Assembly (NCBI GenBank): GCA_020073345.1
Contig: JAIQFI010000045.1
Coordinates: forward strand, 1-50,926
DNA: 50,926 nt
Origin: Terriglobia bacterium
Lineage (GTDB): Bacteria > Acidobacteriota > Terriglobia > Bryobacterales > Bryobacteraceae
Reading direction: 5' to 3'
Shown: piece after piece, positions 1 to 50,926 of the stretch
How the letters are laid out: every line of letters starts with the position of its first letter
Numbering within the stretch: position 1 is the first letter of the stretch
Position numbers and translations under genes: made by a program
The notes under the pieces: model-generated
What the model was told of the DNA's origin: nothing
The model's database searches: none
What the model saw: the letters and a program-made list of their open reading frames with translations, nothing else

Positions 1-167
1 GCTGGTTTACGGCGCCGATTTGCAGGAGCGGCGTCTGCTCCTGCCTAAACGCGCCGCCCTAACGGGCGCCGCAGGCCTCCGCTCCCGCCGCCCCCGCAAA
101 TCCCTCAAAGCAAAGCATCCACTGCCTACGAAGCGGTCTACTTTCTCTCCGCCCCAATGGTCTAGTT

Positions 168-923
168 TTACTCCGCCCTTGACAGGGCCTTCTGGATTTC
201 GAGCGCGTCCGCTTCCTGAAGCGTCTCTGTGACGTGCTGGGCGACCTCGAAATAGGGCGCCAACTCATCGGTAATGAGGCTCTGCGCCAATGGAATCAAC
301 CAGCGCGCATCGCGTACGATCACGGGCTGACCGGCTGGTGAGCTTCTCCAGAGCTCATCGAGCACGCCTTGAATTTCCGCGAGCCGCCCGCCCGCGCTGC
401 CCGGGTCCTCATCTTTTCTTCCTGATGCCCCTCCTGCGGCAGGGACTGCGTCCCAGAGGCGCATGCTCAGAAACTGGAGCCACCGGATTACATATAAGTT
501 GAACAGCGTGTGCGCGTAGTGCATGCGACCGTTGCGACCCGGCCACCGCGTCTGCTGCCAGCAATAAAACGCGCGAATCATCATCTCCGCCGGATGGATC
601 AGGTCGTTATGCAGATCCTGAACCTGGCGAGGTCGGAATCCTCCGGCCCAATGCGCTTCTTCCAGTTGGCCTCTAAGACGTTTTTGGCTGGCGGTGGCCG
701 CAGTGCGTGCAAAGAAGCAATCCTCGAAATGGCGGGACAAAAGAGAGTGGTCCTGCAGGTACTGGATCGGCTTTCGTTGGGCGTTCAGAACGGCCTCTAT
801 GCTCTCGACAATATCTTCGCGATGCGTCAGAAACAGTCGCAGCAGCTCGACGTTTGCCTGAAACGGCACCTGACCAAACAGCTTCCCCGTCACGATGCGC
901 CCCCACGATGAATCTGCACCCAT
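168..923 (-). CDS. hypothetical protein, about 251 aa
   Basis: I do not recognise a family. I chose the internal ATG at 923 because the extension upstream of it is low-complexity and Arg/Pro-rich, whereas the protein from 923 looks well formed and ends in TAA at 168. It is rich in Arg, Trp and Leu, appears mostly helical and has no signal peptide. A Trp/Tyr/Leu-rich stretch around residues 130-160 could be a buried helix, but not a convincing membrane span. A Gly/Ala/Ser-rich linker follows near residues 160-180. It is separated by about 260 bases from the PepSY locus upstream on the same strand. The coding strand rests on codon composition and length only. Confidence 0.55.
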   Translation of the reverse strand: MGADSSWGRIVTGKLFGQVPFQANVELLRLFLTHREDIVESIEAVLNAQRKPIQYLQDHSLLSRHFEDCFFARTAATASQKRLRGQLEEAHWAGGFRPRQVQDLHNDLIHPAEMMIRAFYCWQQTRWPGRNGRMHYAHTLFNLYVIRWLQFLSMRLWDAVPAAGGASGRKDEDPGSAGGRLAEIQGVLDELWRSSPAGQPVIVRDARWLIPLAQSLITDELAPYFEVAQHVTETLQEADALEIQKALSRAE

Positions 924-1185
924 TCGAGAAAGAGTATAACGAGGGATTGAGCGGGATGGGGGCGTGAGGAAGGGCCGGCGTACTGGTTTTGTATCGGCTC
1001 CAATAACCCCTACTAGGCGCTCGGTGTTCCGCCCAACCATGTCGGGCCACGCTTAACTGAACTGGCGATCGAAAGACGACTAGGCGGTTCATACCTGTCC
1101 AAGAACGGCGTTCGAGGAAGCTTGGATGACGTTTCCACAACCGGACTTCTGGACAGGAACGGTGGATAGGTCTACGCTGCGCGAC

Positions 1186-2025
1186 TCATCGGGACCAACT
1201 TCCAGAACGCCGTTTCGTGGCTGTCAGTCTTCGATAATGCGATCGCTGCCGGACATAGCCCATCCCGGGGCTTGGAGTAGTCCGCACTTTTTTCGCCGGG
1301 AATGCCCATTTCCAACCGTGGACCACGTGCCGCTTCAGCCGGCGGAAGGCCGGCAACAGCGTCGTGATACTGATCGCCGCAAGGCCTGCCAACAATGCGA
1401 TGGTCACGATGTCCCACAACGGCCGGCGATTGAACAGGCCCGGCCAGTCCATCACATGCAGACCGTAATAGACCCATCGGTTAGCGCGATCGCGCTTGTC
1501 AAACTTCACCATCTGGCCGAGGGACGGCGTGAAATACAGCCACGTCTGGTTCTCGTCGCTGTAGCGCACGCGCAGCACCGGCAGCACGTACGCCGGCTTG
1601 TGCCGGCCCAGTTCGAATGACGTGGTCGTCTGGTGATAGTAATTGTCGTAGTCGGTCAGCCATTCCCTATCTAGGACGGGAACATTCGGCATCGCTTCAC
1701 GGGACGCCTGCTCCATCACTTCCTTGCTGAACGACGTCATCACGCCGTTATCCGGATGGATGATGGACACGAACACGTGCGGATTCTCCTGCGGGAGATT
1801 TACGGCGTTGATCGCGTTGTTGGTGATCCAGTGCTCGGCCTCCTCTTTGGTTGTGGGAGGCTGGTAGGCGATGAAGTAGGGTTCGCCTCTAAACTGGATG
1901 AGTTCCACTTCCTTCGGAGCGAACCTTTCCTGGATCTGCCGGATCGCATTCCGCAGGTTTTCAATCTGGAGGGGTTGCAAGTTCAAGGGGCCGCCCGTAA
2001 TGGCGCGCGCCATGTCCTTCGTCAT
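1186..2025 (-). CDS. PepSY-domain membrane protein, C-terminal half (split gene)
   Basis: Second half of a PepSY/PiuB-like inner-membrane protein. The ATG at 2025 overlaps the TGA of the upstream half in an ATGA junction at 2022-2025. The first residues, reading ITGGPLNLQPLQ, match the point where family proteins continue after their third membrane helix. A soluble PepSY-type region with YFIAYQP and HPDNG segments follows, then a membrane helix near residues 215-240 and a basic tail. PepSY proteins of this type sit in the membrane, and some are linked to iron-siderophore reduction. The two halves may be one gene broken by a 1-nt indel, or two translationally coupled subunits. The sequence alone does not decide. 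Confidence 0.7.
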   Translation of the reverse strand: MTKDMARAITGGPLNLQPLQIENLRNAIRQIQERFAPKEVELIQFRGEPYFIAYQPPTTKEEAEHWITNNAINAVNLPQENPHVFVSIIHPDNGVMTSFSKEVMEQASREAMPNVPVLDREWLTDYDNYYHQTTTSFELGRHKPAYVLPVLRVRYSDENQTWLYFTPSLGQMVKFDKRDRANRWVYYGLHVMDWPGLFNRRPLWDIVTIALLAGLAAISITTLLPAFRRLKRHVVHGWKWAFPAKKVRTTPSPGMGYVRQRSHYRRLTATKRRSGSWSR

Positions 2026-2978
2026 CGTTGATCTGGGAGAAATAACGGAGTCCCCATGATGAAGCCCTCGCCGTTGCTTTCGACGCGCTTTGAAACCTCC
2101 ATCCACCCGGGGATCGGGAACGTGCTGATGGGAATCATCCCGCTCAGGATCCAGGAGATCGAGAACAAGCCAAAGATCAGGCCGGCATAGTGGTGCCACT
2201 TCATCCAACCGGAGTAGGGCGTGTAGGACTGGACACCTTTGTGGCGGAATCGTGGCTTGAGCGCCACGCGCCAGATTCCGACGACGATGCCGGTCACCAC
2301 CATAAGCATGGCGGTCCAGGCGATGAAATCCAGCAACGGTGTCCACCAAGTGCGCTGTCTAAAGAAGAAGAGGTTGTGAAGAACGTAGCCTGAAATGGCC
2401 AGAATGCGGCCCTTCCGGTCCGTTTTCTGAATGATGTCGCTGCTCTTCTCGGAGACGTAGTACTCGGTACCTGCCGGATCGTTCATCGCAATGCGATGCA
2501 GCGGAACATACCCGGCCAGTGTGGGAATTCTGGTGTACTCGTCGGGGCTCTCGAGATAGGCGTCGTAGGTCATGGTGGAAGCGTGCTCGGGAGCGAATTG
2601 CTTCATCCACTTCAGGGCCTGCTCCCGTCCCATGCGGGGAAGGACTTCCCCGGTGTCCGCATAGACCGCGGACCAGTTGCCGATGCTGTTCCTAGTGAGC
2701 CGGTACACAGGCCGGCCGTCATACAAGGACAATCGCACGCGGTACGGTTTGATGGCCGCCTTCGCCGCCGCCTCAGCCGGCGTCACGGTCGCCGTCGAAA
2801 AATTGATGGGCTCCAGTCGCAGCAAACGCTCTCCAGTAGTGATTTGCGGGTGGCCGTAATACATGAGGACCACGCCTGAGAGCGTCCAGACCAGGAACAT
2901 CACAGTGATGGCGATTCCCAGCCATCGATGCGAATAAATGAGGAGCTTGCGCCAATCGAGCAGTTTGCGGAAGTTCAT
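2022..2978 (-). CDS. PepSY-associated membrane protein, N-terminal half (split gene)
   Basis: First half of the PepSY-domain membrane protein, about 318 aa. I start at the ATG at 2978 (MNFRKLLDWRK), where an AGGA lies about 8 bases upstream. A longer ORF start at 3032 is less likely. Visible parts: membrane helix about residues 13-38 with the family's YSHRWLGI motif, a periplasmic PepSY-like region reading DTGEVL near residue 120, and two further helices about residues 220-245 and 265-287. The ORF ends at an ATGA shared with the next ORF, whose sequence continues the family profile. Its neighbour upstream is a PQQ-propeller protein on the same strand, only about 70 bases away. Confidence 0.75.
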   Translation of the reverse strand: MNFRKLLDWRKLLIYSHRWLGIAITVMFLVWTLSGVVLMYYGHPQITTGERLLRLEPINFSTATVTPAEAAAKAAIKPYRVRLSLYDGRPVYRLTRNSIGNWSAVYADTGEVLPRMGREQALKWMKQFAPEHASTMTYDAYLESPDEYTRIPTLAGYVPLHRIAMNDPAGTEYYVSEKSSDIIQKTDRKGRILAISGYVLHNLFFFRQRTWWTPLLDFIAWTAMLMVVTGIVVGIWRVALKPRFRHKGVQSYTPYSGWMKWHHYAGLIFGLFSISWILSGMIPISTFPIPGWMEVSKRVESNGEGFIMGTPLFLPDQR

Positions 2979-3050
2979 GTCGGTTTTCCTGACGATTTGA
3001 GCGTAGTTTGTATCAGCTCCCGAACGCTTCAATTTTCGTTGGATGCGTCC

Positions 3051-4985
3051 TCAATTCGGAACAGCGTAAACAAGCAGTTTCGGATTGTTGTTGCCGACCG
3101 CGGCTGGCGCCTGAGGAAAATTACCTTGAGCTGCGGCGGCTGTCGGCTCAAGAGGCGCTACGCCCGCTGGCGGCGCTCCTCGTCCCGGGCCGGCGCCGGG
3201 CCCTGCGCCTCGTCCGCCACCACGTCCAGCTGCGCCTGTTCCTGCCATGACGGCTATGTATTGCTTGCCGTCAAGCATATAGGTCATCGGTGGGCCGACG
3301 CCAGAACCCAGCGGCAACGCCATGTCCAGAAGCGGTTCACCCTTGTCTGCGGTAAACGCTTTCATGCGGCCGTTGCTCAAAGTTTGAATCACGAGGTTCG
3401 AAGCCAGGGACAGCGTGCCGCCGCCCGATTGTCCGCCGCCGGGCGCGAACCAACGTTCCTCTTGAGTGGCGGGATCCCACGCGGTGAGAATACCTCCACT
3501 CACTTTGCTTCCATCGGGATTCTTGCGGGCGGGTCCGTGCGGAGGCGGGGATTTCATCGGTATGCCGCCCCGTGCTCCGCCCAGATTCAACCCGAAGTTC
3601 TGGTTCCCTGGAGTTGGAGTGTAGGTCTCCGACGCCACGAAGCTGAATGTGTTTTCGGCGGCAATCGGAACATAGATCAGGCCCGTGTTCGGATTGAAGG
3701 ACATCTGCGACGTATTGTGCATTTGCACCGGATACACCGTTACGCCCTGCTTGGAAGAATAGAGCGCGTCGGGATGAACATTGGGACGGCCGGTTTTGGG
3801 GTCGAGTCCTGTAGCCCAGCTCACTTGCGACATCTCGGATGCGGAGATGAATTCGCCGTTCGTGCGATCGATTACGTAGAAGTAACCGTTCTTGTTCGCC
3901 TGCATGACGACTTTACGATTGCGATTGTTGATCCGAATATCCGCCAGCAGCAGGTGCTGAATCGCGTCGTAGTCCCATTCGTCGCCGGGGGTGCACTGGT
4001 AGTGCCACTTCAACTGACCGGTGTCTGCGTTGATGGCCAGAATAGAGGCGATATAGAGATTGTCCAGTTGCTTTTCTTGCCTGCCACCGTTACGAACGTC
4101 CGCGGACCATACGGTCCCATTGCCGGTTCCGACATACAAGAGGTTTTCGTCGGGATCGTAGGCCATTCCGTCCCACATGGATCCGCCGCCGCCCTGCTTC
4201 CACCATTCACCTGCCCATGTTTTTGCCGCTGCCTCCATGGCTTTGTTCTCAAAACCCTTCGAAGGATCGGAAGGCGTGGTGTAGAACTTCCATAGTTCTT
4301 TGCCGGTGTTCACATCGAAGGCGGAAACGTATCCACGAAACGGAGGAAACTCAGCGCCGGCATTGCCGATGAACACCCTGCCCTTCGCGACGCGCGCCGC
4401 CATCGTGAGGGAGTATGGCGAGATCTCGCCGGCTTTCGGCTCTGGGATCGCCCATGAAGACCACAGGAGCTTTCCGGTCGCCGCGTCCAGAGCCTGCATA
4501 CGTCCGTCGATGACGGGGACGAGCACCTTGCCCTCGTACAGTGCAATACCCCGGCTATTCACACCACAGCAAAGGCGAGATTTTCCGAATTGCGTCATCG
4601 TTCGGTCCGCGTGCGGGTCATAGCGCCAGAGCTCTTTGCCGGTTTTCGCGTCGACGGCGGCGACGATGCTCCAGTTCGTCACGGTATAGACGATCCCGTT
4701 CGAATAGAGAGGAGTCGCCTGCTGGTTGCCCCCACCGGGACCGAGTTCATACGACCACGCGGGTGCGAGTTTGCTCACATTCCCGGGATTGATCTGAGTC
4801 ATTGTGCTGTAGCGCCGCTCGCCCCAATCCATCCCGTTCATGGTCCATTCGGTGCCTTTTCCCGCGTTCTTCAGCACCTTGTCGTCAATCTTCTTGACCT
4901 GTTGCCCAACCGCCGATGTCGTCCAGACAAGAAGACCGATCCCAAGGAATCCGGCCAGAAACAATCTCATTCGCTGTGATGCCAT
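3051..4985 (-). CDS. secreted PQQ-binding-like beta-propeller dehydrogenase
   Basis: About 644 aa; likely a periplasmic quinoprotein alcohol/aldehyde dehydrogenase-like enzyme. The ATG at 4985 gives a clean signal peptide ending near residue 27 (TSAVGQQ); the ORF upstream of it is not convincing. Propeller blades show repeated tryptophan-docking motifs such as AVDAKTGKELWRY and ALDAATGKLLW. A vicinal Cys-Cys pair (RLCCGVN) corresponds to the disulfide ring near PQQ in this family, and PGDEWDYD fits the active-site region. There is no CxxCH haem site, so any cytochrome partner is separate. The C-terminus has an unusual Gly/Ala/Pro/Arg-rich insert before the final strand. Substrate unknown. Confidence 0.85.
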   Translation of the reverse strand: MASQRMRLFLAGFLGIGLLVWTTSAVGQQVKKIDDKVLKNAGKGTEWTMNGMDWGERRYSTMTQINPGNVSKLAPAWSYELGPGGGNQQATPLYSNGIVYTVTNWSIVAAVDAKTGKELWRYDPHADRTMTQFGKSRLCCGVNSRGIALYEGKVLVPVIDGRMQALDAATGKLLWSSWAIPEPKAGEISPYSLTMAARVAKGRVFIGNAGAEFPPFRGYVSAFDVNTGKELWKFYTTPSDPSKGFENKAMEAAAKTWAGEWWKQGGGGSMWDGMAYDPDENLLYVGTGNGTVWSADVRNGGRQEKQLDNLYIASILAINADTGQLKWHYQCTPGDEWDYDAIQHLLLADIRINNRNRKVVMQANKNGYFYVIDRTNGEFISASEMSQVSWATGLDPKTGRPNVHPDALYSSKQGVTVYPVQMHNTSQMSFNPNTGLIYVPIAAENTFSFVASETYTPTPGNQNFGLNLGGARGGIPMKSPPPHGPARKNPDGSKVSGGILTAWDPATQEERWFAPGGGQSGGGTLSLASNLVIQTLSNGRMKAFTADKGEPLLDMALPLGSGVGPPMTYMLDGKQYIAVMAGTGAAGRGGGRGAGPGAGPGRGAPPAGVAPLEPTAAAAQGNFPQAPAAVGNNNPKLLVYAVPN

Positions 4986-5236
4986 GTTCTCCACAGCATA
5001 CACCCGACTCGATCGGGCATCAGACCTCTTGGTGCACGAAGGATCGAACGTCGCGGAGGCAACCCTGCCTGCTTCGGAAGTGCGATTGTCCAAAAGTCGG
5101 GTTCAGGGAAGTCTGCTCCAGGCGGTGCGTCTAGTAGCAGTGCGTGCCTATCGCGGCTTCCTGTACATCTCGAGATAGCCGCTGCCGGTGAGCGCGGCCA
5201 TGGCAACCCCGCGTCCGACGCATGCGCGCGTAATCC

Positions 5237-6550
5237 TTAGCGCCCCGCGAAATCGTTCCGTATCACCGTGCCGCCCTTCATCACAAAGTGCACGCGCTCC
5301 ATTTCGGAGACATCTGCCAGCGGATTCCCCGAAACCGCGATGATGTCGGCGAACTTCCCTTTCTCGATGGTACCGATGTCCTTTTCGATTCCGTAGTTCA
5401 GCATGTGGGCGGCGTTGAGATAAGTGGTTTGCAGCGCCTGTGTTGGCTTCAATCCCCATTTCACGTAAAAAGCAAACTGATTGGCTTGCTTACCATGCGG
5501 GACAGCGGTCGAAGTGGCACCGCTACCAAAGACGATAGGTACGCCCGCGGCGACCGCGCGCCGGATAGCTTGCTCGGCCAACTTCATGCGGGAGTTCCGC
5601 CCGCCGGTCGCTTCCAGGTCGCCTTTTTCCAGCGCAATGAGATCATCCAGTGTGGCCACAAACGGAAGCTTTTTTTGCAGCAGGACCTTGATCCCATCCT
5701 GATCGAGTTCGAGGAGGTGGTTGGGAGCGTCCACGCCGGCGTTGATACAACTAGCCATGCCTTCGCCGCCGTAAGTGTGGCACGCGACCTTAAGGCCCAG
5801 CCGGTGCGCTTCGTCCACAATGGCCTGCACCTCCTCGAACGTCAGAGAAGGCGAATTGACCAGCGTCGCGTCGGGAGTCCACATGTGCATCGTCCCAGCG
5901 AAATCCTGCGTGGTGTAAATTTTCACCCAGTCCACGCCGTGCAGCTTGGCTTCCCGCACTGCCGCGCGGGCGAGCCATGGACCGTTGACGTTCTTATTTT
6001 CTATGAAGCCTTCCTGGAAGCGGCCCGTGCGGATATCTGGATAATAGTTCGTCGCGCGAGGATTGAGTGATTCGCCCGCCACTTGCAGACGCGGGCCCTG
6101 AACCCGCCCGGAATTGATCTCATCGCGGATGTCCACCGTGTTGTAGCCGCCGCGCGAATCCATATCGAGGGCTGTGGTGAAGCCCGCTGCGAGGTCAATC
6201 TGAGCATTGGCCAGCGCGATCAGCGTGCGCTGCGCTTCGGTCTCTCCTCCCGTGTTGATGTGGACATGTGCGTCGATCATGCCGGGCATGACGGTCGCAT
6301 TCGAGAGGTCGATCACGCTCGCCCCCGAAGGAATGGCAACGCCTGAGCCGACTTCCACAATGCGATCGCCTCGTACGATCACCACCTGATTGGTGAGCAT
6401 CATGCCTGAACGAGCGTCGAACAGCCGCCCGGCGCGGATGGCGATTAACTGGTCACGCGGCGCGAGGTATTTTCCTGCCGTTTGAGCATGTCCTGACAGA
6501 GCTGCGAGTGCCGCAAAGAGCAGAATCGACATTTTCCGGTGCCCGTTCAT
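5237..6550 (-). CDS. secreted amidohydrolase (imidazolonepropionase-like)
   Basis: 437 aa, with a signal peptide ending near residue 22 (SGHAQ). A strong GGAGAA ribosome site precedes the ATG at 6550. The amidohydrolase TIM-barrel layout is visible: the N-terminal beta domain ends in PGMIDAHVH (HxH near residues 94-96), then VDWVKIY with the candidate bridging lysine, CHTYGGEG, and NHLLELD. Where most relatives have FGTDA with the metal/catalytic aspartate, this protein reads VFGSGATSTAVPHGKQ, so the Asp seems absent. Relatives act on cyclic amides or dipeptides, but the substrate here cannot be read. It lies in the same orientation as the PQQ protein, about 250 bases upstream. Confidence 0.85.
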   Translation of the reverse strand: MNGHRKMSILLFAALAALSGHAQTAGKYLAPRDQLIAIRAGRLFDARSGMMLTNQVVIVRGDRIVEVGSGVAIPSGASVIDLSNATVMPGMIDAHVHINTGGETEAQRTLIALANAQIDLAAGFTTALDMDSRGGYNTVDIRDEINSGRVQGPRLQVAGESLNPRATNYYPDIRTGRFQEGFIENKNVNGPWLARAAVREAKLHGVDWVKIYTTQDFAGTMHMWTPDATLVNSPSLTFEEVQAIVDEAHRLGLKVACHTYGGEGMASCINAGVDAPNHLLELDQDGIKVLLQKKLPFVATLDDLIALEKGDLEATGGRNSRMKLAEQAIRRAVAAGVPIVFGSGATSTAVPHGKQANQFAFYVKWGLKPTQALQTTYLNAAHMLNYGIEKDIGTIEKGKFADIIAVSGNPLADVSEMERVHFVMKGGTVIRNDFAGR

Positions 6551-7039
6551 GGAGTTCTCCTCCTGTCCCTCAGCGCAGTCGCTGGCAACGTAGGCAGTCT
6601 ACACGAATTTCGATGACAGTGGGGACAGTAGGACGACTTCTGCGGAGCCGCATCCTCCGACATTTGGACTTCAGAAGGCCGCGGCAGGTTCAGCGTTGAT
6701 TCAGTAAACGCATCGACAAAGTCGCAAGCACTCGCAGCGCTCAACGGTTGTGTCCAGTCGTTGACGTGTTTGAAAAGTCGTGGGCCGCTCGTGGCCGATA
6801 ATACGTCATAACGTTCCTCCCTGGCCTCGCTCCAGCGCTTTCCGAAAACCTTCGGCTGTTGTACTTGCTTGCAGCTCTGCCGGGCCCTCAATCCCTTGCT
6901 CTTTGTTTGCGCCGAGGGCACCCTCGGCGAACGAAGTTTCGCTTTGCGGCCGTTTCAGGGAGGTTGTAGCTGGCGTATTAACTCGGCATCCACAACGTGA
7001 TCGGCTTATCAGCCTTACCTACAAGTGACGCCTCTGGAG
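6551..7039. other. intergenic, no supported gene
   Basis: Short ORFs occur on both strands, but their translations are arginine/proline-rich or lack any family resemblance. A minus-strand ORF with a CPHCH motif (near 6630) has no credible start or homologous look. I see no RNA gene or repeat. Confidence 0.4.
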
Positions 7040-7219
7040 TTACTTCTTCAACGCGGTGGTCCAGTTCAGCACGGCGGTGAACCGTTCTTGGCCGGAGCTG
7101 CGTGGCACCGGTATGGTGAGGAGGAATCGTTTTCCGTCGGCTGTCGCTTTGCCCCACGCGCCGGGTGCGTTGCCTCGCCCGAAGCCGGGAGGGGCATGGA
7201 ACAGCAGCTTGGATTCGCT
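7040..7219 (-). pseudogene. C-terminal remnant of PD40-propeller protein kinase
   Basis: The last about 58 codons of this frame read like the end of an acidobacterial kinase/TolB-propeller protein: LLFHAPPGFGRG, then TADGKRFLLTIPV, then FTAVLNWTTALKK followed by a stop. The pattern of ADGxRFL and a terminal VLNWxxxLKK is the usual ending of these proteins; compare the phrase VVLNWAAGLRK recoverable at 47.2 kb. Upstream of about 7219 the frame loses all resemblance, so only the tail survives. The kinase domain, membrane helix and most of the propeller are missing. Confidence 0.6.
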
Positions 7220-7356
7220 CGCACTTAACGATTTCTTCGCAGACACTAAGGGCCGAAAAGGAAACTCAGGACAGTACACCCAGGCACCGATTCTAGCCCC
7301 CGAAAAATTAGTGTTTGCGTGTACTGACTTGCCAGTTCCAGGGGTTCGCCCGCGTG

Positions 7357-8040
7357 TCACGCCGGCACGGCGTCCTGACAGTGGACTCTGTCTGGGATAC
7401 AAGACATTGTCGTAGGGCAGAACGTGAATCCCGGGCAGCAAAAGTGTTTCACATCGAAGAGGGAGAGGTCGCCCATGATCACGGTCAGTGAAGGAAGGGG
7501 CGGAATGTCCCCCCACTGGCCATACCACGTCACCCCCACCTCCGGCATCTCGACGATTGAAAATTGCCAGAGGCTTGGTTCTCCTGCAATGCAGGACGTC
7601 TGCTCAATGACCATAGCGAGCCAAGGACCATACTTCACGCTGCACCACAATGACGTCCTTAGCTGCACGCCCTTCAACTTCATTAGCTTGTAAAATCGCT
7701 CACGCTGAGCGATCGCAGCGACCCCCGCGTTCGGTCTGCCGGATTCGCGTGTTCCTCGCTCGACAAACATCGGCCCAGGCTGGGTGAGCAGATCACCAGG
7801 GTGGGAGCATATGACCCTCGGGTACGTCACCTGGACCCAGTAGAATCGCTGCTCGTATTGGCTAAGGTTGACGGCCGGAAGCACACCGGGCGGCTTGGCC
7901 GGTTTGGGAAACTTGTTCGGCCGGATCGTCACGACCGGAACGTTGTCCGCGTAGCCGAGCTCGCCCGCGACTTCGAGCGTTTCGACGGGCAACTCGGGCA
8001 ACTGATCGATTCTCTGTTTGAGCGTCGTTTTCTTTGCCAC
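7357..8040 (-). CDS. hypothetical protein with Cys-rich C-terminus
   Basis: About 227 aa, family not recognised. I prefer a GTG start at 8040 because AAGGAG (8048-8053, minus strand) lies 7 bases upstream; an in-frame ATG at 8061 overlaps that site. The N-terminus is Lys/Pro-rich (KFPKPAKPPG) with no signal peptide. The middle has aromatic strands (RFYWVQVTYPRVICSHPGD and a run with WCSVKYGPWLAMVI). The last about 30 residues hold CCPGFTFCPTTMSC and VHC, that is CC-x6-C-x5-C-x6-C, suggesting a small disulfide or metal knot. It is transcribed towards the kinase tail remnant. Confidence 0.6.
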   Translation of the reverse strand: MAKKTTLKQRIDQLPELPVETLEVAGELGYADNVPVVTIRPNKFPKPAKPPGVLPAVNLSQYEQRFYWVQVTYPRVICSHPGDLLTQPGPMFVERGTRESGRPNAGVAAIAQRERFYKLMKLKGVQLRTSLWCSVKYGPWLAMVIEQTSCIAGEPSLWQFSIVEMPEVGVTWYGQWGDIPPLPSLTVIMGDLSLFDVKHFCCPGFTFCPTTMSCIPDRVHCQDAVPA

Positions 8041-8053
8041 GGTGTCTCTCCTT

Positions 8054-8783
8054 GGCTGCAACTAAATGCACGCCAATATCCCCCAAACTGGGCGGACCCG
8101 AACGCTTGCCGAACTTCGGCAACGTCCCCAGTCTGACACACTGGTGATGCGGAATGGAGCGGGCTGGATTGCGATCTGGTGTTTGTGCGCTGCTTCCTGC
8201 GAAGGCAGCCACGCGCCCTTTCGTTTCCCATTTGTTCCTTGCCATCGCGCCTGTTGTGGACGGGACTGGTCATCCGGTGCTTTCTATTGCGTCTCGGGGC
8301 TACTTTCCGGGGCTGTAGAGCTCGCCTTTCGTAGGCGCTGCCGGCCTTTTACTGTTCCGGGCGCGCTGTCGATTAACTGGTGCATCGAGCATTCGCGGCA
8401 CCTGAAGAAACACGATCGCTCGCGCCTTGTCGCCAAGTGCGGAGCGATCGGCGAGGTTGAGCCGGATTACCACGCATCCGGAAGTAATCCGATTCACTTG
8501 CACAGAAAGCGCTGCAACCCGTTGAAGTGACCCGCCTCGGTGGGAGGCCCTGGGCGAAGGTCGTCAATGGTCGTTAATGCTCGATATCGGTTCCACTTCC
8601 TAGAGTCCGACATATGCGCCGCATCGCTTGTGCGAAGGGGATTTCTCAACAGCAATCGGTTTTCTAAACACTACGCCGTTACTCGGGAGCTATTATTCCA
8701 AGACAGGAAGTAGACGGGATCGGATTGGTCCCTCCCGGTCACGCAGGTCATCAGCCAAGACCTTTAGGACAAACTGCGGCCGA
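8054..8783. other. intergenic, no supported gene
   Basis: Open frames exist on both strands (for example plus-strand 8066-8530 and minus-strand 8300-8503), but none has a recognisable domain, good codon pattern and ribosome site together. I see no tRNA, terminator or repeat. Confidence 0.4.
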
Positions 8784-10733
8784 TCACTTCTTCGGAGTGA
8801 ATGGCTTTTGAGCCTTAAGGTAACGCGGCAATACAGTCTTGTCGTCGATCAGCGCGGACTCGATCTGCACACGCGTCATGCCAAGTGCACGCGTCAGATC
8901 AACGCCACGAAGGTCAGCCCCCTCCAGATTGGCCGCAGTCAGATCCGTAACTCCACGTGCCTTCGGTACATCGTCGACGTCGTCGGGCGGGCCCACACCG
9001 CCAATCACTGCGTTCCGCAAGTCCGCCCTTGAAAAATCTGCTCCCGTCAAATCCGCGGGCAGAGTTGCGCGTTGCAGATTCGCTCCGGAAAAATTCGGAT
9101 TTCGAAACACGTCTCCGAACCGTGCGAGATCGAGGCCGGAAAAATCTCGTCTCGTTTCATCGCAGGTTGGACTGGGTCTCTCGTTAGGATTGCAAGGCCC
9201 GAAGGCCCCGACGCTTCGGTCAAGGTGCGCCAGTGGCCAGTTCCAAGCGCGCTCGACGTGCTCTTCCTCGAGGTTCACATCGTCCAGATGCGCGCTTTCG
9301 ATATTGGCCCTAGTGAAGATTGCCCCACGAGTGTGGGCCTCGCGGAAGTCGGCGCCTCGGAGGTCCGCTCCAAAGAAGTCAGCCCCCTCTAGACTTGCCT
9401 CCGAAAAATCAGCGCCACGCAAATCGGCGTTGCCGAAATCGGCGTTCTGAAGATTCGCGCTCCGAAAGTTCGCCTTTGCGCCAAACGCAGACTGCGCTCT
9501 GATGTTCCTCAACGAGCGACCTTGCAACTGAGCCCCCTTTACGGCAGTGAGATCTTTTCCGCTCCAACCCGGCGGTCTTTGCGACAAATCTACTCTCGAA
9601 AGGTCGCCAAATGCGTTCCAGCCGAGGAGACTTAGAATGTGCGGGGCGGCTGTGCGCCAGTCCCAGAAGTATTCGTCATCTCCCAAAGTGTTAAGTCTTG
9701 TGTTCGTGGCCGGCTTCCCGTACAAACATCCGCCTGCGAAGACCGCGAGGCACACGGAAACCAACAGACCTGCTAGCACCTCTCGTGAAAGCGGCGCTCT
9801 ATACCATGGAGCCGGATCCCGCTCGATGCCACGCAGCGTCTCTTTGGTGCTCCTTGAAAAGACCAGCGACAGCCACACAGAAACGCCCACCATGACCACG
9901 TGCAGGCTTGAAATCACTGGGATCCGAAATTGGGTGATCGAGGGGTCCTGCCGAACGAGAGATCGCAAGAAGAATGCCAGCATGGTGAGCGGCACCCCCC
10001 ACCAAACCAGGATCGCGGTCACCTTGACCTGGATTCTTGTCAATGGCGGGCATGACGGCGCCAGCAACTTGAAATGCAAGCGCACGATGGGGCTCAGAAT
10101 CCACGGGAGCGCGCGTTGGTGCAAGGGGCGGCCATCCGGGAAATACGCCGGCAGAGTCGCGAGCGCGTCCCACAGATTTTGCAATGAAAAATGCAGGTAG
10201 AGATAAATGATGAGCAGCAACACCGGCGCGGCGCCAAAGAAAGCGACAACCGGGATCGGCGTTTGCACGATTGGCAAGGACAGCATCGAACTGCCGACAA
10301 GTAAACCGGCATCCGTTGTCGAGAGAATCGTCAGCCAGCAGTACAGGCAAGCTGCCAGCATCGTGAGCAAGATTTTGCGCGACGTCTTGGAAGCCTCATC
10401 GACGCCTGGCTGGGAGTTGAGCGAATCGACCACCTCTGCCGGTAACCTCGCCAGGCTCAAATCGGCGCCTCGTAGTTGGCGCGCCGTCAGCCCCGTGGAA
10501 TTCGTTAAGTCTGCAAAGCGAAGCGACGCCTCCGAAAGTTCAACATCGGCAAGATTCGCTCCCGAGAGATTCGCCTCCGTTAGATTGGCCCTCGCGAACA
10601 GATATCCGCGAAGGTCCATATCGTGCAAGTCCTCACCGCTCAGCTGGGCAGGTCGTTTTGCCTTCTGGGCAGTCAAAAGGACCTCCCGTAGACTTGGGTC
10701 AGGAGCCCTAAGCGGCTGCGGCTTGCTTGCCAT
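8784..10733 (-). CDS. pentapeptide-repeat membrane protein
   Basis: About 649 aa. Two blocks of pentapeptide repeats (A[D/N]Lxx) flank a membrane region. The N-terminal block is about residues 35-100, with FARANLTEANLSGANLAD; the C-terminal block is about residues 395-640, with many ADLRGADF-type repeats and one interruption near the CNPNERPSPTC segment. Between them are about five or six hydrophobic helices, including a run of AAPVLLLIIYLYL type and two later clusters. Pentapeptide repeats fold into a right-handed quadrilateral beta-helix. The function of membrane-tethered versions is unknown, with protein-protein scaffolding a common guess. I used the ATG at 10733; 10751 is also possible and neither has a strong ribosome site. 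Confidence 0.85.
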   Translation of the reverse strand: MASKPQPLRAPDPSLREVLLTAQKAKRPAQLSGEDLHDMDLRGYLFARANLTEANLSGANLADVELSEASLRFADLTNSTGLTARQLRGADLSLARLPAEVVDSLNSQPGVDEASKTSRKILLTMLAACLYCWLTILSTTDAGLLVGSSMLSLPIVQTPIPVVAFFGAAPVLLLIIYLYLHFSLQNLWDALATLPAYFPDGRPLHQRALPWILSPIVRLHFKLLAPSCPPLTRIQVKVTAILVWWGVPLTMLAFFLRSLVRQDPSITQFRIPVISSLHVVMVGVSVWLSLVFSRSTKETLRGIERDPAPWYRAPLSREVLAGLLVSVCLAVFAGGCLYGKPATNTRLNTLGDDEYFWDWRTAAPHILSLLGWNAFGDLSRVDLSQRPPGWSGKDLTAVKGAQLQGRSLRNIRAQSAFGAKANFRSANLQNADFGNADLRGADFSEASLEGADFFGADLRGADFREAHTRGAIFTRANIESAHLDDVNLEEEHVERAWNWPLAHLDRSVGAFGPCNPNERPSPTCDETRRDFSGLDLARFGDVFRNPNFSGANLQRATLPADLTGADFSRADLRNAVIGGVGPPDDVDDVPKARGVTDLTAANLEGADLRGVDLTRALGMTRVQIESALIDDKTVLPRYLKAQKPFTPKK

Positions 10734-10949
10734 TTCCGAACAACTTACCATTTTCTGAGACCTTCCGTAATCGCCCAATTCTGCCGTTCTGCCGCCCGCA
10801 AAGACGCAACTGCTTCGTTTTGGATCGCGATAAGTCGCGAAGTGGTTACCGATAGCTGGCGGGAACAGCCCTTACCACCAACAATCAACCCAGCGCCCAG
10901 AAACAGCGTTAGCTTCTGTGGGATCGCCGAATCTCTTTCCTCATGTGAC

Positions 10950-11861
10950 CTATCGGGCGGACTTCGGCCGACGGGTCGCGGTGATTGCTGCGTCGAATCG
11001 AGCTCCCATCGCGTCGAAGTCTGGCGTGGGGCCATTCCACCTCAGTTGGTCAACATCGTCGAAGAGCTCGATGTCGGTCCGGAGCGTAGCGAGCGTTCGG
11101 AACAGCAACGCTCGGTCGCGCTCGATGGAGAGTGTATTCGCGAGGGCACTTGCGTTAGTCGCATTCACGTGCCACTCTCGCCAATCCGCAGGGATGCATT
11201 CGAGATGGCCAAACCTGGCGAGCACAGCAGCTGACGATTTCGCACCCCACCCGGGTAGCCCCGGATAGCCGTCAGCCGCATCGCCGACCAGCGCAAGGTA
11301 GTCGGGAATCGAACCCGGCGAGACCCCGAACTTCTGGACCACTGCGGCCTCGTCGAACATGACGCGCGTCCGACGGTTTAGTTGGACGATTCGGCTGCCT
11401 CGGACGCATTGGGCAAGATCCTTGTCCGGTGTACATATGACGACGCGTTCGACACGCGCATCACGGGCCGCCGCCATCGCCCCGGCAGCCAGCGCATCGT
11501 CGGCCTCGAACTCGATCATCGGCCAGACCACGATGCCGGCCGCAGAGAGGGCATTTTCGAGTAGTGAGAACTGCGCCAACAAGTCGGGTTCAATACCTGC
11601 GCCGGTTTTGTAGCCAGGCCACAGTCTATTGCGGAAGGACTCGATGACGTGATCAGTCGCAACAGCGACGTGCGTTGCACCACCTTTGATCATTCCCAGT
11701 ATGGACGCAAGTACGCCCCGAACCGCCGCGATCTCGTGCCCATCCTGGTCTCGCGCGGACGGTAGGGCATAGTAGTGGCGGAACAACTCGTAGGTACCGT
11801 CAATCAGATGGATTTCCAGGGCGGCCTCCAGCTCAACCTTATAGGAGCGATAGCATTTCAA
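10950..11861 (-). CDS. stand-alone 5'-3' exonuclease (FEN/PolI N-domain family)
   Basis: Up to 303 aa, the size of the PolI 5' nuclease domain without polymerase. Acidic metal-binding residues of the family are visible: LIDGTYELFR (first Asp), ATDHVIESFRNRLWPGYKTG, EADDALAAGA and TPDKDLAQCV. The helix-three-turn-helix loop is GDAADGYPGLPGWGAK. Expected activity is removal of 5' flaps or RNA primers. The annotated ATG at 11861 adds 14 residues before the family's usual start. A CTG at 11819, with GGAGG about 5 bases upstream, would give the canonical beginning LEIHLIDG, so a non-ATG start is plausible. The gene does not overlap the pentapeptide gene 216 bases downstream. Confidence 0.85.
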   Translation of the reverse strand: MKCYRSYKVELEAALEIHLIDGTYELFRHYYALPSARDQDGHEIAAVRGVLASILGMIKGGATHVAVATDHVIESFRNRLWPGYKTGAGIEPDLLAQFSLLENALSAAGIVVWPMIEFEADDALAAGAMAAARDARVERVVICTPDKDLAQCVRGSRIVQLNRRTRVMFDEAAVVQKFGVSPGSIPDYLALVGDAADGYPGLPGWGAKSSAAVLARFGHLECIPADWREWHVNATNASALANTLSIERDRALLFRTLATLRTDIELFDDVDQLRWNGPTPDFDAMGARFDAAITATRRPKSAR

Positions 11862-12353
11862 TCAAGCGGAGAGATCGGATGCGCTTCAGCCGTTGGAGAC
11901 GTGCGCTCTGCGAGCAGGATCTTCGTCGTTGATGTTCGCGCTGAACGGAGGTAATGTCCTCATGACGTAGCTACCGTTAAGGCCAATATCAGGGCACACA
12001 ATGAATGATCTGATTGCGATTCAAAAGATTGCCCGGTGGGAGAAAATCGAAGATGCTCGTTCGACTGCGTCTCCTCGCCGACTACAAAGCGCGTGTACAA
12101 CATAGCGCTCAACGAGTTCCTGCGTGTTTTTTAGCAGGCCCTTCTCTGATTCTTTTCTCTTGATCCCTATTACTTGTAGGTGAGATTCTTCAGGCTCGGG
12201 CACAAGTCCTGCCGCCGGTCGTAAGCTCTGACGAATCACACATAAGCTAATAGTCCCGGTTCACTTGGGGTGCGTCGGGAGATTGAAAGTTCTGAGGCCC
12301 TTAAGCTAACTGGCCAGCATCGCCAACCGGCTCTCAGCGCAGGCGACCCTCAG
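11862..12353. other. intergenic, no supported gene
   Basis: A minus-strand 72-codon ORF (12021-12239) is the best frame but has no family resemblance and no clear ribosome site. I see no structured RNA or repeat here. Confidence 0.35.
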
Positions 12354-12833
12354 TTACTTTAGGCCAGCGAGATAGAGCAGTTCCTGACAAACAGTGCGGA
12401 AGTCCCCGGAGAGCTTGTCGATGTCCTCCCGGTGGGCGACGAACCGACGGCTATGCGCGGACTGATCGCCTACGTTCTTCAGCTTTGGAAGAGCCTGTTT
12501 CGTGTTTCTTCCAAGATTCCACGCGGGCTCCTGGAGCGTCTTATCGATCAGGTCCTTGAGATACATGAAATCGCCGGTCCCAGGGTTCTGGATTTTGCTT
12601 GCAATCAAGCGGCGCATCATCACGGCGCATCCATCGAACCGGCCCTTCTCGTAGCAGCCGTTGATTTGAAACACCACTCGTTCAATGTAGCCCCGAGTAT
12701 TCTTCACAAGTGCATGCGGCAATAAGAATTCGCTCGCGGGGCGAGTCCCTTCCGACGGCGGGACGAAACTCTTCGGGGCATCGGCCGCGATGGTCTTGGC
12801 AAGCGCAACAGCTTCCCGGAGTCTGGAGGGCAT
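12354..12833 (-). CDS. conserved hypothetical, DUF4145/HEPN-like flavour
   Basis: 159 aa, soluble and helical. Segments such as GYIERVVFQINGCYEKGRF, then GCAVMMRRLI, then WNLGRNTKQALPKLKNVGDQ and a final FRTVCQELLYLAGLK look like bacterial proteins of the DUF4145/HEPN type often found near defence or island genes. This is recognition from memory of the style, not a search. The stretch between MMRRLI and GDFMYLKDLI seems shorter than I would expect, so a small internal deletion is possible. The start is 3 bases downstream of the stop of the upstream gene (TAA CGC ATG), indicating translational coupling. No catalytic motif is visible. Confidence 0.65.
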   Translation of the reverse strand: MPSRLREAVALAKTIAADAPKSFVPPSEGTRPASEFLLPHALVKNTRGYIERVVFQINGCYEKGRFDGCAVMMRRLIASKIQNPGTGDFMYLKDLIDKTLQEPAWNLGRNTKQALPKLKNVGDQSAHSRRFVAHREDIDKLSGDFRTVCQELLYLAGLK

Positions 12834-12836
12834 GCG

Positions 12837-13145
12837 TTACTTGGTGCCTTGAGCGCGCCGATAGATGTGCTTCGCCATGCTCGCGAAAATCTGCTCGATT
12901 TGGTCAGCCGAGGCATCTGCAGAAATATGAATCTGCAGGTTGATGTTCAAATCCGGATCCTTGGGCCCGCCGTCCGGTTTGCCGGGTTTAGCCGCTGAGG
13001 ATTGCCCTGGTTCCGGAGGAGGCGGTGCCTTAGATTTCGGTGCCGCCTTAGCCACGTTCGCAGGCTTCTTGGGCAGAGGTTTTTTCTCCTGATCCGGCTG
13101 TTTGGAAGCGTCCGCTTCCGAAAGCACTGTATAGAGGACGGCCAT
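12837..13145 (-). CDS. small Pro/Lys-rich protein, partner of the 12.4-kb gene
   Basis: 102 aa from the ATG at 13145. The frame stays open further upstream to a TAG just beside the tRNA-like element, and the residues there (SNQVANHTGAGEAAVKRM) read like protein, so the original N-terminus may be longer or lost. After MAVLYTVLSEADAS comes a Lys/Pro/Ala linker. The C-terminal NINLQIHISADASADQIEQIF forms a short beta-helix unit that I associate with the C-terminus of DUF5343-like proteins. It is coupled to the following gene by 3 bases. Function unknown; a truncated partner protein is likely. Confidence 0.55.
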   Translation of the reverse strand: MAVLYTVLSEADASKQPDQEKKPLPKKPANVAKAAPKSKAPPPPEPGQSSAAKPGKPDGGPKDPDLNINLQIHISADASADQIEQIFASMAKHIYRRAQGTK

Positions 13146-13283
13146 TCGCTTTACGGCAGCTTCCCCGGCCCCCGTATGGTTGGCGACCTGATTCGAGCCC
13201 TTTTTCTGTGAACCGAGCGAACCGGAATGAACTTTCGTGAATGGAGAAGCTATAGCGGGAGTGCAACTTAGGAGCTAAGTTGC

Positions 13284-13348
13284 TGGAGAGGCGGGGGGAA
13301 TCGAACCCCCGAATAAAGGTTTTACAGACCTGTCCTCGTCTGTTCTCC
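13284..13348 (-). tRNA. tRNA-Tyr(GTA)-like fragment, probably a 3' remnant
   Basis: Read on the minus strand, the sequence has an anticodon-type hairpin AGGT-CTGTAAA-ACCT (GTA at 13323-13325), a perfect T-arm GGGGG-TTCGATT-CCCCC and an end GCCTCTCCA. The 5' GGAGA can pair with TCTCC, but there is no D-arm, the variable region is only a few bases although bacterial tRNA-Tyr has a long one, and the acceptor 3' side is about two bases off register. I therefore read it as a degenerate tRNA 3' half, possibly an old attachment site. The T-arm would also fit a tmRNA or tRNA-Ser 3' end. Confidence 0.4.
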
Positions 13349-13522
13349 CTGGAGCACCGGAGCCGTACTCGTACATACAAACTTCCCGCTCCCCGGACTC
13401 ACCCGATAATCCGCATTAACGGTCACTGAAGCTGGGCTCCGATTCTAATCGTGATCCCGTGTTGCGGGGAATTACTCGGAGCTCTCGGCCTGCGTGGCCA
13501 CCACCAGAATTCGCCGTGTCGC

Positions 13523-14206
13523 TCAATGCGCGGTATGGACGTCTCTGGCCTTCTTTGCATCTTTGTATACCTGCCGCACCGTTGTTGCACCTGCTCGTGC
13601 CTTGCGTCCTATTTCGCGCCATGACCAACCCTCATCGCGGAGTCTGACAATCTGTTCCCGGTCGAGAATCTTTCTTGGTCGACCCACCGCCTTCCTGGGC
13701 AAATTGCCGATCTGCCGGGCATGCGATATTCTGGCAGTGCGCTCGGCCCGAATGTCCCGCTCCAGTTGAGCCATCGCGGCGACGATCGAGAACAGGGTCC
13801 GGCCCATTGGCATGGAGGTGTCCAGCAATTCTTGGTGGGAGATGAAGTCGATCCCCATCTCTCGGAACTTCTCGAGGACGGCAACGAACTGCTTGATGCT
13901 CCGGGCGAATCGGTCAAGTCGCCAGACGACGACCACATCAAACAGGCCGCGGCGAGCGTCTTTCATGAGCGCGTCCAGGCCGGAACAGCTTTCGTTGGCT
14001 CCGCTCGCCCCGTCGGAATAAACCCGATGCAAGGTCCACCCGCGCTGGAAGATTAAGTAGCGGAGCGGTTGTTCCTGGACTTCGAGATTCTGGATGAAGT
14101 TAGCGTCACCCTGCTTTGATTTGAAGGCAGTGGAGACGCGCAAGTAGAGGGCTACGTTTCGCCCCGTTGCTGCCGTGCTGGCAGATGATTGGTTTGTCTG
14201 GTCCAT
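13523..14206 (-). CDS. serine recombinase (resolvase/invertase family)
   Basis: 227 aa. The N-terminal catalytic domain carries VALYLRVST with the nucleophilic serine, then VYSDGASG, FDVVVVWRLDRFARS with the conserved arginines, and FSIVAAMAQLERD followed by ERTARI at the start of the long E helix. The C-terminus has a helix-turn-helix (RDEGWSWREIGRKA, then TTVRQVYKD). This is the compact resolvase type rather than a large phage integrase. It cuts and rejoins short DNA sites in element resolution or inversion. It lies between two tRNA fragments pointing in opposite directions, consistent with a degraded integrative element. The gene appears intact. Confidence 0.9.
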   Translation of the reverse strand: MDQTNQSSASTAATGRNVALYLRVSTAFKSKQGDANFIQNLEVQEQPLRYLIFQRGWTLHRVYSDGASGANESCSGLDALMKDARRGLFDVVVVWRLDRFARSIKQFVAVLEKFREMGIDFISHQELLDTSMPMGRTLFSIVAAMAQLERDIRAERTARISHARQIGNLPRKAVGRPRKILDREQIVRLRDEGWSWREIGRKARAGATTVRQVYKDAKKARDVHTAH

Positions 14207-14318
14207 TTGTAGTCCAATAACGGACCGCCGAGACCAGAACGTTGGAAACTGGAGAGCTTGGGATTGTCAGGATGAAGCGCCATAGACGCAATGTTCTGTA
14301 TTTTCAATCTACGATCAA

Positions 14319-14364
14319 TTTCCCAAGCTGGACGTCGTGGGTTCGAGTCCCATCTCCCGCTCCA
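14319..14364 (+). tRNA. 3' half of tRNA-Gly(CCC), attachment-site remnant
   Basis: From the anticodon loop onward the sequence is a textbook tRNA-Gly 3' half: TTCCCAA loop (anticodon CCC), stem GCTGG, variable ACGTC, T-arm GTGGG-TTCGAGT-CCCAT, acceptor CTCCCGC, discriminator T and encoded CCA ending at 14364. The 5' half is absent: the upstream bases do not pair with GCTGG or CTCCCGC and contain no D-arm. Breakage in the anticodon loop is where many tyrosine integrases cross over, and an integrase C-terminus ends 55 bases away. I infer an attL/attR scar. Confidence 0.75.
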
Positions 14365-14399
14365 AGAAATCAAGCAGTTAGCGTCACAGCTTCCAACCT

Positions 14400-14419
14400 G
14401 TACTCCGTTGTACTCCGTT
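14400..14419 (+). repeat. tandem GTACTCCGTT, candidate integrase arm sites
   Basis: Two exact head-to-tail copies of GTACTCCGTT at 14400-14409 and 14410-14419, overlapping the stop codon of the integrase remnant. A third copy, GTACTCCGTTGT, lies at 15256-15267 on the other side of the integrase. Their position between a tRNA 3' end and an integrase suggests arm-type binding sites. Confidence 0.5.
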
Positions 14420-14820
14420 TACATCACTAGCGCGCGTTCTAGCTGGTCCACGATCACCTTCCGCCGCTCCACCGGAGACTTCGTATAGACGTTCTGGTTC
14501 ACGTCGAGCGAATGCCCCAGCTGATCGGCGACCAGCTTTCCTTCGACCCCCATGTTGTTCATCAGGGTCGAATGAGTTCGCCGCATCACCTGGAAGTTCA
14601 CCTAGGCCAACCCGACTATTGCGAGCTTCGGCTTGATGCATCGGTTCAAGACGTTGTCCCGCGACAGGGGGGAGCCCCGCTCAGACGGGAAGACCCACGC
14701 TTCCGCGCCCATCTCGATGCACATGCCCTTCAAATGCTCAAGTGCGATCAGCAGATCTTGCGGCAGTGCCGCTTGCCTAGTGTCTTTGCCGCGTCGATAA
14801 CTTCCTCGCCGGCACACCAA
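14419..14820 (-). pseudogene. tyrosine recombinase (phage-type integrase) C-terminal remnant
   Basis: The frame encodes the end of a tyrosine integrase catalytic domain: LPQDLLIALEHLKG, EAWVFPSERGSPLSRDNV, then after one stop VNFQVMRRTHSTLMNN with the catalytic Arg, LGHSLDVNQNVYTKS with the catalytic His and the Tyr nucleophile, and ERALVM. The interruption is an in-frame TAG at 14602-14604 where relatives carry Trp (GLA-stop-VNF), consistent with a TGG to TAG change. The N-terminal and arm-binding domains are missing upstream of about 14820. It points towards the tRNA-Gly 3' end, the normal integrase arrangement. Confidence 0.8.
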
Positions 14821-15202
14821 GGATCGAATAGAGGATCGGCCATGTATGGTTCCTACAATGCTGCTTGCCTCACAGAAAGGTCACGTGCGCGGCCACCTAA
14901 CCCCGCATCACTGGGATTCGAAGGACGCACCGCACCCGTCATGGCGCCCGGGACAATTGCCCTAAAAACCGAGAAGTCTAGAATCCCGACTTTCCCACAA
15001 TATGGGAGTTGGATACTGCAGGTAAACTAACGCTCAAAACGTGGAAATGATAGATCTGTTTCAGCTCATTTAGGCGATCGAGCTTCACGTACGCGGAGGG
15101 CTTGGCCTTCTTCGTGATGATGAATCTAGACTGAACCAGTGGGGAGGAAGGATTGCGCGACCAACTTCGACTTCGCAACCGGGTGCTGCAAAGCGCAAGA
15201 AC
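14821..15202. other. intergenic, no supported gene
   Basis: No frame has a recognisable product. This is the outer part of the element scar, before the palindrome at 15203. I see no further integrase domain. Confidence 0.35.
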
Positions 15203-15232
15203 TTGTCATGTAACCGGACGGTTCCATGACAA
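15203..15232. promoter_or_regulatory. 30-bp palindrome, TetR-type operator candidate (left)
   Basis: Arms TTGTCATGTAACCG and CGGTTCCATGACAA, separated by GA; 13 of 14 arm positions pair. The core AACCG-NN-CGGTT resembles operators of TetR-family repressors. No T-tract follows, so it is not a typical intrinsic terminator. It lies about 220 bases upstream of the first desaturase. A related palindrome is at 28379-28407, just past the other end of the locus. Confidence 0.55.
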
Positions 15233-15255
15233 AGACTCTCGGTGGCGTTCGGCTC

Positions 15256-15267
15256 GTACTCCGTTGT
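15256..15267 (+). repeat. third copy of GTACTCCGTTGT
   Basis: Exact match to the first copy near 14400 (GTACTCCGTTGT). Together the copies bracket the integrase remnant, as arm sites or direct repeats of an element would. Confidence 0.4.
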
Positions 15268-15453
15268 TTGTTAGGCGAGTTACAAGCAATCAAGTCTTGA
15301 GTTGTTGGGTTTAGTGCAATCGCTATGGAAGGCCGTGGAGGGCATGACACCCCGTCACTGCTGGTAGCAGACATCTACCTGAACCCTGCGCAGTCGCATT
15401 ACCGCCCATCCCACCGGAGAATCGAGACTCCGCAGTACAATCAGAGTTCGAAA

Positions 15454-16455
15454 ATGCCGCGGCCCCATAACATTTCGCTCCCGTCGAGGAGACTTACCGC
15501 TGAGAGAGCCAGCCAAGAACCTCTCCCAGTCCTGCGAATAAAGGGTGCCCCCGACTTCCGGCCGCGTGCCGTTCCCAGGGAACTGCTTACAGCGGCTCGA
15601 GCTTCCAATCTTGTTCTCCTGGCGGTCACGGATTGGCTGATCATCGCGGCGATATGGCTGACCGCGGCGCACCTGCCGATGCAACTGTATCCTTTGTGGG
15701 TGCTGCTGCTGGCAGGCAGGCTTCATGCTCTTGGGGTGGTGCTGCATGACGCGGTTCACATGCCGCTCGAACGAAAAACTCCGGCATTACGCCTCCTGGA
15801 AATCCTAGCTGGATATCCCATTGGATCCACGATCGACGCGATGCGGTACCACCATCTGCGGCATCACCGCGAGAATGGTCTTCCTGAAGACCCTTACTTC
15901 AAGCCTTGGATCGGCGAGAGCCGCGTTCGATTCTGGCTGATGACCTTGCGATACTTTCTACTATTGCCTTTGTGGGCCCTGCGAAGCGTGTACGGTTCTC
16001 TGGCTGCCTACCTGCCGATTTTGCGCACTAGCTACGGCCGATGGTTTCTCCAAGACAGGTACAAGGGTGACCTGACCAATAGTGCCGAACTACTTCGTTG
16101 CGCACGCGAGGACCGTTGGCAACTTCTATTCCACACTGGCGTTTTCGCGTTTGCGATGTCCTACTCAAGCTGGCTGCTGACCTATTACGTCGTCCCCGCC
16201 GTGATAGCCGGTTACTTCGCCGGTTATCGCCTCCAGGTGGAGCACAGGCAGGAACCGAATCATGACCGTGGTTTCCAGACGACGGTTCATTCCACGCGGG
16301 ATCACGACCTTGGACTGGCCGGTAAAATCCTCCTGGCGCCCCACAATGTTGGATATCACCGCGTCCACCATCTGCACCCGCAGGTCGCGCTCCAAAACCT
16401 TCCGGAACTCAGGGATTGGTATGTCGAGAACTACGGGGAGATCTATCGGAGTTGA
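15454..16455 (+). CDS. fatty acid desaturase family membrane protein
   Basis: About 333 aa from the ATG at 15454; the longer upstream ORF overlaps the palindrome region and does not look like protein. Three histidine boxes of the membrane desaturase/hydroxylase superfamily are present: HDAVH (residues 98-102), HHLRHH (133-138) and HRVHH near residue 305. Hydrophobic helices lie at about 50-92 and in the 160-185 and 230-270 regions. The enzyme would use a diiron centre and O2 to desaturate or hydroxylate an acyl chain or similar lipid. It converges on the radical SAM gene and overlaps it by 13 bases, so the two ends cannot carry an intergenic terminator. Confidence 0.9.
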   Translation: MPRPHNISLPSRRLTAERASQEPLPVLRIKGAPDFRPRAVPRELLTAARASNLVLLAVTDWLIIAAIWLTAAHLPMQLYPLWVLLLAGRLHALGVVLHDAVHMPLERKTPALRLLEILAGYPIGSTIDAMRYHHLRHHRENGLPEDPYFKPWIGESRVRFWLMTLRYFLLLPLWALRSVYGSLAAYLPILRTSYGRWFLQDRYKGDLTNSAELLRCAREDRWQLLFHTGVFAFAMSYSSWLLTYYVVPAVIAGYFAGYRLQVEHRQEPNHDRGFQTTVHSTRDHDLGLAGKILLAPHNVGYHRVHHLHPQVALQNLPELRDWYVENYGEIYRS

Positions 16456-18068
16456 GTCAACTGGGGTAGCTCGGCCGGAACAGACCGGTCTACGCACCGT
16501 TCCACATCGGCCGCAAGCTGCCAATCGACGAATCGATTCAGACCGTCGAAAATCCAAGACGTGACGGGTGAACCACGGGCAAGGGCTTGTTGCCGGCGCA
16601 GCAGGGCACCCCGCTCTTCCGCGCGGTAGCTCAGTAGTCGGTCGTGGAAGAGAGCTGCGTGTAATGAAATGCCTTCGCCCATTATGGAGCGATGCAATTC
16701 CCTCACATGGTTGCCGACCTCGGCGCAGGACATGGTCCGATGCCGCCAATAAGGCGCCCCCGTCTTCAGATGGTCCGCGGTGTGCAGATCAAAGCGATGG
16801 CGATTGGCCTCGGTAAGCAAAGGGACTCCGGTCGCTCGCGTGCTGAACGGGGCCAGGAAGAAAAAGTCAGGAGGATGCTGGCGGAGAAACTCCAGCGTAC
16901 GGGCGAGCGTTCCCGCGCTCTCTCCGGGGAACCCGACGATGAGCGAAACTACGCTGGTGATGCCGTACTTGCGGCAATTGTCGAGGGCACGGCCGTTTGA
17001 TTCCACCGTACAGGCCTTATCCATATTGTCTAGCTGTCCTTGGTCACCCGATTCAATGCCTATTTGAACCTGATGAACGCCCGCCGCCTTCATCAGGGCG
17101 GTTGTACGCTCGTCGGCCAAATCGTCGGCCCGGGCGTAACAGATCCACTTCACGCTCAGCCGCCGTTTCAGAAGGCTCCGGCAGAATGTCACAAGCCGGG
17201 GCCGCGGCACGGTGAAGAGCGAATCCAGGCAAGTGATGAATTCGATATTGAGATGAGTGAGGTACTTCTCCCATTCCTCCACCATACGCTCAGCGCTCTT
17301 GTATCGAAAACGGGTGTCCGTGAATAGATAAGGATAGTTGCAGAAGTTACAGCGATAAGGGCAGCCGCGGACGCTTTCGTAGTAGATCATGCGGTAACGG
17401 GTCTTACGATCACGCTCGGAGAGGCTCCAATCTGGAGTGGGAAGAAAGTCAAGCGTATTGGTTGCAGGGACGCCGCTATAGAGAACCCGTGTGGAGCCGC
17501 GCTGCACAAGACGCCCGCCTGAAGGGGGACGCAGCTCCTTAAAGCCGGAGCGCATCCAGTCCACCAGCGACGGCACCAGAAACTCGCCGTAGCCAGCGGC
17601 GAGGACTTCGACCTCCCTCATACCTTCCCAGCGCTCGGCGAGAAGACTCGCCAGAGGGCCACCGAGAACAAGGTGATTGTGCCGCCGCTTGACCATTTGA
17701 ATCAGCGGCAAGATCTCACTCAGATCACGCAGAAAAGTCGTCGAAAGGAAGACGCAATCCGTTTCCGCCAGAAGCTGTTCGATTAAGCGAGGCTGATCGA
17801 AGGCTTCACAATAGGTCGCCAACTTGTACTCCACTCCAGCCTGGTTGAGAAGAGTGGCAAGAACAACCTCAGCGAGGTCGGGCGCCCAAAGATCAGCGCC
17901 CTGAGGTCGCGGTTTGCGGATCAGGAATTCAGCGAAGACGAGTTTAATCTTTAGATCCAACCATGCGTGTTCAGAAGCCCGCCATTGTCGAAAGAGCTTG
18001 CGCAGGGAACTCCAGACCGAAGCTTCGGTTCCAGTGACCAAACCACCGGTCAGGATCAGCACTTTCAT
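16443..18068 (-). CDS. B12-binding-type radical SAM enzyme (third of the locus)
   Basis: 541 aa. The N-terminal Rossmann-like half reads DCVFLSTTFLRDLSEIL and LVLGGPLASLL, the pattern of the cobalamin-binding domain of B12 radical SAM proteins, but without DxHxxG. The radical SAM motif RGCPYRCNFC gives cysteines 236, 240 and 243 for the 4Fe-4S cluster. Later strands match the family (YARADDLADE, VQIGIESGDQ, SLIVGFPGES). Such enzymes methylate or rearrange unactivated carbons. The start overlaps the stop of the GH3 gene as ATGA (18065-18068). It is the last gene of the minus operon. It differs from the adjacent pair at 21.6-24.4 kb and is not a simple duplicate. Confidence 0.9.
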   Translation of the reverse strand: MKVLILTGGLVTGTEASVWSSLRKLFRQWRASEHAWLDLKIKLVFAEFLIRKPRPQGADLWAPDLAEVVLATLLNQAGVEYKLATYCEAFDQPRLIEQLLAETDCVFLSTTFLRDLSEILPLIQMVKRRHNHLVLGGPLASLLAERWEGMREVEVLAAGYGEFLVPSLVDWMRSGFKELRPPSGGRLVQRGSTRVLYSGVPATNTLDFLPTPDWSLSERDRKTRYRMIYYESVRGCPYRCNFCNYPYLFTDTRFRYKSAERMVEEWEKYLTHLNIEFITCLDSLFTVPRPRLVTFCRSLLKRRLSVKWICYARADDLADERTTALMKAAGVHQVQIGIESGDQGQLDNMDKACTVESNGRALDNCRKYGITSVVSLIVGFPGESAGTLARTLEFLRQHPPDFFFLAPFSTRATGVPLLTEANRHRFDLHTADHLKTGAPYWRHRTMSCAEVGNHVRELHRSIMGEGISLHAALFHDRLLSYRAEERGALLRRQQALARGSPVTSWIFDGLNRFVDWQLAADVERCVDRSVPAELPQLTQLR

Positions 18069-19714
18069 GAATCACCGATCCCCGCAGAACGGACTGCGGC
18101 CAGCTCTTCCACGAAACGGCCCCGGAATCTCTCGGACCATCCATCCCCGCGATCGAGACACACTGGTTTGATATCGCCAATCCGTAGTCCCCGCGAAGAG
18201 CAGGCGTTTAGGTAGGTAGAGGCGGCGCCTTTCGCGAGAAAGATCCGCAGGCTACCAAGCTGGCCGAGCCGACGCGCATAGCGGTAATGAAAGTTTTCCT
18301 GCAATCTGTGTTCCATGCTGTCGGCTGCTCTCTGAAGGGTCGCGTCGGGAGCGGACGTCTCGAGATAGAGCGCATAAGTGGAAACAGCGCCGCCGTTGTC
18401 ACACGCCAACATTGCGAATGCGGGCGCGATATCGAATTCGGAAAAGACCGATTCGAGAATACCCCTTACGTGGGCCTCATTTAGTTTTTCTCCGAACCAG
18501 TCCGAGACATGTCCCTGCCGCCCAACGAAACGCACCAGCGGGCATTGTCTCCATCGGCCAGTCACTTCCACCAAGTCCTTCAATTGATAGCGATAGAGTC
18601 CGCCGCCGGTCGTCAGGACCACTGAATAGCGCTGTCCGGAATCGAGCTGGTCGGCTAGCGCCGAGTGTTGGCTGTCCGCCTCTCCGTCTCGATCCACTGG
18701 AAGAAATTCGAAGAAATGGGACCGCACGGCAAGAGCGGCGCCGTCGCATCCGGCCAGCGGCAAAGAAACGAACCCTTCGGTGGCGATCAGTCCTTTAGCT
18801 TGTATCCGGGATTGCGGAAACAGATCCGCCAGCCTGGCGGCCGGACCTGCCGCGTTCGCATCGGCCCAACAGCTGATCAGACCCAGTTTCGGCCACAACC
18901 GTACGTGCCGATCCTGGGGGGTTCCTGGAAGGAGAGCATGGCGCACCTCAGCGGCGCGGCGGGGATCCGAATGGGTCCCTTGCCGCAGATCATAGATAAG
19001 TCGATCGCCCCATTCCGGTAGGCGTTCCAAAATCAGCGAGAAAAAACTCGGATTCCAGATGGAGGCGAGTCTCAAGTTGCGAGCGCGAACAAGGTACAGC
19101 AACGTGACGTAACGAAATGCGTCGACGTCGGATGTTAACCGCACGTCGCCGGGCACCGCCATCACCGCGTTTACAAGCCGGCGTTGCCAGCCGCCGACGT
19201 AAGCCGTGTCGTCGTCAAAACCGATCGGCATGCCTCCAGGTGTCGTTCTGCGCTCCGCCATCACGGGGCTGACTGACCAGTAAGCCTGGCCGCCGAGGAG
19301 ATCGGGATACTCCAGGAAAAGGTCCGCAATCCATGCGCGGATTCCCTGCTGGAACTCTCTTTGGAGGGATTGCGTATAGGGAATCCATTTGGCGGAACCG
19401 GAAGAGCCACTGGTCGGCTCGAATAGGCGTATGCGCTCGCGGGTAAGAACGTTGGGGATACCTTCAGCCGCGCGGTCAATCCACTGCAGATAGTCCTCGT
19501 AGCCACGCAACGGAACCCTTTGTAGATAGTCGGAATAGGAGCGAATCGACGAGAAGCCGTGCAGGCGCCCGAACTCCGTCTCGGCGTTGGCAGCGAGGAT
19601 GGCTCGAAGAAGTCGTTGCTGTTCTTCCGCGATGTCCCGCGATGCACGATGAAACCGGGCCGACTCCGCCATGCAGCCGGCCAGCCACAACGTGTTCGCA
19701 CAGGTCGCGATCAT
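18065..19714 (-). CDS. GH3-family acyl-adenylate/amide synthetase
   Basis: 549 aa, the usual GH3 length. The ATP-binding motif TSGSSGSAKW (residues 101-110), the central SCWADANAAG segment and TTGGGLYRYQLKDLVEVTG near residues 385-400 are the hallmarks of the auxin-responsive-promoter GH3 fold. Family members adenylate a carboxylic acid and transfer it to an amine, usually an amino acid. In bacteria they occur in secondary-metabolite loci, but the substrate cannot be read here. The gene starts 6 bases after the GNAT-like gene and ends in an ATGA overlap with the third radical SAM gene, so it is embedded in the operon. This is the likeliest step for joining an acyl chain to an amine. Confidence 0.88.
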   Translation of the reverse strand: MIATCANTLWLAGCMAESARFHRASRDIAEEQQRLLRAILAANAETEFGRLHGFSSIRSYSDYLQRVPLRGYEDYLQWIDRAAEGIPNVLTRERIRLFEPTSGSSGSAKWIPYTQSLQREFQQGIRAWIADLFLEYPDLLGGQAYWSVSPVMAERRTTPGGMPIGFDDDTAYVGGWQRRLVNAVMAVPGDVRLTSDVDAFRYVTLLYLVRARNLRLASIWNPSFFSLILERLPEWGDRLIYDLRQGTHSDPRRAAEVRHALLPGTPQDRHVRLWPKLGLISCWADANAAGPAARLADLFPQSRIQAKGLIATEGFVSLPLAGCDGAALAVRSHFFEFLPVDRDGEADSQHSALADQLDSGQRYSVVLTTGGGLYRYQLKDLVEVTGRWRQCPLVRFVGRQGHVSDWFGEKLNEAHVRGILESVFSEFDIAPAFAMLACDNGGAVSTYALYLETSAPDATLQRAADSMEHRLQENFHYRYARRLGQLGSLRIFLAKGAASTYLNACSSRGLRIGDIKPVCLDRGDGWSERFRGRFVEELAAVRSAGIGDS

Positions 19715-19720
19715 TGCGGA

Positions 19721-20518
19721 TCAGCTATGCCCCGAGCGCATTCCGACGGCTCGCTCACCTGCCCGGGTGAGGTTGGAGCGCGAAATCTCGGTAAGGCACG
19801 CAAGCTCGTCGCCTAGCCGGTATCCCGAATTCACACAGGTGAAGAACGCGATCAAGGGATCGGCCAAACGTTGCTCCGTGACATCCGCGACGCCACCTCG
19901 CACAGGGGTGGGAGAGCGAAACCGGACGATTCCCGACTCCGGATGATACTGGTCGCCGAACTTGCGTTCCCCCAGAGCATCGAGGATCCGTTTGATCTCC
20001 GGCGGCGTGGGAGCTGCCGGATTCGGGTAAAACTCGCGGAAGAATACCGGCAGAAATCGAAACGTCTTGTAGCCGGAACAGATCAGAAACCAGTAAACCT
20101 TGGTGGAGGGCCGCTCCGCTACGATGCGGTCCGCTTCGGCGAAAACCGTACGGCTCCACAACCGGCTGAGGGTGGTTTCGCCCCGGTACTGTTGATCTAC
20201 GATAGTATCCCCAGAGAAGAAAGCGACAACCTCTTGATGGTCCACCTCTGTCTCGATGCGCATCAATGTCGAGAAGCCCTGGATCTCCGTGCTTCTCGCG
20301 TCGCGCAATAAGACGACGGCTTCCTTTTCGGCAAGGTCAGCCTCAAATTGGACACGATGCGTTCCCGCGAAATAGATCTCCATCAAACAGTACATTCGGT
20401 CGCGTTCGCCGGGCGTCAGGTTTTTTCGGGGGACCACTGACCCGGTCAAGATCCGATTGCTGGAGGGATCAAAGGGTGGCGATGTCGACGTAGGCTGGAC
20501 GTTCGTCAAGCTGCTCAT
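19721..20518 (-). CDS. GNAT-like acyltransferase, putative
   Basis: 265 aa. The middle reads like a GNAT fold: AVVLLRDARSTEIQGFST (strand pair), then FFSGDTIVDQQYRGETTLSR, which resembles motif A (a strand followed by xxxxRGxxxxxxL), and a C-terminal WFLICSGYKTFRFLPVFF segment in the place of motif B. It has no signal peptide or membrane helix. The ATG at 20518 overlaps the upstream gene by 50 bases; a later start is possible, but the next ATG would remove the first strand. I would expect acyl-CoA or acyl-ACP as donor. The assignment is weaker than for the next gene. Confidence 0.65.
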   Translation of the reverse strand: MSSLTNVQPTSTSPPFDPSSNRILTGSVVPRKNLTPGERDRMYCLMEIYFAGTHRVQFEADLAEKEAVVLLRDARSTEIQGFSTLMRIETEVDHQEVVAFFSGDTIVDQQYRGETTLSRLWSRTVFAEADRIVAERPSTKVYWFLICSGYKTFRFLPVFFREFYPNPAAPTPPEIKRILDALGERKFGDQYHPESGIVRFRSPTPVRGGVADVTEQRLADPLIAFFTCVNSGYRLGDELACLTEISRSNLTRAGERAVGMRSGHS

Positions 20519-21572
20519 AGAAACTCCTTCCGTCCCACCCTGCCAGATAGAGCCGGCTGGGGTACATCACGTGCGCATACTCCTTCGCCACCGGCAACAA
20601 AGGATCGCGCGAATCAAGCCCCACCAAAAGGTAGCTGAAGCGCCGGACGGCGGCCAGGTTGTAAACGTCCCGAAGCAACGCCCGAAAAACTTCTGGCTCA
20701 TCATGCGCGATGGAAATGAGAGCCGCGTACGCACTGCGAAGCTTGTCCCCGGGCTTGGGAAGCGCTGCGCGGCGAAGCAATGGCGCGCCCAGGTTATAGA
20801 CCGGCGCCACCGTCTTCAGCCATCCGGAATAACCATATATAACGGTCTGCTTGTAGGCCGATTGGTCCCACAAGCCAGCCACTCCTACGATTTCGTCGCC
20901 CCTGCGAGCGATTCGCAGATCCTCTAAATGGAGTCCCGACGCTGCCAGGCTGCGAAGAGACTCATCAGTCCAAACTGGGAAGAACTGGCGCTGCGCACCG
21001 CTGTTTCGCAGAAACTCCGCAACCGCGGCACATTCGCTTTCAGCGGGTGCGCAGATGTCCACCTCAGTTGACACCCGCGCTTTGGCGCCCTGGACTCCGA
21101 TTGCGAGAGTGCAATAGTCGGCCACCGGATAAAACGCCGGAAAGGCTTGCCGCCGATGGTGGACCAGGACGCCGGCGGCTTCTTCGTTCCTATCCACAAT
21201 GGACGCGATGTAGCCCGGCAACGGGTCACGTTCGTGAAGCTGCTTCAGCTCGGAGAACCCTTGAGAAACAAGCCATCGGCCACGAAAGCGAGAATCGATC
21301 CGGAGTTGGCCGAGATAGCCGAGGCGTTGTTGGCAACCGTTTACAAACACTTGGCGAGAAGACCGGCACGCGACCCCGACAACCTCACGATCCTGGCCGG
21401 CCCGCGCCACAAGTACGTGGCAGTCGTCGCCGGTCACCCGGCATCCTGGCCAAAACTCCGGCTCGCGTTCATAGGCAATTTGGATTCGTCCCGGCATCAC
21501 TTCTCGCCGCAATAGTCCGCGGATGGCAGCGTCGTCCGCAGGTGTGGCGAGAGTGATCTCAATCCGCATCAT
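20469..21572 (-). CDS. GNAT-family N-acyltransferase, two-lobed
   Basis: 367 aa, about twice a single GNAT domain. The first lobe shows VLVARAGQDREVVGVAC, then YLGQLRIDSRFRGRWLVSQG, a clear motif A (RxxxRGRWLVSQG) for the acyl-CoA pyrophosphate. A second, more diverged lobe begins near residue 165, with RIARRGDEIVGVAGLWD and SYLLVGLDSRDPLL. It starts with an ATGA overlap (21569-21572) at the stop of the preceding radical SAM gene, so translation is coupled. In this context it may acylate the amine used by the pathway. Confidence 0.78.
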   Translation of the reverse strand: MMRIEITLATPADDAAIRGLLRREVMPGRIQIAYEREPEFWPGCRVTGDDCHVLVARAGQDREVVGVACRSSRQVFVNGCQQRLGYLGQLRIDSRFRGRWLVSQGFSELKQLHERDPLPGYIASIVDRNEEAAGVLVHHRRQAFPAFYPVADYCTLAIGVQGAKARVSTEVDICAPAESECAAVAEFLRNSGAQRQFFPVWTDESLRSLAASGLHLEDLRIARRGDEIVGVAGLWDQSAYKQTVIYGYSGWLKTVAPVYNLGAPLLRRAALPKPGDKLRSAYAALISIAHDEPEVFRALLRDVYNLAAVRRFSYLLVGLDSRDPLLPVAKEYAHVMYPSRLYLAGWDGRSFYEQLDERPAYVDIATL

Positions 21573-22981
21573 TGTGCCTGCAGGGTCACCATTCGCTCGG
21601 TACTTAGAGGCTGGTTGTGCTGCGCCTTCAACAGAGGACCCACGTACGACTCATCGCCCAGTGGAAAGTCTTTCCGCTGCAGAACCTCGGAGCGGAACAG
21701 AAGATTGATGGAGAAAAAGTGCGTCCACATGAACCAGTTCCGGCTGTTAACCTCGAAATCCAAGCCCCTCCGGAAGATGGAGGAATAACTGTAGAAGGCT
21801 TGCCGCGCCTCAATGCACCGCTGCTTCACCTGTTCGGCAGTCAAGCCTTGCGGCGTAAACGGCACCATTCCGTAGCGGTATTCGGGATGAAGCCACCAGC
21901 GGTCATAAAGCAAGCGGCCTTCTTGCTGAAGCCGGTCATAGAGCGGAGTTCCAGGGAATGGCGTCAGGTGATTGAACGCGACGATATAGAAGCGGTGGCG
22001 TTGCGCGAAGGCCAGCGTTTCCCGTAACGTGTCTCCATTGTCTTCGTCGTATCCGAGAATGAACGTGACATACAGCCGGATTTCGTGCCGCTTCAGGTTC
22101 TCGAGCGCCTTCTCGTAGCCGCCCTTCATGGTGTTGAACGACTTTCGCATGCGGCGCAGGTTTTCCGGATTGAGAGACTCAAATCCGATCAGCAAGCCTT
22201 GGCAACCGCTGGCTTTGATGAGACGAAGAAACTCTTCATCGTGGGCCGCATTGATGCTGGCCTGGCTGACCCACCGGATCTTCAACGGGATCAGTGCACG
22301 AAAAAACTCCTTGGCCTGTTCCATGTTCGACGTGATGTTATCGTCGACAAAAAATATGAGCGGCTTCCGGACCTTGCGGATCTCTTCGATGATCTCTTCG
22401 GTAGGGCGGCGCGTCTGCGTGTTGCCGAAATAAGACTGGATGGCGCAGAATTCGCAGCGAAAATGACAACCTCGCCCGGCTTCCACGAGGCCCACGGGCA
22501 GATAACGCTTCCCAGCGAAGATCGACCGATCAGGACGAATGCCGCTGAGGGCCGGGCGCTTCGGTTGACGGTACACCCGCTGTAAACGTGCAGCTCGAAA
22601 GTCATCAATAACGGTTTGCCAGAGTCCTTCCGCCTCGCCCATGACGATGGACTCCGCGTATTCGCTGGTCTCGTCCGGGACCAGCGTTGGATGAAAACCG
22701 CCCATGACCACAGGCACGCCCCGCCGGCGGAACTCAGAAGCGATCTGATAAGAACGTTTCGCGGTGTATGTTTCCACGCTCATCGCCACCAGATCGGTTG
22801 GCTCGTCGAAGGGGATCGATTCGGTTCGATCGTCGTAAAAGCGGATGTCGATATCCTGGTCGCGCGGCGTCAGGCCGGCTAAGGTGGCAGGTGCGAGCGG
22901 CTCCATCTGCCAGGTGCGGATGTAAGGCTGGCCGCGACGACGGCCGATGCAAGGATGCACAAGGGTCAACCGCATACGCAT
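21569..22981 (-). CDS. B12-binding-type radical SAM enzyme (second of tandem pair)
   Basis: 470 aa. The N-terminal cobalamin-type domain has FYDDRTESIPFDEPTDLVAM, then VVMGGFHPTLVPDE; the GGxHPT strand is typical of B12 radical SAM enzymes. RGCHFRCEFC gives cysteines 172, 176 and 179 of the 4Fe-4S site. RWVSQASINAA, GCQGLLIGFESLN and YVTFILGYDEDN follow as barrel strands. It is clearly homologous to the gene directly upstream, which shares LIPLKIRW and GLLIGFESLN. The ATG at 22981 abuts the TGA of that gene with no spacer. Reaction unknown: methylation, ring formation or C-C coupling of lipid chains are all known in this superfamily. Confidence 0.92.
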   Translation of the reverse strand: MRMRLTLVHPCIGRRRGQPYIRTWQMEPLAPATLAGLTPRDQDIDIRFYDDRTESIPFDEPTDLVAMSVETYTAKRSYQIASEFRRRGVPVVMGGFHPTLVPDETSEYAESIVMGEAEGLWQTVIDDFRAARLQRVYRQPKRPALSGIRPDRSIFAGKRYLPVGLVEAGRGCHFRCEFCAIQSYFGNTQTRRPTEEIIEEIRKVRKPLIFFVDDNITSNMEQAKEFFRALIPLKIRWVSQASINAAHDEEFLRLIKASGCQGLLIGFESLNPENLRRMRKSFNTMKGGYEKALENLKRHEIRLYVTFILGYDEDNGDTLRETLAFAQRHRFYIVAFNHLTPFPGTPLYDRLQQEGRLLYDRWWLHPEYRYGMVPFTPQGLTAEQVKQRCIEARQAFYSYSSIFRRGLDFEVNSRNWFMWTHFFSINLLFRSEVLQRKDFPLGDESYVGPLLKAQHNQPLSTERMVTLQAQ

Positions 22982-24391
22982 TCAGGCGCGGGGCGCCAGT
23001 TGCCAATCGCAGGTGTAAAAAGTGTCCAGATGATTGGCGTAGAACCGGTAGCCGAAGTTAGCGGGAATCGCAATCGGCAGTTGCGTGCGCGATCCGGCCA
23101 GCCGCCTCCACATAGATGGATAGCTGTAGGTTTTCTTCCAGGCGCGGCGAGTGTGTCCGAGCAGCTCCTCCGCGGTCATGTTCTTCGGCTCGAAGACCAC
23201 GTGCTGGCCATCGTAAAGGCTCCAGTTCTCGGTCGTAATGCGGTTTTCGGCTTTCAACCTTTTGAACAGAGCCGTGGCCGGAAAAGGCACGGCGATCGCA
23301 TAGCGAGGCAGATCCATGCGCGAGTCGATCACGAATTCGACAGTTTCATCGAAGGTGCGAAGCGTATCGTGATCGAATCCGAAAACAAAGCATCCCATGA
23401 TTGCGATGCCGCGGTCGTGAATCCGGCGGACCACGTCGCGATAGTCGCGCCGCATGTTGAAGGCTTTCTTTGTCTCTTTCAGCGATTCCTGATTGAGCGA
23501 CTCAAATCCGATCAACAGCCCTTTGCATCCGCTGCGCGCGGTTAAATCGAGAAGCTCCTCATCCCAGGCTATGGTCGTGGTTGTCAGTCCAGCCCAGCGA
23601 ATCTTCAGAGGAATCAGCGCGGCGAACAGTTCTTTGGCATAGCCAACATCCGCAATCAGATTCAAGTCGAGAAAAATGACGCGCTTGGCGCCCATCTGCT
23701 TAAGGTCGGCCACGACATCACCCACCGGTTTCTGTAGCGGCTTACCCCAGGCGGCTGGCACCACGCAGAACTCGCATTGGTAGATGCATCCGCGGGTGGC
23801 CTCGATCGTGTCCCCGACATTGACGAGCCTCGCATCGTAGAGCTTCCGTTTCGGAAAGGGCAGGTTCGCCAGCTTCAGGTTCGGGCTTTGATCGTAGCGC
23901 CGCTGCATGCGGCCGGCAACGAAGTCGCGGAGAAGCTGTGGCCAGGACTCCTCGGCGTAACCGGCCACGACACTGTCTGCGTGTCGCATAGCCTCTTCCG
24001 GCAGAAGCGTAGGATGCACGCCGCCGAGCACCACGGGGATGTTTCGCTGCCGCAGACGGGCGGCAATCTCATAGCAGCGCGGCGCAGTTCCGGTAATGGC
24101 GCTGATGCCGACCAGATCCGCGTCGATTCGATCCGGATCTATCTCGTCCACGCCCTCGTCGATGATGCGAATGTCGGCGGGTATCTCCGGAGGAACCAGC
24201 GATGCCAGTGTCGTGAGCGTGAGCGGGGCATACCGCATCGTCTTTTTCCAGATGCCTCCGCGATGCCGGTACAGCGGCCCGCGAGGAGAAAGAAGAGCGA
24301 TGCGAAGTTCGCGACCCACAGAAGGCGCGACGTGAGCGACCGGCTGGTCCACCAATGCTGGATCGCACTGAATCAGGTTCCTTCCGGTCAT
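22982..24391 (-). CDS. B12-binding-type radical SAM enzyme (first of tandem pair)
   Basis: About 469 aa; first gene of the minus operon. I prefer the ATG at 24391 because GAGAGAGG lies about 8 bases upstream, over the ORF start at 24433. The cobalamin-type half contains ADLVGISAITGTAPRCYEIA and VVLGGVHPTLLPEEA. RGCIYQCEFC places the cluster cysteines at residues 202, 206 and 209. The barrel shows FLDLNLIADVGYAKELF, KIRWAGLTTTT and GCFVFGFDHDT. It shares long near-identical stretches with the next gene, evidence of an old tandem duplication. It diverges from the diiron-enzyme operon across a 150-bp promoter region. Confidence 0.92.
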   Translation of the reverse strand: MTGRNLIQCDPALVDQPVAHVAPSVGRELRIALLSPRGPLYRHRGGIWKKTMRYAPLTLTTLASLVPPEIPADIRIIDEGVDEIDPDRIDADLVGISAITGTAPRCYEIAARLRQRNIPVVLGGVHPTLLPEEAMRHADSVVAGYAEESWPQLLRDFVAGRMQRRYDQSPNLKLANLPFPKRKLYDARLVNVGDTIEATRGCIYQCEFCVVPAAWGKPLQKPVGDVVADLKQMGAKRVIFLDLNLIADVGYAKELFAALIPLKIRWAGLTTTTIAWDEELLDLTARSGCKGLLIGFESLNQESLKETKKAFNMRRDYRDVVRRIHDRGIAIMGCFVFGFDHDTLRTFDETVEFVIDSRMDLPRYAIAVPFPATALFKRLKAENRITTENWSLYDGQHVVFEPKNMTAEELLGHTRRAWKKTYSYPSMWRRLAGSRTQLPIAIPANFGYRFYANHLDTFYTCDWQLAPRA

Positions 24392-24541
24392 GAATTCGGC
24401 CTCTCTCAGAACGAATTTGCCCAATCTTAGCACGCCTCAGTGTGTGTGATCCCGGCATTGTTACAGTTTCTAAAGTGACACACTCCCTTCTATCGCGACA
24501 CATATTGTGAGACAGTATAGAAATTCGCAGGACAGACGACC
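24392..24541. promoter_or_regulatory. divergent promoter region of the biosynthetic locus
   Basis: The 150 bp between two divergent operons must hold both promoters. It is AT-richer than its surroundings and repetitive: AGTGTGTGTGA (24439-24449) faces AGTGACACACT (24474-24484) as an imperfect inverted repeat, and GACACA/GAGACA occurs at 24477, 24497 and 24509. CACATATTGTG (24499-24509) is a short dyad. GTATAG (24515-24520) could be a -10 box for the plus operon. These may be binding sites of a local regulator, but no regulator gene lies within the locus. Confidence 0.45.
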
Positions 24542-25411
24542 ATGCATGATGATTCAGCGGCCTGGTATCTTCCGGAGCACCTCACGCACTTGTATTACTC
24601 GCCTGTTTATGCCACCCTAACGCCCGTGCAAAGGAGAGTCTATAACCGGCTGCACGCCTGTTACTTGTGCGAGATGTGCGCATTCCTGGAAGGGGAATTG
24701 CCCCGGTATTATCTTCAAGCTGCGTCGGCACCCAACATTCCCAAACATTTGCTCGCGCAGGCTCAGGCTCTATCGGATTCAGAGAAGCGCCATGCATCCA
24801 TGTTCCGGGCCTTGGCGCGCCGGCTCTCACCTGGACTCTACTGCGAGGACGAATATATTCTCGTTCGGCCGCCATCCCTGCCGGCTCTGATGGTTCGTAC
24901 GCTGTTCAATCTCCCCGCGCTCCGCCCCATGTTGCTATGGATCGCCCTGATTCAAGAGGAGCGAGGCGTTTATTACGGTGAGGAGATCTTACGCCAGGCG
25001 GAGCACCTTGATCCGGCAATGGTCGAGGTGCAGCGCAAGCACCTGGCAGACGAGGAAGAGCATTTGGGATTTGGCGAGGCTCTGCTTCCGTCGTATTGGG
25101 ACGCCTGCCGGCCATGGGTGCGCCGTTTAAATGCGCGGCTGTTTCGGTACGTGTTGAGGGAATACTTGGGCGCGCCCAAGAGGGCCGGAGTGCGCTTGAT
25201 CCACATCTGGGTCAAGGAGTGTCCGGATCTCGAAACCAGAAAATCGGAACTGGTGGATGCGATGCGGGCGCTCGACCGCAATCCCGGCTTCCATAGAAGT
25301 CTTTATTCGCGTAAGATCGTCCCTAAGACTTTTGATTTGTTCGACCGCTATTCGGAATTTTGCGATTTGGGAAAAAGCGTCTGGGGTTATTCCCCCGAGG
25401 TGAACGGGTGA
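24542..25411 (+). CDS. ferritin-like diiron enzyme (AurF-like), putative
   Basis: 289 aa, all-helical and soluble. Four-helix diiron ligands can be traced: CAFLEGE (Glu 50 or 52), DSEKRHASM (ExxH at 81-84), IQEERGVYYGEE (Glu 139/140, 147/148) and LADEEEHLGF (ExxH at 171-174). Two ExxH motifs on separate helices, each paired with a lone Glu, is the ferritin/AurF oxygenase arrangement. AurF-type enzymes oxidise aryl amines or hydroxylate carbon, but substrate choice cannot be read. It is the first gene of the plus operon, and its TGA overlaps the GTG of the desaturase (GTGA, 25408-25411). Confidence 0.75.
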   Translation: MHDDSAAWYLPEHLTHLYYSPVYATLTPVQRRVYNRLHACYLCEMCAFLEGELPRYYLQAASAPNIPKHLLAQAQALSDSEKRHASMFRALARRLSPGLYCEDEYILVRPPSLPALMVRTLFNLPALRPMLLWIALIQEERGVYYGEEILRQAEHLDPAMVEVQRKHLADEEEHLGFGEALLPSYWDACRPWVRRLNARLFRYVLREYLGAPKRAGVRLIHIWVKECPDLETRKSELVDAMRALDRNPGFHRSLYSRKIVPKTFDLFDRYSEFCDLGKSVWGYSPEVNG

Positions 25412-26334
25412 ACGCAGCCGAGTATCCGATTCCGGCCCGTCTCAATCTGGCAATGAGCTTCGGCACATTGGCGGTTCTGGTGACGATCCTCGGGCTAGCT
25501 GGGCGCGTAGCGAGCGGATGGAGCCTGTTCGGCCTGGCCGCTGTGTACGGCGTCGTGATGAACACGGGCTATGCGCTGATCCACGAATCCGAGCATGGCA
25601 TTCTGCACCCCAATCGGAAGCTTAATATGTGGTGCGGCATCATCCTCACGCTTTTCTTCCCGGCTCCCTATCACTTTCTCAGGCAAGGGCACCTCGGTCA
25701 TCACATGCGAAATCGCTCCGATGACGAGGCCTTCGACTTCTATTTCGAGGGGGAGAGTGCGCTGTGGCGCTGGCTACAGCTATACGGTGTTCTCGTGGGC
25801 TTGTTCTGGGCCACCATCGCGCTGAGTAATGTCATCTGCGCCCTGGCGCCCGGCTTGTTGCGCAAGCCAGTGATGCATTTCGAACGCTCCACGACCGCGT
25901 TTCAGAGATCGCTCAACCCGCGCTACGAACTATGGATTCGGCTGGAAGCCCTGGCTGTTTTTGCGCTCCATGGCTCGCTGATGATGCTTTTATCCGTTCC
26001 GCCCTTGCGCTATGTAGCCGTTCTTTGTGGCTTTGGTTTTATCTGGTCGGCGATGCAGTACGCTCACCACTGGGGAACGCCACGAGACGTTTTGCGCGGA
26101 GCCCGGAATCTGCAGACGTTCCGCCTGATCGATCTGCTCTGGATGAATCACAACTGGCACCTAAACCATCACCTGCGGCCAACCGTCCCATGGATTCATC
26201 TACCCAAGCTCTTTGAGGGGCCCGAATACGAGAAGAGGGGCAGCCTGACGTGGGCCTATCTTCGGATGTGGCGTGGCCCGCGCTTCAATCCGGAGCGAGT
26301 GGAAAATCGTTTCTCCGGGAGAATCATCCAGTGA
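25408..26334 (+). CDS. fatty acid desaturase family membrane protein
   Basis: About 308 aa from a GTG at 25408 that overlaps the upstream TGA, with GAGGTGA about 5 bases before it; the ORF start at 25360 lies inside the upstream gene. Histidine boxes: HESEH (59-63), HLGHH (95-99), and NHNWHLNHH with histidines at 248, 251, 254 and 255; an extra HH lies at 220-221. Hydrophobic helices precede the first box and run through about 125-150 and 180-215. It is a diiron membrane enzyme acting on an acyl chain or related lipid, and only distantly related to the desaturase at 15.5 kb. Its end overlaps the next gene by GTGA (26331-26334). Confidence 0.9.
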   Translation: MNAAEYPIPARLNLAMSFGTLAVLVTILGLAGRVASGWSLFGLAAVYGVVMNTGYALIHESEHGILHPNRKLNMWCGIILTLFFPAPYHFLRQGHLGHHMRNRSDDEAFDFYFEGESALWRWLQLYGVLVGLFWATIALSNVICALAPGLLRKPVMHFERSTTAFQRSLNPRYELWIRLEALAVFALHGSLMMLLSVPPLRYVAVLCGFGFIWSAMQYAHHWGTPRDVLRGARNLQTFRLIDLLWMNHNWHLNHHLRPTVPWIHLPKLFEGPEYEKRGSLTWAYLRMWRGPRFNPERVENRFSGRIIQ

Positions 26335-27035
26335 CCACTGCTCCGGGGATGGAGACCACGCGACTCGCGGTCTCAGCCTATCCGGTGCGGCTGCGTGTAT
26401 GGATGTTAATTCTCAATCTTTTTCCGCTGGCTCATGTGTCCATGATGGTCGCCATTGCCGTTGCGAACCTGCCGGTTTGGGTCCGGCTCACGGGTGTTCT
26501 GGTCAGCTTGCTCATCCTGCCTCCGTTACTCGCTCGACTCGTGCACGCGCTTTCGCCGGTTCGCTCCGGAAGGATCGCCGTGGAGACTCCGGGCTTTCTC
26601 GCCTGGTGGGCAACGGCGCAATTCCAGATGATCTTCAACCGCCTCCCGGTGATCGAGGAGTTGATGCGTATTGTGCCGGGCTTGTACTCGAACTGGCTGC
26701 GGTTGTGGGGCTCGCGCATTGGCCGGCTAACCTTCTGGTCGCCGGGGATGGTCGTGCTCGACCGTGAGTATCTCGATTTAGGGGACGATGTTGTGTTCGG
26801 CGCGGGAGTGCGCTTGAACGGTCACGTTATTTTGCGCAATCGGCATGGACGCCTGGAACTAGCGCTGGCACCTATCAAGATCGGGTCCGGTGCCTCGATC
26901 GGCGGGTATTCTCTGATAACGGCTGGAACCGAAATCGCGCCGGGCGAGTCAACCCGGGCGCATTTACTGTCACCACCGTTCACGGTATGGCGGGACGGGA
27001 AAAGATGGAAAGGGGTGGACGATGAATCGTTCTAG
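26331..27035 (+). CDS. membrane-anchored left-handed beta-helix acyltransferase-like protein
   Basis: 234 aa from GTG 26331, overlapping the desaturase stop. Two hydrophobic helices near residues 22-70 are followed by a soluble part with hexapeptide-like turns: LDLGDDVVFGAGVRLNGHVIL, then IKIGSGASIGGYSLITAGTEIAPGE. These [LIV]GxxxxI-type repeats build a left-handed beta-helix, as in acyltransferases of the LpxA/CysE class. There are too few coils for a classical trimeric enzyme, so it may be a truncated or accessory form. Terminal VWRDGKRWKGV closes the fold. Its position suggests a role in acyl transfer onto the product. The stop overlaps the next gene by 14 bases. Confidence 0.65.
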   Translation: MTTAPGMETTRLAVSAYPVRLRVWMLILNLFPLAHVSMMVAIAVANLPVWVRLTGVLVSLLILPPLLARLVHALSPVRSGRIAVETPGFLAWWATAQFQMIFNRLPVIEELMRIVPGLYSNWLRLWGSRIGRLTFWSPGMVVLDREYLDLGDDVVFGAGVRLNGHVILRNRHGRLELALAPIKIGSGASIGGYSLITAGTEIAPGESTRAHLLSPPFTVWRDGKRWKGVDDESF

Positions 27036-27603
27036 TTGGGCGCTGTTCCTGCTGGGCTCCGTGCTGAGCGGGCAGAATGCAACACAGCGATCTCCCGACG
27101 AAGAGGCAGAGTGGGTGAAGATCCGGGAGGTCAAGGCGATCTATGAGGATGCGGTCAGTTCCAACCAGATTGAGAAGCTGCGTCCTTATATCGCCAGCAA
27201 CTTTCACGGTGTTCTGGTAACAGGCGCCGAAGCGCGATCCTTCGATGACCTACTCAAGCGTAACCAGGAAATCCGGGATCTCATCGGCGCAGGAGGAAGC
27301 TACAAGGTTGCGATCAATTATGATCCTGGCACCATGTTCGGTAACATCGCCGTTGCGAACGGAACAGCCGAAGAGTCCATCGTGACGGGCGGCGGCAAGA
27401 AATTCAATTTTGTATCTCGCTGGCTCGTGAATATGGTCAAGGAAGACGGTTCGTGGAAGCTTTATCGTTTTCAGGCGACGCTGGACCCCGTGGATAACGT
27501 TTTCGTGCAGGATACGGTGAAGTATAACCGCATGGTTTTCGGCGGCGGCGCCTTGGTGATTGGGGCTCTTCTTGGTTTTGTAATTCGTGGATTCCGACGC
27601 TGA
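27022..27603 (+). CDS. SnoaL/NTF2-like (DUF4440-type) exported protein with C-terminal helix
   Basis: 193 aa. The N-terminus is a signal peptide (LFLLGSVLSGQNA). A cone-shaped NTF2-like domain follows: REVKAIYEDAVSSNQIEKLRP, IASNFHGVLVTG, and VSRWLVNMVKEDGSWKLYRF, the last being the classic SnoaL/DUF4440 ending. A final helix (GGGALVIGALLGFVIRGFRR) probably anchors it in the membrane, leaving the domain outside the cytoplasm. NTF2-like folds act as cyclases, isomerases or simple ligand binders. No catalytic pair is obvious. It overlaps both neighbours (14 and 17 bases), so it belongs to the operon. Confidence 0.75.
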   Translation: MNRSSWALFLLGSVLSGQNATQRSPDEEAEWVKIREVKAIYEDAVSSNQIEKLRPYIASNFHGVLVTGAEARSFDDLLKRNQEIRDLIGAGGSYKVAINYDPGTMFGNIAVANGTAEESIVTGGGKKFNFVSRWLVNMVKEDGSWKLYRFQATLDPVDNVFVQDTVKYNRMVFGGGALVIGALLGFVIRGFRR

Positions 27604-28291
27604 GTCTTCCACGTTGGAGCCCTTCAAGACCCGACTTCTCGTATACGCGCGCTGGAGCATCGGGCTCACGATCTTATTTGTGATCACTTACTACACCACG
27701 AACTGGCTTGCTGCGCAACGGACAACTCACTGGCGACTCTACTTCGATTGGGAACTCGGAGTTCCCTTTGTGCCCTGGATGATCTACGTCTACCTTTCGT
27801 TCAACCTGTTGGCAGTCTGGCCACTCTTTCTCTTAGATGTGGCAGGCATCCAACGGTTCGGTCGAACGTTTGCACTCGCAACGTTAGTAGCCGCTGTGGC
27901 TCACCTGGCATTCCCAGCAGATCTGGGCTGGTCGCGCGTAACTTCGGTTCCGAATTATCCAGTGTTCGCTCGATTCTTCGCATTCGATCGGCCCTACAAC
28001 CTCGTCCCATCTCTGCACGTGGGCTACAGCACTCTGACGTCGATGGTGATATGGAATGCCTCAAGACACTTATGGGTCCGAATCCTGGCCGCTGGCTGGC
28101 TCGGGTTGTTAATCTGTTCAGTCTTTCTAATCCACCAGCATCACTTGGCGGACGTTGTTGGTGGCCTCGTGTTGGCGATCATCAGCTACAGATGGTTTGC
28201 TAGGATCTCGAAAACAAGGGAATGGACGGTATCCAGTAGAAGCCTACGCGCCACGGGGATTCCAAGGAAACCTATGTCACCGGCGAAATGA
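27587..28291 (+). CDS. PAP2-superfamily membrane phosphatase (Aur1/Ipt1-like)
   Basis: 234 aa with about six hydrophobic helices. Two motifs of the PAP2 active site are present: LVPSLHVGYSTL (PSxH type) and LIHQHHLADVVGGL (HxxxD type). The arrangement, with the motif in the second half and PSLHV spelling, resembles inositolphosphotransferase/phosphatidate phosphatase relatives. It would remove or transfer a phosphate on a lipid head group. The GTG at 27587 overlaps the upstream stop by 17 bases. It is the last gene of the plus operon, which gives the locus a membrane-lipid flavour. Confidence 0.85.
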   Translation: MDSDAESSTLEPFKTRLLVYARWSIGLTILFVITYYTTNWLAAQRTTHWRLYFDWELGVPFVPWMIYVYLSFNLLAVWPLFLLDVAGIQRFGRTFALATLVAAVAHLAFPADLGWSRVTSVPNYPVFARFFAFDRPYNLVPSLHVGYSTLTSMVIWNASRHLWVRILAAGWLGLLICSVFLIHQHHLADVVGGLVLAIISYRWFARISKTREWTVSSRSLRATGIPRKPMSPAK

Positions 28292-28378
28292 TCGTTGGCG
28301 GCTCGACAGCCTCCTACTCTCAGAACGTGCACGGCCGATCGCACGGTCAAAGCGCCCGCCGCCACCCAGTTACTAACC

Positions 28379-28407
28379 TGTCGTGCAACCGAGCGGTAAC
28401 ATGACAA
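28379..28407. promoter_or_regulatory. palindrome, TetR-type operator candidate (right)
   Basis: Left arm TGTCGTGCAACCG and right arm CGGTAACATGACAA around AG. Compared with the palindrome at 15203-15232, the right arm keeps CGGT..CATGACAA and the left arm keeps TGTC.TG..ACCG. The site is 87 bases beyond the PAP2 stop codon. It falls at the decayed end of the hydrolase pseudogene, where it might once have controlled another gene. Confidence 0.45.
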
Positions 28408-28429
28408 GCCCACGCTCCAGTTGGCAGCG

Positions 28430-28680
28430 CTAGTGTCAGCCACCTGCAATAGCCGGAGCCCGCGAGAAAGATCAGCGGTGCGCGATTTGCCGCCCCAGTC
28501 ATGGTACGCCAAGCGTGCCCCATTCACTTGGATCAAATAGCTGGACGGGAATCCTATAGGCTCGGCCGCAAGGATCGGCAGGGCCATGAGGGAGGCGACA
28601 CATGAGATAAACGCGAGTATCCGAGGAAAATGATGGCTCAGCGGCTTGGAAAGAGTCCTGTAAACGGAATGCGAAGTCAT
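28430..28680 (-). pseudogene. alpha/beta-hydrolase N-terminal remnant, frameshifted
   Basis: The ATG at 28680 opens a frame with a signal sequence (LAFISCVASLMALPILAAE), then SYLIQVNGARLAYHDWGGK, the usual beginning of acidobacterial alpha/beta-hydrolases. After about 28486 the frame loses the family pattern, while the neighbouring frame reads PLIFLAGSG, the expected next strand. A single indel near 28480 explains this. Nothing of the nucleophile elbow or catalytic triad can be found downstream, so the gene is also truncated. It is antisense to the end of the biosynthetic locus and marks its right border. Confidence 0.65.
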
Positions 28681-28859
28681 CGCCCATTTCTTAGTAACCC
28701 TGCAAAACGGCGTAGTGTAGACGGACCTGCGCCGAAAGAGTGTTCCGAAGCCAAAAACGAACTCCCTGATCCCGCGAGGCTGTACTTACGGTACTGGGCT
28801 GTGCCGAAACTTCAACCTTCTGGCTCGGACGGATAGGCCATGGGTTCCACTGGATTTAC

Positions 28860-28946
28860 AGTTGAGTACTGATAACGGCTCTCGCCTTGACCGATCAGGG
28901 AGAGCACTTCAGAGTGCCCGAATCTGTCGCCGGGAGAAAGCGGCAT
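28860..28946 (-). pseudogene. N-terminal remnant of serine/threonine kinase
   Basis: From the ATG at 28946 the minus strand reads MPLSPGDRFG and then EVLSLIGQGE, which lines up with the start of the intact kinase at 34102 (MPLSVGDKLG, then ISLIGKGG). The glycine loop is cut after GQGE and the next residues show no kinase features. About 20 codons survive. Confidence 0.55.
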
Positions 28947-28949
28947 CCG

Positions 28950-29415
28950 TTTGTCAGGGCTAAGTTTAGCCAATCAGCAAGCACATGAGTCCTGAGCGAC
29001 GGCGTAACCGGACGCTACTTTTCAAGTTCGCTGTTCGGCTTGGAGTTGAGCTTCCGAAAAAGTAGTGGAAGTATAGCGACGATCCGGTCGGAACCAAATC
29101 TGACGCTTCCCACAACGCCGTCTGGACAACGACGGGTCAGGGCGTAGCTGGGTTTGACGTAAGGCCGGATTCTCGGCTGCCCTTGGTCGCCGCGCCCACG
29201 TGGTCGAATTGCTTCGTCCGCTTGACTCCGAGGCCGACGACAATCATCGGGATTGGGGGGGGCAGTGGTGAACACCGCGGTCGAACGGTATACGCGCTAG
29301 CGAGAAGAATCGTCGGCAATCCGGAACGTATGCACTTGGACGTGCGGTTGCCAAACCGTCGAAATGTGCGCCGGACACACGCCTTCAATCGTGCAATATA
29401 CCTGCTCTACCGTGG
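28950..29415. other. intergenic, no supported gene
   Basis: Several overlapping short ORFs on both strands have no recognisable domain. Given the remnants on either side this is probably decayed coding sequence, but I cannot name it. Confidence 0.35.
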
Positions 29416-30546
29416 CTAATTCTCAGAAGGCTTTTCCACCTTGTCGATGACCATGACGTCGACGGGCGCCTTGGTCGATTCCAGCTTCAATCCCAGCTGC
29501 TGCTGGAAGGCGGTGAACAGATCCGGAGCGGCATCGGGATTGTCGGCCGCGGGAGGTGGAGGGCCACCAATAAGCGCCGCCTGAGCCGGATCGGGTGTGA
29601 AGGTCAACGTGAAGTCGTACCTTTCGGAAAGGCCCGACTGGTCCACCACAGGTTTATCTAACGAGTTTTGCAACACCGCGGCGATTTGCGATAGTGGCGC
29701 GTTCCTGAAGGTGATCCTCGTTCCCGATGCAGTTCTTCCGAAAGACCATCCGGGAATGCCCTTCGGATCGTCCTGGCTCTTGATAATTTTCGCTCCGGTT
29801 TTTGCGATCCCGATCGCGTATACCGAGAGATCTCTCTTCTCGAAATGGAATTTGAGCTGGAAGCGATCGGCCAGCAGCTTCTGAATCATCATCTTCATCT
29901 GGTCAACGTTGGGCTGCCCCAGCGCATCGGGCTTTCCCGCCAGGTCGAACTTGTCCGATTCCGTCCAGGCCGGTCCGCCGGTAAGCTGCTTGGGATGGAG
30001 CCAGTAAGCCAAGTTGATCAGATCGTGCACGGTCACGTTCGTTGTGATAACCTCGGCGCCTCTCAACGTAATTATTTGGCCCGGCCTGGCAGGATCGCTC
30101 GGCCTGATCGTGGCCACTTCGAATGCGGGATTCGCATTCGCCGCCATCCGTACTGGCGGAGGTGAAGGTTCCGGAATCGCCCAGGCGGTCTCGGGAGTGG
30201 CGCGTGCCAGGTTCAAGGCCAGCGGCGCGCCTTGGGTCCACGTCCCCGCGATCGAGTTTCCGTCCCCGCTCAACCTTCCTTCATAGTTGCCGTTTAGGGC
30301 GGGAATTGTCATTTTTACGGTCGAACCGTCCCGTATGATCGTGGTCGCGATAGGCGCCGATGGTTGGTCGACGGTGCGGAGCGAAGCCGTCAGCTTGTCA
30401 TTTTCCAGCGCGATCTTAAACACGATGCGCACTTTTTGCGGGCCGGCCTGCAATGTGCCCTGCCAATTGCCGGTTATATTCTGGGCTTGCAACGCGCTTC
30501 CCTGCAACACCGCGAGAGCCATCATCCACAACGTCAACTTTTTCAT
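29416..30546 (-). CDS. TIGR03435 family exported protein
   Basis: 376 aa from the ATG at 30546, preceded by AGGAGGT at good spacing. Signal peptide MKKLTLWMMALAVLQGSALQ. An N-terminal lipocalin-like beta region (NITGNWQGTLQAG, then LSGDGNSIAGTW) precedes the TIGR03435 body: FEVATIRPSDP, YWLHPKQLTGGPAW, MIQKLLADRFQLKFHFEKR and YDFTLTFTPDP. This family is strongly expanded in Solibacter and relatives and is the best taxonomic hint in the window. Its function is unknown; an extracytoplasmic role is inferred from the signal peptide. It stands alone. Confidence 0.9.
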   Translation of the reverse strand: MKKLTLWMMALAVLQGSALQAQNITGNWQGTLQAGPQKVRIVFKIALENDKLTASLRTVDQPSAPIATTIIRDGSTVKMTIPALNGNYEGRLSGDGNSIAGTWTQGAPLALNLARATPETAWAIPEPSPPPVRMAANANPAFEVATIRPSDPARPGQIITLRGAEVITTNVTVHDLINLAYWLHPKQLTGGPAWTESDKFDLAGKPDALGQPNVDQMKMMIQKLLADRFQLKFHFEKRDLSVYAIGIAKTGAKIIKSQDDPKGIPGWSFGRTASGTRITFRNAPLSQIAAVLQNSLDKPVVDQSGLSERYDFTLTFTPDPAQAALIGGPPPPAADNPDAAPDLFTAFQQQLGLKLESTKAPVDVMVIDKVEKPSEN

Positions 30547-31017
30547 CGGCGACCTCCTGTTTCCCTCGCTCATCAAATAAAGCTGATCAAGTAAAGATGA
30601 TGTCACGGACGCATTGGCTCAGCAACGGGTCGCCGCGCCTCAACGTGGATCGTCGCGATACCCAAAGCATCCTCTAGCCCGGCTGGTCGAATGACCATTC
30701 GCGAATTCGACCGCTCGAGGGAAGTTAATCGTTTTGCACCTATCGCATTCCGCACTGATGACGCGCGATCTGCGCACACCATACTTGCGGGCCGGAAGTC
30801 AGCTTCTGGGAAGGTTCAGTTTTGACGTGCCAGGCTCGTCGAAGTGACCTGTTCTTCTCTCGGCTGGCCGTCAACTTCTGAATCATAGCGTATCCGGTAG
30901 TTATCCAGGTCGACGACTCGACCTCCGGTGCGTTCAGGAATGCGCAGAGTGGTTATGACTCTGCCTGCAATGCTGGTGGCTTTGGGCCTATGTCTGCCAG
31001 CGCAATCGGCTTCGAAA
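30547..31017. other. intergenic, no intact gene
   Basis: The upstream region of the TIGR03435 gene, with its ribosome site at about 30551-30558. A plus-strand frame with a signal-like stretch starts at 30928 and runs into the PQQ-enzyme remnant. Otherwise nothing is recognisable. Confidence 0.35.
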
Positions 31018-31245
31018 GGCTCGGCCATCGACGCCGATACGGGAGGGGTGCGCTGGAAGTCGCCCACGCCCGGATCGGTCCTGTGGCGCAACTCCACGGG
31101 CGCGGCTCTGGGCGGCGGTGTCATCACTTATCGAACGGGTGAACACCAACGCGTGGCGGTGGCTGCCGGCATGAGCCCCGCGAACCGGCCGCTGCCGAAA
31201 ACTACCTGGGCGCGTGATCGTGTATAGTCTCCCGCAGAAAACAGC
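31018..31245 (+). pseudogene. C-terminal remnant of a PQQ-dependent dehydrogenase
   Basis: The frame reads AIDADTGGVRWKSPTPGS, then GGGVITYRTGEHQRVAVAAG, the closing blades of a quinoprotein dehydrogenase. It then stops at 31225, while the next frame continues VIVYSLPQ, the expected family ending. So there is a frameshift near 31215 and the preceding about 500 residues are lost. An in-frame ATG at 30928 with a hydrophobic stretch happens to sit upstream but is unlikely to be its own signal peptide. It is unrelated by position to the intact PQQ gene at 3.0-5.0 kb. Confidence 0.65.
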
Positions 31246-31474
31246 TATTCCCGATTGGCCGCCGTCGATTCGCCCAGAAAGTAGTTTCCGGATTGCCGAC
31301 CATACGGACGGAACTCCTAATTCGACGCTTCGAATGACGCCGTCTTGCCAAGCCCGCTGTTCCGTATCAGCGATGACCAGGTGTTAACGGGCTAGCATCT
31401 CAAGGCGGGACCCGGCGAAACAGAGAACTGTCCAGGCGCTTGCTAGATCCAATTCCCAGGCCCAATCACTGAGA

Positions 31475-34102
31475 CTAGTGCCCCGGCGCCCTCTGCTTCA
31501 CATCTTCGAACCAATTGAGCACTACCTGGATCTGCGGCGCTGCCGAGCCTGTCTGGGTCTGTCCTGCGGCAACAACGCCGATGAATTTGCCATTGGGAAG
31601 AATGTCGAAATTCCTGGGGACGCTGGATGCGCGAGTTTCGAATCCAGATCTTGGCGCCTCGACGGGGGTGCCGAAGCTAACCGTCGGCTGCGTGTTGAAG
31701 GTCACCGACACCAGCCGGCGGTTTCCGGGAATGTAAAACAACTCTTTTCCATCGGGGGACCAAAGCGGATGGTGATCGTCCCGCACTTGCGGGGCCTGAT
31801 ACTTGGCTCCCGTGGGCGGAAATGGCTGCACGTAGACGCGCTGATCGCTGGCGGAATAGGCCACCCAGTGTCCGTCTGGTGAGAACTCAGACCTGCCCGC
31901 GAACCCGCTCGGAACTTCGGCAAAGACCGTGGATTTCTTATCGCGCAGGGAGAAGGTCCGGACAGCTGCGGTGCCAGCCTTGCCCCAATCGAACAACAGC
32001 GTTTGGCCATCCCGCGACCAGGACGATGGCCTGTGGCTCTCCCCCTTGTCGGGTTTGGTGAGACGCTCCGCCGGACTGCTACCATCGGCTCGCTGCCACC
32101 AGATGGCAAGGTCACCTTCGCGATCCGACTGGAACGTTACCCGTTCTCCGTCGGCGGACCAAACCGGATCGCGATTGGACCCCGTGCCCGGCAGCGTGAG
32201 ACGGCGCGGTGCGGCCCCGCCCGACAAATCGTAAACCCAGATACTCAATTCCTTGCCGTCGTCGATCTGGTAAGCCACTCGTTTGCCATCGCGGGTTACG
32301 CGGGGGTTGTCGTAGGCCGAGGGTGGCAAATTGAGCGGCTCGACTTGGCCCTTCGGATCAACCAGCGCCAATACGTCGTTTCCGATTCCCAAGCCGGACA
32401 CAGGGCCCGGCACGTAGATCAGCGATCCTGAGTTGGAGAAGGCGAACTGCGCGGAGCCTGTGTTGACGCGCGAGACTCCCTCGACGATGCTCACCGGTCC
32501 CGATGTGGTCTCCAGACGCCCTAGATCGAAGGGCGCCGCGAATAGGACTCCGCCGAGCGAATAAACAAGGTGCCCGGTGGGCAGATAGTGCGCATCGCTG
32601 CCTCCCTCGACCACAGTCTTGAGCGCTCCCGATTTCAGCGTTTGGACGACGATCCGCGCCTTGTCCCACGCTACGGCATTGGCGGCAGCTCCGGTCGCTA
32701 CCGTCATCAGGATGGCCTTGCCGCCGGGGAGCATTTGGGCGCCTTCGAATTGTTGGCTCTCTTTAGCCGCCACCAGAAGCTCGGGCGTACCACCATTGGG
32801 GGAAACACGAAAGATTCCCTTGTTGGGTTGTGCGAACACGATTCCATCGGGCCCCCAAGTCACACCCAAAGGGATGTCGGCAATCGGGCAAATTGTGACG
32901 GCCGCTCCTCCGCTTACAGCCACTTTCTTGAGCGTCCGGTCCACGTTGGCATAGAAGACCAGGCTCTTCCCATCGGGCGAGAATGCGGGATTCGAAATCG
33001 CGCCTCCAGCATCGGTGCCTGGAATCGCCCTGGCCGTCAGATCGGACATAGAGCGCAGATACAGCCGCACATTCGCGACATAGGCGAACTGGGTTCCATC
33101 GGGAGATATGGCTACGAACCTGTGGTTATTGGTTGTGAATTGCTGCCCCTCGCCGAGCGAGATGGGAAACCGCGTGATCGTCGGCGCAGGCGATGGCCTG
33201 AAGATCCAGGCCAAGGCCGCTGCCAGGGCCAGGAACAATACGCCGGAAAGGATCGCCCATGGGAGCCAGCGGACGTGGGCTTTCGCTGGCTGTGGTATCT
33301 CAGGCGCACGCGCCGGTTCTGTTTCCAGCAACTCCCACGCATCCCCGATGTCACGTAGTCGCTTCTTCGGATCCTTCTCCAGGCACTTCTTCAACAACCG
33401 CCGCACTTCCACCGGCGCACGTTCCAGCTCAGGCGCCTTCAGCACCACGGCCGCCAGAGTTTCTGTTAAGTCGTCATGCTGAAACAGCCGCTCGCCGGTG
33501 AGCATCTCATGCAGGACCACGCCAAACGCCCAAATGTCGGCGCGCTTGTCCACAGGCTTACCCTTCGCCTGCTCTGGAGCCATGTAGGCAGCGGTCCCAA
33601 GAATCATTCCTGCCTGTGTCGCAGCCATGCTGATCGTCGGCGAGTTTTCCGACTGGGTCGCAGGAGTCCCCCCCATCTTGGCCAGCCCGAAATCCAATAC
33701 CTTCACTGTGCCGTCCGGCTTGATTTTGATGTTGCTCGGCTTCAGGTCACGATGCACCACTCCTTTTTCGTGCGCTTCCTCCAGAGCTGCGGCGATCTGG
33801 CGGGCATAGTTAATGGCTGTATCAAACGGCATCGGTCCTTGCGGCGACTCCCCCTCCACCAGTTCCATAACAAGGTAGTTGGGTCCGACGTCGAACAGCG
33901 TGCAAATGTTGGGATGATTGAGCGCGGCGACAGCACGAACCTCGCGGTCGAAGCGCTCATTGAAGCGCTCGGCGGAGACTTTGATGGCCACATCGCGGCC
34001 TGTGCGCGGGTCGTGGGCGCTATACACCTCGCCCATCCCACCTTTACCGATCAACGAAATGATCTCGTAGGGACCGAGTTTGTCGCCGACAGAAAGCGGC
34101 AT
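31475..34102 (-). CDS. serine/threonine protein kinase with PD40/TolB-like propeller
   Basis: 875 aa, apparently intact. The cytoplasmic kinase domain is at about residues 1-265: glycine loop LIGKGGMGEVYSA, VAIKVS lysine, VVHRDLKPSNIKI catalytic loop, VLDFGLAK, and the MAPEQ segment after the activation loop. A single membrane helix (about 283-305) is followed by an extracytoplasmic propeller of PD40 repeats: ISPDGTQFAYV, FSPDGKSLVFY, SADGERVTFQSDREGD and SPDGKELFYI. The start MPLSVGDKLG is the same as in the truncated relatives nearby. It would sense something outside by its propeller and phosphorylate cytoplasmic targets; neither ligand nor target is known. No operon partner. Confidence 0.95.
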   Translation of the reverse strand: MPLSVGDKLGPYEIISLIGKGGMGEVYSAHDPRTGRDVAIKVSAERFNERFDREVRAVAALNHPNICTLFDVGPNYLVMELVEGESPQGPMPFDTAINYARQIAAALEEAHEKGVVHRDLKPSNIKIKPDGTVKVLDFGLAKMGGTPATQSENSPTISMAATQAGMILGTAAYMAPEQAKGKPVDKRADIWAFGVVLHEMLTGERLFQHDDLTETLAAVVLKAPELERAPVEVRRLLKKCLEKDPKKRLRDIGDAWELLETEPARAPEIPQPAKAHVRWLPWAILSGVLFLALAAALAWIFRPSPAPTITRFPISLGEGQQFTTNNHRFVAISPDGTQFAYVANVRLYLRSMSDLTARAIPGTDAGGAISNPAFSPDGKSLVFYANVDRTLKKVAVSGGAAVTICPIADIPLGVTWGPDGIVFAQPNKGIFRVSPNGGTPELLVAAKESQQFEGAQMLPGGKAILMTVATGAAANAVAWDKARIVVQTLKSGALKTVVEGGSDAHYLPTGHLVYSLGGVLFAAPFDLGRLETTSGPVSIVEGVSRVNTGSAQFAFSNSGSLIYVPGPVSGLGIGNDVLALVDPKGQVEPLNLPPSAYDNPRVTRDGKRVAYQIDDGKELSIWVYDLSGGAAPRRLTLPGTGSNRDPVWSADGERVTFQSDREGDLAIWWQRADGSSPAERLTKPDKGESHRPSSWSRDGQTLLFDWGKAGTAAVRTFSLRDKKSTVFAEVPSGFAGRSEFSPDGHWVAYSASDQRVYVQPFPPTGAKYQAPQVRDDHHPLWSPDGKELFYIPGNRRLVSVTFNTQPTVSFGTPVEAPRSGFETRASSVPRNFDILPNGKFIGVVAAGQTQTGSAAPQIQVVLNWFEDVKQRAPGH

Positions 34103-34243
34103 ATCAGTGATAACGGACAGTTTACCCCATCAGGAGTCAGTTAGCGCCTGGATGACGGCGCATCCGGAAGCTATCTCCGCGGCCTCGGCGGGAGGCTCCA
34201 AAGAAAGGTTAACCGGCAAAGGGAAGAAGTCGGCGCTATATGC

Positions 34244-34762
34244 TCATATTCCTAAACGCCAACTGCCGATCGCAAGCCGCCTCGATATTCGAAACTGCTT
34301 TGGAATCACGCCTATGCTTAGGTATCTATCATAAGCATTATCAGGCAACGTCGCAATAGTGCCGACAAGTCCCCTGCAGGTCTTTGCGCCGCACTTGCAC
34401 AGGCATGACATTTTCCACCACAAATATATGCCTCTGGCGTTCAGCGAATAATCAAAAGTAAGTTCTTCCCCTGCCTCGATAGTGCGGATCGCATGCAGGT
34501 CCAGCAGATTCCTGAAGCCACAATTCGGATCGCAACTATGATTGAAGGCCAACGAAAAGGAGTCTAGTATGAGAAAGTGAAAAAAGTCCAGCTCAAGCGG
34601 ATCGTCGATTGAGCGGAATTTTCCGGAGAACCATCTCCAGCACAGCGTTGGCATGGAAATCTGCTCCCCAGACATCGTGTGGACAAGTGAGCCCACCTCA
34701 ATTCTTGAATCGGTGATGATGCCTTCTCTATCAATACGAGAAATCGTTTTGCGGATAGCCAT
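34244..34762 (-). CDS. small SET-domain protein (lysine methyltransferase-like)
   Basis: About 172 aa from the ATG at 34762, which has GGAGG 5 bases upstream; the frame open to 34816 is not needed. The SET signature is clear: FNHSCDPNC (residues 73-81), AGEELTFDYS (97-106) and a post-SET cysteine cluster at C120, C122, C124 and C129 (CLCKCGAKTC). These bind S-adenosylmethionine and form the lysine channel. The N-terminal SET strand is short. The last about 12 residues (SWRLGI) look like readthrough into non-coding DNA. Bacterial SET proteins of this size are known but their substrates are mostly undefined. It follows a truncated kinase gene by 66 bases on the same strand. Confidence 0.85.
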   Translation of the reverse strand: MAIRKTISRIDREGIITDSRIEVGSLVHTMSGEQISMPTLCWRWFSGKFRSIDDPLELDFFHFLILDSFSLAFNHSCDPNCGFRNLLDLHAIRTIEAGEELTFDYSLNARGIYLWWKMSCLCKCGAKTCRGLVGTIATLPDNAYDRYLSIGVIPKQFRISRRLAIGSWRLGI

Positions 34763-34828
34763 TTGCACCTCCGGCACATCGGTGTTGGGCCCGGGCCCGC
34801 TGAACGGCCTCCGCATAGATTTTCGATG

Positions 34829-35203
34829 TCATTGTAGAGGCGCGCAATTTCCGCAACACGAATGCGCAGTTGAATCATGAGCTGAAGTAGATTGGCGGTT
34901 TCTTCGATGGGACCAGCCGTCCTGCTCGATGAGAGCGAGCACCAACCCGCGCGCATCTTCGGAGTCAACGATTCCCTGAAGGTGTCCGATAAGGGGGTGA
35001 TCGAGCGAGGCGAGAACTTTGGCCTCCCGCTCAAACCGTGCCAGCCGTTCCGGATCGTGCGCGAGCACTTGCGGAAGAACCTTGATCGCCACGTCGCGAT
35101 CGAGCTTGGTGTCCGTCGCACGATACACCTCGCCCATCCCACCCTGACCGAGCAGGGAGATAACTTGGTAGTGACCGAGTTTGTCGCCGATGGAAAGCGG
35201 CAT
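34829..35203 (-). pseudogene. serine/threonine kinase N-lobe fragment
   Basis: The ATG at 35203 opens MPLSIGDKLG, LLGQGGMGEVYRA, VAIKVLP and RFEREAKVLASLDHP, a normal N-lobe. The conserved DSEDARGLVLALIE is the last recognisable kinase phrase (about residues 81-94). After that the frame breaks into unrelated Ser/His/Arg sequence and stops, with no HRD or DFG motif. The gene is therefore truncated by a frameshift near 34920 plus deletion. If still expressed, it would yield only an ATP-binding lobe. Confidence 0.75.
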
Positions 35204-35387
35204 GTGACTGATTTAGCTTAATACACAGTCAAGAAGCAGGTAGCGCCTGTGTTACGGCGCATGCGGAAGTTTGTTTCTGCCAACCGGCTCGTCTGGGACC
35301 AGATCTGGGTTATGATGGCTTGTCCAATTTCGGCGAAGCTGGTAGTTGAGGATGCGGCCAAGCGCTCGCAGGAATAAGGGAGAGCTA

Positions 35388-35783
35388 ATGACGAGAGTTC
35401 TGCTGCTAGGCCTCGATCCAGAGACTGTGGATTTTTCTGACCCTGCTTTGCCACCAGGCATGACTGCTGAGAAGGTTCATGCCGGCATTGCGGTGGCGCA
35501 GAGGCAATTTGCGGAACGCGGATGGGAGGGCGACGTTGGTTTGATCCGGCCTGATGAAACGGCTGGGCCGGCAGTGGAGCGTCTGTTAGCGTCGAAGAGC
35601 TACGATTGTGTAGTAATCGGAGCTGGCGTGCGCTTGCCACCCCGTTGCCTCGCATTATTCGAAGTCGTCATCAATTCGATTCGTAAGGCTGCCCCAGGCG
35701 CGGCGATTGCCTTCAATACACGACCCGACGATAGCGCCGATGCTGCCGCCCGATGGTTGGCGGCTGGGAGCCGGGCTATATAG
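35388..35783 (+). CDS. conserved hypothetical protein, Rossmann-like
   Basis: 131 aa from the ATG at 35388, with AGGGAGAG about 6 bases upstream. The pattern TRVLLLGLDPETVDF, then YDCVVIGAGVRLPP and IRKAAPGAAIAFNTRP suggests alternating strands and helices of a small response-regulator or Rossmann-like fold. It lacks the phosphoacceptor Asp pattern of a receiver. No signal peptide. I recall similar proteins (GLDPETVDFSDPALPPGM) as uncharacterised in Acidobacteria and other soil bacteria, but cannot name a function. It precedes the large secreted glycosidase-like gene by about 285 bases without an obvious link. Confidence 0.7.
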   Translation: MTRVLLLGLDPETVDFSDPALPPGMTAEKVHAGIAVAQRQFAERGWEGDVGLIRPDETAGPAVERLLASKSYDCVVIGAGVRLPPRCLALFEVVINSIRKAAPGAAIAFNTRPDDSADAAARWLAAGSRAI

Positions 35784-36067
35784 TCCAGCGTCCAACAAAA
35801 CCAGTGGTTTTCCCCACGCGCGTGGGGATGGTCCGTACTCCCTCAGGCGCCAGTAGTCCGTTATCTGCCGCCTCCGCGGCCAACTTGCGAATGGCTGACA
35901 TTCGGACGATTATCGACGAGGATCCGAGGCCGCGGGCGTCTAGCGATACCCGCCAGGCGCTGACGGTGGCCTTGGCGAAGCCGGGCCGGGGCGCCTGCTG
36001 GAACCATACCAGGCAACGGTTCATTGCTGCTCAGCGGGTTCGCCTGCCTGATCCACGAATATCCACA

Positions 36068-37972
36068 ATGCGTATCTCGCTGGGGCCGATCAAGACAGTC
36101 ATTCTCGTAATCCTAAGCCTGGTGGCTCTCCCCCTGCGCGCGCAAACCCAACCGCCGACTGCGTTTATGACCATCCAGGTCCAGGTTCCCTCCAACACGC
36201 CTGCCGGCGACACGATTTGGGTGTTCGGTGGCCAGTTCTTTAACATCTTCAGTCCCCGTGTGCCGATGAGCCGCGTCCCGGCGACATCGAACACGTGGCA
36301 GGCCACGATATCCGCGCCGGCAGGAACGATTTTCCGTTACTACTTTGCCCGGAACAGCGATTACAGCAAGCTCGAATCCTATGCGCCATTCTGGCCACAA
36401 GGATATTCGATCGGCCCCGGGTTGTATCAACAGCAATCCCCGCTCAGGGAATTGCTGGTGACGAATGGTACGACCATCCGCGAGACCGTCGCCGCATGGG
36501 CCGATACACCGCCGCTCCAGGGTTCGACTGGGACGATCGCAGGGGCGATCACGGACAAGGCGGGCAATCCGCTGACAGGACTCTGGATTTCAGCCGGTCC
36601 ACACCAGACCTTTTCAGATGCCGACGGAAATTATCAAATGCAGGGGGTACCCGCGGGTCCCTGCACAATCACGGTGCGATCTGAAAATGGCGAATACGGC
36701 GCCGTGAATCTAAGCGTGAACATCGCAGCAAACGGGACCACCACGCAGAACATCACGGTCACCGCTCAGCCGATGTCTTCCGTAACGTTCAACGTCACCG
36801 TGCCGGCGACTACCCCAGCGGGCGCCGTTCCGCATCTGTTCGGGGACACGTACCGGCTCGGCATGGTCGAGATCGCGGCGCAGTCGCCGGATACAACTCG
36901 TTACGCTGACATGGCTCCTGTGGCTGGACAGCAGTGGAGTTACACCGCTCAACTGGGGAACGGCACCTGCGTCAATTACCTGTACACACTTGGGGACAAC
37001 ATCTTCAATTTTGAGAACCAGCAGTCGGTCATCGTTACCCGGGCGCTGTGCGTGAACGGGCCAACCACTGTGAATGACACAGTGGCCGCCTGGAGGTCCC
37101 CGACACAGGTAGCCGTCACGCTGACAGCTACTTCGCCAACAGGGGCCGAAGATACGCTTTACGTGGCCGCGGATACCGGCTTCGGAAGTACGTCCGTGAA
37201 GATGTGGCCAACGGGTCCGGGTACGGCGACCTATACCCTCTATGTCAACCGCAACACGACGTTGAAGTACCGCTACTTCCGGAACACTGATCTCGAAACC
37301 GGCGTGGAAATCATCGGCAAGGATTCGGATCCTCCGCCGTACCGCTCCGTTACGGTCGGATCCAGCGACCTGACGATCAACGATACGATCCATGCATGGC
37401 GTAACCAGATGCTCGAGCCGGCGCTTACATCCGCTACTTCGGGCATCACAGGGACTGTTGCCCCTCGTGCAGAACCGTTTCAAACGGGGATTTTCATCGT
37501 GGATTATTGGCGAGCGAGCTGGATGCCGCTGGTAGCTCCGACCATGTCCCGGATCAAGAGTATTAACGCCCGATGGGCCATGATCGCCGTGCCCTGGATT
37601 CCCACGATCGTCGATCCTCCCCAGTTCGAATTCGCCTTTGATGACTTTCCACCGCAGGACCTGATCGTGAATATCCGGGCGGCGAAGGCGGCTGGTCTGC
37701 ATGTTGCTTTGAGGTTGGAAGTGTTCCCGACTCCTTTTTCTCCCACCCAGGGCAACGCGTCATTGGATGCGCTCTTTCAGCAGATCCACTCGTTCTCGCT
37801 GTATTCGCCAATATCGCAAAGCAGGAAGGCGTGGAGATGCTCGTCCTGGAAAGCATGCCCTGGAACGACGGCGACCTCAGGGACGTTGATGGGGCCACCA
37901 GAGCTTACATCAACGCCAAATGGAAGGCTGTTATCGCGGCAATTCGCGCCAGTGGATATACCGGTAAGTTGA
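36068..37972 (+). CDS. secreted modular glycosidase-like protein, 5' part (frameshifted)
   Basis: 635 codons. Signal peptide to about residue 25 (ALPLRAQ). Then a CBM20-like starch-binding module (about 34-140, IFRYYFARNSDYSK), a carboxypeptidase-regulatory-like beta module (about 155-215, GAITDKAGNPLTG), and two more CBM20-like modules (about 230-340, 340-440; LKYRYFRNTDLETG). All the CBM-like modules end in a DTVAAWR-type phrase. From about residue 455 a TIM-barrel begins (FIVDYWRASWMPL, ARWAMIAVPWIPT, HVALRLEVFP). The frame leaves the family near 37800, where one lost base would restore continuity with the next ORF. The protein would be extracellular and bind alpha-glucan-like polymers. 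Confidence 0.8.
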   Translation: MRISLGPIKTVILVILSLVALPLRAQTQPPTAFMTIQVQVPSNTPAGDTIWVFGGQFFNIFSPRVPMSRVPATSNTWQATISAPAGTIFRYYFARNSDYSKLESYAPFWPQGYSIGPGLYQQQSPLRELLVTNGTTIRETVAAWADTPPLQGSTGTIAGAITDKAGNPLTGLWISAGPHQTFSDADGNYQMQGVPAGPCTITVRSENGEYGAVNLSVNIAANGTTTQNITVTAQPMSSVTFNVTVPATTPAGAVPHLFGDTYRLGMVEIAAQSPDTTRYADMAPVAGQQWSYTAQLGNGTCVNYLYTLGDNIFNFENQQSVIVTRALCVNGPTTVNDTVAAWRSPTQVAVTLTATSPTGAEDTLYVAADTGFGSTSVKMWPTGPGTATYTLYVNRNTTLKYRYFRNTDLETGVEIIGKDSDPPPYRSVTVGSSDLTINDTIHAWRNQMLEPALTSATSGITGTVAPRAEPFQTGIFIVDYWRASWMPLVAPTMSRIKSINARWAMIAVPWIPTIVDPPQFEFAFDDFPPQDLIVNIRAAKAAGLHVALRLEVFPTPFSPTQGNASLDALFQQIHSFSLYSPISQSRKAWRCSSWKACPGTTATSGTLMGPPELTSTPNGRLLSRQFAPVDIPVS

Positions 37973-40086
37973 CGACGGCCAGTCTCCTCAATTATCCGGA
38001 GTTCGACTGGTACGGAGATCTCGATTACCTCGGCGAAAGCTGGTGGTTTCAGCCGGTGGCGACTTCAGACAGCGACACAGTTCAGAGCGTGTACGACCAG
38101 ACCATAAAGCTGTTGAACAGCTGGTACCTTCCCGCCGTAAACCGCTTTCATAAGCCCTTGATTTTTGTCCAGGTCGAATACTATTCGGCGCACACGTCTG
38201 CTCTGCAAACGTACTCCTTTGGGCCGCAAATCAGTCAGGGGAATGCTGCGGATCCGTCCGTCCCGAGCGATTATGACGAGCAGGGCCGCATGTATCAGGC
38301 CGTGCTTCTCGCATTTGCCGCAACGCCCTGGGTACAAGGCTCCTACTCTTTCGGTTACGAGTATTACAACCTGGATAGCAAGGGCTACAGCATCCGAGGC
38401 AAGACGGCCGAACAGATCACCAGCCAGATTTATCAGCAAATCAATAATCCGGGATGTAGCTACTCGTTGAACTATTCCGGTCTTGCGTTCGCGGCACAAG
38501 GGGGGACGGGTACGATTACGATCACCACCGGGACGGGCTGTACGTGGTCGGTGGGTGCACTTCCAGCTGGCGTTATGTTAACCAGCGCCGGTTCGGGTGT
38601 CGGCACCGGCAGCATCACTTTTCAGGTTTCCCCAAACGCCGGCGGAAGTGTTTCCAGCTCCTTCACGATCGCTGATCAAACTTTCACCATCGAGCAGTCC
38701 GCCACTTCGATCGCGGGTTTAACGGCAGCGGGATCGTTGGGTCAGGTGGCCTCTGAGGGAACTTGGGTCTTCAGCCTGATAGGCATCAACCTGGGAGCTT
38801 CCTCCGCCACGGCGCGATTCAGTTTTGCCGATAACAACGGCAATCCGCTGATGCTGCCGCTGACGTTTCCGCAATTGCCTCCGGCCGCGGGTCCGGAGTT
38901 GGCGTCTACTTTGGATCGCACGCTGAGTCCGAACGCGCAGGTGGTGATGGAAAGCACGGGCCCCGACAGTGTGCCCCCGCTGGTCGGGTCGGGGCAACTG
39001 CAGAGCAACGGAAACGTGAGCGGGTTCGGGATCTTCTCCAATCCGAAGCAGAGCTGGAACGCGGTGGTGCCGCTGGAGACACGCAACGCGAGTAGATATG
39101 TCCTGGCGTTCGACAATTCCGCGCCGCTGACGACGGGAGTGGCGGTCGCGAGTCTCGCGGCACAGGCGCAGAACGTGACGGCGATCGTCAAGGACGATAA
39201 GGGAGTGCAAATCGGCAGCAATGCGACGATCTCACTGAGCGCGATGGGGCACACGTCGTTCATGCTGAATAATCCGCCGCCGGGATTTCCGGCGACTGCC
39301 GGCAAGCGTGGAACCATCGAGTTCGATACGACTCCGGGAGGCCAGCTCAGCGTGCTGGGTCTGCGCGCCAACGGTCCGGCGCTGACGACGCTTCCTGTGC
39401 TTGCGAACGTTGGCACCTCTGGCGGCTCCATCACGCACGTGGCGTATAACGGCGGCTGGACCAGCGTGTTTTACATCGTCAATACCGGCAATGCATCGGC
39501 GCAGTTCACCCTGAGCTTCTTCGATGAGAATGGCGTTGCGCTTCCTGTGCCGCTGCTGCTGCCGGAAAATGGGACTAACACCACGACAGCGGCATTAACG
39601 CAAACCCTGGCGGCTGGGGCGATGCTGGTGGTGAACACCCAGGCCGAGGACGCGCAATCATTGGTGATCGGCTCGGCGCAGTTGACGACCACTGGTAATA
39701 TCAGCGGGTTTGAAATCTTCCGGTGGACATCATTTGGCCAGGAAGCCTCGGTGCCGGTGGAAACGAGGACGCCGGGAAGCTTCGTGCTGGTGTTCGACGA
39801 TACGAATGGTCTGACCACCGGTGTGGCGCTGGCGAATCTGATCGCTACGGCAGCGAATGTGACGGTGCGAATATACGATGACGCGGGCACACTGTTGCAA
39901 ACCACGGCGATCAACCTGGGGAGCCGCGGGCACACGTCGTTCATGCTGCCGGCCAACTATGCCGCGACAGCGAACAAGCGTGGCATGGTGGAGTTCGTCC
40001 TGCCGCCAGGCGCCAAGATCAGCGTCATCGGGCTGAGAGCCAAGAACGATGGCACGCTCACGACAATACCGGTGCTCACAAAATAA
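37831..40086 (+). CDS. secreted modular glycosidase-like protein, 3' part (frameshifted)
   Basis: 751 codons. It continues the TIM-barrel: VEMLVLESMPWND, then KWKAVIAAIRASGYTGKLT, LDYLGESWWFQPV and KPLIFVQVEYYSAH, with candidate acid residues in VLESMPW and VQVEYY; the style recalls GH113-type barrels. A BACON-like module follows (about 215-290; GCTWSVGALPAG, ITFQVSPNAGG). Then come two copies of a about 220-residue beta module, each with GTSFML-like HTSFML, GLRA[N/K] and TTLPV/TTIPV endings. The frame upstream of GTG 37831 reads FANIAKQEGVE, proof that the reading frame was once joined to the previous ORF. Alone it has no signal peptide, so it is probably not exported. Confidence 0.75.
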   Translation: MEMLVLESMPWNDGDLRDVDGATRAYINAKWKAVIAAIRASGYTGKLTTASLLNYPEFDWYGDLDYLGESWWFQPVATSDSDTVQSVYDQTIKLLNSWYLPAVNRFHKPLIFVQVEYYSAHTSALQTYSFGPQISQGNAADPSVPSDYDEQGRMYQAVLLAFAATPWVQGSYSFGYEYYNLDSKGYSIRGKTAEQITSQIYQQINNPGCSYSLNYSGLAFAAQGGTGTITITTGTGCTWSVGALPAGVMLTSAGSGVGTGSITFQVSPNAGGSVSSSFTIADQTFTIEQSATSIAGLTAAGSLGQVASEGTWVFSLIGINLGASSATARFSFADNNGNPLMLPLTFPQLPPAAGPELASTLDRTLSPNAQVVMESTGPDSVPPLVGSGQLQSNGNVSGFGIFSNPKQSWNAVVPLETRNASRYVLAFDNSAPLTTGVAVASLAAQAQNVTAIVKDDKGVQIGSNATISLSAMGHTSFMLNNPPPGFPATAGKRGTIEFDTTPGGQLSVLGLRANGPALTTLPVLANVGTSGGSITHVAYNGGWTSVFYIVNTGNASAQFTLSFFDENGVALPVPLLLPENGTNTTTAALTQTLAAGAMLVVNTQAEDAQSLVIGSAQLTTTGNISGFEIFRWTSFGQEASVPVETRTPGSFVLVFDDTNGLTTGVALANLIATAANVTVRIYDDAGTLLQTTAINLGSRGHTSFMLPANYAATANKRGMVEFVLPPGAKISVIGLRAKNDGTLTTIPVLTK

Positions 40087-40256
40087 CCGCCCCCTCCTGA
40101 CTAGTGCAGCTGACCGGAATAGTGTCTCTGAGGCCTATGCCGAAATGGGCGCTCGCGCCCGTTCCATGGCTGGCTGATTGCGGGCGAACCAAACGGCGTC
40201 TAACCTATTGTTCGGAAACCTCATCTTTTCGATACCGGCGTGGTCGTACTTATGGG

Positions 40257-40466
40257 TCACACCTTCGCAGAAGCAGCTGTCTTGCTTTCCAGCGGCACTT
40301 GGCACGACACAATCTCCTCCTCGGCCGTGCCGTCCGGGTGAGTGCGCGTATTCTTGATCGATTTCAGCCAGCCGCAAACCATGCGATGCGCCTCTTCCTT
40401 CGGAAATCCGTGCTTCTCGTGCATTTGGTCCGTGAGGTATGAACACCATCGATCCGTTCGATTCAT
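40257..40466 (-). CDS. small hypothetical protein, 69 aa
   Basis: 69 aa starting MNRTDRWCSYLTDQM. The ATG at 40466 overlaps the TGA of the upstream small gene (ATGA, 40463-40466), and AAGGAG lies about 12 bases before it. Helical, with FPKEEAHRMVCGWLKSIK, and a Thr/Glu-rich end. No signal or membrane helix. I do not recognise it; the coupling to a Cys-rich partner is the main support that it is real. Confidence 0.55.
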   Translation of the reverse strand: MNRTDRWCSYLTDQMHEKHGFPKEEAHRMVCGWLKSIKNTRTHPDGTAEEEIVSCQVPLESKTAASAKV

Positions 40467-40666
40467 GGCTGTAATCGCTCCTTTGCCAACGATTCCTGGC
40501 GGTATTCGGACAGCAAAAAGTAGCCCGGGTGGTCTGATCCGCACACCGAACATTGACCCCACATGGGACAGTGCTCGCAATACAAATTCGGGCTGCCCCT
40601 GTCCAGCGATCCCTCCGCTGGTTCCAAGAGCGTCGGGGCTGGCGTTTCGGGATTGACCTGCAGCAT
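40463..40666 (-). CDS. small Cys-rich (CxxC-x5-CxxC) protein, 67 aa
   Basis: 67 aa from the ATG at 40666 (MLQVNPETPAPT), with GAGAAGAG upstream. A compact zinc-ribbon-like motif, CEHCPMWGQCSVC, sits mid-protein, followed by HPGYFLLSEY. It is translationally coupled to the 69-aa gene downstream. Zinc or iron binding is inferred from the four cysteines. No family recognised. Confidence 0.55.
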   Translation of the reverse strand: MLQVNPETPAPTLLEPAEGSLDRGSPNLYCEHCPMWGQCSVCGSDHPGYFLLSEYRQESLAKERLQP

Positions 40667-40843
40667 TCGCTCTTCTCGCAATAGCACTGCCTGGCCCGAG
40701 GGACCGCTCTCTTCGGAGCGTTATCTCTCGGGCCTTATATCGCTGTCCTCCGATAGCCCAAAGTATCAGGGATTGGGGGGCTGGGATAACTGGATGAAGT
40801 ACTAGGTAGTTTTAATGTGCGCGATCCGCGAAAGCTTTAGAAA

Positions 40844-41473
40844 CTACACCAGACCCTGTTCAATCGCGTGTTTGGTCAATTCGGCGGTGCTGCGTAAGCC
40901 CAGCTTTCTCTTGATGTTATCCCGATGGAAGGCGACCGTCTTGATGGAGATGTTCAGCACGTGGGCGATCTCTTTCGCCGCGCGGCCCTCGGCGATGAGT
41001 TGCAAAGTCTCCCACTCCCGCGTGCTGAGATGGAGACTGGCTGCGGCACGCGCGGGATCGGTGAAGCGCTCCAACGGTTCGGTCGCAAGACTCGGAGTTA
41101 CATAGATCCCGCCATCCATGACGGTTTGGATGGCGCCAAGAAGCTCTTCACGCGCCGCGGACTTCAGCACATATCCCGTTGCCCCGGCGTTGAGCGCAGC
41201 TTCCAGATACGCGGGATTGACGTGCATCGTGACGAACAGGAGTTTCACATCGGGTAGACTCTTCTTGATTTGGAGGGCGGCGTCGATGCCGTTCAGCAAC
41301 GGCATCGTGATATCCAGGATGATCAGGTCCGGTTTCAAGCGAGGCGCCGCGTCCACCAGGGTCCGCCCGTCCGTCACTGTCCCGACGATTTTCAGATGCA
41401 GTTCAAGAAAGGCCCGCAGGCCTTCGAGCGTGAGCGGATGGTCGTCGGCCAACAGGACTCGAGTGTGTTTCAT
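40844..41473 (-). CDS. NarL/FixJ-type response regulator
   Basis: 209 aa. The receiver domain (about 1-125) starts TRVLLADDHPLTLEGLR; the phosphoacceptor Asp is in DLIILDITMP (residue 54), with the Thr of FVTMH and Lys of YVLKSA completing the site. The LuxR-type helix-turn-helix at the C-terminus reads LSTREWETLQLIAEGRAAKEIA, then ISIKTVAFHRDNIKRKL. It overlaps the histidine kinase stop by ATGA (41470-41473), so kinase and regulator are made together. Targets unknown; the neighbouring protease genes or the small pair are candidates by position only. Confidence 0.95.
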   Translation of the reverse strand: MKHTRVLLADDHPLTLEGLRAFLELHLKIVGTVTDGRTLVDAAPRLKPDLIILDITMPLLNGIDAALQIKKSLPDVKLLFVTMHVNPAYLEAALNAGATGYVLKSAAREELLGAIQTVMDGGIYVTPSLATEPLERFTDPARAAASLHLSTREWETLQLIAEGRAAKEIAHVLNISIKTVAFHRDNIKRKLGLRSTAELTKHAIEQGLV

Positions 41474-43845
41474 GCGCTTGCCGCGTCCAGCGGAACTTCC
41501 AGGACAATCCGGGTCCCGCGACCCGGCTGCGAGGCGATGGACAGTTTCCCATTTGCCAGTCGCGCGCGTTCCTGCATGCCGATCAATCCGAGGCCTCCCT
41601 TGCCCCTGATGGCTTCGGGGTCGAATCCGGCTCCGTCGTCTGCGACAGTCAACCCGACCACCCCATCCTGTAACGCCAAAACAACGGAGACGTTTTTCGC
41701 GCTGGCATGTTTCACGATATTCTGCAGACTTTCCTGGGCGACACGATAGACACAGGAGGCCACCTCTCTGGGCAGCGCAGCCGCCGGGACGTTGCCGGTA
41801 AACGCTAGCTCCACCTTCGTGGGCGGCGCCGATAGATCATTGCAGAGGCTCCGCAGGCAAGCCGCCAGACCCAAGTCATCGAGGACGGAGGGGTGTAATG
41901 CGTAAGCGATATGACGGGTCTCCGCCGACGCTTTGACCACGCGTGCCTGCAGTGTTTTCAGGCGGCTCCGCGTGTCCTCAGGAGGCGGAGAATCGGCGAC
42001 TAGCCCGCCAATGTCGAAGGCCAAGGAAGCCAGTTGCTGGCAGATTGTGTCGTGCAACTCGCGGGACACCCTCCGGCGCTCCTCTTCCTGGGCCCTCAGG
42101 AGACCGCCGGCCAAAGCCTGGACTTCCTTTGCATGCGTCTGTTCTGCCTGCTCCAGCCGCTTCCGTACGGTGATGTCATTGACGAAGGCGACGGCGAGCT
42201 TCCCCGCATTCGTCTCGATGGCACTCAAGCTAACTTCGAGCGGAAAGGTGGTGCCGTCCTTCCGCAGACCTTCGAGATCGAGGCCGACTCCCATGGGCCG
42301 GTTGTGCGGGTTGGAAAAATACCCTTCGCGGCGTATGGCGTGCTTTGCCCGAAGGCCGTGCGGAATCAGAATTTCGATCGCTTGCCCCAGTAACTCTCCT
42401 CTGATGTAACCGAACATGTCTTCCGTCATTCGATTTGCGATTACGATTAAACCCTCGGAGTCCACAGCCACGATCGCTTGGGCAGCGGTTTCGAGAAGTG
42501 CGCGAGTGGTGGCTTCGGACTCCCGCAGCATGTCTTCGGTTTGCTTGCGTCGAGTAATGTCTTCCGAAAAGATCAGAATCCCCTTTGGCAGTCCCTCGAT
42601 GCTTCCCCAGGGGCGGATTTCCCAGTGAAGCCAAATCGTGCCTCCGTCGGCGCGCTCCCACCTGTCCTCTTCAGCGTGCAAAGTCTCTCCGGCTAGCCCG
42701 CGTCGATGGATTTGCCTCCAACGTTCCGGGAGATCCGGGACAATTTCATAATGCGAGCGCCCGAGGATCTGCGAGCTTTGGAGCGAGTAATCCGCGCACC
42801 ACCGGTCGCTCAACTGCAGGTACCTCATATCACGATCCAGCATCGCTACGGCGGCTGGTACGTGCTTAACGAATATGTTGAGCAACTCCTCCCGGGCCCG
42901 AAGTGAAGCTGAAGCGTTGCTTCTTTCGGAATCGATCGAATTCAGACGCTTTCCAGCGATCCACGTCAAACAGACGAAAACCAAGACATTTGCCGTGGCA
43001 AGAATGGCAAGACCAAAAGCCGACCCGAGCATCTCTCTCAATTCCGCTTTCCACGTTAGCCACCCTAATGACACAGGTATTAGCACAGCGGCAAGAAGCA
43101 GGCGTCGCACTAAGACGCCACCAATATAGTCGCTCACTACTACGGACATGAGACCGCCGTCAGGTCGGGAAAAGATCATCGAAAGCGACAAGATGAGCAG
43201 ACTGGATGAAGTATGTACTGCCATGCCCGTGTAGAATGCTATGCCAGCGAAATTGTCGATGCCATAGAGATATCCGATGAGATTGGACAGGCAAAGGCTT
43301 GCCGCTCCAAAAGCCAGCAAGTGGTACCAAGTCCGCGCACGCGGCCGATTCCTCAGCCAGAGTGCGCATCCAAGGAGAAAAAAACTGATAGCGGTGATAA
43401 AGGCCATGCGCCCAGGGGCAGTCACTAGAACCCGAGGAGTGCGATCAGTTATAAGAAGCTCATCGATGCCCAAGCTCCTTCCCGATATATCTTCCATGAG
43501 CGTCGCTAATGACATCAGGATCAGGAGCGTGGCGCACACTGGCACCAAACGCCGAGCTAGCGTGTGGAAGCTGCCGTCCAGGAGGATGCCAGCCGCGGCC
43601 AACATCAGGCCACATGCCGTATTGGCCTTCATGGATGCAGCGCCCGGTATAATACTGCGAACCGCTGAGAAATCGAAAATCCAACCGCCGCACAGTACCA
43701 GGAGACCGACTGCACCCGCTACCAGAGCGAGCACCCGGGAGGCTGAGCGCATTCTGGCACACCGTCGAACCTCAGTGGCTGAACCGCCGATGCTGCAGTC
43801 AAGCTCCGAAGCTAATTGATCACTATTCAGTGTTACAGTCGGCAT
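41470..43845 (-). CDS. membrane PAS-domain sensor histidine kinase (NarX/HisKA_3 type)
   Basis: 791 aa from the ATG at 43845; 43878 is an alternative and neither has a strong ribosome site. The N-terminal half has about eight or nine membrane helices in a MASE-like sensor region. Two PAS domains follow: FVKHVPAAVAMLDRDMRYLQ with its PAC end, and LLETAAQAIVAVDSEGLIVIAN with FPLEVSLSAIE. The HisKA_3 phosphoacceptor is RRRVSRELHDTICQQLASLA, and the ATPase has VADDGAGFDP and GLGLIGMQERA. It transfers phosphate to the coupled response regulator. The signal is unknown; the membrane region has no Cys or His ligand pattern that I can read. Confidence 0.93.
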   Translation of the reverse strand: MPTVTLNSDQLASELDCSIGGSATEVRRCARMRSASRVLALVAGAVGLLVLCGGWIFDFSAVRSIIPGAASMKANTACGLMLAAAGILLDGSFHTLARRLVPVCATLLILMSLATLMEDISGRSLGIDELLITDRTPRVLVTAPGRMAFITAISFFLLGCALWLRNRPRARTWYHLLAFGAASLCLSNLIGYLYGIDNFAGIAFYTGMAVHTSSSLLILSLSMIFSRPDGGLMSVVVSDYIGGVLVRRLLLAAVLIPVSLGWLTWKAELREMLGSAFGLAILATANVLVFVCLTWIAGKRLNSIDSERSNASASLRAREELLNIFVKHVPAAVAMLDRDMRYLQLSDRWCADYSLQSSQILGRSHYEIVPDLPERWRQIHRRGLAGETLHAEEDRWERADGGTIWLHWEIRPWGSIEGLPKGILIFSEDITRRKQTEDMLRESEATTRALLETAAQAIVAVDSEGLIVIANRMTEDMFGYIRGELLGQAIEILIPHGLRAKHAIRREGYFSNPHNRPMGVGLDLEGLRKDGTTFPLEVSLSAIETNAGKLAVAFVNDITVRKRLEQAEQTHAKEVQALAGGLLRAQEEERRRVSRELHDTICQQLASLAFDIGGLVADSPPPEDTRSRLKTLQARVVKASAETRHIAYALHPSVLDDLGLAACLRSLCNDLSAPPTKVELAFTGNVPAAALPREVASCVYRVAQESLQNIVKHASAKNVSVVLALQDGVVGLTVADDGAGFDPEAIRGKGGLGLIGMQERARLANGKLSIASQPGRGTRIVLEVPLDAASA

Positions 43846-44154
43846 CTGATTGAACGGATTGAGCAATCCATAGCCCATCGCGGGTCAGCGACTCATTCCG
43901 CTCTGCGTCTGACAAGAGGAAGGATCTATAGGTGAGGTCACTTTCCAGCGCTTGTAATGAAAAGCTTCTTTAGTAATCGTGAATGCGCTGAATAACGCAA
44001 TCGAATGCGGGTGAGCGCGAGGTCACCCAGTTTGTCCTCTCGCGCAGTCTCTTGGGCACGCCGATCCGGTCCGGAAGTGGCGCGACGCTCCAGAGGGCAA
44101 GCTAAGAGTACCGGAATCTTTCATGTTGGTGCGCCCGAGTCTTTTCGCCAAGCG

Positions 44155-44586
44155 CTACATATACCGGAACGCCTCCGATTGCGGCGCGAAGGTAATCCCG
44201 ATGTCCTTTTCGCGGCTGATTGCCAGGTTGGGCGTCTTGCTCAGGTCGACTTCTGTCGACTTCAGAAGTTCTCCGGGGTCCACGGCGACTTCGACCAGAG
44301 CCTTCGTCGAGTCCACCTGGACGTCAACGCCATCCGCTCTTGAAAGCCGCAGGTCCGTTCGAACATGAGACTTCCGAAATACCTCTCGGCCGTTGACGCG
44401 AATGGTCACGATATCATCGGTGAATCCGTCGTGAAGTGCAATGTGAAGGGTGTGCATGGATTGATTCCCAGAGGTGGTGCTTTCCGGCTCCCTGCCGGAA
44501 AACGAAGAGGCGGGCCGGCTTCCCGAAGTATGGCAAGCCAGCCCGCTCAAAACGAACAGCAACGCAAGACTGCGTGCAGCAGCCAC
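44155..44586 (-). CDS. small exported (putative lipo-) protein
   Basis: 143 aa from GTG 44586, 9 bases after the stop of the metalloprotease, so the two are probably one transcript. The N-terminus RSLALLFVLSGLAC is a signal sequence ending in Cys, though GLAC is a poor lipobox. After a Ser-rich linker comes a compact beta domain: HTLHIALHDGFTDDIVTIRV, then NGREVFRKSHV and VEVAVDPGELLKST. It looks like a small immunoglobulin-like or carbohydrate-binding sandwich. Function unknown; it may be an inhibitor or surface partner of the protease. Confidence 0.65.
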   Translation of the reverse strand: MAAARSLALLFVLSGLACHTSGSRPASSFSGREPESTTSGNQSMHTLHIALHDGFTDDIVTIRVNGREVFRKSHVRTDLRLSRADGVDVQVDSTKALVEVAVDPGELLKSTEVDLSKTPNLAISREKDIGITFAPQSEAFRYM

Positions 44587-44595
44587 TCTTACATC

Positions 44596-46716
44596 TTAAT
44601 GCGCGCCCACCTTGGCCTTGCGCGAAGCACCGATGTTGTGGGCCATCTTCGTGACTTCGCTGGCGCCTTGCTCGTCTCCGGCCGTCCGTTTGGCCGTAAC
44701 CAGGCGATCCAAGCACTGGCCCTTGGTGATATCGTCAACCGGGCTTTGAGCGGCGGCGGCGTTCGTCAACAGTTTCGTGGCCTGCGCGAGGTTCGCTGGC
44801 CGAACTGTACAGCGTTTGGGGTTGCTATCATCCACCGCTTTATAAGTGCGCGCCGCATTTATACCATGCACCAGTCGCACGTAGTCAGCCAGCGGATGAT
44901 CGGCGTGCTTATCCAGCGCCTTCTCGAACGCCGCGTTGCCCCGGCGGAGCGACTCAGAATCAGAACCCAGCAGATAGAACAGTGCACCCTGCTCCTGCCC
45001 CATCAGCAGATCGGCCATTTCCTGATCCTGCGCCGTGACCGGATACTTCACGCACACGTTCAAGACATTCGAAAGCACGCGGGATCCATCCAGGGCGTTG
45101 TAAACCGCTCGTATCTGGTAAGTGCCGGGCTGATCGAAGTACAGCCCTCCCTTTCCATAGCCAATATAGGCGCTGTCCTGGATCACTGAGCCTTGCGCCA
45201 GGTTGCGCTCTGTTCCAGCCATCAGATGATCGATGTACGGGTCGTATGCCACCACGCGCCCGTTCGGCTTCGCGATCACTATATTGGTCAGCATCATGTT
45301 GGGATGCAGATACGGATGTACGGTGCTGCCGCGCCGGTCGGTGCCCTCCAGGCCGAACCGTACAACTACCGGTTCTCCCAAAGCGAAGCCAGTGGAGGCA
45401 GCGAAGATCTCCAACTGAAGCCCTGACTGATCCGAGATCGGGTCCGCCATGATTTCGGGATTCACTTCTCCCGCGCCGGAAATAAATGGATTGCCGCCCA
45501 TGATGACGTTGTTACGGAAGGCATGGCGCAGATGTACAAGCTCCCCGGTGTCGAATTGGAACGGAAATGCCGACCAGAAGGCAGGTTCTCCGCCGAGCGG
45601 ATAGCGCCACGGATAGTTCATCCAGGAGAGTGACGTGGGGCGGTCAACTGCGGGTGGAGTCGCAAACGACTTTTGCCAAGAGTGCAGGAGGTTGAAACAG
45701 TGCCCTAACTCATGGACATAAGTCTGCAACTGGACTCGGAGTTGCTGCGGTGTAACGCCACCCAGGCCGCGATGGAAGACTGCGCAGCCCTGGCGCTGGG
45801 GACCGAGCTGATCGAACATGATGCCCAGCAGGCCCGGTCCCAGATCGTGATTCTGGCACACGGCTTGCCACACGGTCCACTGTGGAACGTTACGGAAAAC
45901 GCTAAAATGCCGGGTCATCGAATCGTGGAGTTCGGCATCGGACCAACTGGCTCCCGCGTGCGCCTCGGCAATGTTGATCACGTCGGATCCCGAAGTCGGA
46001 ATCATCTCAATGCCTGCTTCGGCATAAGCCGATACGACACTGAGGTTCCGCGCGGGCCCCCCGGAGGGAAGCAATCCAGTATTGTAGTTCGCGAACACGG
46101 GGGTAGTCACGTCGGAAACCCGGTCGGTTTCCAACCTGACCGTTCGGAAGTAGCGAGACTCGAACGAGCAATTGTAGGTCGCGCCGGGCGCACCCGCGGT
46201 GGTGAAGAAGCGGACCTCGGCCGGAGCAGGTGGCTGCAGCAGCGATCGCCGTTGAATGGTCACCTGAACCACGGGAGCACCGGCGCTAAATGTATAAGAA
46301 CCTAGGCCCCGGATAGTTACCTGAGTCGCGGTCACTGCTATCGCGGGAGTGCCAACGATGAAGGAACCAACGTAGTTGAGCGTGCCTCCGGAAAACGAAT
46401 AGAAGTCCCCGCTGACCCGATTCTGTGGCCGCACACCGTCCACATCGACTCGTAACTCCAATTGGAATGATCCCACCGAGCCCCGGTACCGCCCGCTTAC
46501 CGCTCGCTTGGGCAGAGGTAGGGGAATGGGAATCGGGATTAACGGCGCTGGTCCCACTGCAGGTATGCTCACAGCGGCAGTCGGCTCCTGCGCTGCAATC
46601 TGCTCGCTCTCCTCTCGATTCAGCGCGTTAAGAGCTGCAATATCGTCCACGGACAATTCGGCAAAGTCACCGACGAGCCCGTTAAGTTCTCCCGAGGTGG
46701 GGTCTTGATGATTCAT
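44596..46716 (-). CDS. metzincin-like zinc metalloprotease, 706 aa
   Basis: A good AAGGAG lies before the ATG at 46716. The zinc site is YVHELGHCFNLLHSW: HExxH at residues 335-339 and a third His at 345, with Asn where most metzincins have Gly. SLSWMNYP is a plausible Met-turn. Upstream lies a beta-rich region (about 75-200), downstream an immunoglobulin-like region with FDQPGTYQIRAVYNALDGS, and a helical C-terminus. No signal peptide: the N-terminus is acidic (GELNGLVGDFAELSVDDIAALNALN) followed by a Pro/Ile/Leu run, so any export must be leader-independent or use an unknown tag. Followed by a small exported protein. Confidence 0.8.
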   Translation of the reverse strand: MNHQDPTSGELNGLVGDFAELSVDDIAALNALNREESEQIAAQEPTAAVSIPAVGPAPLIPIPIPLPLPKRAVSGRYRGSVGSFQLELRVDVDGVRPQNRVSGDFYSFSGGTLNYVGSFIVGTPAIAVTATQVTIRGLGSYTFSAGAPVVQVTIQRRSLLQPPAPAEVRFFTTAGAPGATYNCSFESRYFRTVRLETDRVSDVTTPVFANYNTGLLPSGGPARNLSVVSAYAEAGIEMIPTSGSDVINIAEAHAGASWSDAELHDSMTRHFSVFRNVPQWTVWQAVCQNHDLGPGLLGIMFDQLGPQRQGCAVFHRGLGGVTPQQLRVQLQTYVHELGHCFNLLHSWQKSFATPPAVDRPTSLSWMNYPWRYPLGGEPAFWSAFPFQFDTGELVHLRHAFRNNVIMGGNPFISGAGEVNPEIMADPISDQSGLQLEIFAASTGFALGEPVVVRFGLEGTDRRGSTVHPYLHPNMMLTNIVIAKPNGRVVAYDPYIDHLMAGTERNLAQGSVIQDSAYIGYGKGGLYFDQPGTYQIRAVYNALDGSRVLSNVLNVCVKYPVTAQDQEMADLLMGQEQGALFYLLGSDSESLRRGNAAFEKALDKHADHPLADYVRLVHGINAARTYKAVDDSNPKRCTVRPANLAQATKLLTNAAAAQSPVDDITKGQCLDRLVTAKRTAGDEQGASEVTKMAHNIGASRKAKVGAH

Positions 46717-47032
46717 GAGGAACTCCTTCTATTCGGATCGGGTCGAGTATACTCCGATGAATTCTTGAGACAACTAGTACTAGTGCTAGGTTTGGTCGAT
46801 CAAGAACGGCTTTCCCCTGGAAGACTGGAATCTCAGTATCCACGCGGGGATGCTACCCCGCCCCGACCGTCTTGCTGCGTGAAAGAAACCTCGGCTTCGA
46901 TTCAGGAAGTCTTACTGAGCTTTCCTCAGCAAATCCGTCAGGTCCTGTTTACCGGCAAACCGGAAGATTAGGAGCTCCCGGCAGCGGCTCCAAAGTGTTC
47001 CCTTTGGCCACGCGACCCGAACGTTGCCGTTA
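46717..47032. other. intergenic, no supported gene
   Basis: Upstream region of the metalloprotease, with its ribosome site at about 46725-46730. CTAGTACTAGTGCTAG (46774-46789) is a small near-palindrome. Nothing else is recognisable. Confidence 0.35.
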
Positions 47033-48316
47033 TCATTCGACGAATGAAACGGATCGAGGCGTGACGAAACCGCCACAAACACCTTTTGGCACTGCAGCAG
47101 CTTGGTCGGGATGGTCCCGATAGGACGTAATAACGGAAACTATTTCGAGGCGACGTTTGCGGCAAAGTTCCGGTTTGCCCGTTTGCCCACATACCGGGAC
47201 TTGACCGGCTATTTCCTCAACCCCGCCGCCCAGTTCAGCACTACCGTGAATGGCGGTCACGTTGAAGTCGGAGGCGACATACACAAGCGCCTTACCGTCG
47301 CCCAGCCATATGGGTCCAGTGCCCGCACCGCGCGAAATCATCCACTTGCCACCCTCGGAAGCACCGCCGGCCAAGGAGGGCGAGAACGGTCGGACGTAAA
47401 TCTCATCGCGGCCGGATTCGTTGGAATTGTACGCGATCCAGCGGGAGTCCGGAGAAAAGCGAGCGAAGCGCTCCTGAAACTCCGTGCGAAGGAACGGCTT
47501 GGGCTCGCCCGCTTTCGAACCGTTCGCATCGAGGGGTAGCACCCACACGTCGCTACCGGTCTTGGGCTCCTGCGCGGAGTAAAGCAAAAATCGCCCGTCG
47601 TGCGACCAGCTTGACGGTAATTTGTTGTCGGGAGACTTCAGAAGTAGCTCTTCCTCCTTCGCGCCGCTGGCGAGCTTCCGGTACAGGTTGAAGACGCCGC
47701 CGTCCCGGTCCGAGGCGAAAATGATCTGCGTTCCATCTGGAGACCAGACCGGATTTAGGGAACGGCACCGCCCGAAAGTGAACCGCGTGGTGACGTTGCG
47801 TTTCAGATCCACCAGCCACAAATCCCCGTCCGCGCGCGTCACCATTGCGTACATTTGGTCGGGTGAAAGAGCCACAAAGGTGTAGAGGCCTGGATCGCCT
47901 ACTGAGCCGAGGCGTTTCCCCTGCCGGTCAAGCCAAGTGAGCTGGCTCACGGCCTGGCTAGCCCCGGTGCGGTAAACCAAAACGCCGTTCGCCGAGACGG
48001 AGAAAAACGCGAAGTTCAAGAAGGTGCCAAGCTGCTCCGCCACAGGGACTGCCTCGCCGGCTAGCTCCAGCTTCCGATTGTCAAAGGGTTGCTCCATGAG
48101 TGTCCCCTCGCGCATGAATAGCAGTCGACCAGGCGCCGAGCCGGAAGGAGGCACGTAGGCTCCTCCGGAGGGCGTGGCCAGCAGTCGTTGCGTGCTCTGT
48201 TCTTCAGGTTTGACGTCAATAGACCCGACGTAGATACCGGCATTAGCTGATGCCGAAAAGCGGTGATACACGAAATGCTTGCCATCGGGAAGAAATGTCG
48301 GGAAGGAATGATACCG
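47033..48316 (-). pseudogene. PD40/TolB propeller fragment of a kinase-type protein
   Basis: The frame opens after a TAG at 48317 with FPTFLPDGKHFVYHR and runs through propeller blades (VALSPDQMYAMV, NPVWSPDGTQIIFASDRDGG, FSPDSRWIAYNSNESGRDEI). It has no kinase domain or membrane helix in front, so it is truncated at its 5' end; an internal start is possible but no ribosome site supports one. Near the 3' end the frame reads AIHGSAELGG, but the adjacent frame gives FTVVLNWAAGLRK and a stop, the family ending. So a frameshift and small deletion also damaged the C-terminus. Confidence 0.75.
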
Positions 48317-48321
48317 CTAGA

Positions 48322-48509
48322 GGTATCGACGAGTATCTTCCTCCGGCAATTAGCACCTTGCCGTTGGGTAGTAGCGTGGCGGTGTGTCCAACTCGTGGCG
48401 TAGTAATGTTGCCGGTAGCGATGAACGTGCCAGGAGTTTGCGCCATCACCACTGCGGTGGGGCCGGCTACTAGGAAGAATAGGAACGGCAGAACAAAAAC
48501 AGCTTTCAT
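48322..48509 (-). pseudogene. truncated Kelch-repeat exported protein
   Basis: From the ATG at 48509 a signal peptide (VFVLPFLFFLVAGPTAVVMAQ) leads to FIATGNITTPRVGHTATLL, then PNGKVLIAGG, one canonical Kelch blade. Immediately after GGRYSS the sequence joins the propeller fragment of the neighbouring pseudogene. Normally six or seven such blades would follow. The open frame continues to 48243 but out of register with both families. A deletion that fused two beta-propeller genes explains the joint at about 48320. Confidence 0.7.
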
Positions 48510-48923
48510 GGTCTCGCCTCCCGATATCACTGTACGCCTGACCGCGTTGCTCGGGCGGCTGAGGTAGGTCAAGCGCACCGGGACGGCTGGTCCGAGTGCA
48601 ACGCCGCTCCGCATTCGCACGTTCACTACGTTCAGGTCCAGATAATATGTGTTCCTTCTAGATACTGTCCGTTAATACCCGATATCGGTCCACTTCCGGA
48701 AGCCGACTTCCCATTACCAATCCGGCCAACTTCCTCGTCGTTTGGTTTTAATCGAGCGATGGCTGGCGTCTATAAATCCCGGGCTGCACTTCCATTAGCA
48801 TTGTTTATGGAAGGATGGCCGACCAAACGGGAGTTATCCAGCCAACACGTTTCCAATGAGGATGTTAACGGAACTTCCGGCTACTATCGGCGACAGCGTT
48901 CCCTTGAGAATTAGGGGAGGTTG
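48510..48923. other. intergenic, no supported gene
   Basis: Upstream region of the Kelch remnant and downstream region of the glycosyltransferase. I see no coherent frame, RNA or clear terminator. Confidence 0.35.
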
Positions 48924-50159
48924 TCAATCGTCGAGGTCTCCTTTCGCATCTGTCCGCATTCCCGGCCGCCGTAGACCGCTGGTTGCGAAATCGATTGTTT
49001 CCAGGCCCTTCTCATACGCTCCGTACAACTGCTCAAACACACTGCTCCAGGTTTTCGAACGGCCGAATTCGCGGGCTGCGGCACCCATCTCTCGACGCAC
49101 ATCTTCCCTCTTCATCAAGTGGAGGACACTCTGAGTGACGGAATCTAAGTCTCCCGCACGAAATCCCGAAACGCCATGCTGCACGCCGACATGCATGCCA
49201 GTCTCCTCACTAACCACCACTGGAACGCCCGAAGCCATTGCTTCAAGCAGCACAAGACCGAATGTGTCTGTCCGCGAAGGAAACACAAAGGCATCCATAT
49301 TGGCGAATGATTCCGCGAGCGCATCTCCGCGAAGAGTTCCTGTGAATTCGCCAGACTGAAGGTTCTCCCGGAGCCACTCCTTCTCGCTGCCATCCCCGAC
49401 CAGCAGGAACTTGAAATCATGTTGACCAGCGGCTAGTAAGTTTTGCTCCAATTTGACCAGGAAACGCACACTCTTCTCAGGCGTGAGGCGGCCTACATAC
49501 CCGATGCAAAAAGAATCGGTTCGCCGACTGCGCCGGCTGGGCGAATAGAACTCCGGATCCACTCCGTGCGCCATGAGGAAAGCCGGTCTGTGGGTTCGCT
49601 CTTCGAGCAGGCGAACCATTGTTCCGTTCGGAGCCAAAAGGAACCGGGCTAGTCCGTAAAAGCTGACGCAGGCCCGCAAGCTCTGTCGTTCAGCCGTGTT
49701 GGAAATGCGCTTCCGCCAGGGTTCCGGAAGAAAGTGAAAGAGCCTCTCCAAACGTCGAGCGGCGTACTCATGCAGGTTGGTATGCCACGATGCGACCAGC
49801 GGAATCCGAAGGGAGTGGGCGACCCAAAAACCCAGGATCCCCATATCCCCGGGCCCCGTGATGTGCACCAGATCCGGATCAAAGAGGCGGAGTTGATCAG
49901 TTACCCAGCTCTTATACCGGCTTAGCAAGGGGTCACAGTACAGAGCATGGTCCACCGGGAACGCCGTCAGACCTCTTTTCAGCTCCAATGTCGTGACAGA
50001 TTCGTCGTGGATGGCGCGCGTCTCTACGCCGCTGTGAACGCAAAAGAACGGAAGCTTTTGGCGTTGAGCAAATGCAACGAACTCCCGGCTCAGCGTGGCT
50101 ACCCCGTTCGCCTCGCGGAATGAATCGGTGAAGAAAGCAACGCGGAGCGGGAGCGTCAA
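48924..50159 (-). CDS. GT4-family glycosyltransferase
   Basis: 411 aa from a TTG at 50159, with GAGG about 7 bases upstream. The GT-B fold is clear: N-terminal VAFFTDSFREANGVATLSR, HITGPGDMGILGFWVA and VASWHTNLHEYAARR; C-terminal IGYVGRLTPEKSVRFLV, FLLVGDGSEKEWL and FPSRTDTFGLVLLEAMASGV with the Ex7E-like nucleotide-sugar site. It most resembles GT4 enzymes that transfer hexose to diacylglycerol or phosphatidyl-inositol, but the acceptor is not readable. Cytoplasmic or membrane-associated. Stands alone; downstream a short gap leads to pseudogenes. Confidence 0.92.
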   Translation of the reverse strand: MTLPLRVAFFTDSFREANGVATLSREFVAFAQRQKLPFFCVHSGVETRAIHDESVTTLELKRGLTAFPVDHALYCDPLLSRYKSWVTDQLRLFDPDLVHITGPGDMGILGFWVAHSLRIPLVASWHTNLHEYAARRLERLFHFLPEPWRKRISNTAERQSLRACVSFYGLARFLLAPNGTMVRLLEERTHRPAFLMAHGVDPEFYSPSRRSRRTDSFCIGYVGRLTPEKSVRFLVKLEQNLLAAGQHDFKFLLVGDGSEKEWLRENLQSGEFTGTLRGDALAESFANMDAFVFPSRTDTFGLVLLEAMASGVPVVVSEETGMHVGVQHGVSGFRAGDLDSVTQSVLHLMKREDVRREMGAAAREFGRSKTWSSVFEQLYGAYEKGLETIDFATSGLRRPGMRTDAKGDLDD

Positions 50160-50329
50160 TGCGAAGCCTCGGGCCGCAAGCGAATGAGCAAATTGTCCTC
50201 GAAGTCAGACGCGGAGTCTGGGCTGGTCTGTCACCTTGACTAACTCTATCAGCAGCTTCGAGTCCATTTGGTTTGGATACATTAGTGGGGAGATCGTGGA
50301 CCATTGGATTTCTTGGTGGCGCCGCCGAA

Positions 50330-50527
50330 CTAGAAGCCGGACATGACAAGGGCGGCATCCGATAGGCGTTCCGGCACTGGCTTTCCAAGAGTCACCATGA
50401 CCAGTACAGCGCCGATTAAGCCCATGGCCAACAGGCCACTAGTGTTGTTCTGGTCAGAAAAGAATGTTCCGAATACCTTTGAAAAAAGACTGCGATTGTT
50501 CCATCGTTCGGCTGGGCTATCGCCCAT
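50330..50527 (-). CDS. small membrane protein, 65 aa
   Basis: A short frame from the ATG at 50527 with GGAGC about 9 bases upstream. A polar N-terminus (NRSLFSKVFGTFFSDQNN) precedes one membrane helix, LLAMGLIGAVLVMVTLG, and a short tail with VPERLSDAALVM. Nothing in it is recognisable beyond this. It lies 170 bases upstream of the glycosyltransferase on the same strand. I regard it as probably real. Confidence 0.5.
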   Translation of the reverse strand: MGDSPAERWNNRSLFSKVFGTFFSDQNNTSGLLAMGLIGAVLVMVTLGKPVPERLSDAALVMSGF

Positions 50528-50533
50528 AGAGAA

Positions 50534-50683
50534 CTAGCTCCTGCATATTCCCAAACCGTGATCGGAGATCCTGGCTTCCATCGCTGACGTCATCCGCAAG
50601 CTGGAATGGATCCGGCAGAAATTATAGTACGCGAAATGCAGAGCCAGCGCTGAATGCAGGTTCTCCCACTTTTCGAGAAGGCG
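50534..50683 (-). mobile_element. C-terminal fragment of a DDE-type transposase (IS1-like)
   Basis: The frame reads RLLEKWENLHSALALHF, then AYYNFCRIHSSLRMTSAMEA, typical of the end of an IS transposase with the conserved YNF.RIH..LR..PAM pattern. I associate it with IS1-like elements of Acidobacteria by memory. Only about 50 codons remain and it directly follows a kinase fragment. No terminal inverted repeats found. Confidence 0.65.
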
Positions 50684-50692
50684 TGGGTGAGT

Positions 50693-50849
50693 GGCGTGAG
50701 CTTCGCGCTCGAAAACGCTAGCTGAACTCGGTCTTGGAAACCTTGATGGCCACCATGCGATCAAGGCGCGTGTCGCGGGCGCGATAGACCGCACCCATGC
50801 CGCTTTCGCCGACGGGCGCAAGGATTTCGTACGGTTGGTCTGCGCTCAT
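50693..50849 (-). pseudogene. serine/threonine kinase N-lobe fragment, frameshifted
   Basis: From the ATG at 50849 the frame reads [43 protein letters not shown] and then TAG at 50718-50720. The next frame continues VFEREAHA, the expected following residues (FEREARA in relatives), after which transposase sequence begins. So a frameshift and a recombination with a transposon fragment destroyed the gene. Confidence 0.7.
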
Positions 50850-50926
50850 GTATACGGCCTTGGTTGGAGTGAAAAGACTCCGGGCCAGGATGGAATGCGC
50901 TACGCTCTCTTCCCATTTACTACTGC

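Follow-up and report, generated by a model that had tools for sequence, protein, structure and literature searches.

A compact gene cluster in a Terriglobia bacterium as a probable instance of a patchy, cross-phylum pathway for carrier-free acyl-amide biosynthesis

The window analysed here, that is the whole stretch of 50,926 nucleotides from a Terriglobia bacterium, carries 12 tightly packed open reading frames (ORFs) that, according to the ORF listing, form a minus-strand operon of six genes and a plus-strand operon of five genes diverging from a 150-bp gap, together with a convergent desaturase gene. The sequence-only reading had described this layout, with the desaturase on the left, and all 12 ORFs were found in their places; its impression of close packing also holds, as the measured junctions are overlaps of 4-50 bp or gaps of 0-6 bp. 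The divergent intergenic region that separates the operons (24392-24541) measures 150 bp when rSAM_A is started from the ATG at 24391, a GTG at 24433 being an alternative start for that ORF, and no sigma-70-like site was found within it.

The GH3 gene (18065-19714, minus strand) encodes a predicted acyl-adenylating amide ligase. Indeed, the N, M and C domains that define GH3 ligases score 147.6, 70.4 and 31 bits, above the Pfam cut-off of 23.6. A home-made P-loop pattern, judged too strict and not refined, matched 4 of 30 GH3 sequences. After a gap of 6 bp follows GNAT265 (19721-20518, minus strand), an acyltransferase-like protein with a C-terminal extension and with no credible match in Pfam or NCBIfam, whose GNAT fold is indicated by a structure model (pLDDT 87.8) matching GNAT proteins, and which is conserved among carriers. 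It overlaps by 50 bp the gene for GNAT367 (20469-21572, minus strand), whose Pfam match to Acetyltransf_1 is weak (18.0 bits, cut-off 20.7). In the structure model of GNAT367 a tandem GNAT fold spans the whole chain and resembles N-myristoyltransferase (NMT); Foldseek alone ranked a tandem-GNAT glucosamine acetyltransferase first, and NMT is absent from sequence profile searches with GNAT367 up to an E-value of 10. The structure jobs covered the window and related loci, with 10 of 13 GNAT265 rows and 8 GNAT367 sequences among those then known. In all 21 GNAT367 homologues the chain ends in a single alignment column, the last residue being leucine in 19, isoleucine in one and valine in one, which is what would be expected if the C-terminal carboxylate acted as the catalytic base. 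The NMT-like modelled fold combined with one chain-end column in the homologues is newly observed here, and provides new support for acyl transfer onto an amine.

A Radical_SAM domain is found by Pfam in three of the 12 genes. In particular, rSAM_B (21569-22981, minus strand, 75.5 bits) overlaps GNAT367 by 4 bp and adjoins, with a gap of 0, its paralogue rSAM_A (22982-24391, minus strand, 55.9 bits), while rSAM_C (16443-18068, minus strand, 70.4 bits) overlaps GH3 by 4 bp. For the B12-binding domain, with a Pfam cut-off of 32.1, rSAM_A scores above (50.5), rSAM_B exactly at (32.1) and rSAM_C below the threshold (24.8). The CX3CX2C motif is present in 22 of 22 rSAM_A and 39 of 39 rSAM_B sequences, and rSAM_A and rSAM_B combine it with the B12-binding domain, as B12-dependent radical SAM enzymes do. 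A rough home-made pattern for the B12 loop, again judged too strict and not refined, was matched by 10/22 and 22/39 sequences, respectively. The most conserved core gene is rSAM_B, with a mean identity of 60% as against 55% for rSAM_A across 19 genomes, a set that includes one (G120) whose rSAM_A is a fragment. The best NCBIfam scores of the three enzymes, given with the curated cut-offs, are 98.5/481 for BchE, 95.8/578 for HpnJ, 96.5/360 for TIGR04072 and 162.6/600 for PhpK, the last being the best match of rSAM_C; all lie under the cut-offs, so none of the three belongs to these equivalogs.

The remaining genes encode oxidases and membrane- or envelope-associated candidates. Two proteins of the membrane desaturase/hydroxylase family carry an FA_desaturase domain in Pfam, DES1 (15454-16455, plus strand, 89.2 bits, with His boxes), whose gene end overlaps that of rSAM_C by 13 bp, and DES2 (25408-26334, plus strand, 98.8 bits), whose His boxes are present in 9/9 sequences. 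The DES1 ORF has an alternative start at 15325. An AurF-like diiron oxygenase (24542-25411, plus strand, 52.7 bits in Pfam) has ExxH motifs in all three sequences. With the GTG starts that we chose for DES2 (25408) and HEXA (26331), AurF overlaps DES2, and DES2 overlaps HEXA, by 4 bp each. HEXA (26331-27035, plus strand) is a hexapeptide-repeat protein with an N-terminal hydrophobic stretch and a weak Hexapep match (20.6 bits, Pfam cut-off 27), and adjoins DES2 in two other loci as well (L018 and L051). The acyltransferases listed by the sequence-only reading resolve into the two GNAT-fold proteins and this one. A 14-bp overlap leads to an NTF2/DUF4440-like gene (27022-27603, plus strand; 14.1 bits for DUF4440, cut-off 25.2) with a signal-like start and a C-terminal hydrophobic stretch, a plus-strand gene whose family the earlier list had not given. 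It overlaps by 17 bp the last gene, which encodes a PAP2_3-type membrane phosphatase or phosphotransferase (27587-28291, plus strand; 27.3 bits, cut-off 27) with the PSxH motif in 8/8 sequences; a home-made HxxxD pattern, too strict in our judgement and left unrefined, matched 3/8.

Related clusters were found in 33 carrier genomes or records; those cut by contig ends were retained, and where carriers share descent they do not count as independent observations. GH3 is present in 30 of them, GNAT265 in 29, GNAT367 in 21 and the two B12-type radical SAMs in 21 and 23, and all five core genes occur together, within the stretches fetched, in 18. The order rSAM_A-rSAM_B-GNAT367-GNAT265-GH3 is preserved in 13 genomes. 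The other genes are rarer: AurF, HEXA, NTF2 and PAP2 are present in only 3, 4, 6 and 8 carriers, DES1 has relatives in 2 of the 32 others, and the lineage-specific rSAM_C is shared only with one (G150, 71% identity). The AurF, desaturase and hexapeptide genes also occur as a set, together with PAP2 and NTF2, in a planctomycete and in another family of the window's phylum, and a related 11-gene cluster lies on a Citrobacter plasmid. Since most carriers were retrieved with GH3 or GNAT265 queries, only the counts over 347 genomes of the window's phylum are free of this bias. There, GNAT265 occurs in 11 genomes, and rSAM_B (7/347) and AurF (3/347) occur exclusively among these. Two of 12 genomes with GH3 lack GNAT265, and one of 11 with GNAT265 lacks GH3. 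Linkage also varies, as the rSAM_B match of G361 is weaker (43%) and on a different contig from GNAT265, AurF and the core are on different contigs in G494, and the cluster genes are split across loci in several Chloroflexota. Co-occurrence and gene order across carriers indicate that the grouping is not due to chance, and the co-occurrence proposed earlier as a check was thus confirmed, the genes being found together in other genomes and often in conserved order.

On these grounds, the locus can be read, with a probability of roughly 60%, as an instance of a patchy, cross-phylum gene cluster for carrier-free acyl-amide biosynthesis, tailored by B12 radical SAMs and by diiron or Rieske oxidases. 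The suggestion of an acyl-amide-type pathway devoid of its own PKS, NRPS or carrier genes is supported by the Pfam search of the 12 proteins, in which no carrier, condensation or ketosynthase domain was found. The host genome has 6 PP-binding matches, all on contigs other than that of the window, and acyl groups could still be supplied by the host fatty-acid carrier. GNAT367, using its own C-terminal carboxylate as a base, would acylate a primary amine, probably that of an amino acid, with acyl-CoA or acyl-ACP as the donor. GH3 would then activate this N-acyl amino acid, or a different acid, by adenylating its carboxylate and couple it to an amine, with GNAT265 adding another acylation or assisting. 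rSAM_A and rSAM_B, along with lineage-specific extras such as rSAM_C, may act on a substrate shared by most carriers, methylating or rearranging its unactivated carbons, and desaturase-family enzymes, the AurF-like enzyme and elsewhere Rieske enzymes may hydroxylate or desaturate this substrate. Finally, PAP2, or SurE in one relative, would remove or exchange a phosphate, probably at the membrane. Polyunsaturated acyl-amides, suggested earlier, are a candidate product.

The same genes may be read in other ways. In a less likely reading, the product is a structural component of the membrane, of amino-lipid or sphingolipid-like type, whose amide core would be made by GH3 and the GNATs, tuned by desaturases and hydroxylases and given a new phospho-headgroup by PAP2_3. 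Indeed, OlsH, which is related to GH3, produces the precursor of an amino-lipid (PMC12493201). PAP2_3, the desaturases, HEXA and NTF2 appear membrane-bound or envelope-side, and annotation by Pfam of 50 neighbouring ORFs, selected from several hundred called because they lie near the core, placed FA_hydroxylase in L050 and L056. However, no serine palmitoyltransferase-like gene was found by Pfam in the window cluster, and the patchy carriers, the plasmid copy and the exporter genes adjoining an Acinetobacter version suggest an accessory metabolite. The same annotation revealed Rieske genes in L051, L052, L056, L060 and L062, and an exporter and SurE beside the cluster genes in L063. Together with the matches of both desaturases to GntB, a model for an arginine hydroxylase (51.9 and 29.4 bits, far under the NCBIfam cut-off of 380), these would suit a polar natural product, namely an amide of small amino-acid-derived acids and amines hydroxylated by desaturase-family, AurF and Rieske enzymes and then exported; this is improbable, as the NMT-like fold of GNAT367 suits long-chain acyl groups and the cluster includes PAP2 and membrane proteins.

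Iso-diabolic and other membrane-spanning lipids occur widely across several subdivisions of the acidobacteria, and the sequence-only reading had named them as a candidate product. An acidobacterial host and the presence of radical SAM enzymes among genes that look lipid-related speak for such a pathway, but carriers are sparse in the phylum (11/347 for GNAT265) and in the window's family (4/150 for GH3, its own genome included), a poor fit that, with B12 radical SAMs best matching BchE/HpnJ/PhpK-type models and lipids that do not need GH3 or amide chemistry, makes it very hard to credit. Returning to the carrier-free acyl-amide cluster, a bolder version, which we hold only tentatively, is that of an undescribed mobile cluster class, in which a bacterial NMT-type acyltransferase and GH3 would build a new lipid-like natural product, a cascade of 2-5 B12 radical SAMs would act repeatedly on one conserved substrate by methylation or cyclisation, and an interchangeable amide module, in radical-SAM, Rieske or exporter/SurE versions, would have been exchanged between Acidobacteriota, Chloroflexota, Planctomycetota and Pseudomonadota.

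Standard genome mining tends to miss clusters without PKS, NRPS or RiPP signatures. The present one has a core of five defined genes whose order is a strong signature, and it is carried by members of several phyla. If the reading is true, it also offers a testable case in which bacteria assemble a small molecule by means of an NMT-like enzyme that uses its C-terminal carboxylate for catalysis, as well as several uncharacterised B12 radical SAM enzymes with a common substrate. In keeping with the earlier view that the combination is not a described system, it was not found in full-text searches of an open-access library, in which the nearest report is that of the ornithine-lipid pathway OlsH/OlsI of Singulisphaera acidiphila (PMC12493201). 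OlsH is a bacterial GH3-like enzyme that uses ATP to couple an acid to an amine without a carrier protein (PMC12493201), as proposed for the window GH3. Nevertheless, against the OlsH model (NF052613, NCBIfam cut-off 620) the window GH3 scores 75.7 bits and the Citrobacter copy 42.5, which places neither in the OlsH family, and no OlsI-type alpha/beta-hydrolase O-acyltransferase family was found by Pfam in the 12 proteins. The plant acyl-amido synthetases GH3.8, GH3.15 and JAR1 share GH3 sequence with the window protein (best match E 2.4e-17), which however comes from a bacterium and belongs to a cluster of several enzymes. For GNAT367 the closest known counterparts considered are eukaryotic NMT and the bacterial tandem-GNAT enzymes Eis and MAB_4324, and compared with NMT it is only about 12% identical, has no sequence match and is located in a biosynthetic cluster. 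Similarly, BchE, HpnJ, PhpK and the ladderane-associated TIGR04072 have CX3CX2C and the B12-binding domain in common with rSAM_A and rSAM_B, whereas the scores of the window enzymes, 65 to 163 bits, fall short of the family cut-offs, which range from 360 to 600. Set against OlsH/OlsI, the window cluster adds GNATs, B12 radical SAMs and oxidases to carrier-free joining of acid and amine by a GH3-family enzyme.

The cluster is real, conserved and patchily distributed. The sequence-only reading had placed twelve genes at 15454-28291, and the ORF listing and domain searches bear them out. The minus-strand operon encodes, in reading order, the paralogous B12-type radical SAM proteins rSAM_A and rSAM_B, the tandem-GNAT, N-myristoyltransferase-like GNAT367, the GNAT-fold acyltransferase-like GNAT265, the acyl-adenylating amide ligase GH3, and rSAM_C, a third radical SAM with a weak B12 domain. 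The plus-strand operon encodes the diiron oxygenase-like AurF, the membrane desaturase/hydroxylase DES2, the hexapeptide-repeat HEXA, the DUF4440/NTF2-like NTF2 and the PAP2_3-type PAP2, and a second desaturase-family gene, DES1, converges with rSAM_C from the left. Cluster gene junctions are overlaps or gaps of at most 6 bases, and the start codons of the divergent operons (24391 and 24542) are 150 bp apart; within this gap, a short palindrome-like stretch seen by eye at 24500-24520, CACATATTGTG, is a possible operator. Some 1.2 kb to the left of the cluster, at 13523-14206, is a Resolvase-family recombinase gene; no boundary repeats were recognised. Inspection of the ORF list by eye shows, at 8784-10778, a protein of 664 aa that combines hydrophobic segments with stretches resembling pentapeptide repeats; to the right of the cluster is a DUF3738 protein (29416-30606; 202 bits).

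A single sample of 347 genomes from the window's phylum was searched with four queries, yielding GNAT265 in 11 genomes, rSAM_B in 7 (E 1e-100), and AurF in 3 and GH3 in 12 (both E 1e-15). All seven rSAM_B genomes and all three AurF genomes fall within the GNAT265 set; for rSAM_B the probability of this by chance is 2.9e-12 (9.2e-11 without the window's own genome), figures to be read with caution since the genomes share descent. On contigs different from that of GNAT265 lie rSAM_B in G361 (43% identity) and AurF in G494. Ten genomes hold both GH3 and GNAT265, two hold GH3 without GNAT265 (G242, G422), and one the reverse (G296). GNAT265 occurs in 2 of 301 Chloroflexota genomes, centre genome G152 counted, and GH3 (E 1e-30) in 4 of 150 genomes of the window's family, its own counted. 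A GH3 scan of genome contigs returned 14 loci, from 2 acidobacteria, 9 Chloroflexota (by title), 1 untitled bacterium, 1 Sedimentisphaerales (Planctomycetota) and 1 Thiomargarita; in all 13 genomes searched from among these, rSAM_B finds a match with an E-value no worse than 1e-40, though weak matches may be paralogues. Among named relatives the closest are acidobacterial records (L009, L021), from which the window too is taken to belong to Acidobacteriota.

Profile searches of stretches fetched from 33 carriers found the core families GH3 in 30, GNAT265 in 29, rSAM_B in 23, rSAM_A in 21 and GNAT367 in 21, the complete five-family core being present in 18; the non-core counts were DES2 9, PAP2 8, NTF2 6, HEXA 4, AurF 3, DES1 3 and rSAM_C 2. 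If insertions are allowed, 13 genomes keep the order rSAM_A, rSAM_B, GNAT367, GNAT265, GH3 on a single strand: the window, G067, G120 (where a contig end cuts rSAM_A), G150, G152, G154, G160, G161, G359, G418, G451, G494 and G775. The order is permuted in G158, G415 and Citrobacter, and rearranged in G100. When the five core proteins are compared pairwise across 19 genomes, their identities rise and fall together (Mantel r between 0.54 and 0.92). In this comparison the two radical SAMs are clearly the better conserved, with mean identity 55% for rSAM_A and 60% for rSAM_B against 37% for GNAT367, 41% for GNAT265 and 44% for GH3, as though the radical chemistry stayed fixed while the parts being assembled varied.

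The plus operon is part of the pathway. Two other clusters carry its genes together with the core: G451 in a single operon (rSAM_A, rSAM_B, GNAT367, GNAT265, AurF, DES2, HEXA, PAP2, Rieske, NTF2, GH3), and the planctomycete locus L018 in the order GH3, rSAM_A, two rSAM_B-like genes, GNAT367, GNAT265, NTF2, AurF, DES2, HEXA, PAP2. Accessory oxidases differ between clusters and include AurF, desaturases, FA_hydroxylase, Rieske and SPASM radical SAM proteins, the last in two Chloroflexota clusters (L029:5137-6225, L060:7650-8798). PAP2-desaturase-family fusions were seen in two acidobacteria (L009:8400-10001, L021:5814-7406) and Burkholderia arboris (L062:5725-7620), and in another cluster protein (L054:13699-15120) PAP2 precedes a squalene/phytoene-synthase-like domain scoring just below the cut-off (24.9 against 26 bits).

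The gene set travels. A related 11-gene cluster sits on an IncF plasmid of Citrobacter portucalensis (NZ_CP134684.1, 51417-63512), which plasmid typing classes as mobilizable. It runs GNAT265, GH3, rSAM, rSAM, GNAT367, rSAM, rSAM, PAP2, NTF2-like, with rSAM and desaturase on the opposite strand, giving five radical SAM genes; its search against an E. coli collection gave no match. The plasmid was sampled from a gull. The B. arboris version, with GNAT265, GNAT367, GH3, Rieske, desaturases and the PAP2-desaturase fusion, is without these radical SAM genes, as is the stretch fetched from Acinetobacter baumannii (L063:6335-15765; a 3.97 Mb record filed as a plasmid), which encodes HlyD, MFS, GNAT265, GH3, an outer-membrane efflux protein, GNAT367 and SurE.

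The CX3CX2C motif is kept in all 22 rSAM_A and all 39 rSAM_B sequences, and neither window protein reached the cut-off of a curated equivalog model. The window's genome encodes a B12-dependent methionine synthase, which suggests that cobalamin is available in the host; the CobA/BtuR family was looked for in this genome and not found.

Taken together, the cluster genes very probably form one pathway (roughly 95%). We infer its product and the sequence of its steps: the product is likely an acyl-amide, and the best reading, somewhat favoured as a full scheme, is that this amide is assembled carrier-free and tailored by B12-radical and diiron enzymes. The window GH3 carries three of three Pfam GH3 domains, and to our knowledge its nearest characterised bacterial relative is OlsH; it scores far under the OlsH model cut-off. 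OlsH uses ATP to couple a free fatty acid to ornithine, yielding N-acyl-ornithine, and the authors of that study expect different amino acids as substrates of other GH3 proteins (PMC12493201).
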